Assembly: GCF_026151205.1 (NCBI RefSeq)
Contig: NC_087076.1
Coordinates: forward strand, 6,252,902-6,316,901
Direction: 5' to 3'
Source of the DNA: Bolinopsis microptera
Taxonomy: Eukaryota > Ctenophora > Tentaculata > Lobata > Bolinopsidae
Length of the DNA: 64,000 nt
Shown one piece after another: positions 1 through 64,000 of this stretch. How positions within the stretch are numbered: position 1 is the stretch's first letter; every line of letters begins with the position of its first letter. A program made the position numbers and the translations under genes. The notes beneath the pieces were generated by a model. That model saw only the letters and a list, made by a program, of their open reading frames with translations, made no database searches and was not told where the DNA came from.

Positions 1-2
1 CT

Positions 3-612
3 CAAAACAAGTGTTGGACTTTATTTACTGCCCTATGTTCAATTATCAACAGCCCAGATGTTGACCTGGACAAGATAACGGTCAAGTATCTAGAGCCAGG
101 GCACACCTTTATGAGTGCAGACTCATTCCACCATAAAGTGGAGTTGTCCATTAAACAATCAGGTCAACTTCATGATTATAAGGACTTTGTTCAGGCAGTT
201 GAACAATGAACAGGTGGGTACAGCTGCGATAAGCATGAACTGCACAGACTTTGAATCGTAGCCAAGGTCCTACGGAACAAGCAACCGTTGTAAAACTGAG
301 AGACCTCTCTTAAAACTAAAAGATGTTTAAGTTGTAAGTTTCCAGCGTGGGTCTGTAGAAATGGAATGGAAAACAAATCATGACGAGGTTTCCTTTCATT
401 TCACTCCATTTCTCAGACAAAAAGACGAGAGACTCATTTCCATAGGTTGCAAAATAGCTTTCGCCCAGGAAGAGCCCCGGGGGATAGCTACTCCCAAAAA
501 ACAAGACATTATACGTAAACTGTGCAGGCTTATGGCCCCGAGTAGTAGGGTATTCTGGATGAACTTGCCTGATAGTACAGATATAACAGATCTTAATCGA
601 GTGTTTGACTAA
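3..612 (+). pseudogene. Decayed DUF7869-like gene fragment
   Basis: I read two conserved blocks. The first (3-206) gives QNKCWTLFTALCSI, then KYLEPGHTFMSADSFHHKVE and a DYKDFVQAVEQ ending, stopped by TGA at 207-209. The second, in other frames to 612, reads RPLLKLKDV, then a block with EEPRGIATPKKQDIIRKLC and FWMNLP. This order (GQN..W, GHTFMSADS, RPLL, PRGI.KK.DI..KLC.LM, FW..LP) is what I recall for the animal and mobile-element-associated family DUF7869; the family number is from memory. Two stops (207 and about 324) and at least one frame change make it non-functional unless unrecognised introns remove them. A gt-ag pair near 215 and 344 exists, but the stop at 207 lies upstream of that donor. 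The function of the family is unknown to me. The left side continues outside the window. Confidence 0.6.
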
Positions 613-972
613 AAATCATCTATTTCTTGTATTATTTACCATTTATTTATGTACAGTATTATTTACAATTATGTTACAATTTTGTACGCTTGTTTTTCTT
701 TGCCTTGCGTTACGATATCAATGATTCACAAATAATTGGTCTTTATGAAGAAAGCCTCATCTGAGTTCTTAATTTAATTTCTAAAGAAAGAAACTTATTT
801 ATTGTTATAACCCTGTACTTTCACCAATCAACTCTTCGTTGAAATGCTGGTAGAATTCCGACTATTTTTTAATCCGCTGGGGAGAAGGGAGTGTTTTCGT
901 GTTCTTAAACCACCACCAATCAATTTGTCGTAAAATTTTAGGTCAGATTGATTGCAGATAAAGTTCCCACTA
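613..972. other. AT-rich spacer
   Basis: No gene, RNA or repeat recognised; low-complexity AT-rich DNA. Confidence 0.5.
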
Positions 973-1358
973 ATGTGGCTGTACTTAAGCACTTTTCTCA
1001 GAAAACGAAATTTTCAAATTTTCAATTTCAGCGTGTCCCCTTTTTACAACCAATGTTTCATCACAACAGTTTAAGGCTCATTTTTCGTTTTACTTTCGAT
1101 GACCAATGGTTTGAACGGGTCATTTTCATCAGAACATGGAGCTTTTGCTGATGTGGCTGTACTTATGCACTTTTCTCAGAAAAAGAAATTTCAAATTTTC
1201 TATTTCAGCGTGTCCCCTATTTACAACCAATGTTTCATCACAACAGTTTTAGGCTAATTTTTCGTTTTACTTTCGATGACCAATGGTTTGAACGGGTCAT
1301 TTTCATCAGAACATGTAGTATTTGCCGATGTGACTGTACTTAAGCACTTTTCTAAGAA
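973..1358. repeat. Tandem repeat, ~178-bp unit, 2.2 copies
   Basis: Units begin atgtggctgtactta at 973, 1151 and (variant) 1328. Copies one and two share the block gatgaccaatggtttgaacg and the following cattttcatcagaacatg. The third copy is cut after about 30 bp. Short open frames here are by-products of the repeat. Confidence 0.85.
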
Positions 1359-1580
1359 ATTCAAACTATAATTTGTGATTTTGAGGCACTTTCCGAGAAG
1401 TTAGGATGATGAAACCTTGTCATAAGTCTCAAAAGTCGACAAAGTACCTTAGAAACATAGTGGATGCAGTTTAAATTGGACAGTAGCTAGCCCAGAGCAA
1501 TTACAGAATTGAAATCTTTAAAGTTAATTTGCACAAAATGAACCTTGTGTTACTTAAGCACTTTTGTCAGAAAACGGCAG

Positions 1581-1759
1581 ATTTGCATGTCTACAATTTC
1601 TTATGCTATGTCATCCCATAATAATTGCCTATTTGTATTAAATCAAAGCACAACTGTCAAAATCAATGCCTCATTTGCATGTCTACAATCTTATGCTATG
1701 TCATCCCATAATACTTGCCTATTTATATTAAATCAAAGCACAATTGTCAAAATCAAAAT
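1581..1759. repeat. Tandem duplication, 92-bp unit
   Basis: Unit one is 1581-1672 and unit two 1673-1759, both starting atttgcatgtctacaat and ending in caattgtcaaaatca or a close variant. They differ at a few positions. The 85-codon open frame across both is explained by the repeat. Confidence 0.85.
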
Positions 1760-1844
1760 ATGCTATTTGAAATTCAAATATTGCCAATCATTAAATCAAT
1801 AAGTTTACAGCATATGAACTAAAAGTGATCATTCAACAAAGAAA

Positions 1845-2040
1845 GGGGCTAGGTGGCCTAGTGGTTAGAGCATCCGCCTTCTGTGCAGAAGGTTCAGGGT
1901 TCGAATCCCAGTGTCTCCTAGTCTATGGAGTAGCTAAGGATCCATTGGATCTATGCGATCTCCTCAGTTGACTCAGCCGAATGATAGGAAACTCATAAGT
2001 TCAAGAATTTTCATAGGATACTACTTCAGTGCATACTTAT
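1845..2040 (+). repeat. tRNA-derived SINE (tRNA-like head 1845-1918)
   Basis: 1845-1918 has tRNA-like features: a GGGGCTA / TGTCTCC acceptor pairing with wobbles and one mismatch, an A box (TGGCCTAGTGGTTAGAGC, from 1854), and a perfect B box GGTTCGAATCC at 1898-1908. The anticodon arm CCTTC/GAAGG has only a 6-nt loop, and one T-stem pair is mismatched. That argues against a working tRNA and for a Pol III-driven SINE. The following ~120 bp would be the SINE body; its 3' end is not clear. Confidence 0.55.
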
Positions 2041-2197
2041 ACTGTAAACATAGTACTATTAACTATTAAGTATTACTATTAAGAAACACTATCTAGGACA
2101 GTGCCCAGAAACAACTCAGATGGGAATACTTTTAATTATTTTTACCTCTTAAATAAGGGCATTTCTACGATCAACAGATTATCAATATTATGTCCTG

Positions 2198-2384
2198 TTT
2201 GGTAATCTAGCTAGGCACACTTGGGGCACACTTGGGGCACACAATTGAATTTCCTGGGGCACACAAATGTGTTTAGTTTACTTAAACTGCTTCAAGTAAT
2301 TTTTTTGCCTCGACTGTGCCCCAAGTGTGCCCCAACTGTATTTGCCCCAAGTGTGCCCCAAGTGTGCCTAGCTAGATTACCAAA
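2198..2384. mobile_element. Foldback MITE with perfect 42-bp inverted ends
   Basis: 2198-2239 and 2343-2384 are exact reverse complements, starting tttggtaatctagctaggca. The arms contain the repeated block cacttgggg and the centre is about 100 bp. No coding potential and no clear target duplication. A non-autonomous DNA element or foldback is the simplest reading; the superfamily is unassigned. Confidence 0.75.
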
Positions 2385-3740
2385 TTACCCTGTATGAAAC
2401 TACTATCAATGAAACAAGATATTGTCACTGAAATAAGAAATTACAGACAATTGTTATATTGTCACACAATTATTATATTGTCACTGAAATAAGAAATTAC
2501 ATTTTTAGCACATTTCACAGAATCAACAAATTTATAACATATTGATATGTTATAAATTTGAGAGGATGAATCAATCTTTATTGTTGACACATTAGATAGT
2601 CACAATACCGAATATGCTCGAAAATATACACAAAAGTATACTTGCTGCCTCATTTCACCCTCTCAAAAGGTGGTTAGCCTCATTTTCACCTCGAATATTT
2701 AAAGCTTAGATCTCGATCAAGTATAATCACTATGGATTATACTTGCAACTTGGATATCATGGGCGTAACATGAGAAAGTTCTTTTTTGAAAGTGATGAGG
2801 CTAATTCGTTAGCCTCAATTGTCCCTCGCAGTTAAATCACTCCTACTGAGTCTAATAAGTGAGCTAGGAGGTCGCCGAACATCTCATTTTAAAGCCGTAT
2901 CGATTTTCTATACGCATACCAAAAATCAAATGCGTAACTAAAACAGAAATAAAATTACATAAGTTTTAAATTTTGTGTCAAAAAACGAACTTTTAGGGGT
3001 GTTTCTAATGACCAGGGTCATCACTTAAATATAATATATAATATAATGTGTTCTTGACTGCTAATTGGATAGTGGATGGACAACTAATGTGGCAAGAGCT
3101 TTTGCAAACACTAAAACGCTAGCTTGGGTGAGTTTTTGATGACAAGGCTCATATTTGGAGCAGATAACAATTGTTGATGGAGATAAAGGGTTCTGTTTAG
3201 GGTTGTTATGACACAGTTTTGTTGTGACAGAAAGTCTACACTATCTGCTTTAATTCATGTCATGCGATTCGATATGGATATGATTAGAGGGCTGTTGAAA
3301 GATGATGGCCTTTGCATTAATAATAATGGTTATCATAAGCTATTATAAACACGTTACACTTTTCAGTACTAATTAAAATTTCATTATACTTCAATCTCAA
3401 ATTAAGTTTATAAAAATCACAAAAATGTAAGTCTTAAACTAATCTCTATCACCAAACAGAACCCTGAGAAACCTGTATCAACTATCAAACCAGGGTGTCT
3501 AAGTCATGTAACTATGGCCTCAGGATTTAAACAATCCAACCGATTCAAATGCAGTACTGGGACAAGTAGAGGTTCAATGGGTTTAGATTAAACAAAAACT
3601 ACCAAGCAATGCAAGTTTACAGGTATTTCAAAACAATTTCAAATCATACAGGAATCAATGAACATTGCTCACCATAGCAAGATTGGTCTTAAGGTTCAAG
3701 ATCACATAAAATAATACAACATTTTTGTCAAGCAACAGTA
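2385..3740. other. Intergenic, no gene recognised
   Basis: AT-rich DNA. A short direct duplication (tattgtcactgaaataagaa) occurs near 2419 and 2476. No ORF or RNA gene could be supported. Confidence 0.5.
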
Positions 3741-3745
3741 GGTCG

Positions 3746-3910
3746 TGTGAATTGCTATATATTTGGTTTATATATTTATGATAGTCGATATAATATATAC
3801 TAATTGTGTTCTATTTCAGAATGTACCACAAACATGTTGTCTGTGGGGTTTGATAATTACTTGTAACAACTGGTGTGTTTCATTGCATAGTGATCCATTT
3901 AAAGTTAACA
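3746..3910 (+). repeat. 5' LTR of the copia element
   Basis: Starts tgtgaattgctatat, ends ccatttaaagttaaca. Identical in length and sequence to 8568-8732. It presumably carries the promoter and poly(A) signals; no clear TATA position could be assigned. Confidence 0.95.
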
Positions 3911-3912
3911 AG

Positions 3913-3923
3913 TGGTAGCAGAG
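3913..3923 (+). promoter_or_regulatory. Primer binding site, initiator tRNA-Met type
   Basis: tggtagcagag begins 2 nt after the LTR and is complementary to the 3' end, CCA included, of animal initiator tRNA-Met as I recall it. The match weakens after 11 nt. Confidence 0.8.
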
Positions 3924-3932
3924 AAGGACGCA

Positions 3933-4727
3933 ATGGCACCCCCAGAGACAGTTAGAGTAACTAGTAATTACAAAGCCCCACCGGCATACAGTGAGGATCA
4001 GGACTACTGCAATTGGAAGTTAGACCTGCAGCTGTGGCAAGAGTTCACGGGTTTAGAGAAAAAGAGACAAGGAACTGCGTTGCTCTTAGAATTGAAACAA
4101 GGGAAGATAAAGGATACAGTACCATCATTGGGGAAAGATGTCCTAATTGCAGAGGATGCAATAGCGAAGATTTTAAGTCATCTTGACAAAATCTATTTAG
4201 AGGACTCAGCTCAAACCTGTTACCGAGTTTACGGTAAGTTTGAAAAATATGTGAGACCAGAAGGTTTGTCTCTACAGAGTTACATATCTGAGTTTGAGAA
4301 GTTGCTAGCGGATCTCAGGAGACACAAAATCACTCTTCCTGAAGCAGTCCTGGCCTACAGATTCCTTAACAGCGCTAACCTTCCGTCAGAAAAATACGAT
4401 CTCGCTTTGGCAACTGTAAAGGATCTTACTTATAAAGATATGTGTGAAACGATCGGGAAAATCTTCTCCGTCCAATCGAACCTTTCCACACCGCCTGCGT
4501 CAATATCAGTGAAGGTGGAACATGAGGAATGTAACTATACATACAACTCAACCCCAAGAGGTGGACGAGGAAACTACAGAAGGATGTCAAGAGGACGTGG
4601 GAATCATCATCATCCGTATAATCGACAAAAGAGTGCATATACTGGATGCTATGCTTGTGGCGATAAAAACCATATTGCAAGATGGTGCACAAGCAAGAAC
4701 AGAGCTTCTTTTAAGTTCAACAGATAA
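3933..4727 (+). CDS. gag: Copia Gag with CCHC zinc knuckle
   Basis: 264 residues from the ATG at 3933, the first ATG after the primer site; an in-frame GTG at 3912 lies in the primer site and was not chosen. The N-terminal region (YCNWKLDLQLWQ, then a helical part with LSLQSYISEFEKLL) resembles the copia-type gag domain that assembles virus-like particles. An Arg/Gly-rich stretch precedes the knuckle CYACGDKNHIARWC (C-x2-C-x4-H-x4-C), which binds RNA. The pol frame lies +1 to gag and overlaps it by about 215 nt (open from 4513), so Pol would need a +1 shift (or -2) or another route. The gag stop context AGA-TAA-T is one candidate site, by inference only. Confidence 0.9.
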   Translation: MAPPETVRVTSNYKAPPAYSEDQDYCNWKLDLQLWQEFTGLEKKRQGTALLLELKQGKIKDTVPSLGKDVLIAEDAIAKILSHLDKIYLEDSAQTCYRVYGKFEKYVRPEGLSLQSYISEFEKLLADLRRHKITLPEAVLAYRFLNSANLPSEKYDLALATVKDLTYKDMCETIGKIFSVQSNLSTPPASISVKVEHEECNYTYNSTPRGGRGNYRRMSRGRGNHHHPYNRQKSAYTGCYACGDKNHIARWCTSKNRASFKFNR

Positions 4728-6780
4728 TGCACAGTATTTCGCACAAGATGGTGCTGAGAATGTTACGGCCATGGAAGCAGAGGGTGCATTCTTAACATTC
4801 ATGGTGGTGTCTGAATCTGAAGATGTTGTTGAGATTCCTGAAGAGTGCCTGATGAGTGATACGAACCTTGGTTCTCTTGTATATGAGTCATTAGCATGTG
4901 CAGTTATTGATTCCGGATGTACAAAGACAGTTGTTGGTAGGAACTGGGTGAATCACTACAGAGAAACTCTGGAAGAAAAACAACTGAAAATGATGGTTAG
5001 TGAACCTTGCTCGACGCCTTTTAGATTTGGGGATGGACTCGAAGTCATTTCCACAGAAAAGACTATCATCCCTGGGCGAATAGGAAAGACAGATGTTCGG
5101 ATAGAAGCAAACATTGTTGAGAAAGAACTGCCGTTGCTTCTCAGTAAAGCATCGTTAAAGAGAGCTGGTGCTGTGTTGGATTTCACAAATGATACAATGA
5201 GATTCAGTGGAGATTGTGTTGATTTGTTTGAAACTAAATCAAAGCACTATTGCGTTCCTCTTTGTAATAAAAGACGCATGACCATTGGGCCGCCAGATCG
5301 AAAGACCCCACATCTGGTGATGACAATCAGCGAAGAAGGTTTGTTTGGTACTGACGAAAAGGAGATTAGGAGGAAAGTGGAAAAAATCCACAAACAATTC
5401 TCACACCCTCCTAGTGATAAACTGAAAACATTGCTGAAAACTGCAGGATTTAAGAGACCAGAATACATGAAAGCAATTGATGAGGTATCCAGCAGTTGTA
5501 AAATATGTCTGATGTACAAGAAACCCAAGTCAAGACCAGTGGTGGGTCTCCCAAGAGGAAAGGTGTTCAACGAATGTGTTGCAATGGACCTTAAGAATGT
5601 TCCTGGTACTCCTAATGTGTATATCTTGCATATGATTGATTCGGTGACAAGATATTCAGCAGCTAGAATAATCTACAATAAGAAGAAAGAGACAATCATC
5701 CAAGGAATTTGCTCTGGATGGATATCCATCTTTGGAAATCCAAAGAAATTCATGGCTGATAATGGTGGAGAGTTCGCCAATGAGGAGTTTACTGAGATGT
5801 GTCAAAGATTCAATGTGGATGTGCAAAATTCAGCTGCCGAGAGCCCTTGGAGCAATGGGATTGTAGAACGTCATCATAAGATGCTGACAGAGATGATGGT
5901 AAAAACGAAGGAAGATTCAAAATGCAACTGGGAAGTTGCATTGTGTTGGGCACTAAGTGCGAAAAACTCCATGCAGATGTTTGGTGGGTTTTCTGCAAAT
6001 CAGTTGACAATGGGCCGTAACCCTTCACTTCCGAATGTCATCGATGATAGACTGCCAGCTTTAGAAGAAACAACGGTGAGTAAAACCGTGGCTGATAATG
6101 TTAATGCAATGCACAGTGCAAGGCAAGCATTTGCAAAGTGTGAAAGTAGCAACAAGATACGTAGAGCTCTGCAAAGCCAAGTTCGGACAAGCAATGATGA
6201 GTATTATAGCAACGGTGAAAAGGTGATGTACAAGAGAAAAGGATCTGCAAAATGGAGTGGGCCAGGTGTTATACTGGGGAGAGACATTACTCATTTATAT
6301 ATTTTAAAGCATGGAAATCAGTATTATAAGTGCTGTGCATGTCATCTAACCAGGGATACAACAACAGGATATCCCATTACCTCAGAGTCAGTTGTTGGGC
6401 AACCTAACCCGAGTATTGTATCAAGTTCACCAAAATCCCCATTAGAGACGCAGAGAAATTTCCTAGAGGATCAACCATCTTGCTCTATGGAAACAGCAGT
6501 TTCTGTACCGGAAACAGAAACACTGCCTCAAAGTGAGACAACAGCAACAATCAGACCTCAGCACAAATCAGGATTTCCTAAAGCAAGAAGTCACGTGGAG
6601 TTTCTTCCAAAGTATCCAGAGGAGGATGGTGAGATCTGGCATAAAGCTTATATCCATAGCCGTGCGGGAAAATCAACTGGCAGTTACAAAAACTGTGTAA
6701 ATATTCAACTTGATGGTGAGGAGAGCATCCAATGTGTGGATTGGTATGAGCTTGCTGTGAATTGGAGAGATGACCTGTAA
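4513..6780 (+). CDS. pol: Copia Pol, first part: protease and integrase
   Basis: Open in the +1 frame from 4513 to a TAA at 6778-6780. An aspartic protease shows AVIDSGCTKTVV. The integrase zinc-binding part shows HKQFSH followed by CKICL. The integrase core shows AMDLK, MADNGGEF and GIVERHH, giving the D, D and E catalytic residues. The C-terminal region is Ser/Thr-rich and variable, as usual between integrase and RT in copia. The frame does not change at the TAA: the same frame reads on from 6781 into RT. So this is either a single nonsense change in a recent copy or a programmed stop; sequence alone cannot tell. The protein would process Gag-Pol and insert the cDNA. Confidence 0.9.
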   Translation, partial: RWNMRNVTIHTTQPQEVDEETTEGCQEDVGIIIIRIIDKRVHILDAMLVAIKTILQDGAQARTELLLSSTDNAQYFAQDGAENVTAMEAEGAFLTFMVVSESEDVVEIPEECLMSDTNLGSLVYESLACAVIDSGCTKTVVGRNWVNHYRETLEEKQLKMMVSEPCSTPFRFGDGLEVISTEKTIIPGRIGKTDVRIEANIVEKELPLLLSKASLKRAGAVLDFTNDTMRFSGDCVDLFETKSKHYCVPLCNKRRMTIGPPDRKTPHLVMTISEEGLFGTDEKEIRRKVEKIHKQFSHPPSDKLKTLLKTAGFKRPEYMKAIDEVSSSCKICLMYKKPKSRPVVGLPRGKVFNECVAMDLKNVPGTPNVYILHMIDSVTRYSAARIIYNKKKETIIQGICSGWISIFGNPKKFMADNGGEFANEEFTEMCQRFNVDVQNSAAESPWSNGIVERHHKMLTEMMVKTKEDSKCNWEVALCWALSAKNSMQMFGGFSANQLTMGRNPSLPNVIDDRLPALEETTVSKTVADNVNAMHSARQAFAKCESSNKIRRALQSQVRTSNDEYYSNGEKVMYKRKGSAKWSGPGVILGRDITHLYILKHGNQYYKCCACHLTRDTTTGYPITSESVVGQPNPSIVSSSPKSPLETQRNFLEDQPSCSMETAVSVPETETLPQSETTATIRPQHKSGFPKARSHVEFLPKYPEEDGEIWHKAYIHSRAGKSTGSYKNCVNIQLDGEESIQCVDWYELAVNWRDDL

Positions 6781-8322
6781 CCAGAAACAGAAGAAGAGGT
6801 GTTGCTGTCCAGTGTGAGTATGTATGACCAAGCAGTTGTAGATGCCAAGCTAGCAGAGCTTGAGAAGTTCAAAGTAAACAAGGTTTACGTGGAAGTTGAT
6901 GCAAACGAACAGTCCAATGTTGGTGTTCGTTGGGTAATTACAAAGAAAGCAGAAGGTTCTGTTAAAGCTCGTTTAGTGGCACTTGGTTATCAAGAAAATA
7001 GTAGCAACATACGAAAGGACTCCCCAACATGTAACAGGGACTCTATAAGACTGCTCCTTACAATAGTTGCAACAGAAAGTTGGAAGTTACAACACATCGA
7101 TGTTCAGGCTGCCTTCTTGCAAGGCAAGAAGATTTCAAGAGATGTCTTCATTATTCCTCCGAAGGAAGCTGAAACGAGGAAAATCTGGAAACTGAACAAA
7201 TGTATTTACGGGTTAGTAGACGGACCTAGAATGTGGTATGTTGAGCTTCGTGATACTCTAGTGAAGTTAAATGTTGTGGTATCGTCATATGATGAGTCAT
7301 TCATGTTCTGGTATGATGAAGGAAAACTCGAGGGTATCATTGCTGTGCATGTTGACGATCTGATGTTCAGTGGAAGCAAGAAGTTTGAAAGGGAAGTTAT
7401 TGGGGAACTGAAGAAGAAGTTTCGTCTAAGTACGGAGGTCGAAGTTGAATTTGCTTATACTGGTCTTGATGTAAAGCAAACACAATCTGGAATCCTGGTA
7501 TCACAACTGGGGTATGCAGACCAGATTTCAAGAATAGAGATCGACCCCACCCGAGTGAATCGAAATACGCTCCCAATCAACGAGAAAGAAAAGCAACAAC
7601 TGAGAACTGTGTGCGGACAGTTGTTGTGGGTATCAACACAGACACGGCCAGATGTAGCTTATGCTACATGTTTTGCTAGTAATTCTGTGACTGAAGGGAC
7701 CATCGCAGATTTGAAAATGGTAAACAAAACAGTAAAGTTCTTAGAAAAGAATCCTCTAACACTCAGGTTTAAGAAACTACTGTTGCCTGAGTCAGTCTTA
7801 GTGGTTTTCTGTGATGCATCGTATGGAAACTTGAAGGATGGTAGCTCTCAGGGAGGCTTCATAATTTTCCTTGTTTCGCTTACAGGAAAATCTTGCCCCA
7901 TTACATGGCAGAGTAGAAAAATCCGGAGAGTATGTAAAAGTACTTTAGCAGCGGAGAGTTGGGCAATGATCGAAGCAGTGGAAACATGTGAGTTGATCCA
8001 AGCTCAGCTGAGTGAGATCATGTTATCTGGAAAACTTGATGTCATTGTAATGACTGATTGCAAGTCTCTTCATGATGCTATCCAAACCTCGAAAAATGTT
8101 GATGACAAGGGATTGAGGATACCAATAGCTTGCCTGAGACAGCGAGTGAACAATAGTGAAATGACAGTTCGTTGGATTTCAACAAAGAAACAGCTTGCAG
8201 ATTGTTTGACTAAAGCTGGAGCTCCAACTTCACTGCTACGGGAGGTATTGTCGTCAGGAGAATTGACAATGAACTGTTTAGAATTGTATTCCAATAATAA
8301 ACATTGTATTCAAAGTTTTTAA
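6781..8322 (+). CDS. pol: Copia Pol, second part: reverse transcriptase and RNase H
   Basis: Same frame as the preceding part, directly after the TAA; the first ATG is at 6799, but expression is more likely by readthrough or in an ancestral fused form. RT motifs: VRWVITKK, HIDVQAAFLQGK (catalytic D), YGLVDGPRMWY, and HVDDLMFSG as the active-site box (HVDD in place of YVDD). RNase H motifs: VFCDASYGN, AAESWAMIEAVE and MTDCKSLHDAI, with the copia C-terminal signature STKKQLADCLTKAGA. These domains copy element RNA into DNA in virus-like particles. The frame is otherwise undamaged, which fits a young copy. Confidence 0.9.
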   Translation, partial: PETEEEVLLSSVSMYDQAVVDAKLAELEKFKVNKVYVEVDANEQSNVGVRWVITKKAEGSVKARLVALGYQENSSNIRKDSPTCNRDSIRLLLTIVATESWKLQHIDVQAAFLQGKKISRDVFIIPPKEAETRKIWKLNKCIYGLVDGPRMWYVELRDTLVKLNVVVSSYDESFMFWYDEGKLEGIIAVHVDDLMFSGSKKFEREVIGELKKKFRLSTEVEVEFAYTGLDVKQTQSGILVSQLGYADQISRIEIDPTRVNRNTLPINEKEKQQLRTVCGQLLWVSTQTRPDVAYATCFASNSVTEGTIADLKMVNKTVKFLEKNPLTLRFKKLLLPESVLVVFCDASYGNLKDGSSQGGFIIFLVSLTGKSCPITWQSRKIRRVCKSTLAAESWAMIEAVETCELIQAQLSEIMLSGKLDVIVMTDCKSLHDAIQTSKNVDDKGLRIPIACLRQRVNNSEMTVRWISTKKQLADCLTKAGAPTSLLREVLSSGELTMNCLELYSNNKHCIQSF

Positions 8323-8550
8323 TATTGTGTGTGAAGGATTTTAATAATCTTAATAATTGGAAACTTAAAGAAGTTAAAAGAGTGAATATATTGGTATTTG
8401 TGATTTATATAATGTGCTCGTTTAAAACGATTTTCTATTACATGTTGTGCATGTATCCATAAAGAGGGAAGTTATATTTAGAAAGATTATAGTCTTTCTT
8501 GTGACACCTTTATTTTATATTTAATATTTTAAATCTTTCAAAGCCTTTTT

Positions 8551-8566
8551 AAGAAAGAACGGGAGA
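8551..8566 (+). promoter_or_regulatory. Polypurine tract of the copia element
   Basis: aagaaagaacgggaga, an all-purine run one base before the 3' LTR; the expected plus-strand primer site. Confidence 0.8.
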
Positions 8567-8567
8567 T

Positions 8568-8732
8568 TGTGAATTGCTATATATTTGGTTTATATATTTA
8601 TGATAGTCGATATAATATATACTAATTGTGTTCTATTTCAGAATGTACCACAAACATGTTGTCTGTGGGGTTTGATAATTACTTGTAACAACTGGTGTGT
8701 TTCATTGCATAGTGATCCATTTAAAGTTAACA
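8568..8732 (+). repeat. 3' LTR of the copia element
   Basis: 165 bp, identical to 3746-3910; followed by the target duplication ggtcg. Confidence 0.95.
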
Positions 8733-8737
8733 GGTCG

Positions 8738-9813
8738 CCCAGACGAAGCAGAAGTTATTGTACTATCAAAATGTATCATCATCGATTTGAAGGGCACAGA
8801 GGGAAATATTAAACTTTAAACCACCTCTTAGAATAGTGATAGACACATATCTGGCTAGAAGGTAAATACCTATTACAAAAATATGTCGAAAAGAATTCAG
8901 GTGATACAGGACCGGGGAGTGCAGCCCGTGAAATTTACGCACCCACCCTTGCCTCCTAAATTTCTTGTTGGATAGGCATTTATGCGAACTTGGTCGTTTA
9001 TACTCCAAGTTCCTTTGTTGAAAATTAATACCATTTATCTCAGGAGTTAACTTCATTCAACAGTAACAATATCAACTTATCAGATAAACTAAACTATGGA
9101 ATAAATTATCAAATACTAGAAACCCGCTAGTCGAAAGCTTTGTTCGAGGAAATTTTAAAAATCAGTTATGTTTTAATTTCTCTTCATCATATAGCTCTGT
9201 TATACTGTAGACAAATGGAATTTATCTTACAATGGCAACAGCGTTGTTAGTATTTGGATTCCCAAAACGATACTTTTTACCGCATCAAAAAATACCAATC
9301 ACAACCAAAGTTATGAATATAAGTCATAGCGTGAGCGTAAATGTGAGCTAGTTTTGAAATTATGACGTAGCATACAGCATAACAACGCGCGTAGTTAAGA
9401 TGTTTTTGCTCGCGCACGTGCATTTTAACGTTGCTACGCAACAGCGCAGTAAACCTTTGCTAAAATAACGACATTATTCTAACGGTTATTTTACCTCACT
9501 TCTGACGTTAATTATAAAAAATCTAAAGCCTAAATCAAAATTCTAAGAATGCTATAGCCTATTCCTATCCTTTTTCTACAACCCTGCTAAAAATGGCGAG
9601 GTTTCAACTCCATTTGCGAGCTGGGTTTGATTTCACCAGAGGGTCATTTTGAGGTCGATTTTCGGTGTTTTTTCTTCTATGTCCTTGTTGCCGGGGAAAT
9701 TTCGTCAAGTTTAAATTATAGTATAGATAGGTTAGATCTTTTACAAATTTGTAGACCAAGATATTTAATAATTTAAAACATTACATCGATCTGAAAGCTT
9801 TTCAAGTTATAGG
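8738..9813. other. Intergenic, no gene recognised
   Basis: AT-rich DNA with a CpG-containing patch near 9380-9430. Short open frames show no family features. Confidence 0.5.
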
Positions 9814-11571
9814 GGTTTACCAATTCTCCCTATAAAAACATTCTATGATTTCCTTGGAAAGACTAATGAAAAATCGATTATGTTAGAAGACTGTACACCT
9901 TATGAGATAACGGAAATAATAAAAGGATTTGAAAATGGAAAAGCAAGTGATATTCCTGTTAGTGTAATCAAAAGATCATCTCACGTAATTACACCGATCC
10001 TTAGTCGATACATCAACATCTTAATGTCTAATGGCACGTTCCCCGACGTTTTAAAGACTGGTAGAATAACTCCTGTATTTAAGAAGGGAAACCCTGAAGA
10101 GATAGAAAACTACCGCCCAATCTCTACTCTCTCTATATTTGGTAAAATCTTTGAAAAGATCATTTACTCAAGAATATATTCGTTTGCTAGCTCACAGGGT
10201 ATAATATCTAAAACACAATTTGGCTTCAGGCAGTCACACTCTACTTCACATGCAGTTAATCACTCAGTAAACCTTATAACTGAATCTCTAAAACTTAAGC
10301 ATCATGTCTTAGGCATATTCATAGACCTTAGCAAAGCTTTTGATACAATAGATCATGGTACATTACTTGTCAAATTACAGGGCTATGGGATACGTGGGGT
10401 GGCAAATGATCTTATAAAAAGTTACTTAACAAATAGATCACAATATACTGAAGTTGTTGGTGAGAAATCTGACGCCTTGAAAATACAGTTTGGAGTCCCT
10501 CAGGGTTCGATTCTTGGACCTCTCTTATTTCTCCTATATATTAATGATATCGCCAACAGCTCCAGTTTGGGATCATTTGTCACCTTCGCTGATGACACCA
10601 ATATATTTGTGACTGGGAAATCTAAAAAGGAGGCATATATGCGTGGTAATTCTCTTTTAGCTAGTTTATATTCCTACATGCGAGCAAACAAACTCCATGT
10701 CAACTTGTCTAAATGCTGTTTCATTCACTTTAAACCAGCATCGTCCTCCCAGACTGACAATAATTCTGAATATACTCTAACCATTGATAACTTTCCAATA
10801 AAACAAGTTGCATCTGCTAAGTTTCTGGGAGTCGTCATCGATGAAAAGCTAACCTGGGAAGAACATATAAAATCACTTAGGCGTTCTCTCAGCCATGCAA
10901 CATCAACTCTCTGCCGCCTACGCTGCTCCCTCCCAGATTTCTTACACCGCCAGTTGTATTACACTCTATTTGAATCACACCTCTCCTATTGTATCACGGT
11001 TTGGGGTGGGGCAGCCAAAACTCGTATAAGTTCTGTATTCAAAGCACAAAAATATTGTCTCAGGGTACTGTTTGGCGACAGGGAGGCATACCTAGATAAA
11101 TTTAAGACCTGTGCTCGTGCTCGACCGTTTGGCAACCAAAATCTGAACAAAAAATTTTTCTTGAAAGAGCACACGAAACCTTTGTTCAAGGAACACGGAA
11201 TACTTGCCGTCCAAAACCTGTACACTTACCATTGTTTCCTTGAGCTCTATAAAATCATGAAATTCCGTGCTCCGATTTCCCTCCATGAAAATTTCACCTG
11301 CTCAAGTAGGAAACCCACCCTTATACTAAGCCAAGCAGACCCCCCTGACAACTTCAATAGCAGAACGACTCGTATTTGGAACGTAATTGTGCCTAAGCTT
11401 GGTATACGTGACTACTGTCTAAGTGTGGCCTGCCTGAAGTCTAGGATGAAGCAATCACTGCTCGTCAACCAGCATAACCATGCTGATCTTGATTGGACAA
11501 ACAAAGATTTCGAATGCTCTAATCTAAATTTTGACATTAAGTCTACCCTAGGGTCCACACATCCAAAATGA
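9814..11571 (+). CDS. LINE ORF2 fragment, reverse transcriptase
   Basis: An open frame without an element start codon; its first ATG (9880) is internal. It holds the RT: KTGRITPVFKKGN, ENYRPIS, FIDLSKAFDTIDH (catalytic D), GVPQGSILGPLLF and FADDTNIF (catalytic DD), then the C-terminal domain with FGDREAYLDKFKTCARARP. The protein is the same as ORF2 of LINE A apart from a Glu/Lys difference near its start. The endonuclease and zinc finger are missing, so the copy cannot move by itself. Confidence 0.9.
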   Translation, partial: GLPILPIKTFYDFLGKTNEKSIMLEDCTPYEITEIIKGFENGKASDIPVSVIKRSSHVITPILSRYINILMSNGTFPDVLKTGRITPVFKKGNPEEIENYRPISTLSIFGKIFEKIIYSRIYSFASSQGIISKTQFGFRQSHSTSHAVNHSVNLITESLKLKHHVLGIFIDLSKAFDTIDHGTLLVKLQGYGIRGVANDLIKSYLTNRSQYTEVVGEKSDALKIQFGVPQGSILGPLLFLLYINDIANSSSLGSFVTFADDTNIFVTGKSKKEAYMRGNSLLASLYSYMRANKLHVNLSKCCFIHFKPASSSQTDNNSEYTLTIDNFPIKQVASAKFLGVVIDEKLTWEEHIKSLRRSLSHATSTLCRLRCSLPDFLHRQLYYTLFESHLSYCITVWGGAAKTRISSVFKAQKYCLRVLFGDREAYLDKFKTCARARPFGNQNLNKKFFLKEHTKPLFKEHGILAVQNLYTYHCFLELYKIMKFRAPISLHENFTCSSRKPTLILSQADPPDNFNSRTTRIWNVIVPKLGIRDYCLSVACLKSRMKQSLLVNQHNHADLDWTNKDFECSNLNFDIKSTLGSTHPK

Positions 11572-12181
11572 TTATCTTGAAATTGAAAATTAGCTGGGTG
11601 TGCATTTTCCTTTGTCTTACTAACGTGTGTGAGCGCAGTGTAGTGAGAAAGTGTTTTTAACAGATTTATTATTAGACTTAGGATTATGATTTTTAATATA
11701 TTACATTGATATAAGATTTATTTTTGATAGGTACTTAATAAAGTTGATGAATTTCCCTCCCTATTAAAATTTTAAACCCATTTAGTGAAAATTGATAAAC
11801 GAAGATCTAGATATTGATACATATTATAACCAACATTGCTTATATTCTGCCTTGTAAACAAAGAGCAAATCTTCTTAATGCCTTCTTCCTGTCCTAAAAC
11901 TAAAACTTCATCCTATTAAAGTAAAGGCCAGTTGTTACCACAAGCTATTATACTGTCCCTCTCAAAAACATGCCTCAGCCTCGATCAAAAACAATTTTAG
12001 TTTTCAGTCCTTCTAGTTTCCAAAAATCTACCGAGCTAGTGTTCTGGTGTGCACAAAAGCCCCTAAGCCCGTGCATTTTTACAAATTGAGCACTATATAA
12101 TTTTAATTGTTTTAAATATTTGACTTTGTAAAATGAGCTAAAACATTGATTTATTAGTTTCATTAGTTTCATTCATTTCAT
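9814..12181 (+). mobile_element. 5'-truncated copy of CR1-like LINE A
   Basis: Matches the 3' half of LINE A (minus strand, 34788-37201) almost base for base, starting at ggtttaccaattctccc and running through the stop at 11571 and the ~600-bp 3' UTR to a tail based on gatttattagttt. The 5' truncation is typical of incomplete target-primed reverse transcription. Relative to A it lacks about 55 bp of 3' UTR after position 12078. Confidence 0.9.
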
Positions 12182-12200
12182 ATAGTTCAATCATGATAGT

Positions 12201-12236
12201 AATAGAAAGTGTGTGCCACTGCACACACTTTCTATT
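12201..12236. repeat. Perfect hairpin, 16-bp stem, 4-nt loop
   Basis: aatagaaagtgtgtgc / gcacacactttctatt around the loop cact, just beyond the LINE tail. It could be a small foldback remnant; no function is evident. Confidence 0.7.
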
Positions 12237-12564
12237 GTCACCATAAAGTAAAAACGCTTTCAGCTAGGAACTCCAAAGTTTCTAGACACAAATCGAAAAT
12301 TCTAATAGTGGAAACACTGTCCAATAAATGGATGTCTAAAACTGTAATTTTGTTATAACTAATAATCTATTAACTTTCGTAGTTGAATTTTAGAAAAGTA
12401 TGAAATACCACCACATCATAGCTAGGATAAAAGATTATTCTTAAATTATAAAATTGAGGAGATTGCTCTATGACTGAAAATTTAAAATTTAAGCAAAAGC
12501 TATTTAATATTTTTTATTATAAAATTTTTCAAACAGTATACACATTTGTCATACGTTGTATGAC

Positions 12565-12620
12565 CCGCCGCGCACGAGTGCGCGGCTCCCCCTGTATCGT
12601 AGAAACTCTACAGGGGTAGC
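12565..12620. repeat. Two adjacent hairpins in a GC-rich patch
   Basis: ccgcgcac/gtgcgcgg (loop ga), then cccctgta/tacagggg with a 12-nt loop. They are back to back, in an otherwise AT-rich stretch. No known RNA was recognised. Confidence 0.5.
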
Positions 12621-12786
12621 TAGTTATAGTGAAACGACGATGGGGGTCACGACGTGATACAAATACACATAGTTTCACAATGACCCTATATAAAAAGAAA
12701 AAACTAAACCCTTCAACAACTCAAAGTTTTGAAAATCACCCCCAGGGCCCAGCCTTGCGGCTCCAAGTTTGAAGTTTAAATCTAAA

Positions 12787-13464
12787 CTGTCCCCAGAAAA
12801 CCTTACTGGATGGGGCCTAACTTTGAAAGTAAAAGAGTTAGAGATTTCCGGTTTTTTACAACATGTTCGTCTTGTAAAAGTAACGTTTCCCCCCCCCCCA
12901 GGGGGAACATTTAAAACAACGTTTAAATTTGGAGTTATCTACAAATAACTCCAAAGCTGATGACGAAGTACCCAATTAGGGTTACTACATGCCAAACACA
13001 AGGATACTTCGTATTTCGGATCATATGCCAGCTGCTGTCCATGGTCGCTAGACATGGTCGCTTCAACTGAGCGATAAGTGATGTTAAGTGAGCCGTGGAG
13101 CCCCACTTCTTGTCAAATTGGAATTGGCTTTTGAATTACGACCCAATCATGAAATAAAACAGTATAAGCTGTATTTTAACGGCAAAATACGGCCAATTCT
13201 ACTTTTTAAAAGTTGTAGGGTTGGAGGATCAATACAGCTGCTTTAATTCTTAAAAGTCTTAAGTTAGAACGGCCAAAATGCTTTACTCGGCGTCGCTCAG
13301 CTGCACCCAGAAAACCTTACTGGATGGGGCCTAACTTTGAAAGTAAAAGAGTTAGAGATTTCCGGTTTTTTGCAACATGTTCGTCTTGTAAAAGTAACGT
13401 TTCCCCCCAGGGGGAACATTTAAAACAACGTAAATTTGGAGTTATCTACAAATCTCCAGAAAAG
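12787..13464. repeat. Direct repeat of ~165 bp, two copies 519 bp apart
   Basis: Copies near 12787-12951 and 13306-13464 share ccagaaaaccttactggatg, the following ggcctaactttgaaagtaaa, and gtttcccccc...aggggga. The C run expands to about 13 in the first copy. The intervening DNA is unassigned. Confidence 0.8.
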
Positions 13465-13829
13465 TGTCAATTTTGGCCGATCAAAAGTTTGCAACTTTAA
13501 CTTTGCAGATTCCTGTACTCTGATTGGCTGAATTGTGTCACGTGCTGGCTACTTGAAGATTGGAATGCGCCACGCGTGCAAATCATGCTTAATGTCGCGC
13601 GCGAGGTCTAGCCGTCTGTTTAAATTAAACCACCTCTAGTACCAGTACCAGCCAGTAACTTTTGCTGGGGGATGATAATTAATCACTCTACACTCGACTG
13701 TCACGTGACAAAAACGCCGTGATTTCATTGGTTAACCTGATAACGCGCCGCAGATCTCTATAAACACAAATTATTCATCGCGCGTGCAGTAAACTCAAAT
13801 TAAGTCCTTATTTGTTACCGAAATTCAGA
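13465..13829. other. Spacer, no gene recognised
   Basis: No ORF of note. It includes a ~38-bp stretch at 13671-13708 that also occurs near 34751-34788 on the opposite strand. Confidence 0.4.
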
Positions 13830-13959
13830 CTTTCGACAAAACTGTACCATAATATGGATTGGTCGAAAATCGAGTGTTTTAGTGAATAACTTATAATATA
13901 TTTTCAATTTTCTCAAGATCTGACCAATAGATTTTCTTTAAACTTTTGAAATAGTTACA

Positions 13960-16200
13960 TGGTTATATGGCGGATAATGTGTGAGAGTTTTGGAGAAATT
14001 CTATGTGCCAAACTTGAGATATGACTTCAAACACAAGAAAATATCTTCAAATTGGCGGTTTCTAACGGAAATCAGGCATATATTTCAAGATCTGACTGAT
14101 AGATTTTTTTAAAACTTTCCAGATAATTACATGGCTATATGACGGATAATGTGTACGAGTTTGGGAGAATTTCTATGTGCCAAACTTGAGATATGACTTC
14201 AAACACAAGAAAATATCTCCAAATTGGCGGTTTCTAACGGAACACAGGCATATATTTCGAGATCTAACTGATAGATTTTCATTAAACTTTCTTGATAGTT
14301 ACATGGCTATAAGACGGATAATCCGTGCAAGTTTGGGCGAATTTCTATGTGCTAAACTTGATATATGACTTCAAACACGACAAAACTGTACCATAATATG
14401 GATTGGTCGAAAATCGAGTGTTTTAGTGAATAACTTAGAATATATTTTGAATTTTCTCAAGATCTGACCAATAGATTTTCTTTAAACTTTTGAGATAGTT
14501 ACATGGTTATATGGCAGATAATGTGTGAGAGTTTTGGAGAAATTCTATGTGCCAAACTTGAGATATGACTTCAAACACAAGAAAATATCTCCAAATTGGC
14601 GGTCTCGGCGGAACACAGGAATATATTTCAAGATCTGACTGATAGATTTTCTTTAAACTTTCCAGATAATTACATGGCTATATGACGGATAATGTGTACG
14701 AGTTTGGGCAAATTTCTATGTGCCAAACTTAAGATATGACTTCAAACACGACAAAACTGTACCATAATATGGATTGGTCGAAAATCGAGTGTTTTAGTGA
14801 ATAACTTAGAATATATTTTCGATTTTCTCAAGATCTGAACGATACATTTTCTTTAAACTTTTGAGATAGTTACATGGTTATATGGCGGATAATGTGTGAG
14901 AGTTTTGGAGAAATTCTATGTGCCAAACTTGAGATATGACTTCAAACACAAGAAAATATCTCCAAATTGGCGGTTTCTAACGGAACACAGGCATATATTT
15001 CGAGATCTAACCGATAGATTTTCATTAAAGTTTCCAGATAGTTACATGGCTATAAGACGGATAATCCGTGCAAGTTTGGGCGAATTTCTATGTGCCAAAC
15101 TTAAGATATGACTTCAAACACGACAAAACTGTACCATAATATGGATTGGTCGAAAATCGAGTGTTTTAGTGAATAACTTAGTATATATTTTAAATTTTCT
15201 CAAGATCTGACAAATAGATTTTTTTTAAACTTTCCAGATAGTTACATGGTTATATGGCGGATAATGTGTGAGAGTTTTGGAGAAATTCTATGTGCCAAAC
15301 TTGAGATATGACTTCAAACACAAGAAAATATCTCCAAAATCGAGTGTTTTAGTGAATAACTTAGAATATATTTTAAATTTTCTCAAGATCTGACCAATAG
15401 ATTTTCTTTAAACTATTGAGATAGTTACATGGTTACATCGCGGATAATGTGTGAGAGTTTTGGAGAAATTCTATGTGCCAAACTTGAGATATGACTTCAA
15501 ACACAAGAAAATATCTCCAAATTGGCGGTTTCTAACGGAACACAGGCATATATTTCGAGATCTAACTGATAGATTTTCATTAAACTTTCCAGATAGTTAC
15601 ATGGCTATAAGACGGATAATCCGTGCAAGTTTGGGCGAATTTCTATGTGCAAAACTTAAGATATGACTTCAAACACGACAAAACTGTACCATAATATGGA
15701 TTGGTCGAAAATCGAGTGTTTTAGTGAATAACTTAGAATATATTTTAAATTTTCTCAAGATCTGACAAATAGATTTTCTTTAAACTTTCCAGATAGTTAC
15801 ATGGTTATATGGCGGATAATGTGTGAGAGTTTTGGAGAAATTCTATGTGCCAAACTTGAGATATGACTTCAAACACAAGAAAATATCTCCAAATTGGCGG
15901 TTTCTAACGGAAATCAGGCATATATTTCAAGATCTGACTGATAGATTTTCATTAAACTTTCCAGATAGTTACATGACTATAAGACGGATAATCCGTGCAA
16001 GTTTGGGCGAATTTCTATGTGCCAAACTTGATATATGACTTCAAACACGACAAAACTGTACCATAACATGGATTGGTCGAAAATCGAGTGTTTTAGTGAA
16101 TAACTTAAAATATATTTTCGATTTTCTCAAGATCTGACCGATAGATTTTCTTTAAACTTTTTAGATGGTTACATGGTTATATGGTGGATGATGTGTGAGA
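13960..16200 (+). repeat. Left arm: tandem satellite, higher-order ~370-bp unit
   Basis: Monomers of roughly 170-205 bp recur (the caaacttgagatatgacttc block near 14007, 14179, 14551, 14924, 15297, 15478, 15848). Two diverged types alternate: one continues aaacacaagaaaatatct, the other aaacacgacaaaactgtac. Together they form a higher-order unit of about 370 bp. The repeated 63-71-codon open frames starting MPNLRYDFKHKK are copies of one monomer frame and are not treated as genes. Confidence 0.85.
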
Positions 16201-16208
16201 GTGGTAAC

Positions 16209-16991
16209 ACGACTCCTGTCCGACAGCGACATCTGTCCGACAGCGACATCTGTCCGACTCAGGGTACCAGAAAAAAATCGACATCTGTCCGAAATTGTGA
16301 CCTGATTTCAATACGACACATTTCCAATTAGAGACATGATCTAAACTGTTACTTGCTCAATTGTATACGTAACATGTCCAATTTGAGATATGATCTGAGC
16401 CATAGTTTACTACCACAGTTTATTTTCATTTGATGTCGATAAATTGGACAATAGTTTCAATGTTATTTAAATGTTATATAAATTAATTCAATATAATACA
16501 ATATCACAGAATCAAATCTAAAGCATACTCAAATTTCCGATAGCTTTAAGGAAATCCATAGGGTTGCTGTAGTTGTCGTAATCATCTACAATTCTCTGAA
16601 GTTGTCGATCATAACGGATCCATTTGGGTGCACGTGGCTCAGGTAGTTCCCGCCCGTCTCTTTTGGTTTTCTTCACGTCTGTAAGGGCTTGTTCTGCTTT
16701 AAGGCAATCAAGGAACTTCCAAATTGTGGGCTTCGAGCAGGAGAGCATTGAATGGAATCTGTCCTGTGATGTGATCGACAGCTTGTTAGGGTACGGCTAG
16801 TACGATCCTGTTCTCAACTAGTCAATCACGTATCGATGGATCAGATCTTAAGGGATCACATCAGCTTTAGAACGTCACGAGATTACCCGTGAGCTTGTGA
16901 AATACGAATGTGAACCGAAATGACAATATGATCCAAAATTCGGACAGATGTCACCAAAAACGACTCCTGTCCGACAGCGACATCTGTCCGA
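16209..16991. repeat. Direct 32-bp flanks and inner 14-bp inverted ends
   Basis: 16209-16240 and 16960-16991 are the same 32 bp (acgactcctgtccgacagcg plus 12). Inside them, gacatctgtccgaa (16280-16293) is matched inverted by ttcggacagatgtc (16939-16952). The core 16280-16952 thus looks like a small transposon unit around the MULE fragment. Confidence 0.65.
16518..16790 (-). pseudogene. Remnant of MULE-type transposase C-terminus
   Basis: Read on the minus strand from just after a stop near 16790: PYPNKLSITSQDRF, then CSKPTIWKFLDCLKAEQ and RYDRQLQRIVDDYDN. I recall this order (H/CP.IWKFID.LKKEQ.LT..K, then a D.R+Q.+V.DY motif) from the C-terminal end of animal Mutator-like transposases. The catalytic DDE part and zinc fingers are absent, so it is a fragment of about 90 residues. 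It lies in the centre of the palindrome. Family assignment is from memory, not a search. Confidence 0.55.
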
Positions 16992-16994
16992 AAT

Positions 16995-19350
16995 CCCTAA
17001 TTCAGCACATAGAAATTTGCCCAAACTCGTACACATTATCCGTCATATAGCCATGCAACTATCTGGAAAATTTAAAGAAAATCTATCAGCCAAATCTTGA
17101 AATATATTCCTGTGTTCCGCCGAGACCGCCAATTTGGAGATATTTTCTTGTGTTTGAAGTCATATCTCAAGTTTGGCACATAGAATTTCTCCAAAACTCT
17201 TACACATTATCCGTCATATAACCATATAATTATCTGGAAAGTTTAAAGAAAATCTATCAGTCAAATCTTGAAATATATTCCTGTGTTCCACCGAGACCGC
17301 CAATTTGGAAATATTTTCTTGTGTTTGAAGTCATATCTCAAGTTTGGCCCGTAGAATTTCTCCAAAACTCTTACACATTATCTGCCATATAACCATGTAA
17401 CTATCTCAAAAGTTTAAAGAAAATCTATCGGTCAGATCTTGAGAAAATCGAAAATATATTCTAAGTTATTCACTAAAACACTCGATTTTCGACCAATCCA
17501 TATTATGGTACAGTTTTGTCGTGTTTGAAGTCATATCTTAAGTTTGGCACATAGAAATTTGCCCAAACTCGCACGGATTATCCGTCTTATAGCAGCCATG
17601 TAACTGTCTGGAAATTTTAATGAAAATCTATCAATTAGATCTCGAAATATATGCCTGTGTTCCGTTAGAAACCGCCAATTTGGAGATATTTTCTTGTGTT
17701 TGAAGTCATATCTCAAGTTTGGCACATAGAAATTCTCCCAAACTCTTACACATTATCCGTCATATAGCCATGTAATTATCTGGAAAGTTTAAAGAAAATC
17801 TATCGGTCAGATCTTGAGAAAATTTAAAATATATTCTAAGTTATTCACTAAAACACTCGATTTTCAACCAATCCATATTATGGTACAGTTTTGTCGTGTT
17901 TGAAGTCATATCTTAAGTTTGGCACATAGAAATTCTCCCAAACTCTTACACATTATCTGTCATATAGCCATGTAATTATCTGGAAAGTTTAAAGAAAATC
18001 TATCGGTCAGATCTTGAGAAAATTTAAAATATATTCTAAGTTATTCACTAAAACACTCGATTTTCGACCAATCCATATTATGGTACAGTTTTGTCGTGTT
18101 TGAAGTCATATATCAAGTTTGGCACATAGAAATTTGCCCAAACTCGCACGGATTATCCGTCTTATAGCCATGTAACTATCTGGAAAGTTTAATGAAAATC
18201 TATCGGTTATATCTCGAAATATATGCCTGTGTTCCGTTAGAAACCGCCAATTTGGAGATATTTTCTTGTGTTTGAAGTCATATCTCAAGTTTGGCACATA
18301 GAAATTCTCCCAAACTCTTACACATTATCCGTCATATAGCCATGTAAATATCTGGAAAGTTTAAAGAAAATCTATTGGTCAGATCTTGAGAAAATTTAAA
18401 ATATATTCTAAGTTATTCACTAAAACACTCGATTTTCGACCAATCCATATTATGGTACAGTTTTGTCGTGTTTGAAGTCATTTATCAAGTTTGGCACATA
18501 GAAATTCGCCCAAACTTGCACGGATTATCCGTCTTATAGCCATGTAACTATCTGGAAAGTTTAATGAAAATCTATCAGTTAGATCTCGAAATATATGCCT
18601 GTGTTCCGTTAGAAACCGCCAATTTGGAGATATTTTCTTGTGTTTGAAGTCATATCTCAAGTTTGGCACATAGAAATTCTCCCAAACTCGTACACATTAT
18701 CTGTCATATAGCCATGTAATTATCTGGAAAGTTTAAAGAAAATCTATCGGTCAGATCTTGAAATATATGCCTGTGTTCCGTTAGAAACCGCCAATTTGGA
18801 GATATTTTCTTGTGTTTGAAGTCATATCTCAAGTTTGGCACATAGAATTTCTCCAAAACTCTCAAAGATTATCCGCCATATAGCCATGTAACTATCTGGA
18901 AAGTTTAATGAAAATCTATCGGTCAGATCTTGAAATATATTCCTGTGTTCCGTTAGAAACCGCCAATTTGGAGATATTTTCTTGTGTTTGAAGTCATATC
19001 TCAAGTTTGGCACATAGAAATTCTCCCAAACTCGTACTATACACATTATCCCAAACTCGTACTATACACATTATCTGTCATATAGCCATGTAATTATCTG
19101 GAAAGTTTAAAGAAAATCTATCAGTCAGATCGTGAAATATATTCCTGTGTTCCGCCTAAACCGCCAATTTGGAGATATTTTCTTGTGTTTGAAGTCATAT
19201 CTCAAGTTTGGCAAATAGAAATTCGCCCAAGCTTGCTCAGATTATCTGTCTTATAGCTGTGGAAATATCTGGAAAGTTTTAAAAAATTCTATCAGTTAGA
19301 TCTCGAGATAATCGACTTTCGTCAAATATTGTACCATGGTACAGTTTGGT
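16995..19350 (-). repeat. Right arm: inverted copies of the left-arm satellite
   Basis: The same monomers in reverse complement (agtcatatctcaagtttggc, cactcgattttcgaccaatc), in about 13 copies of the two types. The outer edge around 19310-19345 pairs imperfectly with 13835-13880 through aaactgtaccat and nearby bases. Confidence 0.85.
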
Positions 19351-19509
19351 ACGGAAAGTCCAACTCCCGAAATTTGGCAACTATCAACATCATGGCACAA
19401 TTAAGTCGCATGCACAGTAAATTGTTAATCAAATGTACAGTCTACAGTGTATGAATTCATGAACGAATTTATTAAGGCAGATTGGTATAACAACTATCGT
19501 AAATCGCTT

Positions 19510-19873
19510 TTACTAAATCGCTCGCCCAAATTTTAAGAAAAATCTTGTGAAAAGGCCCTTTGGGCATGAAAGTGATCCAAATCGGTGTATTTTTGGACGC
19601 TGATTCCGAATCACCCCCCATGACGTAGGGTTAAAATGCTTCCCTGGAGAGTTATGGGCAAAAAACCGTTTTGGTCACGTGACAGGCTAGTAAAATACTA
19701 ATTTGATTGTTTAGGGCTCGGGTTAGGGTTAGGGTTGTGGTAAGGGTTATGGTTAGCTTCGGGGTTATGGTTAGGGTTAGGGTTGAGATTAGGGTTTATG
19801 TAAAACCGTTTTGTACGGCTGCAAAACCATAAAAACCAAAGTCACGTGAAATTTTTGGGCGAGCGAATTAGTA
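19510..19873. mobile_element. MITE with degenerate TTAGGG-like interior
   Basis: Inverted ends actaaatcgctcgcccaaat (19512-19531) and its imperfect complement at 19850-19872 (ttgggcgagcgaattagta). The interior (19715-19800) is a run of gggtta units with variants such as gtggtaa and cttcgg. No ORF. It is a non-autonomous element whose interior resembles an interstitial telomeric repeat. Confidence 0.55.
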
Positions 19874-19952
19874 AGAATTTTGTATTAACAGTGGAAAGTG
19901 TTCTTAATTGGGATACTGTTGTGCAGACATGCCGGGAGTTATAAAACACGTC

Positions 19953-20848
19953 ATTAAAAACACTTTCCAACTACAAAACTTAACCACAAAACCGACTCTG
20001 AGTACTATTTCTAGGTTCTGAAACGACTAAATGATGCGAATTATAAATCCTCAGAGCTGATCCCACTCTACATTAAAAACACTTTCCAACTACAAAACTT
20101 AACCACAAAACCGACTCTGAGCACTATTTCTAGGTTCTGAAACGACTAAATGATGCGAATTATAAATCCTCAGAGCTGATCCCACTCTACATTAAAAACA
20201 CTTTCCAACTACAAAACTTAACCACAAAACCAGCTCTGCGCACTATTTCTAGGTTCTGAAACGACTAAATGATGCGAATTATAAATCCTCAGAGCTGATC
20301 CCACTCTAAATTAAAAACACTTTCCAACTAAAAAACTTAACCACAAAACCGACTCTGAGCACTATTTCTAGGTTCTGAAACGACTAAATGATGCGAATTA
20401 TAAATCCTCAGAGCTGATCCCACTCTACATTAAAAACACTTTCCAACTACAAAACTTAACCACAAAACCGACTCTGAGCACTATTTCTAGGTTCTGAAAC
20501 GACTAAATGATGCGAATTATAAATCCTCAGAGCTGATCCCACTCTACATTAAAAACACTTTCCAACTACAAAACTTAACCACAAAACCGACTCTGAGCAC
20601 TATTTCTAGGTTCTGAAACGACTAAATGATGCGAATTATAAATCCTCAGAGCTGATCCCACTCTACATTAAAAACACTTTCCAACTACAAAACTTAACCA
20701 CAAAACCAGCTCTGCGCACTATTTCTAGGTTCTGAAACGACTAAATGATGCGAATTATAAATCCTCAGAGCTGATCCCACTCTACATTAAAAACACTTTC
20801 CAACTACAAAACTTAACCATCAAACCAGCTCTGCGCACTATTTCTAGG
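19953..20848. repeat. 119-bp satellite, 7.5 copies
   Basis: Units start attaaaaacactttccaact at 19953, 20072, 20191, 20310, 20429, 20548, 20667 and 20786, exactly 119 bp apart. Copies 3, 7 and 8 carry the variant cagctctgcgc; the others carry cgactctgagc or a near form. High identity indicates recent amplification. Confidence 0.95.
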
Positions 20849-21335
20849 ATCAATTACAATTCTATTTGTACCTATAGCATATGTCAGTACACCTGCGAGC
20901 AAATGAGGATCAAAATTTTTAACAGCTATTCATTAAACTTATAGGATTATAACTCATAACTACATATAAGGTATAACACAAGTGGCACTGATGCAGATGA
21001 ATCATGGATAATTATTGACTGTTGACGAAAACTCGAAGTTTGAAATCCAAAGTATAAAGCTGCATGTAGTAGAAACGTAATTGGGAAATCAGGATTAAAT
21101 ATGATCACACGTAACGCGCGGATATAACATGTGCTTTATCCAATGCGAAACTAAAAGTGATGAAATAAGAAAATCGACTGTAGAGTGATTTGGTGGCGAT
21201 TACGTTTTCACCTCTTGAGGGAATCCTACGCATGTTGTTAACTGTCAGACTTTGGACGAGGAAATGTTCTCGCGCCGTACGTTTATTATGGTAAAGCATT
21301 TCGGTACCAGAACGATAAATCTGTTTAATATAAAA
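20849..21335. other. Spacer, no gene recognised
   Basis: No feature supported; a 95-codon open frame on the minus strand has no recognisable features. Confidence 0.4.
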
Positions 21336-21525
21336 AGTTCGAAAATAGAGTGTTTTAGTGAATAACTTAGAATATATTTTTGATTTTCTCAAGGTCTGAC
21401 TGATAGATTTTCTTTAAACTTTCCAGATAGTTACAAGGCTATATGACGGATAATGTGTGAGAGTTTGGGAGAATTTATATGTGCCAAACTTGAGATATAA
21501 TGACTTCAAACACAAGAAAATATAT
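21336..21525 (+). repeat. Solo monomer of the 13.8-19.3 kb satellite
   Basis: gtgttttagtgaataactta followed by gatagattttctttaaactt and the caaacttgagatat block, as in the large palindrome 2 kb to the left. It ends in a (ta)n run. Confidence 0.85.
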
Positions 21526-21945
21526 ATATACAAGATATTGCGAGCGTCCTGTTTCTCTCTTAGATGCAATATCTGTAAAGTATTGGATGAGAACTGATTT
21601 TAAGTAAGGATTTTAAATTAAGTTCAGGATTATAAACAAATTCTCCGATTTGCAGTTCGAATAATATGTGCTTGTGATGCATCCGGCATCAGCATAATCT
21701 CAGAGGAAACATCTCTCGCGTGCATATCTTTTTTATCTTTTTTAGCAGAACTCTTTCCTCAGAAACTCACCGAGTAAAAATGAAAAAGTCAGATGATTGT
21801 AACAAAGCAGCAGAAATCCCACACATTAATAGCCCTCTCTCATCACTATGCTTATTATCAAACATGTCAATCTTACAAATGTCAACAATCCTAAAATAAT
21901 TTAGAACCGAAACGTGATCCTTTGTAAAATTATATGTCCCAATAA
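21526..21945. other. Probable 3' UTR of the interrupted LINE
   Basis: Lies downstream, on the minus strand, of the LINE C-terminal fragment. No separate feature could be read; the boundary with unique DNA is not visible. Confidence 0.35.
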
Positions 21946-22372
21946 TCAAATTGACTTGTACTCAAGTATAAAGTTAAACAATTTACTCCAATAACCACGG
22001 TCACTAGCAAGTTCTCTCAAATGAAGAATATCATCATACGACTCCAGCAAGATGAAACGCTTCCAGAGGTCAACCTTCAGGTGGTGCAGGAGGTTACGTC
22101 TGTGAGCCCCGAGTCTACCAACTTCACTACACATCTCGACAGCAAAACACAGCGCAGCTTGAGCTGGTGATCTTTCATCGCTCCTCAGTATGTGTCCTAG
22201 CATCTTCCACCTAGATAACTCAGCACGCTCAGACATAGGGGTAGAGTTACTCTGTTTGTAGAGGGTATCTTTGGACATCATACTGCGTGGCCAGCTGACA
22301 TTCATGATCTTTCCGAGGTGGTTACGGTGACATGCATCTAGTTTGTCCCAGTACGATTTAGGCATTCCCCAG
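21946..22372 (-). pseudogene. LINE reverse transcriptase C-terminus (left part)
   Basis: Minus-strand frame after the LTR edge: GMPKSYWDKLDACHRNHLGK, then AELSRWKMLGHILRSDERSP. This matches the conserved tail of many invertebrate LINE RTs (LD.FHRR.LR.IL..SW, then L.RLRW.GH.LRM.) and ends at a stop at 21946. The upstream part of the same protein is at 27592-27866, beyond the gypsy element; the frame resumes cleanly if one copy of the 5-bp duplication is discounted. Residues on the right side of the LTR edge show this LINE was inserted first. The apparent start codon within the LTR is not its own. Confidence 0.8.
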
Positions 22373-22477
22373 TGTAATAGCTCGCTTAGCTTGAACAATG
22401 GATACACATAGCTGTTACTCTAATCAGAGGCTGAAGATAATATCATTAATAATACATAACATAAATAATTCATAACA
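22373..22477 (-). repeat. 3' LTR of the gypsy element
   Basis: 105 bp; on the plus strand it begins tgtaatagctcgc and ends aattcataaca. Identical to the right copy. Confidence 0.95.
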
Positions 22478-22871
22478 CCTTCCCTTCGCAAATGAATTTA
22501 CTTTCATGATAAAATCGAACAAAAGTTAAAATAATACGTGCGTGCTTCGCGCATTAAAATTACCTAAAATGCTCGTGGTGTTAAAAATCGTACACTAAAA
22601 TCCCGTTTGGCGTCGCGCCCTACGTCGATAAATTCCTATTTATAAACAAAATCCCTGGATTACACTGTCATAATAGCCCTAAATAATCTTTTTAAAAACT
22701 ATTACTGTTTCTGAACTCCCTGGATTGTTTACAAATTCCATTAAAAACAATTAAATGCTGTATAAAAAGTATAAAAGTGTACTACATGTGTGCATAAAAC
22801 ATGTGCTTTACAAAACATAAAAAATGTGCTTTACAAAACGTAAACAATGTGCTTTACAATACATGCAAGAA

Positions 22872-25800
22872 TCACGGGTTCACAAACCCGGTGTTAGCAT
22901 TATACCTGATCTTAGGTTTTGAACTCAACCTCCCCGAGCGTCTAACTGGCTCCTGACTACTGATCTGAGTGTTTGGTTGTGTCGGTTGGTTACTAGTCAC
23001 GACTGGCGATCCTTCTCTACTTGGACCCGGCTGCTGCCCCACTGTTATTACAGGTTGCTCAATATTCCTCGGCTCAGTGTTTCTTTCCGGTATCTCAATT
23101 TGCTGCTTCTGTAACTCGATTACTGGCACTAACCGTTTCTTCATCGCCTCTACATGTTTCTTTATGATCCTACCCTTGTAGTTCACATCATACCACAATG
23201 ATTCTCCGTGTCTTTTTTCAATCGTTGCTGGTTCGTACTCTTTCCGAGTGTCAGGTCGAACCCATACTGTTTGTTTCTCCTCAAATACACGTTCGTTTCT
23301 TCTACTGTCAACAACTTTCTGTTCATTATCAACATTTAGTCTCTCCGCTTCCATCTGATCACTGGGTCTGAGGTGATGTAACTTAGATCGTAAAGTTCGT
23401 CCGTACATCATTACTGCTGGTGGTTGCTTAGTTACAGAGTGTGGAGTATTCCTATATGCCATTAGGAAGTTAGCGAGATTTAAATCTAAATCCTTAGACT
23501 TTTCGTACATCTTTTTCATCGCTGACTTAAAACTCTGGACAAACCGTTCGCAGCTTCCGTTACTCCTCGGGGAGTATGATGGGCACAAAACATGTCTTAT
23601 CTGATTCTTCTTTAGGAAGTTCTTGAATTCTTCACTGATAAATTGCGGTCCGTTATCGCTGACTAGAATCCAAGGTACCCCTGTTCTTGAAAATACTCTT
23701 CTCATTGCTTTTATCGTAGCTGGCGCAGTAGTGTTATGAGACATCTTGATAACTTCCGGCCATTTTGAGTAAGTATCGTACATCAGTAACCAATAGTTAT
23801 TTTGGAATTCTCCAGCGAAGTCCACATGTACTCGTTGCCAGGGTCTTGTTGATTTAACCCAGGGATGGTCGATGACTTTTGGTAACTTTTTCCCGTGTTT
23901 TTGGCAGGATGCACATGCTTTAACTAAAATCTCTATATCTTGGTCTATTCCTGGCCACCACACATAGCTTCTAGCCAGGCTTTTCATTCCAGTCATCCCT
24001 ACATGTGTAAGGTGTAGCATCTTAAGAACCTCTGCTCTTAGTTTATGTGGAATGATTACACGATTTCCCCATGTGATACATCTTTTTTCAGTCGTGAGTT
24101 GGTTCTTTCTGTCGTACATGGCTTTCATCTCCTTGTGATCTTTGTCTATCTTTTCCGGCCAGCCATCTACAATGTACATCGCTATCTTGCTCAGAATAAT
24201 GTCTTTGGATGTCTCCCGGGCAACTTCTTTTGCATCTATCAGTGCGTCCTCCATGGTCAAAGAAAATGCCTCTTCACATTCGTTTGGCTCGTCCACATGA
24301 ATGACTTTTTTCGGGAATCTGGACATTACATCAGCATTAGCATGCTCTTTTGTATTTCTGTATACTATGTTATAATCGTAATTTTGTAACAGCAGTGCAT
24401 ATCTGGATAATCTGTTCGCCGTCATCTCTGGAATGCCTCTCTTAGGTCCAAATATATGTACTAACGGTTGGTGATCCGTCACTAGTTCAAAGTGTCTTCC
24501 ATACAGATACATATGAAACCTTTTTATAGCCCAGACTATCCCTAAAGCTTCTTTGTCAATCTGGCTATATTTTTTCTCAGCATTCGATAATGTCCTTGAA
24601 ATAAATTCAACCGGACGTTCATTTGTTCCATCATCATCTATGTGTGATAATACAGCTCCCAAACCCACGCTGCTTGCGTCTGTATCCAGCTTCAAACGTT
24701 TCAGCGGGTTGTAGAACGTCAATACTCTGTCAGAACAAAGTAATTTCTTTAATTCTTCGAAGGCTTTCTGTTCAGTCTTTGTCCATCGCCATTCAACTTC
24801 AGTCTTTCTCAACTCGTCCAATGGAGCGATTATTGTCGACAAATCTGGTAGATACTTGCGATAATACCCAACTGCTCCCAGAAATGCTACTAAATTTTTC
24901 ACATTTTCAGGTGCCTGTACTTTTAACAGATCGTCTATCTTGCTGTTGACTGGTGACATACCATGCTTGTTCACCTTGTGTCCTAGATAAATCACTTCTT
25001 CATGCATCAGCTTAGATTTATTCAGTCTGCATCTGAAACCGTTTGCTTCCAGTCTTCTCACAACTTTATTCAGATTATCTAAGTGCTCTTTATCGTTCTT
25101 TCCTGATATTAAAATGTCGTCTATCCTACAGCAAACCATAGGTATACCCCGTAGTACATTGTCCATCAGATTCTGAAAGATTGCTGCGCTGCTATTTATT
25201 CCATACGGTAAGCGCGTCCACACATACTGTCCCATATGCGTATTCATTGTCGTGATGAGTTGATCTTCTGTTGATAGCTCCACGTTATTGTACGCTTGTT
25301 TTATGTCTATGACTGAGAACTTTTCTCCTCCCGAAACGCTTGCAAAACATTCTTCTGTAGTTGGTAACGGGTGATGTTTCATTTCCAATAGTTTGTTGAC
25401 TGCTTTAAAGTCTCCACATATTCTCACACCGTCTCCTTTTTTCACTGGCATAACTGGAGTTCCCCATGGGCTCTCTTTGACTTTCTTCAAAATTCCTTGT
25501 TTCACCATGTTGTCTAACTCCTTTTCCAGTAAGTCTTTAATAGCAAAAGGTACTGCTCTTGATTTCTGCGTGACAGGTCTGCTTCCCTCCTTCAATTGGA
25601 GTTGCACTTTATAGTTCTTTACCAGACCTAACTCATCTTTGAAGATGTCACTAGACATTATCTCTTGTACTGTCCGTATCTTTGTTGGTGTTCCAGGATC
25701 TGTTTCATCGTCCACACTAACAAAATTTCTCAACTGATGTGTTCCAGGAGCAGTCTCTTCGTCCTCACATCGTTGTCCAGTTTTAAACTTTCTCTTGGCG

Positions 25801-27473
25801 GTATCTGTCACTGGTTCTGATTCCATAACTCCCAACACGTTCACTGTTCGTACTCCTTCTTGAGTCCCAGGAAATTCTCCTTCGTGTGCGCTACAGTTTC
25901 CATCAGTTCTCTCCAGTTCAACCTCTTTTGTTGGTCTCTGTCCAACTTCTGCTGTTTGGCCCTGTGTTCTCGTTACTAACTTTTCTAACCAGTTTTCACC
26001 ACAAAACTCTGTAATCCAAGAGCGTCCAAACAGTGCTGGAAAGTGATTATCCACCACATACAGTTCCAACCCTTTCACAATCTGGTTGTTTATCGCCACT
26101 TCCACAACTGCTTTACCGCATACCTGCTGGTATTGACCATTCGCCACACGCAGTTGTTTATCACTACTTTTCAACTTAAACTCCACACCAGCTTTCTTCA
26201 GCATCTCTCTACTGCACACAGATACACTTGATCCACTGTCAAACTCCATCAGACACTCTCGGCGATTGATCCAAACCTTGATCAGGGGTCTAGAATCACG
26301 CAAAAAGTTCACGTTATCGAAGTAAACAGTGTTATCATGCAAAAACCTGTTATCATGCAAAATAATGTTATTGTCATGCAAATCAACATGCGAATCATCA
26401 TGCAAATTACTACCATACAGAACACTATTATCATCATCCTGAATTTTAGAATCATCAATACTTGTCAGGTTGTTGCCCAAATTTGAAGATTTTTGAAACA
26501 AAACATTTAACTGGTCATCTAAACTTACGGATTTCTCCGACAATTCACAATAGTAAATATTTCGACTCACAAACTGTTCTGTGTCCTGGTTTGAATCGCT
26601 GTTTGAATCGCTGTTGTTGCAGTCTGTTGATACATGATGTGTAGATTTACCACTCTGTTTCCAGGACTTGCGTTTCGTCTTCTTACGGCAGTCCTTAGCA
26701 GTATGATACAATTCACCACAGTTGAAACATTTAGTATAGCAGTCCTTGGTTGCATGCGATTTGAGTTTGCATTTATTGCATCTTGTCTCCTGATTGGAAC
26801 TTCCCTGTGAAGATTTCCCTTGAGACTTCTTGCTGATCTGTACCTTATGTACAGTTTGCTGGGAGTTTTTAATCATTGCAGCCTCTGATTTAGATCTGTC
26901 CATTGCCACCACTTTTCTATACGCTCTCTCTAGTGTCAGTTGTTCGAAATCCTCCTCCAATAGCAACTCCTGTGCTTCTGAGTTAACAATTCCCATTATA
27001 AATTGATCTAACATTGAACTGCCGAAGTCTGTAAACTTGCATTTGACTGCCAGTTTTTTTAACCTCGCAACAAAGTCTGCTGTTTTCTCCGACTGCTTTT
27101 GGTGGCATTTGTAGAATCTGAATCGCTCTGCCAAAACAGTCGGTTTCGGGACCATGTGATTTATGAGAATTGTCTTCATCTCGAAATATGTAAGTTCGTT
27201 GACGTCATTTGGAGATGCTAAAGACGTAAGTAGGGAAAAGATTTCTGGATCAATGCTCGTTAAGAAGTGAGGTTTGATCGTTTGACATAGCTGATTATAT
27301 TCCGCTAACAGTTGTGCATGCGCGGTTCGTTGCGCTTCATTCGGATTCTCTACTAACGGTTCCGGTTCAACCGGATAGGATTTTTGGGACTTGAGAAACC
27401 ATGTGTACTGCTCGAACCAGTCTTCCGGCGCGCTGACTGTAGCGGTCAGAGGATAGGGGTAGGATTTTGTCAT
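22872..27473 (-). CDS. gag-pol: Gypsy Gag-Pol polyprotein, intact
   Basis: 1533 residues from the ATG at 27473 (MTKSYPYP). The frame is open further up through the primer site into the LTR, but with no ATG there. In order: a Gag region; two CCHC knuckles, CNKCKLKSHATKDC and CFNCGELYHTAKDC, within the first ~300 residues; an aspartic protease with MEFDSGSSVSVCS; RT with FSVIDIKQAYNNVEL and CRIDDILISG (IDD box); RNase H with LKLDTDASSVGLGAVL; integrase zinc site (HLTHVGMTG ... CASCQKHG), and core residues in HVDFAGEF, LVSDNGPQF and GSCERF (D, D, E). The tail has an RRSGR motif. Gag and Pol lie in one frame with no shift, a layout seen in some invertebrate gypsy clades related to K02A2.6-type proteins. 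No stops or frameshifts are seen. Confidence 0.95.
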   Translation of the reverse strand: MTKSYPYPLTATVSAPEDWFEQYTWFLKSQKSYPVEPEPLVENPNEAQRTAHAQLLAEYNQLCQTIKPHFLTSIDPEIFSLLTSLASPNDVNELTYFEMKTILINHMVPKPTVLAERFRFYKCHQKQSEKTADFVARLKKLAVKCKFTDFGSSMLDQFIMGIVNSEAQELLLEEDFEQLTLERAYRKVVAMDRSKSEAAMIKNSQQTVHKVQISKKSQGKSSQGSSNQETRCNKCKLKSHATKDCYTKCFNCGELYHTAKDCRKKTKRKSWKQSGKSTHHVSTDCNNSDSNSDSNQDTEQFVSRNIYYCELSEKSVSLDDQLNVLFQKSSNLGNNLTSIDDSKIQDDDNSVLYGSNLHDDSHVDLHDNNIILHDNRFLHDNTVYFDNVNFLRDSRPLIKVWINRRECLMEFDSGSSVSVCSREMLKKAGVEFKLKSSDKQLRVANGQYQQVCGKAVVEVAINNQIVKGLELYVVDNHFPALFGRSWITEFCGENWLEKLVTRTQGQTAEVGQRPTKEVELERTDGNCSAHEGEFPGTQEGVRTVNVLGVMESEPVTDTAKRKFKTGQRCEDEETAPGTHQLRNFVSVDDETDPGTPTKIRTVQEIMSSDIFKDELGLVKNYKVQLQLKEGSRPVTQKSRAVPFAIKDLLEKELDNMVKQGILKKVKESPWGTPVMPVKKGDGVRICGDFKAVNKLLEMKHHPLPTTEECFASVSGGEKFSVIDIKQAYNNVELSTEDQLITTMNTHMGQYVWTRLPYGINSSAAIFQNLMDNVLRGIPMVCCRIDDILISGKNDKEHLDNLNKVVRRLEANGFRCRLNKSKLMHEEVIYLGHKVNKHGMSPVNSKIDDLLKVQAPENVKNLVAFLGAVGYYRKYLPDLSTIIAPLDELRKTEVEWRWTKTEQKAFEELKKLLCSDRVLTFYNPLKRLKLDTDASSVGLGAVLSHIDDDGTNERPVEFISRTLSNAEKKYSQIDKEALGIVWAIKRFHMYLYGRHFELVTDHQPLVHIFGPKRGIPEMTANRLSRYALLLQNYDYNIVYRNTKEHANADVMSRFPKKVIHVDEPNECEEAFSLTMEDALIDAKEVARETSKDIILSKIAMYIVDGWPEKIDKDHKEMKAMYDRKNQLTTEKRCITWGNRVIIPHKLRAEVLKMLHLTHVGMTGMKSLARSYVWWPGIDQDIEILVKACASCQKHGKKLPKVIDHPWVKSTRPWQRVHVDFAGEFQNNYWLLMYDTYSKWPEVIKMSHNTTAPATIKAMRRVFSRTGVPWILVSDNGPQFISEEFKNFLKKNQIRHVLCPSYSPRSNGSCERFVQSFKSAMKKMYEKSKDLDLNLANFLMAYRNTPHSVTKQPPAVMMYGRTLRSKLHHLRPSDQMEAERLNVDNEQKVVDSRRNERVFEEKQTVWVRPDTRKEYEPATIEKRHGESLWYDVNYKGRIIKKHVEAMKKRLVPVIELQKQQIEIPERNTEPRNIEQPVITVGQQPGPSREGSPVVTSNQPTQPNTQISSQEPVRRSGRLSSKPKIRYNANTGFVNP

Positions 27474-27474
27474 A

Positions 27475-27484
27475 CTCGTCGCCA
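27475..27484 (-). promoter_or_regulatory. Primer binding site of the gypsy element
   Basis: Minus strand TGGCGACGAG starts 2 nt after the 5' LTR. The TGG start complements a tRNA CCA end. I do not assign the tRNA. Confidence 0.65.
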
Positions 27485-27486
27485 AT

Positions 27487-27591
27487 TGTAATAGCTCGCT
27501 TAGCTTGAACAATGGATACACATAGCTGTTACTCTAATCAGAGGCTGAAGATAATATCATTAATAATACATAACATAAATAATTCATAACA
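27487..27591 (-). repeat. 5' LTR of the gypsy element
   Basis: 105 bp, identical to 22373-22477. Confidence 0.95.
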
Positions 27592-27866
27592 CCCAGCAAC
27601 TAGAGTTATACATATGAGGATAGATACTACTTGGGCCTCATAGACCTTCAGCTTCTTCTGTAGGGGGATCTTACTTTGGCACCAGACCTTCTTGAAGTTC
27701 TGGAATGCTACATTGGCTAACATGATTCTTCTGGTGACATCTTTCCTACTTTCTAGCAGAGAACCCAACAACTTGCTACTGCACCATTCTTCATTCATTC
27801 TAAGGGGTTTACCATCATCTATGACCTCATCTTTCCCAGCTATGTAGACGTGTACATCACTATGCT
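27592..27866 (-). pseudogene. LINE reverse transcriptase fragment (right part)
   Basis: Minus strand: HVYIAGKDEVIDDGKPLR, then NEEWCSSKLLGSLLESRK and KKLKVYEAQVVSIYPHMYN, running into SSCW at the LTR edge. This is the section just after the RT active-site domain (KYLGS..., then a LY..VVSILLYG-like block). It joins the fragment at 21946-22372. The 5' side stops near 27866 without the catalytic RT part, so the LINE was already truncated. Confidence 0.75.
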
Positions 27867-29783
27867 GAAATTAAATTTTTGACTGTACAATGGTAAGTAA
27901 CTTTTCAAATCTCAATCAGGTTTTAATTATCTCAGATACTCGCCAGATTTTGAACGATTAGGCGCTAGACAGTATGATTCTAAAGATTTACAATCTTAAA
28001 TTTTGTACTACCTTTGTTCATCCTTAGAACAACATTACGAAGTACTCCAGCGGAGGAAGTACTCCAGCGGAGGAAGTACTCCAGCGGACATCTGAGCAGA
28101 AACGATTTCACTCGACCAAGGTACTGGAGCTGAAAAATTTTGAGTCATATTTCTTTTGTAAACAAGTGAAAAAGAAGTACTAAATTACAAACAATGTCAT
28201 TAAGCTTATTAGCGATCATGGATGAAGATAACAATGTAATTAGGAACAATGTAAACATGGAATGCAGCATCGTATTGATTGAGTGGGTCTCAGAATTAAT
28301 TTGAAGATAACACACTTTAAAAAAAGTTTAAAGCAGTCGGTCGGATTAACAAGTAAAAGAAATACAGTAGTCCCGGTAATAAAGCTGTAATATACTCATG
28401 AGGAACAGTGTGTAAAAAATAACATTAAAATAATTTACTGGCTAAACATTTCAGGTTACTAAATGATTGAAAGTGCCTGTGTACTACTGCATAGTACATA
28501 ATACTGTGTAGTGTGTACTATTTACTGAGTTATATTAATATATCGTGTATTGCTGGGAAGGCTGTTAATTTAGGATAGAGTTATTGTGGCACTTATATCA
28601 GTTTGTTCTTTTGTAGTTGTTCTCAAACTGCTGAGTAAAAGTTTTACAACTTAAAAGCAGTGCTTATAATTTAATTTATTATTGTTATTATTTCAAATAT
28701 AACAAAAGCTTGGCGGTCGATCATAGTTTCGCAACGTCTATCCCAAATTTAAAAATATTCTACACAGCCCACCTGTATAACATCAACCCAGGAAGTTATT
28801 AAAAGCAAAGCAGCGTGTACGAAACCATAGTATCAAAACTTCCTTTTCTCTTAATCTCTTAAAATATTGTACTAAGAACTAAAACAAATTCAATTGGGAA
28901 TTGAAAGCAGTCTTCATTACGAAATTTAATACACATGACTCACTCCATGCACTAACAAAATTAAAATAATAGACCGAATAGAAATTACATCAAAGATCAA
29001 TTAACAAGTATATTAATTGAGTGTATCATTAATTAAGTCCTCCAAATCCAGAGCACTGGAAGAGAGGCTGGGTTGAGTGATAAGTGAAGAAGTGAGGAAA
29101 GCTCATTATAATGATTACGTGAACATGTTACATGCTAGTGGAATGAGTATACTAGTATAGATACACCTGTAGGTACTTCAAGGGGCTTTCCAGAGACTGA
29201 TGAAAAGGGTGATGGGCTTATATTACAGTATTTCGGTTGTAGTTGGAGCTAGGAGAGAAGTTGCCCAGGGTTTGGAGAGTAATTTGTTGTTAAGGATTCA
29301 GACAGCCTGACAGGAAACAGTTACCAGAGATTTTGACGCTGCCGTTGGATTTATTTTTTGCACTTCTCTCCCAAGATGTGTATCGCGATTATTGACGTCC
29401 TCGGCGATTTTAAGTATGGTCTTCCTAATATCCGTAGAGTTGAACCAGAATCTGTTGTGGGTCGTTTCCACCACTAAATGCCCAGAGAAACCCAAAGCAT
29501 AGAGGTCCACACGAGAAGTTATCCGTCTGCTGTTGGCACGGCATGGCATTGATATATTTCCTTGCTGTTGGATGTTCTTCTCTTGAACAGACGAAAATCC
29601 GGTCACCATCCTCAGGCGATTTAGTTGCTACAGGAACTAGCAGGCGATTATCAATCTTCGTTGCTCTATTTTCCTAAACTCTAAAGAGTGGAGGAATGGT
29701 AACAGGCTTCACTCCCTATTCCACTCACTGACTGGTCGAGAGGCCGACTTCCAGCCCCCTCATTACTAGGGGGCCCAGGGAGA
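27867..29783. other. Intergenic, one short minisatellite
   Basis: Contains three perfect 17-bp units (gaagtactccagcggag) at 28039-28089. A 103-codon open frame at 29298-29609 (minus) shows no recognisable domain. Nothing else is supported. Confidence 0.5.
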
Positions 29784-30551
29784 TCAGATCATGTCACTAA
29801 TTAGTGACGTATAATTAGTAATGTGATCCATCAGTAGAATTTAACTAACCTAGAAATGGTAGAGTTCACATGTACATCATAGCTGTGCATTAAGAAGTAA
29901 ACATGATCTTTAAGATTTGACCGCTCGACTCTATATCACATAAGGGACAGGAGCTCTTGCTAAAGAGGGGTTCTTGTATCTAGGGATGTGAGACGTACGT
30001 GCCAAAGGCATGCAACGGGAGTGAGCCGATCAAGTGTTCTTAGGTATATTATATACTGGAAGATGATAGACAATAGTATCGCATTCTATCAACATGCCTA
30101 CCTTCTCCAAATTCATCTCTGGTCGGACAGGATGTCAACAGCTACTCGACTCTGATGGATACATCTACTCCCGGAAGAAGGACAAGTAAAGGATTCAGCC
30201 CTCAAGCCTGCCTGGCTTTCACAGAGGATTTAAATCCCGAGTGCATCGCCCAAAGCCCTCTGTTCAAGAGTATGTGCGAGCTATCAAAGATCAGCAAGTC
30301 ATTACCGACTTTCACATCGACAGGTTGAGTGTTGGCAAGACACCCGCTAAGAGGCGAAGGAATTACCATACCCAACTCCACGATATCTGTTCTTTTAGTA
30401 TTGTGTGTGTACTTGTTAATTTAAATCAAAACTAAGGGGTAAAACTGGGCTAGATATAGGGTAGAGTTCACATGTTCTGTAAATCGTAGCTGGTGGATCA
30501 CATCACTAATTATACGGCACATCACTAATTATACGTCATATAATGATCTGA
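29784..30551 (+). mobile_element. Deletion derivative of a FLYWCH/MULE transposon
   Basis: Imperfect inverted ends: 29784-29835 (atcagatcat ... cgtataattagtaatgtgat) pairs with 30491-30551 (atcacatcactaattata ... atgatctgac). The right end carries an extra tandem copy of catcactaattata. The interior encodes the two remnants described next. At ~770 bp it is much shorter than an autonomous MULE. Confidence 0.5.
30094..30435 (+). pseudogene. FLYWCH-like finger plus MULE transposase tail, internally deleted
   Basis: One frame with a TAA at 30187. The first part, MPTFSKFISGRTGCQQLLDS plus DGYIYSRKKDK, looks like the N-terminal half of a FLYWCH DNA-binding finger. The second, HRPKPSVQEYVRAIKDQQVI followed by DFHIDRLSVGKTPAKRRR, looks like the C-terminal end of animal MULE transposases. 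The catalytic core between them is missing. Its position inside inverted ends supports a MULE derivative. Assignments are from recalled motifs. Confidence 0.5.
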
Positions 30552-32663
30552 CAAGCAGCACTTGTCACAAGAGACAAAGGATCTCATCTCGGAGCGGAGT
30601 AAGGTCAAGCAGAAATGCCCATGTGATGGATTCAATTATAGATCTGAGTATTCTCTTGCTAATAAGCGCTGCAAGAAGGACGATGAGAACTGGGCTTTAC
30701 GGGTTGCAGCCGATCTGGAAACAGCTTCTTCACACGGTCAGCAGAGGGAGGTCTGGCAGATGATCAAGTCCTTGTCAGGCAAGAAGAGTCGGAAGTCAAC
30801 TGCTGTCAGAGATAAAACCGAGAAGTTGATTTCTGACCCCGCTGCTCAACGAAAACGATGGGGTGAGCACTTCGCTGAACTACTAAACCCGCAGATAGGA
30901 GACGTGGACCTTTCAGACCTAGACAGTCTAGAGCTGAGGTCGCACCATGTTTTCCGTATCTGAGTGATAGTGATTTACCCCCTAGCAGAACAGAGATCTC
31001 TGAGGCTTTAAAGAGTCTGAAGAATCACAAGAGCTCTGGAATTGATGAAATTTCCAACGAACAGCTGAAGTATGGGGCTCCTGGTCTTTTAGACAGGCTT
31101 GAGAAACTGTTTGCACGTGTTTGGGAGACGGAGAATGTGCCAGAGGATTGGGTTAATGGTATCATTGTTATTGTCCCGAAAAAGGGTGATACATCATTCT
31201 GCTCGAACAACAGGGGCATAACCCTACGCTCCACGGCATCAAAACTCTATCAGATAATAGTGTTGCGACGGATGAATGCGGGGCTTGAAGAACTGCTCCG
31301 AGAGAATCAGTGCGGGTTCAGGAAAAAAAGGTCTTGCATTGATCAGATTTATTCGCTCCGTACTATTATTCACAACAGCATTGAGTTTAACCTCCCCCTG
31401 TACTTAAATTTTGTTGACTTTAAAGCTGCATTCGATTCACTTAATCGGGAGTTTATCTGGAAAGCTTTCAGTCATTATGGCTTGCCTTGTAAATACATTC
31501 GCATAATGCAAGCATTCTTTTGCGGCACCGTCAGCTCTGTCAGACATAATGGTGAGCTCTCAGATTGGTTTGACGTTACATCTGGTTCTGGGCAGGGGGA
31601 TATTCAGGGTCCACCTATCTTTAATGTTTGCATCAACCTGCCTGCGCAGCGGGCTGAGAATAACAAAGTGTTGTCACACGGGGCAGTGCTGCAGAGAGCT
31701 ACCACCAGCTTTGGTCAGGATACAGTTGTCTTGGATACTGACTATGCAGATGATTTGGCTATCATGGACAACACCAAGGACGGTCTCCAGGAGACGACTG
31801 ATCTTTTATGCAAGTATGCGGCTCAGGCTGGCCTCAGAATCAATGCGAAGAAAACAGAGGTTATGGCCATCGGCAAGAATACATCACAGAGGCCGTATAC
31901 TGAAGCATCAACGGTGGACATTACAGTGGGAGACACGGCTATCCAGCAAGTCAGCAACTTCACTTACCTTGGGTCGATTATATCAAGTGATGGGACTATT
32001 GACCGGGACTTGTCTGCACGGATCCAGAAAGCCTCAGGAGCATTCAATCAGCTCGGTAATATTTGGAAGAATCGCAATATCCAAACTAACACCAAAATAC
32101 GGATATATGTTGCAGCGGTTCTAACAATATTACTTTATGGAAGCGAAGTCTGGAACACTACTTCAAAGCAACTACATCGCTTCGAAGTTTTCCATCAAAA
32201 CTGTTTGTGGAGAATCCTTCGAATTAAATGGTTCCACCGGATGAGCAATGTTCAAGTGTTGGAGCGGGCAAGAATAAACCCGGTTATAACCTACATCAGT
32301 GCCAACCGTCTTCGCTGGTTTGGACATGTTTCTAGAATGCCGGACACCAGGCTACCAAAGTATCTACTTGACTGGACACCTGCTCACGGCCGAAGATCAC
32401 GTGGGCGGCCAAGAAAGAATTGGCGAACCTGTGTCCTGGAAGACGCAGTAACATTTACAGGAGATCCAGACATTGTATTTGATAAGGTCCGAGAGTTGGC
32501 AGGAAATCGCAAGCACTGGAGAGAGATGATACGACATAAGCGGCAATTCCTTGGTGCAGGCCACTCGAATGATCGAGGAGACCTTATCAAGTATCAAGTA
32601 AGTAAGTATGATCTGACCCCTAATAATAGGGGGGCCTGGAATTCGTGCAGCCGTTTCTCATAA
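30552..32663 (+). pseudogene. 5'-truncated LINE reverse transcriptase with a frameshift
   Basis: The first frame (30562 to about 30950) carries the region before RT (NWALRVAADLETA, RKRWGEHFAELLN). The frame then shifts, and the second (about 30949-32663) carries the RT: KNHKSSGIDEISNEQLKYG, PKKGDTSFCSNNRGITL, FVDFKAAFDSLNREF (catalytic D), SGQGDIQGPPIFN and LDTDYADDLAIM (catalytic DD). The C-terminal part has SANRLRWFGHVSRMPDTR and RGRPRKNW. No endonuclease is left. The type is widespread in invertebrates; I leave the clade open. The single frameshift and missing 5' half make it immobile. Confidence 0.85.
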
Positions 32664-32930
32664 GATGTATGAATGTAACCGACAGCAGTAAGTTCATCCC
32701 CGACATGTTATATAATGAATATCTGTACCTATTAAGCTCCTTGTGATTTTGCTCACAAATTGATGTGTTTATTCTATTCCGTAGCAGCTGTGCACAAATA
32801 TTCAAGCGATGAAATATATCTTATGGATTTTTAAAATTCACCTCGAATGAAATCTGTCAAATAAGATGTACTTATGGCTTACTGGGCGGCGCTCAGCCTG
32901 CACTGTCTTTCCGCCGAATCTCTATCTTTG

Positions 32931-33139
32931 ATTGGAACCATCAAGGGGAATGAAATTAAATTATTGGATGCCAGGAACTAGAAATAAATATACTGGAATA
33001 CTGTGTTTCCATGGAGAGGTCTAATTCTAATTGGAACCATCAAGGGGAATGAAATTAAATTATTGGATGCCAGGAACTAGAAATAAATATACTGGAATAT
33101 TGTGATTCCATGGAGAGGTCTAATTCTAATTGGAACCGA
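32931..33139. repeat. Tandem duplication, 99-bp unit
   Basis: attggaaccatcaaggggaa starts at 32931 and 33030, with a third partial start at 33129. The copies are nearly identical. Confidence 0.9.
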
Positions 33140-34110
33140 GTGATTTAGCGCGACCGTTTGCTGGGATCAGATTAAGTAAAACAAATTTTAGTAAAACAAA
33201 TTTTATTTTATACCCACAATCAATTCATATTTAGTTCAAATATTTAAAGTCAAAATAACCATTTCACATAAGTGGTTATATTATAATAAAATAATTTGTG
33301 ATAAATTAATAAATTAATTTACACTCAAAAATGAACAAAATATACACAATTTTTACCTAGTGCAACACTGGTTCAGCGCGCGGCTGATCGAAAAAGTTTG
33401 ATTTGATTTACTAACTACAGTGTACAGCGCACATGAAAAAATTACTTACTGAATCTTTTAATACTAGACACATTTTAATTCAGATGTTGTCCAATAAGTT
33501 AGCCACAAAAATGTTCAAATTATGTAGGAGGGTAAAGGACACAATTGCTAGTAGTGCTTCTTTGTGCCCGTTGACTACAATGAACATTTTGCGGAGTTTC
33601 TCCAGACGGCTTTTATCGGAGTGCGTGTTATTTACTTGGTTATGCACAAGCCAGGCCAACATTTTGTTTTTGTGTCAGCCGTGCTACCAGGTTGCAGAGT
33701 ATTATAAACACTAAACAATTATACACTATACAAATTTGCTAATACAATAAATATCATGGAGAGTCCGATCTAGCTGCAAACGTCAGACACCACAGTTCAG
33801 CCGCCAAGTACCGTTTAAGTGAACACCGAAACACGAGGTTTAAGTGTCATTTTGTAAATCACTTTATGGATGATAATTCAGTAATTGTTGAAGAAAATTA
33901 CAGTCACTGCCACCTATAGCGTTATGTCATGGGTCTGATTAACGGCCAAGAATAAACGTACGTGCGCGCTTAAGAAACCCGCGCAAATGTTGAGGTAGGG
34001 AGTAGCTGCGGCGCGCTTTTAACATATATTACGTATAGCGCCGTACGGAAACGGCAATATTTGAGTAATTAAGTATTTGTTTACATAAATTCCACGTTTT
34101 TATCAATAAT
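33140..34110. other. Intergenic, no gene recognised
   Basis: AT-rich with scattered CpG patches; the open frame at 33433-33714 has no features. 33910-34110 is presumably the flank or 3' UTR of the next LINE. Confidence 0.45.
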
Positions 34111-34760
34111 CTAGCATGGTCCAAAACTGTTAAAGTTGTCATTATGCCATTCATTATCGAACCTGCTTTGGGCATCTAGAAGAGATCGGTTTAGCCTTGA
34201 TTTGATTGAGTTACAGGATGTGTTCACAAAGTCAGGTTTATTCTGTGGATTGGAGTCCTTGAATTGATTCCAAAGCCAAGAAGATTTATAAATAAAGTTA
34301 TGACTTGGCTTTGGTGGTATTAGACGGTCATCCCTCAGTTCAGACATGTTAAGTAAAGAGTAGAGAGATATGGGTACCCTATATTTCACTATTTTAAAAA
34401 GTTCAGTTATAGTACGAAGTTTGTAAAGATTATGAACAGTAAGGAGTTTATGACTGTTAAATAATGGTTTGGTTGATTCCTTGGAATAGAATTCAGCTCC
34501 TAGTTTTTGACAACATAAGGGTCTAACAAGTTTATTATGAACTACCGATTTAGAGCGGACACACTTTGCACATGGTTTAATACGTGGATTAACAGAGTTA
34601 TTAACATTAGACTCATATTTACCCAGTATTTTACATTGAATAGGTCTAGAACGAGCACATGTTTTGAATTTGTTTTGGTATGAGTTTGCATCTCCAAAAA
34701 TTAAAAGGGTTGGGTTTCGAATAGAGAACGTGTTTAAAAAGTCAGGTGACAGTTGAGTGT
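34111..34760 (-). pseudogene. 3' fragment of an older CR1-like LINE (G)
   Basis: Minus-strand translation gives LNTFSIRNPTLLIFGDAN, NKFKTCARSRP, AEFYSKESTKPLFNSHKLLT and IYKSSWLWNQF. This is the same C-terminal domain as in LINE C (FYVKESTKPLFTKHELLVT, IYKSAWLWNEF) but clearly diverged and with an extra segment. It begins in the middle of the RT C-terminal domain, so no catalytic part remains. LINE A lies immediately upstream (right) in the same orientation. Confidence 0.75.
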
Positions 34761-35443
34761 AGAGTGATTAATCATCATCTCAAACTAATAAATCAAACTA
34801 ATAAATCAATGTTTTAGCTCATTTTACAAAGTCAAATATTTAAAACAATTAAAATTTTATAGTGCTCAATTTGTAAATGACTAGTTGATCTTTGCTATTG
34901 GAAGTTTGTCAAGGACTGGCAGCTAGCGGGGGCAAGGAATGCACGGGCTTAGGGGCTTTTGTGCACACCAGAACACTAGCTCGGTAGATTTTTGGAAACT
35001 AGAAGGACTGAAAACTAAAATTGTTTTTGATCGAGGCTGAGGCATGTTTTTGAGAGGGACAGTATAATAGCTTGTGGTAACAACTGGCCTTTACTTTAAT
35101 AGGATGAAGTTTTAGTTTTAGGACAGGAAGAAGGCATTAAGAAGATTTGCTCTTTGTTTACAAGGCAGAATATAAGCAATGTTGGTTATAATATGTATCA
35201 ATATCTAGATCTTCGTTTATCAATTTTCACTAAATGGGTTTAAAATTTTAATAGGGAGGGAAATTCATCAACTTTATTAAGTACCTATCAAAAATAAATC
35301 TTATATCAATGTAATATATTAAAAATCATAATCCTAAGTCTAATAATAAATCTGTTAAAAACACTTTCTCACTACACTGCGCTCACACACGTTAGTAAGA
35401 CAAAGGAAAATGCACACCCAGCTAATTTTCAATTTCAAGATAA

Positions 35444-38400
35444 TCATTTTGGATGTGTGGACCCTAGGGTAGACTTAATGTCAAAATTTAGATTAGAGCA
35501 TTCGAAATCTTTGTTTGTCCAATCAAGATCAGCATGGTTATGCTGGTTGACGAGCAGTGATTGCTTCATCCTAGACTTCAGGCAGGCCACACTTAGACAG
35601 TAGTCACGTATACCAAGCTTAGGCACAATTACGTTCCAAATACGAGTCGTTCTGCTATTGAAGTTGTCAGGGGGGTCTGCTTGGCTTAGTATAAGGGTGG
35701 GTTTCCTACTTGAGCAGGTGAAATTTTCATGGAGGGAAATCGGAGCACGGAATTTCATGATTTTATAGAGCTCAAGGAAACAATGGTAAGTGTACAGGTT
35801 TTGGACGGCAAGTATTCCGTGTTCCTTGAACAAAGGTTTCGTGTGCTCTTTCAAGAAAAATTTTTTGTTCAGATTTTGGTTGCCAAACGGTCGAGCACGA
35901 GCACAGGTCTTAAATTTATCTAGGTATGCCTCCCTGTCGCCAAACAGTACCCTGAGACAATATTTTTGTGCTTTGAATACAGAACTTATACGAGTTTTGG
36001 CTGCCCCACCCCAAACCGTGATACAATAGGAGAGGTGTGATTCAAATAGAGTGTAATACAACTGGCGGTGTAAGAAATCTGGGAGGGAGCAGCGTAGGCG
36101 GCAGAGAGTTGATGTTGCATGGCTGAGAGAACGCCTAAGTGATTTTATATGTTCTTCCCAGGTTAGCTTTTCATCGATGACGACTCCCAGAAACTTAGCA
36201 GATGCAACTTGTTTTATTGGAAAGTTATCAATGGTTAGAGTATATTCAGAATTATTGTCAGTCTGGGAGGACGATGCTGGTTTAAAGTGAATGAAACAGC
36301 ATTTAGACAAGTTGACATGGAGTTTGTTTGCTCGCATGTAGGAATATAAACTAGCTAAAAGAGAATTACCACGCATATATGCCTCCTTTTTAGATTTCCC
36401 AGTCACAAATATATTGGTGTCATCAGCGAAGGTGACAAATGATCCCAAACTGGAGCTGTTGGCGATATCATTAATATATAGGAGAAATAAGAGAGGTCCA
36501 AGAATCGAACCCTGAGGGACTCCAAACTGTATTTTCAAGGCGTCAGATTTCTCACCAACAACTTCAGTATATTGTGATCTATTTGTTAAGTAACTTTTTA
36601 TAAGATCATTTGCCACCCCACGTATCCCATAGCCCTGTAATTTGACAAGTAATGTACCATGATCTATTGTATCAAAAGCTTTGCTAAGGTCTATGAATAT
36701 GCCTAAGACATGATGCTTAAGTTTTAGAGATTCAGTTATAAGGTTTACTGAGTGATTAACTGCATGTGAAGTAGAGTGTGACTGCCTGAAGCCAAATTGT
36801 GTTTTAGATATTATACCCTGTGAGCTAGCAAACGAATATATTCTTGAGTAAATGATCTTTTCAAAGATTTTACCAAATATAGAGAGAGTAGAGATTGGGC
36901 GGTAGTTTTCTATCTCTTCAGGGTTTCCCTTCTTAAATACAGGAGTTATTCTACCAGTCTTTAAAACGTCGGGGAACGTGCCATTAGACATTAAGATGTT
37001 GATGTATCGACTAAGGATCGGTGTAATTACGTGAGATGATCTTTTGATTACACTAACAGGAATATCACTTGCTTTTCCATTTTCAAATCCTTTTATTATT
37101 TCCGTTATCTTATAAGGTGTACAGTCTTCTAACATAATCGATTTTTCATTAGTCTTTCCAAGGAAATCATAGAATGTTTTTATAGGGAGAATTGGTAAAC
37201 CAGAGGCCTCACTGCTACTAAGTGTTTCATTGAGCTTAGGGGCAATAGAAACAAAGTAAGAGTTGAATCCATTGGCTATGACTCTACGATTCATGATTCG
37301 TTCGTTGTTTATGATAAAGGGAGGCTTAGTTTGCTTCTTTTTCTTGCCCCTGAGCTCATTGATTATCTGCCACGTTTTTTTGTTGTTTTCTATATTTTTA
37401 TGGATTTCATTGCAGTAGTACGATCGTTTGGCGACCTTGATAATACTTTTAAGCATTCTTCGGTAGTCATTGAAGACTTTATAGAGCAGTACATTACCCT
37501 CAGGGTTTCTATTTGTTACAGTGCTTGACCAGTCTCTACAGAGTTCATGTTTTCTTTCAACTGAGACAATGATTCCATCGGTAATCCACGGGTTGAGTTT
37601 GGGAGTCCTTTTGGTAACTTTTGGTACATCAAGCTTACAGTGTTTATCAAGTGTTTCATTGAAGCAGTCCAAGAACTCATTGAAGTTTACCGAGGGAGTT
37701 AAGTCATTCACCTTCACCTCGAGTTCATTAACAAAATTAGTGAGTTTGGAACTTGAATAATCATAGTAGCGAACATGTTTAAGTTTTTCAGTACTGTTTT
37801 CGGTAGGAATTGACGTGAAGGTGAATATAAAGGCATGGTCACCAATCCTATCATTCAATACACCGGAGAGAAGTACATGATCTATCTCTGATGTGAGGAT
37901 ATTGTCAATACATGAGTTTTTACAGTTAGGACGGAAGTGGGTAGCAAGTGATATAGTAGGATACATATTGTTACGAAGTAACGTGTCCTCAAATAACTGG
38001 CTGGAGGTTTGTACATTGAGGAGGTTAGAGTTAAAATCGCCAAGAATATGGAACTTTTTACCAGCCAACTGCTTAGATATATCCTCAAGAGTTTGACAAA
38101 AGGTCTCACTACAGCCATTTGGAGGACGATAAGCAACCCCATATGTCAGTTTATCACCCGAGCTAAGAGTAATTTCAACAAATAAGCACTCAATATCTTT
38201 TGTACAGTGAGATAGATTTTCGATTACTACAGCATTCAGGCGATCAGAGACATATAAGGATACTCCTGTTCCTTTTTTCTTATCAGGGAATGGTACTTGA
38301 CAAAATGTTGTATAGGAGGGGATTTGGTATAAGCCTTGTTGGCTTGGATCGATGTTGGTCTCAGCCAATCCAATGACATCAAAATTACACGGGAGGGTCT

Positions 38401-38839
38401 TATGTTCTATTAAAAAGCTGTCAAAATTACTAGCAAACCCATCTATATTGCAAAACAGAGCGGGCAGATAAGCAGAATTTTTATTTTTCTCAGGAAAAAG
38501 TTTGCTGATTGAGTTTGCTAGTTCTTGTTTTGTGTAACGCTTACAGTCTTCAAGTATTGAAGAGAATTTAGCTATGGTGACATCTTCCTGGTTGTTTGTA
38601 TCATAGAATTTATCTGAATCATCATATCTTTGGCTGCTTGGAAATGGGCAATACCTATTTTCTATTGTACTACAGCAATCACTACACATCCATAGACCGT
38701 TTTTGCTTGTAAATTTCGCGGATCTGAAGCACTTAGTATGAACAACTTTGCTGCAATTTTCACATTCTAAGAGTGGCTGGCCAATATTAATGTATTTACT
38801 ACAGGGGTCGCACACATCTTTAATAAGTTTCATAATCAT
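35444..38839 (-). CDS. LINE A ORF2: PHD-like finger, endonuclease, RT
   Basis: 1131 residues from the ATG at 38839, without stops. Residues 10-55 form a PHD-like zinc finger: C10, C13, C26, C29, H34, C37, C52, C55. An APE-type endonuclease follows, with NIDGFASNFDSF, GLAETNIDPS, HILGDFNSNL and GDHAFIFTF, supplying the N, E, D/N and DH catalytic positions. RT motifs are VFKKGN, ENYRPIS, FIDLSKAFDTIDH, GVPQGSILGPLL and FADDTNIF. The C-terminal domain ends TLGSTHPK. The protein would nick target DNA and prime cDNA synthesis there; the finger could bind chromatin or nucleic acid. It appears fully intact. Confidence 0.93.
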   Translation of the reverse strand: MIMKLIKDVCDPCSKYINIGQPLLECENCSKVVHTKCFRSAKFTSKNGLWMCSDCCSTIENRYCPFPSSQRYDDSDKFYDTNNQEDVTIAKFSSILEDCKRYTKQELANSISKLFPEKNKNSAYLPALFCNIDGFASNFDSFLIEHKTLPCNFDVIGLAETNIDPSQQGLYQIPSYTTFCQVPFPDKKKGTGVSLYVSDRLNAVVIENLSHCTKDIECLFVEITLSSGDKLTYGVAYRPPNGCSETFCQTLEDISKQLAGKKFHILGDFNSNLLNVQTSSQLFEDTLLRNNMYPTISLATHFRPNCKNSCIDNILTSEIDHVLLSGVLNDRIGDHAFIFTFTSIPTENSTEKLKHVRYYDYSSSKLTNFVNELEVKVNDLTPSVNFNEFLDCFNETLDKHCKLDVPKVTKRTPKLNPWITDGIIVSVERKHELCRDWSSTVTNRNPEGNVLLYKVFNDYRRMLKSIIKVAKRSYYCNEIHKNIENNKKTWQIINELRGKKKKQTKPPFIINNERIMNRRVIANGFNSYFVSIAPKLNETLSSSEASGLPILPIKTFYDFLGKTNEKSIMLEDCTPYKITEIIKGFENGKASDIPVSVIKRSSHVITPILSRYINILMSNGTFPDVLKTGRITPVFKKGNPEEIENYRPISTLSIFGKIFEKIIYSRIYSFASSQGIISKTQFGFRQSHSTSHAVNHSVNLITESLKLKHHVLGIFIDLSKAFDTIDHGTLLVKLQGYGIRGVANDLIKSYLTNRSQYTEVVGEKSDALKIQFGVPQGSILGPLLFLLYINDIANSSSLGSFVTFADDTNIFVTGKSKKEAYMRGNSLLASLYSYMRANKLHVNLSKCCFIHFKPASSSQTDNNSEYTLTIDNFPIKQVASAKFLGVVIDEKLTWEEHIKSLRRSLSHATSTLCRLRCSLPDFLHRQLYYTLFESHLSYCITVWGGAAKTRISSVFKAQKYCLRVLFGDREAYLDKFKTCARARPFGNQNLNKKFFLKEHTKPLFKEHGILAVQNLYTYHCFLELYKIMKFRAPISLHENFTCSSRKPTLILSQADPPDNFNSRTTRIWNVIVPKLGIRDYCLSVACLKSRMKQSLLVNQHNHADLDWTNKDFECSNLNFDIKSTLGSTHPK

Positions 38840-38845
38840 GATAAA

Positions 38846-39828
38846 CTAAGTGGGATAAACTCCCACTGGTCGGGTGGCCTTCCTTTGTCTTACTCTCTCC
38901 TGTCTCTCCCTCACATACACCCACTGTTTCAGACATCTCAAAAATTTAGCAATACCAAGCTCTCCGAGATGGATTTCATCACCATTTCTCGTGAGTTTCA
39001 TAGCAAGCAACCCTTTACCGTCTAAAAAGTGGCCAACACCAAGGTGCCATACATTCTGGTTAAAGCTAGAGTACAACATTTCATCAACCAAGCTGTTGAA
39101 TGCCATAATGTTTTTATTCATCTTAGGGAGTCTAGACGGTAAAACTGCTGTGACAAACAACTTCGCCTTAGGGTACAGTTTCTGGATCTGCTGGATTTTC
39201 AGGTGGAGAATGTCTACCAGCTGGTGTATATCACCAGGTGACTGCACATTTTCAACTCGTAGATCGTTGGTCCCACAAACTAAGATGACGTTGCTATAAC
39301 CAATGCAGAGCTTAGGGTCTATTGCACTGACCTTGTTGGCTTTAACACGTTCACCTGGGAAGGACTGTCCAAGGGTTCCAGTACCGACACCGAACTTGAT
39401 GGGCTTGGTGTTAGAGTCGCCCATGATGATGCAGCTCCGGCTAAACTGTTTGCTCACAGTTCTCAGTGTGATGGAGAACCTTCCTGTCTGCACAGAAGAC
39501 TGAGTTTCAGCAGGACCTGTTTCATCAATACCGTGACGATACCAGGCTTGTGACGATCGTGTCATCACATACACTGAGTTAGATTCTGGACTCACACTAT
39601 GAACATACTCAGTTGAGGCTTCGTTTCCGGTCTCATGGATGCACTTAAAGCACACCTTCCTGACGTCGCCTATGCTGATAGTAGCAATTTCTGAGTTAGC
39701 AATAATCTCAGACTCATCGTCAGAGTGAAAAGGGAGCTTGCTACTAGTGGTGGTATCAACTGAGGGAGGGTAGTAGTTTATTAGGATGGAGTTGGGCTTA
39801 TGGGTCAGTCTGCACTTTGATGACTTAA
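38846..39828 (-). CDS. LINE A ORF1: AlkB-like dioxygenase fused to SGNH hydrolase (5' partial)
   Basis: Numbered in the 359-residue open frame, of which roughly the first 33 residues read through foreign flank (antisense of LINE B). An AlkB-like domain follows: NYYPP at 50-54, PFHSDDE with H67, D69 and E71, SIGDVRKVCF, VYVMTRSSQAWYRHGID with H131, and GRFSITLR with R149 and R155 (R-x5-R). These are the Fe(II)- and 2-oxoglutarate-binding residues of AlkB. It runs directly into an SGNH hydrolase: IIMGDSN (S171), VCGTND (N220) and DEIH (D316, H319). Stop to ORF2 start is 6 nt (TAG tttatc ATG). An esterase in CR1/L2 ORF1 is known; the dioxygenase is the unusual part. Domain calls are from motifs, not a search. 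Confidence 0.8.
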
Positions 39829-41212
39829 AATAGAACGTATAGATGAAAAGAAGAAGGAAAAGAAAACGAAGAAGGAAACTACTGTTCAAAATGTCTCGTA
39901 TAGCCCACATACACTCGTAGAGCACATTCCAGTTCTCCCTGGAATGGATGAAAATCTATTCCAGAAAATCACAGAAGAATTAGATTCAATGAATCTTGAA
40001 GGCAAATCTAATAAAGTCCACACCCTATGGCTAAGCCCTTCATCAGAAGACTACTGCTTTGGTAACATAGTCAACAAGCCACATCCCATCAACAACTTCC
40101 CTAGCATCTTTAAGTTGATGGGACTTATTAATGACCTCCCCTCCACCACCAACAACATGGATGCTTGCCTTGTTACTAGGTACGACACTCAGCAAGCTAA
40201 GTTAAGCCTCCATAAAGACGATGAAGACCTAATAATATCACAGTCCAGCTCCATTTGCACTTACTCAATAGGGGCTCCGCGGTCACTTGAGTTTGTGCTC
40301 GATACAACCCAAGTAGAACAACGCACAACTAGGGCCTCTAGGTCAAGGCCAGCCCAAGAGTTGATTAACGCAGACTTCACCCTTCCTGCCACCAATGGCA
40401 CACTGAACATCATGAAGCCTGGTGCACAGCAAGTCATGAGGCACAGCATTGCCCCAGGAGTTGCACCTTCTGACAATGAAATTTGTTGGAGGTATAGTCT
40501 CTCCTTCAGAAAGTTAACCACACCTTCCTCTTCCCCTTCATCTCCTATTCTTCCCTCTCCTACATCCGACAGTCCTAATAAGGTACCCCCAAAAGCTCCC
40601 ATCACAGACTCTCAAAAACACCAGAAGTCTATCATCCTCATTGCTGGTGACTCCTTTGCTGCTCGATTGGACGCTGATCGCCTCAGTAGAGGTAAAGAAA
40701 CTGTCACCAACATAGCTAAGGGTGGGCTTAAGATCTCAGCTATACAGAAATCTATTGAGGCCTTTCATACAAAGAACCCTCTTGTGCAGGTAAAGAAACT
40801 GTTCTTAAGCTTCGGTGCCAACGACATCCGGTACTGTACCCAGGGTGTCAATCATCTCAAGACCCCTGTGAGTGACCTTATGAAGACAGCAAAAAAACTT
40901 TATCCAAATGCACGTGTTTTTGTACAAGCTATTCCACCAGTCCACCCCAACGGACAAGATAAAATCCCTGGTAATGTTTGTGCTATGAATAATTTGATCT
41001 TTGATCGCTGCTCTAGGCATAAACTGTTTTACCTTGATGTTTTTTGGGCTTTCTTAGACCGCTATGGAAACAGAAACGAGAGATTATTTCCTAAATGTGA
41101 CAAAAGGGGCTTTTATGATATTCATCCCAGCCCCAAGGCTGGGATGCCAGTGTTGGCAAAGTTCTATCTCAGAATCATACACTCAAAGTGGTTTAATCCA
41201 TTGGGATACTGA
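39824..41212 (+). CDS. LINE B ORF1: AlkB-like dioxygenase fused to SGNH hydrolase
   Basis: The frame is open from 39824; the first ATG is 39944 (422 residues), and a Lys-rich segment upstream (EKKKEKKTKK) is in frame, so the start may be lost. Numbered from 39944, the AlkB domain has VTRYDTQQAKLSLHKDDED with H90, D92 and E94, SIGAPRSLEF, LNIMKPGAQQVMRHSI with H167, and WRYSLSFRK with R183 and R189. A Ser/Pro linker (195-225) leads to the SGNH domain: LIAGDSFAAR (S237), SFGANDIRY (N293), YDIHPS (D392, H394). The last motif is D-x-H rather than the usual D-x2-H. ORF1 is followed by ~190 nt and ORF2. No PHD finger is visible. Likely cytoplasmic or RNP-bound, as LINE ORF1 proteins are. Confidence 0.8.
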   Translation, partial: LKIERIDEKKKEKKTKKETTVQNVSYSPHTLVEHIPVLPGMDENLFQKITEELDSMNLEGKSNKVHTLWLSPSSEDYCFGNIVNKPHPINNFPSIFKLMGLINDLPSTTNNMDACLVTRYDTQQAKLSLHKDDEDLIISQSSSICTYSIGAPRSLEFVLDTTQVEQRTTRASRSRPAQELINADFTLPATNGTLNIMKPGAQQVMRHSIAPGVAPSDNEICWRYSLSFRKLTTPSSSPSSPILPSPTSDSPNKVPPKAPITDSQKHQKSIILIAGDSFAARLDADRLSRGKETVTNIAKGGLKISAIQKSIEAFHTKNPLVQVKKLFLSFGANDIRYCTQGVNHLKTPVSDLMKTAKKLYPNARVFVQAIPPVHPNGQDKIPGNVCAMNNLIFDRCSRHKLFYLDVFWAFLDRYGNRNERLFPKCDKRGFYDIHPSPKAGMPVLAKFYLRIIHSKWFNPLGY

Positions 41213-41270
41213 TGTGGTAATTCAATTCAATATTTAAATTTTTCATTGTCTGCATCAGTATCCTATTGGA
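41197..41270 (+). promoter_or_regulatory. Stem-loop spanning the LINE B ORF1 stop codon
   Basis: tccattgggatactgatg (41197-41214) pairs with catcagtatcctattgga (41253-41270): 18 positions with one mismatch and one G-U, and a 38-nt loop. The ORF1 TGA (41210-41212) is inside the stem. A role in stop readthrough or reinitiation for ORF2 is possible but only inferred. Confidence 0.6.
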
Positions 41271-41379
41271 TCTGATCATTTGGATGTTATTTATATGTAT
41301 TCAAACGAAGTGATAGCATAATGTATGTTACTTCATATTATAGCACAATACCTAACAAAACACAACGGCGAGACACAAT

Positions 41380-43875
41380 TCTGTTAATAATATACTTTAA
41401 AGTTCCATGGGAATATCGGCTCAACAACACCGTGTTGCAACTGGTATGTTTTCTAGGTATGTTATCATCAGTAAAAGTAATAGAGGTTACGGGGAAAATT
41501 TGTTGTCCTGTCTTCTGTCTCGTCATATGTTATGTGCTCTATTGGGTATATTTTATTTTTATGTTATTTTGTATATATTTTCTTTGACTATCGATGCTAA
41601 TATACTCCCTGGTGCTCCCCTACAACCTAAAATACACTCTGTACCATGTTTGAGGTCATCCATAAATCTTTACTTTATGGTAATATTTTGTACCATTTTT
41701 CTCAGACACTTTAAACTTGTGTATAGGGGGGAGGGGGGCATTGGGACAGCCTTAGCTGCAATTTCTGTAAAATTGCTATCTACCACAAAAACCGAACTGT
41801 CACCTACCATGTCACCGAAACAGACTGTTAAGTTACTTTTCGGTATAACCAGCAGCTGGCTTGGGGTCATGTCTAGGTGTGGTCTGGTTTTTCTATCTCT
41901 CCTTAATATTTCCCTGATAGTAATTTGTAATTGTTCCTTACTGAACCCTGGACCAAATTTATCCGTTGTTTACAATAATGTCCATGGTTTCCTAAATACA
42001 CGCGATTTAGCATCAGGAACACCACCACTAAATATGACCAAGATACATGAATTCCATGGTTATATCTACAAACATAAGCCTCACATCATTATTCTAAACG
42101 AGACATGGCTGAAAAATTCCATTCTCAGTAATGAGGTGCTCCCTGACAAATACAAAGTATTTAGGCTTGACCGATCCTTAAGATCGCATCCAGTGGATGC
42201 AACCCAGCCCAAGAAATTCAGAAAAAACGGTGGTGGTGTTCTGATTGCCCATAGAACAGACATTGATATCTCGAGTCTAAAGTTCTCTAAAGTTAGTGTT
42301 CAAGCTGAATTATTATCCATCATAATTAAGACTCAGTGTGGAAGAAACTTTTGTATATCAACATTTTATAGAGTAGGAACGCTTGGCTTAGATAATTTTG
42401 AATCTTTCAAGAAACATTTTGTTACTTTAGCATCTGCCAGAAAATTGCAAAGGCACATTCTGGTAGGTGACTTTAATTTGGCTTCGATTTCCTGGCCAGA
42501 TGGTCAGTCATCTTGCCAGCTACATTCTAGCTTTGTAAATTTTCTCACTGATGACCTCGGACATACACAACTTATTAGCTCCCCTACTCACAAGTCAGGC
42601 AACACCTTAGATCTTGTGTTCACTAACATTCAAAACCTTATTAAGAATGTTAAAGTTTTAGATCAAAACGAAATGTGTATGTCCGACCACTTTTGTATCA
42701 CATTTGACATTGATATTAAGACCAAGTATATTAAGCAGCCTAAAAGAAAGATCTTTAATTATAGTAAAGGTAATTTTAGGGGCCTGAATTCTGAGTTATT
42801 TAGCATCGATTGGGATAGTATATTTGAGTGTAATGATCCTTATCTTGCCTGGAGTCGATTCAGAGGAGTTCTCGGTGCAGCCTGTGACCGATGGATCCCT
42901 AAAAAGACCATTAAGTCTCAGTTCCAGCCCCCATGGTATGACTCCGAATGTGATCGTCTCCTACGAAATAAGGAGAAATGGAGAATAAGGCATAAGGGGA
43001 GCAACTCTGAGTCTCATAAACAAAAGTTTCGTGCATTTCGCACAAAATTTAAAAATTTGATGGACGAAAGAATGAGACTCAGTGTTGAGGATGACTCCGA
43101 TGATGCTCTTATCTCCAAGAAATTCTGGACCTACGTTAAATCTAAATCAAAGTCAACCAGGATCCCTGAAACTGTCAAATATCATAATCGCTTTCGAAAC
43201 AATCCATCTGATCAAGCTGCCCTTTTTAACGAATATTTTTATGAGCAGTTTTCTCAAGAGAGCGATTATGGCATTGACATAGATTTTCGTGATGATTGTT
43301 TTTCAAGTCTTGTGTTTAGTAGAGAAGATGTTCTGTTGATTCTTAAAAAGTTAAATCCTAACAAGGCCCCTGGCCCTGATGGGATTCATGGGAGAGTCCT
43401 CAAAAACTGTGCCCAAAGCCTTGCATACCCACTTAGTGTTTTATTTAACCTGTTTTTCTCGAGCGGATGCATACCCCCTGATTGGAAGCTGGCACTTGTA
43501 GTACCAGTGCACAAAAAGGGCGATAAGTCTTCGGTTGAGAACTACAGGCCTATCTCGTTAACATCTCTTGTAATGAAAGTCTTTGAAAGGTGCATAAAGA
43601 CTGCATTATACGCTGCATGTTCTGATCTGTTGGATGACCGACAACACGGTTTTGTTAATGAACGTTCATGCACAACCCAAATGATACCTTTCACGGACAA
43701 TCTTGCACTTGCATTGAATAACAGGTCCAGGACTGATATAATATATTTTGATTTTGCGAAAGCTTTTGATAGCGTTTCGCATGACCTCATTTTAAGTAAA
43801 TTAAAGAATATTTTTAATGTCGATGGACTAATGCTTAAATTTATTAAGTCCTATCTTGAGGGGCGACAACAACAG
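41380..43875 (+). CDS. LINE B ORF2, 5' part: endonuclease and start of RT
   Basis: Open frame (earliest ATG 41407) with several hydrophobic stretches at the N-terminus, ending NCSLLNPGPNLSVVYNNV. That NPGP recalls the 2A-like motif found before the endonuclease in some LINE ORF2s, although the preceding D-V-E is missing. Endonuclease motifs: YNNVHGFLN, ILNETWLKNS, HILVGDFNLASISW and MSDHFCITF. The RT start: NPNKAPGPDGIHGRVL, HKKGDKSSVENYRPISL and IIYFDFAKAFDSVSHD (catalytic D). Element sequence stops after QQQ at 43875; the next 25 codons are from the insertion. The remaining RT is at 51452. Interrupted, so not functional as it stands. Confidence 0.85.
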
Positions 43876-43913
43876 GAAAGAAAAATTTTTTTTAGGAAAG
43901 AAAAATTTTTATT
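43874..43913 (-). repeat. Tail-like 20-bp direct repeat at insertion edge
   Basis: aggaaagaaaaattttt occurs at 43874 and 43894. On the minus strand it reads as a two-unit 3' tail, as CR1-type LINEs have, at the exact edge of the insertion in LINE B. It probably marks the 3' end of the minus-strand insertion. Confidence 0.5.
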
Positions 43914-45690
43914 TACCACAAATAATCAATACATAATGTTATATTCATAAATAAATTCAAATTTCAATTTCAAACACATATACAGTACGCCGCGCACACA
44001 GCCACAATTTAAAATTGTTCAGAAATTCGTAGGTCAGCTGTAGGCGCCGCGCACAGGATCTATTTAATTGTTAACTTACAATTACATGTCACATTTCTTA
44101 ATTACTAGAGCCAAAATTTCAGAAGCAAAATAATTTAAAAGATATTTCTGTCGTTCACGCAGTACAGGCCGTGAGCACTGCGATCTAATTAATATAATAA
44201 TGGAGAGATTCCAAAAAACCGCGCGCTCGTTATTTATTGTGATTAAATTGAGTGCGCGCCACTGTGAACAGCAGTACCGCTCAAGCATGAATTAGTACTG
44301 AGCGGTACGCAGTTCTGCGTGAGGCGTAGACATTTGTAGCACACGTTTCATTCAACTAATCCATTAATCCATGTGACATGTACAATGTAATTATATTAAA
44401 GCAAAAAGAATATTAATTTTAGTAATAATTGACGTAAACATATGTGTTTAAATAACATCTATAATCTAGCGAGTTACTAATACCGTTCGCGTTTGTTTGT
44501 ATTCTTGATTATATATCTTTACACTAGCCTATATTATGATGGAGATATACATTATATAATTGCTCCAATATTCAACACTGCTAAACAACAAATACCTACT
44601 CGCCCATCGATGAAGCAGTCGCCAAAACAAAGCTCAAAGTTAATATATCTTCGTACTTCGTTTTGGAAACTGTAGAATTCCAATAAATAATCGTGTATTC
44701 GATGGGCAAGCACTCGCCACTTGAGGCCGAGACAAACGGCACCAGCTCCGCCCCGCAACCGTGAAGTAAGGCGGGGCGGTGGTGTGCGCCGTTTATACGG
44801 CCCACAGCACGAGACATTTTGAGCTTCAAGACTTAAGACTATAAAAGTCCCGAATTAAACGTAGCGACTTACCATCGTCAGCCGTCAAAATTTAGAATTT
44901 GTATGTTATAAACTCCACACCTGCTATCAGTCTAACATGTAATTTAGTTTGTTATTGGCTAAATTTTCAACTCGATTAAGCGATGCAGACGGATGAACTA
45001 GGCTTCTCCTCCGTCAAAAACACAATGAGAGGGGATTGTGGAAGGACACGAACACTATTCGTTAACTCGTACCCCGGGTACCCCCTAGAACTGTGTCCCA
45101 TCAGAGAGAGCCCATCACCCGTCAGATCGAAAACAGCGTTTTAGTTTTGATATATGCTGTACCAATTACAATAAATGGTAAGTCAAGGCTGACGTTGGTA
45201 GCAAAGTATAAAGTGACACGTCACAACAAAATAACCACTACACACTACACACACTATACGCTATAACTATTGTACACAGTACACAGTATAACTAAAATAT
45301 AAAATATAAACAAGTTACAAGAGACAAAAGAGTTTACAGAAGAGTTTTACATCGGCTCAGCACCACCAGGACATTGGCTATACACGTGGGTCAATTAGTT
45401 TGATTTGGTATGGCTCGACCGGGAAAGTGGTCGAAATTAGTGCTCTTAATGAGTCATCACTGTCGTCTGAATATTAGAGCGGGAACTTCCCAAGTTTCGG
45501 CCGACAACGCGACGCGCACAGCATGGGCGCGCAATGCTATGCGCGGTCTCATATTACTGTGTCATTCGGCGGTTGCGCTCAGAGTTACTGGGAATGAGTT
45601 GTATGTTGTTTACCTAAATTCAAGCATGGTATTCATAGATAAGCTTGTCAGTCAGTAAGTGCTTAAGTGGGAATAACAGGCAAATGAATA
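43914..45690. other. Insertion DNA with no recognised gene
   Basis: Between the tail-like repeat and the ORF2 stop of LINE C. CpG-containing patches (43985-44065, 44160-44300, 45500-45560) alternate with AT-rich DNA. It could be a long 3' UTR of LINE C or a second inserted element. None of the short open frames shows family features. Confidence 0.4.
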
Positions 45691-45701
45691 TCACTTCATA
45701 A

Positions 45702-48158
45702 TCAGAATTCAGTGAAATTTCTGTCGCACCACTCAGTTCCATACCGGTTTTGAGCTCTTAGAAGTGACTGTTTAAGTAAATTCTTGACAGATCCGCATGT
45801 GGAGGTGAAATTTAACGGGCCAACTTTACGGAATTCGTTCCACAGCCATGCAGATTTATAAATAAATTGATTAGTTGGAGAGGGTGTAATGAACAGATTA
45901 TCTTTCCTATTTGATATGTTGAATAAGTAGTATAACGAAATTGGTACTCGTGACTTAATGATCTTAAAAAGTTCCATTAAACAACGGTATCGGTACAGGT
46001 TCTCTGTAACAAGTAATTCATGTTTTGTGAATAGAGGCTTAGTGGACTCTTTAACATAGAATTCAGATCCTAGACGTTGAGAATTAATTGGTCTTGCTCT
46101 AGCACATGTCTTGAATTTGTCTACATAAGCTTCATAGTCTCCAAATAGAATCCTGATACACTTCTTTTGAGTAATAAATAGTGGTTTTAACTGATTATTG
46201 GGAATACCTCCCCAGACAGAAATAGCATAACCTAGGTGTGATTCAAAGAGAGAATGATATATTTGTTTATATAGTGATTCTGGTAAGCATTTCTTAATAC
46301 GGTAGATACGTCCACAAGCACTTCTTAGTTTCTTGTTGAGGGATGATATATGTGGTTTCCAGCTCAATTTATCATCCATGATTACTCCGAGAAACTTTGT
46401 CTGACTTACACGTTTAATTATTTTGTTATTAATGGACAAGTTTTGGCTATCTATATCGGCATCTAATTCGTTATTATTACGTTTAGAGGGAGAAAAATAC
46501 ATGTAACAACACTTCTTTACATTAATGTGCAGTAGGTTAACTCCCATATATTTGTTTACGGCCTGTAGTGCTTCATTAGCCAATTCATATGCTTTATTTC
46601 TCGAATCGGCAGCGACAAATATATTAGTATCGTCTGCAAATAAGACAAATTTACCCTTTTTAGTTATATTGCATATGTCATTGATGTACAGTAGGAAAAG
46701 TAGAGGTCCTAATACACTACCCTGAGGGACCCCGAATTCAACCGGTAATTCATCAGATTTGGTATCCAAAACGTTTACAAATTGTTTCCTATTAGACAAA
46801 TAACTAGAGATAAGATTCAGAGCATTTCCTCTTATGCCATAGTTGTTTAATTTTGTAGTTAGTTTACAGTGGTCTAGAGTGTCAAAGGCTTTTGAGAGAT
46901 CGATAAAGACCCCTAGGACATGTTGCTTTTTACTAATTAACGATTCTATATGTTCTACAGAGTAGTTCAGTGCATGGCTGGTGGAGTGTCCTTTTCTAAA
47001 GCCGAACTGGTTTTCATGTATTATACCCTTGGAAGTAAGGAAACTATAGAGCCGCTTATATATTAACTTTTCTAGAATTTTCCCGAATACAGGTAGAGTT
47101 GATACTGGTCTATAGTTTTCTAAAAGCTGTTCATCTTCTTTTTTGTAAATGGGGCTGATTCTCCCAGTTTTTAATTCATCGGGAAAGTGGCCTTCTTGCA
47201 TGCATTTATTAAAGTATCTAGCTAAGTACGGTGCAGTAATTTGACACGACTTCTTGATCACATGAATAGGTATGTCACTAGATTTCCCGTTTTTTAGTTC
47301 GTTTATGATCTCTTTAATCTCAATACAGTCACAATCACAAAGAAAAATACTGGACGTAACTGATGTGGGCAGGTAATCAGTAAATGACGGCAGGGAATTT
47401 ATTCTTAAGAAGTCACCAGAGTATGCTTCGTTCAAGTTAGCTGCAATAGAGGCAAAGTATTTATTGAACTCATTTGCAATTACACGCCGATTAATCACAC
47501 GCTCGTTATTTATCACAAAGTTAGGTTTAATCTCACGTCTCTTCTTACCACGCAGTTCATTAATTATCTGCCAAGTTTTCTTACTATCTCCAGCGCATTC
47601 TGTAATCTTAACACCATGATACTTACGTTTTGCAGAATTAATAAGGTGGTTTAATAACTTCCGGTGTGCCTTAAATTCTTCATGACGTGTTACTTTATTT
47701 GTACAATTAAAACAAAGGGTAAGACAGTCTGCATGGTTGGCTGAAGAGGCGTTGAGGCATTTCTTCTTAACTGCCTTTTTCCACAGGTCATAAAGCTCAT
47801 GTTTTCTATTTATAGAGGCAATCAGGCCAGATGTAATCCATGGATTATTCTTAGCAGTACGTTTAGAACACTTAGGCTGGCTTAGTTTACATGCACTGTC
47901 TAGTTGATGATTAAATACAGTGAAAAAATTACTGAAGTCTTCTGGTGGATCACTAGTTAATTCATTGTCTAGTACTTCCACAAATTTGTCCACATTTTTT
48001 GCACAGTAGTCATAGTACTGGAAATAGTTTTGTTCATGAACCTCAGTACTGACTAGGGGTGAGTTGAATATATGGAATACAGCATGATGGTGACTGATGC
48101 AGGTACTAATTGTTCCAGAGCAGATAGAGTTTTCTATGTTGTTGGTGAGTGTTGTCAA
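45702..48158 (-). CDS. LINE C ORF2, second part: end of endonuclease, RT
   Basis: Continues the ORF2 protein after a frameshift near 48150. It begins within the endonuclease end, where A has GDHAFIFTF and C reads SHHHAVFHIF, so the catalytic aspartate of the usual D-H pair seems replaced. The linker carries WIINEL-type motifs shared with A (TWQIINELRGKKRR). RT motifs: KTGRISPIYKK, ENYRPVSTL, FIDLSKAFDTLDH, GVPQGSVLGPLLF and FADDTNIFVA; C-terminal FGDYEAYVDKFKTCARARP. Apart from the frameshift no damage is seen. Confidence 0.88.
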   Translation of the reverse strand: MTTLTNNIENSICSGTISTCISHHHAVFHIFNSPLVSTEVHEQNYFQYYDYCAKNVDKFVEVLDNELTSDPPEDFSNFFTVFNHQLDSACKLSQPKCSKRTAKNNPWITSGLIASINRKHELYDLWKKAVKKKCLNASSANHADCLTLCFNCTNKVTRHEEFKAHRKLLNHLINSAKRKYHGVKITECAGDSKKTWQIINELRGKKRREIKPNFVINNERVINRRVIANEFNKYFASIAANLNEAYSGDFLRINSLPSFTDYLPTSVTSSIFLCDCDCIEIKEIINELKNGKSSDIPIHVIKKSCQITAPYLARYFNKCMQEGHFPDELKTGRISPIYKKEDEQLLENYRPVSTLPVFGKILEKLIYKRLYSFLTSKGIIHENQFGFRKGHSTSHALNYSVEHIESLISKKQHVLGVFIDLSKAFDTLDHCKLTTKLNNYGIRGNALNLISSYLSNRKQFVNVLDTKSDELPVEFGVPQGSVLGPLLFLLYINDICNITKKGKFVLFADDTNIFVAADSRNKAYELANEALQAVNKYMGVNLLHINVKKCCYMYFSPSKRNNNELDADIDSQNLSINNKIIKRVSQTKFLGVIMDDKLSWKPHISSLNKKLRSACGRIYRIKKCLPESLYKQIYHSLFESHLGYAISVWGGIPNNQLKPLFITQKKCIRILFGDYEAYVDKFKTCARARPINSQRLGSEFYVKESTKPLFTKHELLVTENLYRYRCLMELFKIIKSRVPISLYYLFNISNRKDNLFITPSPTNQFIYKSAWLWNEFRKVGPLNFTSTCGSVKNLLKQSLLRAQNRYGTEWCDRNFTEF

Positions 48159-49044
48159 TACACGATTCGTTACATCCTGGTTTATGATGCGTGGAAGTAG
48201 AAATAAGTGGTGATAAACCTAGACCTAGAATAAGGTTTTCAAAGTCTTGAACAAGTTTACTGTTTTCATCATGGAGATTAATGTTAAAGTCACCTAGTAT
48301 GTAAGCATTCTTTTTTGGGCAAGATTCAATAATTTTTCTAAGTTCATTTAGTGCCTCTGAGGAGTCCCCACTAGGAGGACGGTACAGTACTCCTACATGT
48401 ACAGGTTCATCATGTTGAATAGTAATAAATAGGGTTTCAAGATTTTTGGTTACCCATGATAATTCTTCGTTTACAACTCCATTAAGTTCGTCCTTTAAGT
48501 ACAATGCTACTCCACTTCCCTTCGCTTTATTGATATGTTTATCCTGATAGAAATAATTGTACCCCTCAAGATGGTAAACAGTGCTTTCCTCTATTCCAAT
48601 ATTGGTTTCAGCAAGTCCAATAATTTTAAATTTTTCGGCTAATCGGTTTAGTTCCATGCTAAAGGCATCAAAATTTGTTTTATTGCCATCTATGTTCTGG
48701 AAAATCATGGAGCAGTTGCTTGCAAAACAAGGTTTGATATGTGTGTTAAAGTCCTTAATTGTATAGGATCTACAGTTTTCCAAAGCATCGGACATCTTTT
48801 GGATACATGGGTCACAGTCATTAACTTCAGGATCGGTCATTACTTTAAAAGGATTGTATTTTTTAGATATGGAATGTTTACACTCGTTGCAGTAAAAGTT
48901 TTCATTGATAACTTGCGCTTTGGAGGGATTAAAACATTTGGCATGGAGAATACTATTGCAGTTAAAACATTCAAAGTGGGGAAGCCCTAATCCAATATTC
49001 TTCAGACAGTGACTACAAATTTCCTTTCGAACACGATTAACCAT
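48106..49044 (-). CDS. LINE C ORF2, first part: PHD-like finger and endonuclease
   Basis: 312 residues from the ATG at 49044, 5 nt after the ORF1 stop (TAA caggt ATG). The N-terminal finger is C-S-H-C, then ECFNC, LHAKC and FYCNEC (C2-C2-H-C-C2), like that of LINE A ORF2. Endonuclease motifs: FQNIDGNKTNFDAF, IGLAETNIGIEE, AYILGDFNINLHD and CNESCIDN. The frame runs out soon after CIDN, and the protein continues in another frame from 48158. One inserted or lost base near 48150 explains this. A sequencing error cannot be excluded. Confidence 0.85.
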   Translation of the reverse strand: MVNRVRKEICSHCLKNIGLGLPHFECFNCNSILHAKCFNPSKAQVINENFYCNECKHSISKKYNPFKVMTDPEVNDCDPCIQKMSDALENCRSYTIKDFNTHIKPCFASNCSMIFQNIDGNKTNFDAFSMELNRLAEKFKIIGLAETNIGIEESTVYHLEGYNYFYQDKHINKAKGSGVALYLKDELNGVVNEELSWVTKNLETLFITIQHDEPVHVGVLYRPPSGDSSEALNELRKIIESCPKKNAYILGDFNINLHDENSKLVQDFENLILGLGLSPLISTSTHHKPGCNESCIDNTHQQHRKLYLLWNN

Positions 49045-49049
49045 ACCTG

Positions 49050-51236
49050 TTAACCGTTCCGTCCCCTCCGCTGCGGTGCAGGCGGGTCACTAGCCACGTT
49101 GCTGTATAGCCGTCCATTGACTTTGCCGATGTGTTTTCTTCTGTCTTCTCCGCCATTTAACCTAATAAATACAGATTGTTTAATGAGTCCAGCAAGGACT
49201 CTTGCCCCTAACTTGTTGAGATGAAGTGTATCAAGTCGACCATGTCTGTCGAATTGTTTCGACAGTTCGTCCGCAAGACCATAGTTGCAGGCAAACTTTT
49301 CGAAACCCTTAACACATACGACATCCTTACATGTAGGGAGCAGGTCGAAATGAATCAGTCTATTAAATGCATTAACTTTTACATTCAGCTTTAAGTCCTT
49401 AGTAGGCAGCAGTTTACAAACAAAAACAGCTCTAGTGCTGGGGCTAAGATTCTTAATTTGTTTAATTTTCAGCTTGAGTTTATTATAACAATCAGCAACA
49501 TCATTCTCACAACTAATATCAGGCTGTCTCACGTCATTGATCCCACAGTGGAGCACCACATTGGCGTAACCCATGCAGGACACAGGGTTGATATCTTCAA
49601 TTCTGGGAGCCCAGAACTTTTGACCTGGCATGAGCTCGCCAAAGGTACCCCTCTTGTCAGACCCAAAACGCAAGAAGCCTGTGTTTGAATCACCATGTAA
49701 GCTTGTGCAATTTTTATTTGTCCAGCTAACAGCACGAAAGGTCAGCGAATACCTAATACCATCTGATATTGAGCCACGCTCAATCATATGGCTGTAAACT
49801 TCTTGTGATCTACGGCTCATTATGTACAGTGAGCGATCATGACATTCAAGAGAGGATTCAGTTCTAGAGTCACATTCAGTGAACTTGATGTTGCAGATCT
49901 GGCCGAGAGACAAGGTAAGTATTGATGATTCTGGATGGATGGTCACTTCACGGTCTGAATGGTTAGGCAGGTGACTATCAGAGCCATCATATCTGTTGAT
50001 GAGACATGAATTGATAACCGGGGCCGTCAGGTGGGGCTGATCCGGGTAGCTCTTGTTAAAAAGTTCAGTTTGTACTTTATTCATTTCATCAAATAATGGT
50101 TTGAGTTCCTCAGGAATTGGTGGCACATTTTCTGAAGATTTAGATCCCATGTAGTGGTAGGGGGTGCCAAATGAAGTGACGGAGTGACCGTTCTCTTGTT
50201 TGAAAGAACATGACTGAAGAAAGGCAATAATTTTCTCAGATTCAGTAGCCAGAATAAAATCTGGCCTGGTTTCAGTTACTGGCACCTGATCATGTGGTAA
50301 GTGAGGGGTAGGTTGTTCAGGTTGTAGGGGAGCCTGCACTGGAGGAGAGGGGTACTGGGCTACAGGTGGTGCTTTAGATTGAGGAGATGCTTTAGAATCC
50401 TGTATTTGACTGCTTAAGTTGTTAAGTTGGGTGGAATGCTCATTCAGTTCTAGTGAGACTCTCTCAAGTAGCTCATGAGTGGCAGTGCAAGCAGGTGTTT
50501 CAGATGCTGCAGTTTGATGCGATTGAAGCTGTGCAAGTTGCTGGTTCAGCTGCTCGATGCTGTTGGCTAGAGGGTCTGTGGCAGAGCTGGATGATGAGGA
50601 CAGTGCTGCTTCTAACTTTTTCATTTGAGCCTGATGGGACTTCAACCCGTCTTCTTTAATCAGGAGATGTTGTAGATGGAGATCAAAAGTCTGAAGACGT
50701 TCCATGTTGCTGTTGAGACTGGCTATTTGCTCGCAGAGTTTCTCACTGTCTACCGAGGCAAGCGATGCTGAGATTAGGCCTATGTTATTAAGATTATCTG
50801 CAGCAGCTGAGGCTTCAAATTCACTGTTAGCCTGTCGTAAGACTGTTGTGTTTCTGCAGGAGAAGCATGTGTCTGATCTCTTATTCCTGGCAGTGCTTAC
50901 TGGGGCAACATAGCAAAAGGGACATAGGTAGTCAACCATGGCGTTGATGGCCTGCCTTGAGATCCCCCGCATACTAAGACAATCAACATGCCACTGCTGC
51001 TTACAACGCGAACAGTCGATCAAATAGACTTTGCCGCCAGACGAGCCGTTACACGGGCACTTATCAAGGTCCCAGTGTTTCGTCTTGGCAGCACTTTCAG
51101 CTACTCTGCTCACCTTAATTAAGGGCGAGCTAGTATCGCTTTCTGACTTAGCTTTATTCCTCTTGTTGAGGTGAGGACTGAGTGTATCCATGGAACCTCC
51201 TCTCCCACTTCTTGGTATACTACTATTACCAGACAT
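49050..51236 (-). CDS. LINE C ORF1: PHD finger, coiled coil, AlkB-like dioxygenase, SGNH hydrolase
   Basis: 728 residues, no stops, ATG at 51236. Residues 60-108 form a PHD finger (C60, C62, C75, C78, H83, C86, C105, C108), followed by CFSC at 124-127. Residues ~160-280 are Leu/Gln-rich with coiled-coil spacing, then a Pro-rich linker (285-325). The AlkB-like domain spans ~355-505: NRYDGSDSHLPNHSDRE with N414, Y416, H426, D428 and E430; LTLSLGQICNIKF; YIMSRRSQEVYSH with H483; RYSLTFR with R495 and R501. The SGNH domain spans ~508-690: HGDSN (S517), HCGIND (N567), DTLH (D669, H672). The combination suggests an RNP protein with oligomerising, chromatin- or RNA-binding and two enzymatic parts. 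Predicted dioxygenase substrates are methylated bases in RNA or DNA, by family analogy only. Confidence 0.85.
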   Translation of the reverse strand: MSGNSSIPRSGRGGSMDTLSPHLNKRNKAKSESDTSSPLIKVSRVAESAAKTKHWDLDKCPCNGSSGGKVYLIDCSRCKQQWHVDCLSMRGISRQAINAMVDYLCPFCYVAPVSTARNKRSDTCFSCRNTTVLRQANSEFEASAAADNLNNIGLISASLASVDSEKLCEQIASLNSNMERLQTFDLHLQHLLIKEDGLKSHQAQMKKLEAALSSSSSSATDPLANSIEQLNQQLAQLQSHQTAASETPACTATHELLERVSLELNEHSTQLNNLSSQIQDSKASPQSKAPPVAQYPSPPVQAPLQPEQPTPHLPHDQVPVTETRPDFILATESEKIIAFLQSCSFKQENGHSVTSFGTPYHYMGSKSSENVPPIPEELKPLFDEMNKVQTELFNKSYPDQPHLTAPVINSCLINRYDGSDSHLPNHSDREVTIHPESSILTLSLGQICNIKFTECDSRTESSLECHDRSLYIMSRRSQEVYSHMIERGSISDGIRYSLTFRAVSWTNKNCTSLHGDSNTGFLRFGSDKRGTFGELMPGQKFWAPRIEDINPVSCMGYANVVLHCGINDVRQPDISCENDVADCYNKLKLKIKQIKNLSPSTRAVFVCKLLPTKDLKLNVKVNAFNRLIHFDLLPTCKDVVCVKGFEKFACNYGLADELSKQFDRHGRLDTLHLNKLGARVLAGLIKQSVFIRLNGGEDRRKHIGKVNGRLYSNVASDPPAPQRRGRNG

Positions 51237-51451
51237 TCACAAAAGGAAAAAAGGAGTTTGTATCTTCTAAAAAACTTAATCACCAACCGGAAATGTTCAG
51301 ACTTTTGGGTCTGACTCCCTTTATAGATTTGTGTAGAGTGGAAGGAGAAGCAGGACTTCTCGGGTCTGTGCTGTGTCAGTTATCGTTTAACAGTTTCAGT
51401 TATCGTTTGACATTATCGTTTAACATTACACATACCTCAAATTATTTGTTA

Positions 51452-52486
51452 GTGATAGGAGGCCAAACGTCTTCTTCTCTACCAGTTCGGTCTGGTGTCC
51501 CTCAAGGTTCTATACTTGGCCCTTTATTGTTTGTAATATTTATAAATGACATGTTCTCCTGTGTCTCTGAAGGCACCAATATCGCCCTTTATGCAGATGA
51601 CACTAAAATTTGGAGGGAGATCCTTGGTTACCCTGACCATCACATAATCCAAAATGACATCAACAGATTATATGATTGGTCAGTGAGAAATCGAATGAAG
51701 TTCCACCCACAAAAGTGCAAAGCCCTCTCTGTGTCCCTGCAAAGAAACGTGCTGGATAACTTGCCATTCAATACCTTCTTTTATAAACTTTCTGGAAGTG
51801 ATATTGACTTTGTGCCCTCTCAGTCAGATTTAGGAGTCGCAATAAACTCCAGGTTTAATTGGGGTGCACAATGTAAAGCGCTTGTTTCCAAAGCTACCTC
51901 TAGACTTGGACTACTTAAGAGAACATGTCATTTCACTACTGATAAAAGGCAGAAAAGATCGTTCTATTTAGCGTTAATTAGGTCTATATTTGAACATTGT
52001 TCTGTCATATGGTCCCCTCAATCTGCAACTCATCTTCAACAGTTTGTTGCTATCCAAAAGAGGGCTATTAAATGGATCAATGGTGAACCTTACTCCAGTT
52101 ATAATGACGATAAACTTGCTACAGAGCAAAAGAAACTAAATATTCTCCCTGTTAAACAGAAGTTTATTTATAACGATCTTATGACCTTCTATAAAATAGT
52201 GAATAGCATAATTCCAGTTTCGCTCCCTACATATATAGTCCTATGCCGTCCAGAGGGCACCCGATACACTAGGCACAATGCTCAAATAATTGATATGTCG
52301 GATACTTCAACTTACATGAGTACCACTGTGCCCTGCTCGGATGCCTTCCGAAATAGCTTTTTTCATAGATCTATGCTGAAATGGAATAGTCTACCAGTAT
52401 GTATCCGGCAGTCAGAGCGGATTTCTACTTTTAAGGCCAAACTGATCAAGTACCTCTGGGCTGCCGATACAGTCTGGCCAGATTAG
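51452..52486 (+). CDS. LINE B ORF2, 3' part: RT active site and C-terminus
   Basis: Element sequence resumes at VIGGQTSSS (51452); the ~90 upstream codons in the same frame are antisense to the leader of LINE C and do not belong. RT motifs: RSGVPQGSILGPLLFVIFIN and IALYADDTKIW (catalytic DD). The C-terminal domain has FEHCSVIWSPQSATHLQQ, IQKRAIKWI and SLPVCIRQSERISTFKAKL, ending DTVWPD. It completes the polymerase begun at 43740. The final ~120 bp to 52610 would be the short 3' UTR. Confidence 0.85.
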   Translation: MIGGQTSSSLPVRSGVPQGSILGPLLFVIFINDMFSCVSEGTNIALYADDTKIWREILGYPDHHIIQNDINRLYDWSVRNRMKFHPQKCKALSVSLQRNVLDNLPFNTFFYKLSGSDIDFVPSQSDLGVAINSRFNWGAQCKALVSKATSRLGLLKRTCHFTTDKRQKRSFYLALIRSIFEHCSVIWSPQSATHLQQFVAIQKRAIKWINGEPYSSYNDDKLATEQKKLNILPVKQKFIYNDLMTFYKIVNSIIPVSLPTYIVLCRPEGTRYTRHNAQIIDMSDTSTYMSTTVPCSDAFRNSFFHRSMLKWNSLPVCIRQSERISTFKAKLIKYLWAADTVWPD

Positions 52487-52626
52487 CTCATCAGTCTTAT
52501 GAGTCTCAGAAATTTGTTTGTGTTGGTTACAATTCTGTCCGTCCAATTTCCTATCTGCTTGTCCTTTCTTTTTTCTTATCAGTTGTGACGGAATTGTAAT
52601 GAACAAAATCCTTATAATTATTTATA

Positions 52627-53484
52627 GTAGAGGCTCTTACGGGCATTGTCTGCTCGATACGTTAGGGACCCCAGATACACCTTACTAGACGTATTTTTGA
52701 GCGTAGAATCGATTGAAAGTGGTTTCAAGATGATTGGACTGATTGTTCTGGGGTAAAATCGCAAAAAACCGATTTTTGGGCCAAAAATAGGCCAAAATAA
52801 CCATGTTTTTTGATATTTTGAGCAAGTTAATTTTGTTGGCATGTCGGCAAAACTTGCATAAAGATAGCTAAAAGATAGCCGCACAAGATTGTATAAAAAT
52901 AAAACAAATCCCTCTATTTGTTCTGAGGTAAAAATCCAAAAAAGTGGTAAAAATTTTGACTTTTTTGCTTGAAGTTTGAATAATTTTTTGCAGTTGTATT
53001 AAATCAACCCAAAAATAGTCACATCGTGTTTGCCTAAATTTTTCCTTTCCGAGAAGTACCCACTTCATATACTTTATCGAAGTTTGAATATTTTCACTCC
53101 GCAAGCGTTTTTGCCAAATTTTCGACGCGCACTACGCGCAAAAGCATTTAGTTGTTATCAATTGGCACCCGCGCGTTCATCATAAATTTCAAACAGCTAT
53201 AACTCAGCGAGATTATGTCCGTTCTAGCTCATATTTTCACACTAAATAGAAAATAATGTGATCTTATTGCTGACAAAATATGAATATAATTACTCTATTT
53301 GCCTTAGAGTAATAGACTGTCAAAGTTTAAAACGCGCATTGGTATAGCACGTGACTAATAAGGCCAAATTTATACTTCTTAACATATTATCGATCCTTAG
53401 ACATCATATTATTGTGTCCAATTAGCGGTTAGGTCTCTAAACTCGTAGCAGAAAACACGTCTTTTTGCCCGTAAGAGCCTCTAC
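52627..53484. mobile_element. 858-bp MITE, 19-bp inverted ends, TA duplication
   Basis: gtagaggctcttacgggca (52627-52645) is matched exactly inverted at 53466-53484, flanked by TA on each side (52625-52626, 53485-53486). No transposase frame. The TA target suggests a Tc1/mariner-type helper. It landed in or just after the 3' UTR of LINE B. Confidence 0.8.
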
Positions 53485-53754
53485 TATTATGATATGTTTG
53501 ATTTCTTGTTAATGTTTGTCATCCAAATTTGGTAGACGGCCCCAACGTTAATGTGGCTCTTGCTATGTGTTGGTTCAGCCGAATTAATTATTATATAATC
53601 AAGTTTATTTTTCTCGTTAGTTGTCATCCGGCCAAACATTAAGCAACTTATATTGCAGTACCATTTACCATTTAGTATATCAAAATATGTCATTGTAATT
53701 TTGCATGGCTGAAATGTAACGCTTGATTTATATATATAATGATTAATTGAATTT
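53485..53754. other. Spacer, no gene recognised
   Basis: AT-rich; ends at an A9 run (53761-53769) where the next fragment stops. Confidence 0.45.
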
Positions 53755-54876
53755 TCAAATAAAAAAAAATGTAACTGCGTCTATGGCTGAGGCAAGGGGT
53801 GCTGGGATTGTGGGGGATAGGGGTGGGTCTGAATCACCAGTATAAGAGTAGTCTTCCCCAAACTTGAGGACCTGTCTTCCATTCTTCGGGATGAACTTAT
53901 TACTAGCTTGGCTCTCCAGGAGAAACTCTGTAACTTCTTTGAGGATCTCAGCACTTAGCACATCGACCAGGTAATCACACACTGGAGGTTCTGTGCATTT
54001 AGGGAGGGGGATTTCTGTAGCAGGTGGTGCTTCAGATGGACTTCTGGACTGCTGAAATTCATGAATCTCTTGACTCAGCTTCTTCAGTCTTGTCTCCAGG
54101 GATACAATCTCCACAGTAGGCATACTGTTACCAACAGCATTAGAAATAGCATCTGATATAGCCTGTATGTTCTGGCTGTAGTCTACAGAGCTCTTTAGGT
54201 TGTTGTCCATCTTGGCTGACATGCTGGAGCCTGGTCTGGGGAATGATGTATCGAAACACCATGGACATAGCCATTCTGAGAGAATAATATTCAGAGAAGC
54301 TTCAAGAGGTGTATCGTGCTGAATGTTGTTAGCACCCTTGAGATTGCAACAGGAAGCATGCCAGTGCTGAAAACATCTGGTACACTTGAACTTCCATTCC
54401 TTACCATCTGATGTTGATCGGCAAGGACAATCACTCTTTGAAGCCCGTTGTTTTACTGTAGGTTTATCCTGGATTTCAAGTTCTTCAGCAGACTCTTCAG
54501 CACGGGAGAATGGAGGAAAGGACTTGTACAGAGGGCTCATTGGACTGCTGGGGCTCTCTCTGAGGTTCGATGATTCTAAAGCTGATATCAGGTTTGGGCT
54601 GATCTTTTCAATAACCAGATTACCTGGAGGTTTAAGAACAGATGTCTCTGGTTGTTCTTGGGGTGACTTTGATGGGCGTTTACCCAGCACAGCTTTCTGG
54701 GCCATTGCGCTAGGGCTGTTCCTGCGCAGGGCTTTGTTGTCTGCTAGAGGTTTCTTCTTTTGGGAGGTAGCTCCTCTGCCGGATGGTGACATGCTAGCTC
54801 TGGGTCCTGGGTTGGTAGGAGGAGGAGTGTGTCTAGGGGAACGCCTTTGGGTACTAGCACTTGAGGTAGTAGCCAT
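53755..54876 (-). pseudogene. LINE ORF1 fragment D: PHD finger, coiled coil, start of AlkB domain
   Basis: 373 codons on the minus strand from the ATG at 54876. A basic, Ser/Pro-rich N-terminus is followed by a PHD finger: DCPCRS, KCTRCFQHWHASCCNL, EWLCPWC. Next is a helical stretch (IVSLETRLKKLSQEIHEFQQ) and LKFGEDYSYTGDSDPPLSP, which lines up with the N-terminal strand of the AlkB domain in LINE C (SFGTPYHYMGSKS). Element sequence stops before the H-x-D motif, at a T9 run (minus strand). It is thus a 3'-lacking ORF1 piece, odd for LINEs, which normally lose their 5' side. The 5' leader probably continues to about 55200. Confidence 0.75.
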
Positions 54877-55981
54877 GATGATATGATATCAGAGATATGT
54901 CCGGAGTCCAGGGGGCCAGCTTGGACAGACCCCTGCACCTGAAAAGAGAAGAGCATCAGCCGGTTCATTGTGAGTGATATGAGGTGGGTTAAGTGGGAAT
55001 ATGATTGAATAGAATTTTTTCAAGAACTTTCAAAAGAGTGATTGAAGTATTCAAAAATTTATAAATCATTCAAAGGTCAGACACACTAACAGCAACAGGA
55101 CAAACTGGGTTTGGATGGGGTGATTTGGTTTGAAATTGTTAAGTGTGTAGGTAAAATTGTTTGAGCAGAATTTTCAGAGTAAAAATAAATAAACAAAAAA
55201 TTTGTTGAGACAGGTATTCAGAGAATGCCTATCTTGGAATACTTCAACACTACTATATGGACACGTTCATTTGAGTTTGAGGATATTGGTAAACAAAAAT
55301 AATAGCGTTTTTGACGATAGTGGCTTAATTTTGACATCTATTAACCTAGCCCGTTTAGAAGTTCTGAACATTAGCCACGTAACCCATACTCCCATATGCA
55401 CTGCTCAGAAAGAAAATCTATTGTTGTTAGGCACTATAATGTTTCAAATGTCACATTTTGTGTGACTTAGTTAACTGCAGTTGTCTAATTATCATTCCTT
55501 GGTCTGAAACATAGTAGATTAGGTCAATCTAACAATTATGATACAACATTGGTTAAAGGGCACGGATCGAACGGTTACAAGGCAATATTCAGGTAACTTT
55601 GTCACACTCAGAATACCATACCTCTATTCTACTGTGAGGTGTCCTCAAAAACCTTTTTACTCATTATTTGATGGTTGATCTACCAAGTACGGAGTACCAA
55701 TCATAGCCCTAAAATATATTGCTTTGAATAGTTAGCTAATACAGGCACTTGGTTATTGGGAAATGAGGTTAATTCTGTCACAATATATGGAATTTAAAAT
55801 TTTGGGCGAATTATTTATATCTGATTTTGGTTTGAAAGGCGGGAAAACTTTACATGATGACAATGTAGTTGATGCAAGTTAAGATCAGTTGATGTTTACA
55901 TTGTCACAAAAAATTATACGAAATCGTAAATAGGTTAAAAACAATGATTACATAATGAAATAGTCTCTTATAATAACTCCT

Positions 55982-56975
55982 ATAATAACTGATGTGACAA
56001 AGTAAACATGTCTTGCCCCTATTTTGAAGATCTATATATTCTATAACTCTATTAGAATTCAACATTCTTTCAGAAAAAATTGGTAGATTATTGTCCAGAA
56101 CATCAGAGCTCAAGTTTAACAATTTTAGGTTAAATTTGTCAAAGTCACTAAAAATGTGACAAAATTAACTTTTCCTGCCCAAAAGAATTTCAAAATAGTG
56201 TGTAAAAATTAGCATAGGCTGCCTTATTACCTAAATAAATCAATCCAAACTACAAAAAAATATATGTTAATGTGATGACGATTACATAACTGTAATAATA
56301 ACTGATGTGACAAAGTAAACATGTCTTGCTCCTATTTTGAAGATCTATAACTCTATTAGAATTCAGCATTCTTTCAGAAACGATTGGTAGAATATTGTCC
56401 AGAACATCAGAGCTCAAGTTTAACAATTTCAGGTTAAATTTGTCTAAGTCACTAAAAATGTGACAAAATTAACTTTTCCTGCCCCAACAATTTCAAGATA
56501 GTGTGTAAAAATTAGCATAGGCTGCTTTATTACCTAAATAAATCAATCAAAACTACAAAAAAATATATTTTAATGTGGTGACGATTACCTAACTCTAATA
56601 ATAACTGATGTGACAAAGTAAACATGTCTTGCCCCTATTTTGAAGATCTATAACTCTATTAGAATTCAACATTTCACGATTGGTAGAATATTGTCCAGAA
56701 CATCAGAGCCCAAGTTTAAAAATTTTAGATTAATTTGTCAAAGACACTGAAAATGTGACAAAATTAACTTTTCCTGCCCCAACAATATCAAGATAGTGTG
56801 TTAAAATTGCCACAGGAATTAGGATGCTTTATTGCCTATATTAATCGATCCATACTTCGAAAAAGATTGGTTAATCTGATGACGATTACCTAACTCTTAT
56901 AATAACTGATGTGACAAAGTAAACATGTCTTGCCCCTATTTTGAAGAAGTATACCTCTATTAGAATACTATTATG
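55982..56975. repeat. Tandem repeat, ~305-bp unit, 3.3 copies
   Basis: aataactgatgtgacaaagt recurs near 55984, 56298, 56600 and 56901. Units also share gattggtagaatattgtcca and ttaacttttcctgccc. They are diverged by several per cent with small indels. Confidence 0.85.
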
Positions 56976-57798
56976 TAACTTTATCATCAACAAAATTTCG
57001 ATAAACTAGTTATTTTGCCAGCAAGAAGCTGACAGAGTTATAATAATTTTGTGTGACGAAATTACCCTATTTTTGACCATGTTGCGGTAGTTTAATTGTG
57101 ACACTGTTAACATATTACCACCCGATAATGATTTATGTGACTGGTGCATGGTACTAGCAGTGTTGTTTGATCCATAGTACGTAATACAAAGGGTTTAAGC
57201 AGGTATATCATTATTTGTTCAATTTCACACATGTTCAGATATCATCAAGATTATGTGACAAAGTAAACTTGTCTGTGCCTTTTGTAATTTAATTCCTTGC
57301 GACTATATGATATAATAACAATTCCTAGCACTTCCTGGCCATTAAATAAACCTACACTACTCAGCATTGCTTATCAGGGTTCCCTAAACATTGTTCACAT
57401 ATTTTCTTAAATGTGTGACAGAGTAAACCATAGTGCACCAACTAACGAAAAAAGTCGTAAAATATGTAGGTAATGGTCATATGTACCCATCCAATCAACT
57501 GGACACTCAAAATTTTGGTCAAAAACGGCAGCAAGGGGTCCATATTTACTCTGTCACATGTTTATAGTGTGACAATGTAACCATTTCCGTGCCGGCCGTA
57601 TTTAAGCGATATCTTATCACCTGATTAAGATATCGTTATGTGACAAAGTTAGCCTAGAGGATGAGACGATTATCCTAACCATCAAGGGTTTGTGTAATTT
57701 CATAGTGTGACAAAGTCAACTACACTGTGCCTTTTAATAGGGTCACTTATATTTACCAATATCCTCAAACTCAAATGAACGTGTCCATATATTTTTTT

Positions 57799-57967
57799 GG
57801 ACTAGCAATGGTTTTTTATTAGGTGTAGTGACCAGTGGTATGTGAACACATGACGAACCGAACTGACAACTCAACTCATTTTCTAGGAGCAGTGATCCAT
57901 CCTCCCTGAGCCCCCCATCGTCCAAACAAGGTCTCTAGTTCATTGTTAACATAACCATTGCTAGTCC
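57799..57967. mobile_element. ~168-bp MITE inside the right foldback arm
   Basis: Ends ggactagcaatggttt and its complement aaccattgctagtcc. Removing it, with a few flanking A/T bases, restores the match between the right and left arms of the larger element. So it is a later insertion. Confidence 0.6.
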
Positions 57968-58001
57968 TCAAATTATTTGTTATATAGTAGTGTTGAAAGT
58001 A

Positions 58002-58864
58002 TTAATAGGGACGTGACTACCAAGCTAGCTGGCTTGTTAATTGGTGAATTTTTTAATTCAGAAGTGAAATTTCTCTGTTGCATGTAGCATTTCATCTTCC
58101 TAGATTTGTATTGTAATGATCATATTTAATGTAGTCCTCGAGAAGTCCTTATCTCCTCGCGGCCTTAGTTAATTCAACAACGTTGGCAGAGCGGGGAATG
58201 CATGATGATCTTATCAAGCTTTCAAAATTTTCAGCAGTTTGGCCGATTATGGATTGGGTATGTTCGGAATGAGCAAATCCAGTCTTAATCTGGTATCAAA
58301 CAGTAGATGCAGTAAAAGTCTAGTACGAAAATTAAAAATCTCCATAGTTCTTTTCTTCTGGAGAACCAACTTCCTTACGAAGTCAAGAGCTCAAAGACGG
58401 TTTTAAGTTTTAAAATTAAATTAGAAGGATGATAAATTAAATTAGAAGAATGGTAGAAAGAGATGATTTCTAAAAGTTAATTATTTTTGGAATGTTTTAA
58501 ATGAAGTTTTAGGAAAAATTTCCTAGTGAGATTAAAGTTTAAACTGTTGCTAGAAAACCACTCTGAATAGTGGTCTGATGGCAATGGTCACTTGTTACTG
58601 TTCTATTATAATTAATGTTTCATGAACTATAAGTATAAAAATATATAAAACAAACTTTCGCGATCATTTTGCCCAGATTTTAGCTGGGTAACCCTCCCCT
58701 GGATACCAAAACTTATAAAGATACCAAGCACCACCTCTTGAGAACTTGACCAATTCCTGGACGACCAATTTAAATGAATTTTATTGATATATGTGTTTTA
58801 ACATGGATCTTAACAAGTGATACTCATAGATGACTATGGAGAACCATTAAAAACCAGCAATAGA
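58002..58864. other. Upstream region of the lectin gene
   Basis: AT-rich with no ORF. It would contain the promoter and 5' UTR of the gene starting at 58865, but I see no signal strong enough to mark. Confidence 0.4.
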
Positions 58865-61674
58865 ATGCCTAATCTGCTCCGCTTTCGCCAACTATTGCTG
58901 CTTTACTCTTTGCTCTTCCTCCACACTCACTGTCAGACAAGTAAGTGTGATTTTAAAACTTTTAGAATATCAGAAATTTTTTGATTTTTGGCCACAATAT
59001 ACATTTTGTTGATATCGTTTAATGCTGTATAATGTATCTATCATAATAATTTACAACTTCTATCATTGCCTGGCAATGATTTCCAGCGAGGTATCAACCT
59101 TGTGTCTTTACTCCTTTCCAGATGACAGCAGATTTGTGTCTTTCAACTCTTCTTGTGACTTGGAACTATTTAAACATTCTTCATTTATCACCGGACAGGC
59201 CCCTTCCCATGAACGGACTCTGTTCAGTATTGACACAGTATACTTCAACTTTACAAACAATGGCTTGCTTGAAAGTGATACTCTGGCTATCAGATTCCTT
59301 CCAAGATTTCAAAAACTGGCTATAATGAATGGTGTTTTTAAACTAGGGTCAAAAACAGTCACAAATGACGGTTTCGTAACAATTACATTGGAGCAACCTT
59401 ACCCTCAACCTACGAAGGGTGATTCAAAAATAAGCCACAGCTACAAAATTGAATTCTCATCTACTTACGTGAACATCTATGCTAACGGGAAAGAGATCTA
59501 TTCCATAAACTATCTGGCATTGTCCGAGGATCCAAGTAGATTTTTCTCTGGTATCAATGGGTTTACAACTTCAGCAGATGTGTTTTGGAGAAAACTCAAT
59601 TGCCAAGAGTCGCACTATATCGCTCTTCTAGGTTACTAAGAGCAGCTGTTGTTGAACTTTGTTTTTTGCAGTTTTTCTGCAACTTGAAGCTTTCAATGTT
59701 CACCATAGCATATAATGAAGTATCTTATCATTGGACTAGTTTGTTTCCAAACGATTTGGTAACAATTTGTTTTACTGTTTTCAAGTTTGGCATTATTTCA
59801 TAGCCTGGTGATTTTTCAAGTTATCATAAATTTGTATACAACAGTCAAATATAAGCACTGCCAATAATCCATTCTTAATATATTCTATCTTAGCATATAA
59901 TAATAAATATAAATTTCACAGGCAAAGCGTTTGCTAAATGTTTAAAAATATTGGCGGTTAAACTTAAAAGAATTATTTTGTGGAATTATTTTTCTGTTAA
60001 GAAAAGGGCGAAAATATGCAATAACATGATAAGATGATAGCAAATCTGTAACAGGTTTTGGGGAGTTTAGCATTGTAATCTGCTTTAAAGAGCTGTGTTC
60101 CTGATGGCTAAGGCATGCTACATAATATAACATACATAACACTACATAATACACATACATAACACTACATAATACACTTCACTGGGATTGAGTTGTATTC
60201 ATGTGTCCATTTTTTCAACAAACATCATTATCATGATTCTATGATTATATGTAAATCTGTTTTTGGCATAAAGTAGCACATTAGTGCTCACATATTACCA
60301 GAAAACAACTGCAGGTTGTGGAGAAGACAGAGATTGTCAGTTAAACGGAGGTCCGACAGGGCTGTGCTATAATGGTGGCTGTGTTTGTCATCCCTCCTTT
60401 CTCAGTAGCAATGGCTGTCAGTCTGTCAGTCTGTTTAATGAACCACATGGTGAGTGATATCTTCTCTGAGTTTAGTGGAATTATGTTTTAAAAGTTAAAA
60501 TATGTGTTGCCACGTTATGTCGTAGAAGATACTGCATAATAATACTTTTGAAATCTTGTTAAGTTATTATGCTGCAATTACTCTATTAATGTTTTAAAAA
60601 TTGGTCTGGGAAAATGTGCTTCATTGAACGGAGTTGGGATAGTTCCAATCATTCGAGAAATTAGCTGTTAAAATGTAGGGAGAATACGGTACGAGTTTAA
60701 TTACGAGCAAGTGACCTGGAGCGAGGCTGACCTAAGCTGTAAGATGAAGCTGGGGAGACTGGCTAAGATACTGAACGCTGAACAGAACGATTATATTAAG
60801 AGTGAGATACAGGGCCGAGTAACCAACTACGGGCTCAACGACATTGACTTGTTCTTTGGGCTGGTTTACAACGGGTAAGTAGTGTTCTCTACATTGAGAA
60901 TTAAGATAGTGTTGTTCTAGTTCAGATCATACATTATCAGGTAATTTACCTAGATATTTCTAAATTTATTGTATCTATACATCATCATAATACAAGTTGT
61001 GTAATAGTACACGGAACACAATGATAATAGCTGCACCTTACTACCAGGGGGAGCCCGGGAGAGTTCAGATGGAGCGACAGTGCGCGTTACAGTACCTCCT
61101 ACTCACACTGGTACCTCGGGAGACTGTCTCCACGTGGTAGCCGGTCCAAACATGTGGTGATCAGTGACAGGGGCTACTGGGAGGGTGTCGACATTAACAG
61201 CGACACTAAACACGGATACGTGTGTGAATATGACGGTAGGTGCTTGACAAGGCGGCCAGGAAAGGGGGCAGGGTAGGGGGGGGGGGGCAGGGGAGGGAGG
61301 AGGGGCCAGGGGAGGGGAGGGGGGGCAGGGGAGGGAGGAGGGGCCAGGGGAGGGGAGGGGGGGCAGGGGAGGGAGGAGGGGCCAGGGGAGGGGAGGGGGG
61401 GGGCAGGGGAGGGGGCAGGGGAGGGGGCAGAGGAGGGGAGGGGACTGTGCTACTTGATGGACAAATCTTGTAGTTCCTATTTAAAATGATAATATAACTG
61501 GTTACTGGTGATCTAATTAACTAATTAATGTTTGTTGCCAGGTATTCCTAGTTATGTGCTCCACACTACTCCTAAAAACTACTCTGAAGCAGACGCCACG
61601 TGTCGTGGTCAAGGTTACGATGTTGTCTCTATCGGAGATAAGAAGGAGCTGGATTATGTACTCGCACTCTACAG
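58865..61674 (+). CDS. Secreted C-type-lectin-domain protein, six exons, 3' end not found
   Basis: Exons: 58865-58940, 59122-59631, 60315-60449, 60679-60874, 61048-61235, 61542-61674. All introns are gt-ag, and phases (1,1,1,2,1) join without breaking the frame. Exon 1 is a signal peptide (LLRFRQLLLLYSLLFLHTHC). Exon 2 (~170 residues) is a beta-rich domain I do not recognise, with FNFTNN and VNIYANGKEIYSINY. Exon 3 is a six-cysteine EGF-like unit (CGEDRDCQLNG ... GGCVCHPSF ... NGC). Exons 4-5 form a C-type lectin domain (VTWSEADLSCKMKLG, FRWSDS, HGYVCEYD) without the EPN/QPD and WND calcium motifs and lacking the second disulfide. Exon 6 starts another (KNYSEADATCRGQGYDVVSI). The gene probably continues beyond the window. 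A role in cell-surface recognition or matrix is inferred. This is the only likely host gene. Confidence 0.75.
61255..61443 (+). repeat. G-rich minisatellite in an intron of the lectin gene
   Basis: Repeated aggggagggaggaggggcca units of about 40 bp, almost free of T and strongly purine-biased on the coding strand, with many runs of four or more G. Lies between exons 5 and 6. Open frames through it are artefacts. Confidence 0.85.
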
Positions 61675-63410
61675 GTTAGGTTACCTTTCATCTTATCAAC
61701 TGTATCGATATATAATACTGTATTATATAAAATACTTGTTGCAAGTTAACATTGAACGAGCTTTATCTACATGTTTAGTCGAGAACAGGTTATATTTGAA
61801 GTTAAATATAGAATAAGGTATTGATAATCAGTCTTATCTACTAAACACACATATTAAAGTGACCATGGTGAGGAGTGTATACGGTTAATCTAAAAAACGC
61901 GTTCACTTTATTGTAAACCGTGTATATATATGCGGTGTATAATTCCTGGAATTACATTCATTTAATTGTGAGTTACAAGCCAATTCAAATATCCTTGTTA
62001 TTTCTAATTAATGAAATGTCGTTTTGTACCCAAAATACCACAAAATACCACAAAATGAGATTTCATCATCTGTTACGGTAATCGGAATATGAGTATGTGA
62101 TGTAAGGAAAACTGTCAAATTTGAATTACATCTTTCATCTTTAACATGTTTAACAGAATCCAATATAGATTTTAAAATATACTTTTAAAATGTGACCCAG
62201 CTACTGAAATCCTTTAGTGTGGTTACTACTTTAACAAAAACATTAGTCAAGCTGTATTATATTTAACAGCTGTCAGTTAACAGTCTTGTCAAGGAGGAAA
62301 CACAGTTATACCAAACATATAAAACATGCCCCATTTAAATTAGCTTTAATTGGACTGTCAGTGAGTTTGCCACTAAAACAAGACGTGCGACTAATTGACC
62401 TTGCTCGCCAACGTTATGGAATGGCCCAGCTGTTAAAGCAAGGCTACATTTTGTCTAAAAATGTATGATAGAATCTAGATGCATAGTCAACACCCCTTGA
62501 TAGCATAATTATGATTTAATGCATATTTTATGCGAAGCAATATTACTTATCACTATTTGGTACAGTAAGAGCGGAGAAAGTAGGAGTCTGGCTTTGTGGA
62601 GACAGTCGGAACCAGTAACCAGTAACCAGTAACCATGTAACCAGTATTTCTCTACTGACTGTGTGGTACAACTTGTTAACTTGTTCTACAACTCTCAAAT
62701 TAATCTTACTAAACATTTCACCCGGTATCCAATACCTCCAGTGAGGAGGAAGTTTGAAACACACTGGTAAATTTTAGGCGAAATGAATTATCTTGGGTGC
62801 ATTTTGAGAGTTTCATACTGATGAACAGATAACGTATGACTTATGAATTGTAAAAGGTAGTGATTGGTGAATACTGAATAACGAATAAGCATTACAAAAT
62901 CTTCGTAATTGCTGATGTAGTAAATAAAACTACAAAGATTCACTCAAAAAGATACAAATGAGTGTAGTAATGATTGAGTAGAATGCGTGTGGGTTTTTAC
63001 AAACATAACATCCAGTCAGTGTTACTATCTCTGTTAGTGTGATCAATATGACGGTTGTCACTTGTCTCCTAATGCATCTCTAATATTTGTAATGGGTAGT
63101 TCGCAGCTGTTTCCTTCAGTTTTATTAATTGAGATGTTAATATTATGGAGAAATTAGCGCCAGAAAGCGCCCTCCCTTATTCAACCATATCTGAACTGCT
63201 TCTATAATTAGCTCAATTTTAATGGCACACCTTCGTGGCTTCTGCAATCTGCAAACATATGTTTTCACTTCACTCCTGATAATTATGTAACTCGTATAAA
63301 ATACACTAATATATGTGGATATTACTCAAAATACGAGCACTGGATCCAAGGTTATAGGGTAGTTCAGTGCTGGCCATGTCATATAGACAGATAGAACTCA
63401 GTAACTCATC
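61675..63410. other. No gene recognised
   Basis: Probably a long intron of the lectin gene. I looked for an exon completing the second lectin domain and did not find a convincing one. A short triplication of agtaacc lies near 62608-62640. Confidence 0.4.
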
Positions 63411-63413
63411 AAC

Positions 63414-63446
63414 AATAAGGAGTTGTTGATTCAACAACTCCTTATT
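63414..63446. repeat. Perfect palindrome, 16-bp stem
   Basis: aataaggagttgttga / tcaacaactccttatt around a single T (63430). It could extrude as a cruciform; no role is evident. Confidence 0.8.
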
Positions 63447-63533
63447 TCTTGCCACCTAATATTTGTGTGCGGAATAATCTTCTAATGTAGCAGATTGTAA
63501 TTGTGGGCGTGGTACACCGTGTTTTGAAATTGT

Positions 63534-63693
63534 AGGTCAAAATAATAAACATCAAACACTTTTAGGTCAAAATAATAAACACCAAACACTTTTAGGTCAA
63601 AATAATAAACATCAAACACTTTCAGGTCAAAATTATAAATATCAAACACTTTTAGGTCAAAATAATAAACATCAAACACTTTCAGGTCAAAAA
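63534..63693. repeat. 30-bp minisatellite, 5.3 copies
   Basis: aggtcaaaataataaacatc-based 30-bp units start at 63534, 63564, 63594, 63624, 63654 and 63684, with single-base variants. Confidence 0.95.
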
Positions 63694-63773
63694 AATTTCC
63701 GTTAATTATACAAATTGCAGTGCAAGTGGGGATCGGATGGTTTGGTTTTTTCAGAAATACTTCTTAGAAAGAT

Positions 63774-64000
63774 TTATAAACATTGCTATAACTTATAAAC
63801 CTATAAACATTGCTATAACTTATAAACCTATAAACATTGCTATAACTTATAAACCTATAAACATTGCTATAACTTATAAACCTATAAACATTGCTATAAC
63901 TTATAAACCTATAAACATTGCTATAACTTATAAACCTATAAACATTGCTATAACTTATAAACCTATAAACATTGCTATAACTTATAAACCTATAAACATT
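63774..64000. repeat. 27-bp minisatellite, cut by window end
   Basis: cattgctataacttataaac-based 27-bp units repeated without visible change for about 8.4 copies up to the last base. Confidence 0.95.

Follow-up and report, generated by a model that had tools for sequence, protein, structure and literature searches.

We propose that the 728-residue open reading frame on the minus strand at 49050..51236 of the window (the whole 64,000-nucleotide stretch of Bolinopsis microptera DNA analyzed here) constitutes ORF1 of a LINE with recent activity, one that joins a PHD/coiled-coil/esterase design to an ALKBH2/ALKBH3-class dioxygenase that may clear RT-blocking methyls from the nucleic acid of the element, and we judge the chances of this proposal as a whole to be about even. 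An earlier note on this DNA had arrived at a similar interpretation, which is partly supported: the domains, the fold, the conservation of the ligands, the purifying selection, the occurrence in two distant LINE types and the many open copies all stand, and what we infer is that the domain is catalytically active, which class of substrate it has and that it acts on nucleic acid of the element itself.

The single 728-residue frame with AlkB and SGNH domains was confirmed on the minus strand (a plus-strand reading, with 38 stops in frame 1, was rejected). Its PHD-type zinc finger with an extra CxxC spans residues 55-130 (50847..51074, minus strand, as are all parts of the frame), and the ligands of the finger are conserved in 67-72 of the 85 aligned proteins of this kind (here termed type 1), although the match to Pfam PHD (E 5.4e-4) is below cut-off. 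A helical, presumed coiled-coil, region with linker covers residues 131-325 (50262..50846), with helices at 125-281 in the AlphaFold model of the ORF1 protein, and is followed by the AlkB-type Fe(II)/2-oxoglutarate (2OG) dioxygenase domain at residues 326-505 (49722..50261) and the SGNH/GDSL esterase domain at residues 506-690 (49167..49721). The SGNH domain of the window protein also falls under the Pfam cut-off, and the ORF1 profiles find the esterase of zebrafish ZfL2-1 (4c1b), which identifies an SGNH domain within ORF1. In the part of the structural study used here, the zebrafish LINE ORF1 esterase has catalytic D279, H282, and S143 and oxyanion residues N195 and G165, and S517, G538, N567, D669, and H672 agree with it in order and in DxxH spacing (PMC3905857). 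The S, N, D, and H that the note had picked out recur as S517, N567, D669, and H672 in all 85 type-1 proteins.

The element to which this frame belongs occupies ∼7.6 kb on the minus strand (43875..51451, 5′ end at 51451 and 3′ end near 43875). Only 5 nt separate the end of ORF1 from the start of ORF2, which in the window copy is split into two minus-strand frames, the first (48106..49044) with an N-terminal PHD/C1-like finger and an APE-type endonuclease, neither of which reaches its Pfam cut-offs in this piece, and the second (45702..48158) with the reverse transcriptase (RVT_1, E 1.3e-38). Such a finger, with matches to Pfam C1_1 and PHD that stay under the cut-offs, precedes the endonuclease in 48109-49044 and likewise in the minus-strand ORF2 at 35447-38839, and hence the LINE has a finger in both ORFs. 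Three copies elsewhere (L049, L050, and L051) have a common 5′ start that corresponds to window position 51451. L049 is 98.8% identical to the window copy over 7632 bp and L051 97.0% identical over 7630 bp, both with open ORF1 (728 and 730 residues, respectively) and open ORF2 (1114 residues in each), and L050 has an open ORF1 and a fragmented ORF2. The pairing of ORF1 with ORF2 was seen in six copies besides that of the window, and in copies of other subfamilies the two proteins have 720 and 1122 (L052), 693 and 1127 (L053), 672 and 1166 (L054), and 735 and 1025 (L056) residues; in L055 (2300-6760) AlkB, SGNH, endonuclease and reverse transcriptase lie in a single open frame of 1486 residues. 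An ORF2 with APE-type endonuclease and reverse transcriptase, as befits a LINE, is evident in L049 (RVT_1, E 2.3e-38; Exo_endo_phos_2, E 7.5e-8) and likewise in L081, L054, and L055, and L052 has RVT_1 with a weaker Exo_endo_phos match (E 3.7e-4). No Pfam family for integrase, protease or RNase H was found in ORF1 or ORF2 (at E ≤ 1 for the window proteins and E ≤ 0.05 for the copies), and the element thus differs from the Ty3/gypsy type with its gag-pol, integrase and RNase H.

The type-1 element interrupts a second AlkB-containing LINE, here termed type 2, on the plus strand. The first piece of the latter (39826..43874) contains its ORF1 (39944-41212; AlkB and SGNH, with no PHD match) and the start of ORF2 (41407-43950), and the alignment to L081 assigns 51450..52625 to the remainder of the interrupted ORF2, including the reverse transcriptase. 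L081 is an uninterrupted type-2 copy with a single ORF2 frame of 1170 residues, and it matches the window at 41106-43874 and then at 51450-52625 with two query bases in between, an empty site, which places the insertion of the type-1 element (∼43875-51451) within the ORF2 of the type-2 LINE. The flanks inspected at the insertion show a 2-base difference and no target-site duplication. The earlier view of the frame as a LINE ORF1 is borne out by the dispersed copies, the ORF1-ORF2 pairs, the defined 5′ ends and the empty target site.

Further AlkB-LINE sequences and other repeats surround these two elements. The type-2 LINE has a second interruption at 52626-53486, as the L081 match to 51450-52625 resumes at 53487-53768. 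On the minus strand, an ORF1 remnant of another type-1-like LINE (38846..39925; end of AlkB and SGNH, Pfam 2OG-FeII_Oxy_2 E 7.5e-16, also found by tblastn) lies directly upstream of its ORF2, which encodes a finger, endonuclease and reverse transcriptase in 1131 residues (35444..38839), and the end of this ORF2 was evidently duplicated very recently, as seen in a 2264-bp inverted repeat of 99.96% identity (9814-12077 versus 34938-37201). A truncated ORF1 of a further copy (53755..54876, minus strand) retains the finger, the helical region and the start of AlkB according to tblastn matches to residues 16-181 and 257-385 of P0001; in Pfam this segment gives a weak finger and no AlkB match. What looks by inspection like a Ty1/copia element (3746-8735) has retroelement ORFs at 4522-6780 and 6799-8322 between 168-bp repeats (3746-3913 and 8568-8735) that are 99.4% identical, and a gypsy-like element (22373-27593), with protease, reverse transcriptase, RNase H and integrase in a 1549-residue frame (22872-27521), is bounded by identical 107-bp repeats (22373-22479 and 27487-27593). 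There is also a repeat array at 13834-19315 in two inverted halves (13834-16202 versus 17005-19315), more copies of which lie at 21312-21523.

The AlkB assignment rests on fold, ligands and affinity. Structure prediction for the AlkB region, a check that the note had suggested, returned a double-stranded beta-helix in agreement with known structures, with ALKBH2 and ALKBH3, including DNA-bound forms, among the top structural matches at 21-24% identity. The iron ligands (HxD…H) and the RxxxxxR and NxY motifs for 2OG are present, and the signature residues listed in the note are complete, as N414, H426, D428, H483, and R501 occur in 85/85 type-1 proteins and R495 in 84/85, with Tyr (70), Phe (14) or Leu (1) at position 416. 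A profile built from eight of the AlkB domains finds ALKBH2 and ALKBH3 first (E 4e-13), ahead of ALKBH8, of a DNA N6-methyladenine demethylase and of AlkB and ALKBH6, and the window protein alone finds ALKBH2 by sequence at E 0.0086. FTO and ALKBH5 do not appear in the profile match list at E ≤ 0.1, an absence that excludes neither; both also fit the same fold, such that fold and motif leave the substrate unfixed. The HxDxE motif of human ALKBH2 (HRDDE) and ALKBH3 (HSDDE) is present in both LINE types, its Glu being found in 85/85 type-1 (E430) and 67/70 type-2 proteins (E94, with Asp in the other 3), and in only 5/40 of the closest stand-alone AlkBs found. Hence, by closest sequence and fold and by the acidic residue two past the metal-binding Asp, the domain is of the ALKBH2/ALKBH3 type; in such enzymes this residue touches the methylated base and may bear on the substrate class.

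Both enzymatic domains are strongly conserved. There are 33 invariant columns over the 85 type-1 proteins (the window protein and 84 of 120 listed matches, with 131 found, fragments and near-duplicates excluded), of which 20 are in AlkB, 13 in SGNH and none elsewhere, although no invariant column is possible in the N-terminal part because some rows do not include it. Among 70 type-2 proteins (the window protein and 69 of 96 matches, with the same exclusions), D92, H167, R189, S237, N293, and H394 occur in all 70, H90 in 69 (Tyr in one), R183 in 67 (Cys in three) and D392 in 60. The AlkB ligands are intact in 41/41 type-1 and 17/17 type-2 frames of the genome, and 12/17 type-2 frames retain the Asp of SGNH. 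Values of dN/dS are pairwise Nei-Gojobori estimates, with a dS above 1 being near saturation, and eight type-1 pairs were picked by hand for them. For AlkB, three type-1 subfamily pairs gave dN/dS values of 0.15 (0.08-0.27), 0.16 (0.08-0.25), and 0.06 (0.02-0.10; 95% bootstrap intervals), two near-repeats of reported pairs gave 0.149 and 0.158, and the other type-1 pairs listed (40 of 104, dS 0.08-1.2) did not exceed 0.19; three near-identical pairs gave 0.28, 0, and 0.07 with two, one and ten changes, respectively. Values between type-2 subfamilies were 0.17-0.19, and those of close type-2 pairs, with few changes, were higher (0.24-0.39). The SGNH domain (0.08-0.25 for the same three subfamily pairs) is conserved equally strongly, and AlkB is thus not singled out by selection. 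This conservation and the low dN/dS of both domains suggest that the element needs, or needed until recently, both the AlkB and the SGNH enzymes.

Relatives of both ORF1 types are numerous. In the 264,652,675-base genome (232 contigs) we found at least 70 matches to the type-1 ORF1, 64 without internal stop (61 of 1278 candidates scored), and at least 105 to the type-2 ORF1 (99 of 639 candidates scored), counts that are lower bounds and include fragments, with one copy possibly giving two rows. The protein database holds 131 type-1 relatives (120 listed) and 96 type-2 relatives; among the type-1 homologues listed the organism is Mnemiopsis leidyi wherever one is named, the best named match being 71% identical over the part searched. 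The sole named type-2 relative, P0179, is a type-2 LINE ORF1 labelled as a Gammaproteobacteria MAG and is probably eukaryotic contamination. Outside LINEs, the closest relatives found of the type-1 AlkB are a diverse family of stand-alone AlkBs (P0242-P0332), mostly of ∼200 residues. With the ORF1 profile, no relative was confirmed among 127 pattern matches in IMG/VR viral contigs or among 68 in prokaryote contigs, nor was the stand-alone family confirmed among 10 pattern matches in viral contigs, and phage records yielded distant AlkBs only (10 records, all <60% identity).

The domains of ORF1 seem not to share one history. Synonymous divergence varies several-fold across them within single pairs, with dS for PHD, helical region, AlkB and SGNH of 0.05, 0.37, 1.07, and 0.68 (L016-L019) and 0.12, 0.22, 0.47, and 0.17 (L034-L036), and, for the window protein versus L012, saturated, 1.60, 0.35, and 0.24; the simplest reading is that modules were swapped between subfamilies, through recombination or template switching. 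The profiles of types 1 and 2 are collinear through AlkB and SGNH (hhalign E 3.6e-33, 26% identity). In a tree of 83 AlkB domains (20 from the type-1 and 21 from the type-2 alignment), type 1 lies beside the stand-alone AlkBs (represented in their alignment by 40 of 120 listed matches, with 124 found, fragments and near-duplicates excluded) and type 2 beside ALKBH2/3 fragments, with an unstarred support of 83, and when three long or fragmentary rows are left out the two types group together (support 65). This grouping and the collinear profiles favor, but do not prove, a single AlkB-SGNH fusion shared by both types. We therefore lean, with somewhat better than even confidence, toward the AlkB-SGNH didomain being an old ORF1 core of two deeply separated ctenophore LINE types, maintained in an active state by selection and possibly passed between elements as a module, which would give these elements their own nucleic-acid demethylase for RNA repair or for erasure of a host mark.

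How might such a domain serve the element? The ORF1 protein most likely would multimerize via its helical region and package the element RNA, and the AlkB domain, with Fe(II) and 2OG, would strip Watson-Crick-blocking base methyls of the m1A/m3C class from the element RNA, or from single-stranded nucleic acid of the ribonucleoprotein, yielding a demethylated template through which target-primed reverse transcription could read. ALKBH3 itself acts on m1A and m3C, in both RNA and single-stranded DNA. That the domain instead works on DNA, clearing alkyl or methyl groups from bases of the single-stranded target, of nascent cDNA or of silenced copies, seems improbable given that the ORF1 protein is usually regarded as an RNA-packaging protein, even if DNA-bound ALKBH2 and ALKBH3 are among the top structural matches and the PHD-type finger could bring the protein to chromatin. 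Passages of two studies of mouse ES cells offer a distant parallel for DNA, with ALKBH1, a host protein that is not encoded by the element, linked to the loss of DNA N6-methyladenine from young L1 copies (PMC6015446, PMC4982230).

A possible, if rather unlikely, role is that of an active eraser of a host mark, m6A or another regulatory methyl, on element or host RNA, by which silencing or decay would be escaped. The sequence affinity for ALKBH2/3, the lack of ALKBH5 and FTO among matches at E ≤ 0.1 and the HxDxE Glu in 85/85 and 67/70 proteins all argue against it, whereas a precedent exists in the AlkB of an orchid Ty3/gypsy element with m6A activity in vitro, as given in part of that report (PMC9289625). 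The inactive H448A mutant described there kept its RNA binding (PMC9289625), and AlkB folds do bind single-stranded nucleic acid, as would suit a module that binds RNA or has a structural part and whose catalysis can be spared; such a role is nevertheless very doubtful in view of Fe and 2OG ligands that vary little or not at all among aligned proteins with 30-65% identity to P0001, and of dN/dS values of 0.06-0.19 between subfamilies. A host AlkB gene, or a chance fusion beside a reverse transcriptase with no part in a LINE, has only the broken ORF2 of the window copy in its favor, and it was rejected as having a negligible probability, considering the genome matches to two ORF1 types (at least 70 and 105), the six further ORF1-ORF2 pairs, the common 5′ ends and the empty site.

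The proposed ORF1 demethylase has parallels in several known systems. AlkB domains occur in plant RNA viruses, which likewise are selfish replicons with an RNA phase, and PHD and esterase domains in CR1-like elements were reportedly described by Kapitonov and Jurka in 2003. With the type IV ORF1 of CR1/L2 elements (esterase, sometimes zinc finger) the present LINE shares a probable zinc finger, a helical region that is presumed to be a coiled coil, an SGNH domain with its S, N, D, and H and an ORF2 with endonuclease and reverse transcriptase, and it differs in having an AlkB dioxygenase between the helical region and the esterase. Relative to the ALKBH2/ALKBH3 branch of the AlkB family, this predicted enzyme is distinct in being part of a retrotransposon ORF1 and fused to SGNH. 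In the sections of the 2014 ORF1 survey drawn on here, CR1-like elements have long been recognized to carry PHD and esterase domains, esterase ORF1s are reported only from two vertebrate subgroups and there is no mention of oxygenase, 2OG, Mnemiopsis or ctenophores (PMC4120745). The Phalaenopsis Ty3/gypsy element is also a retroelement that encodes an AlkB dioxygenase, but it is a plant LTR element with a separate ALKBH5-like ORF, the in vitro m6A activity of which is lost in H448A according to the portion of the report cited, whereas the AlkB-LINEs are non-LTR elements of two types with an ALKBH2/3-like domain fused into ORF1 (PMC9289625). Among titles and the starts of abstracts in the open-access literature no description of a LINE ORF1 with AlkB was found, and a catalogue entry in Repbase or Dfam, which lie outside this scope, is possible.

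If the domain is active, this would be, to our knowledge, the first LINE to encode a nucleic-acid demethylase, and an enzymatic role would be added to those of the ORF1 protein. Two questions would then become accessible to test: whether methylated bases in LINE RNA hold back reverse transcription, and whether animal hosts put marks on retroelement RNA that elements evolve to remove; if the didomain is indeed an old core of both LINE types, it would represent an element-encoded eraser in animals.
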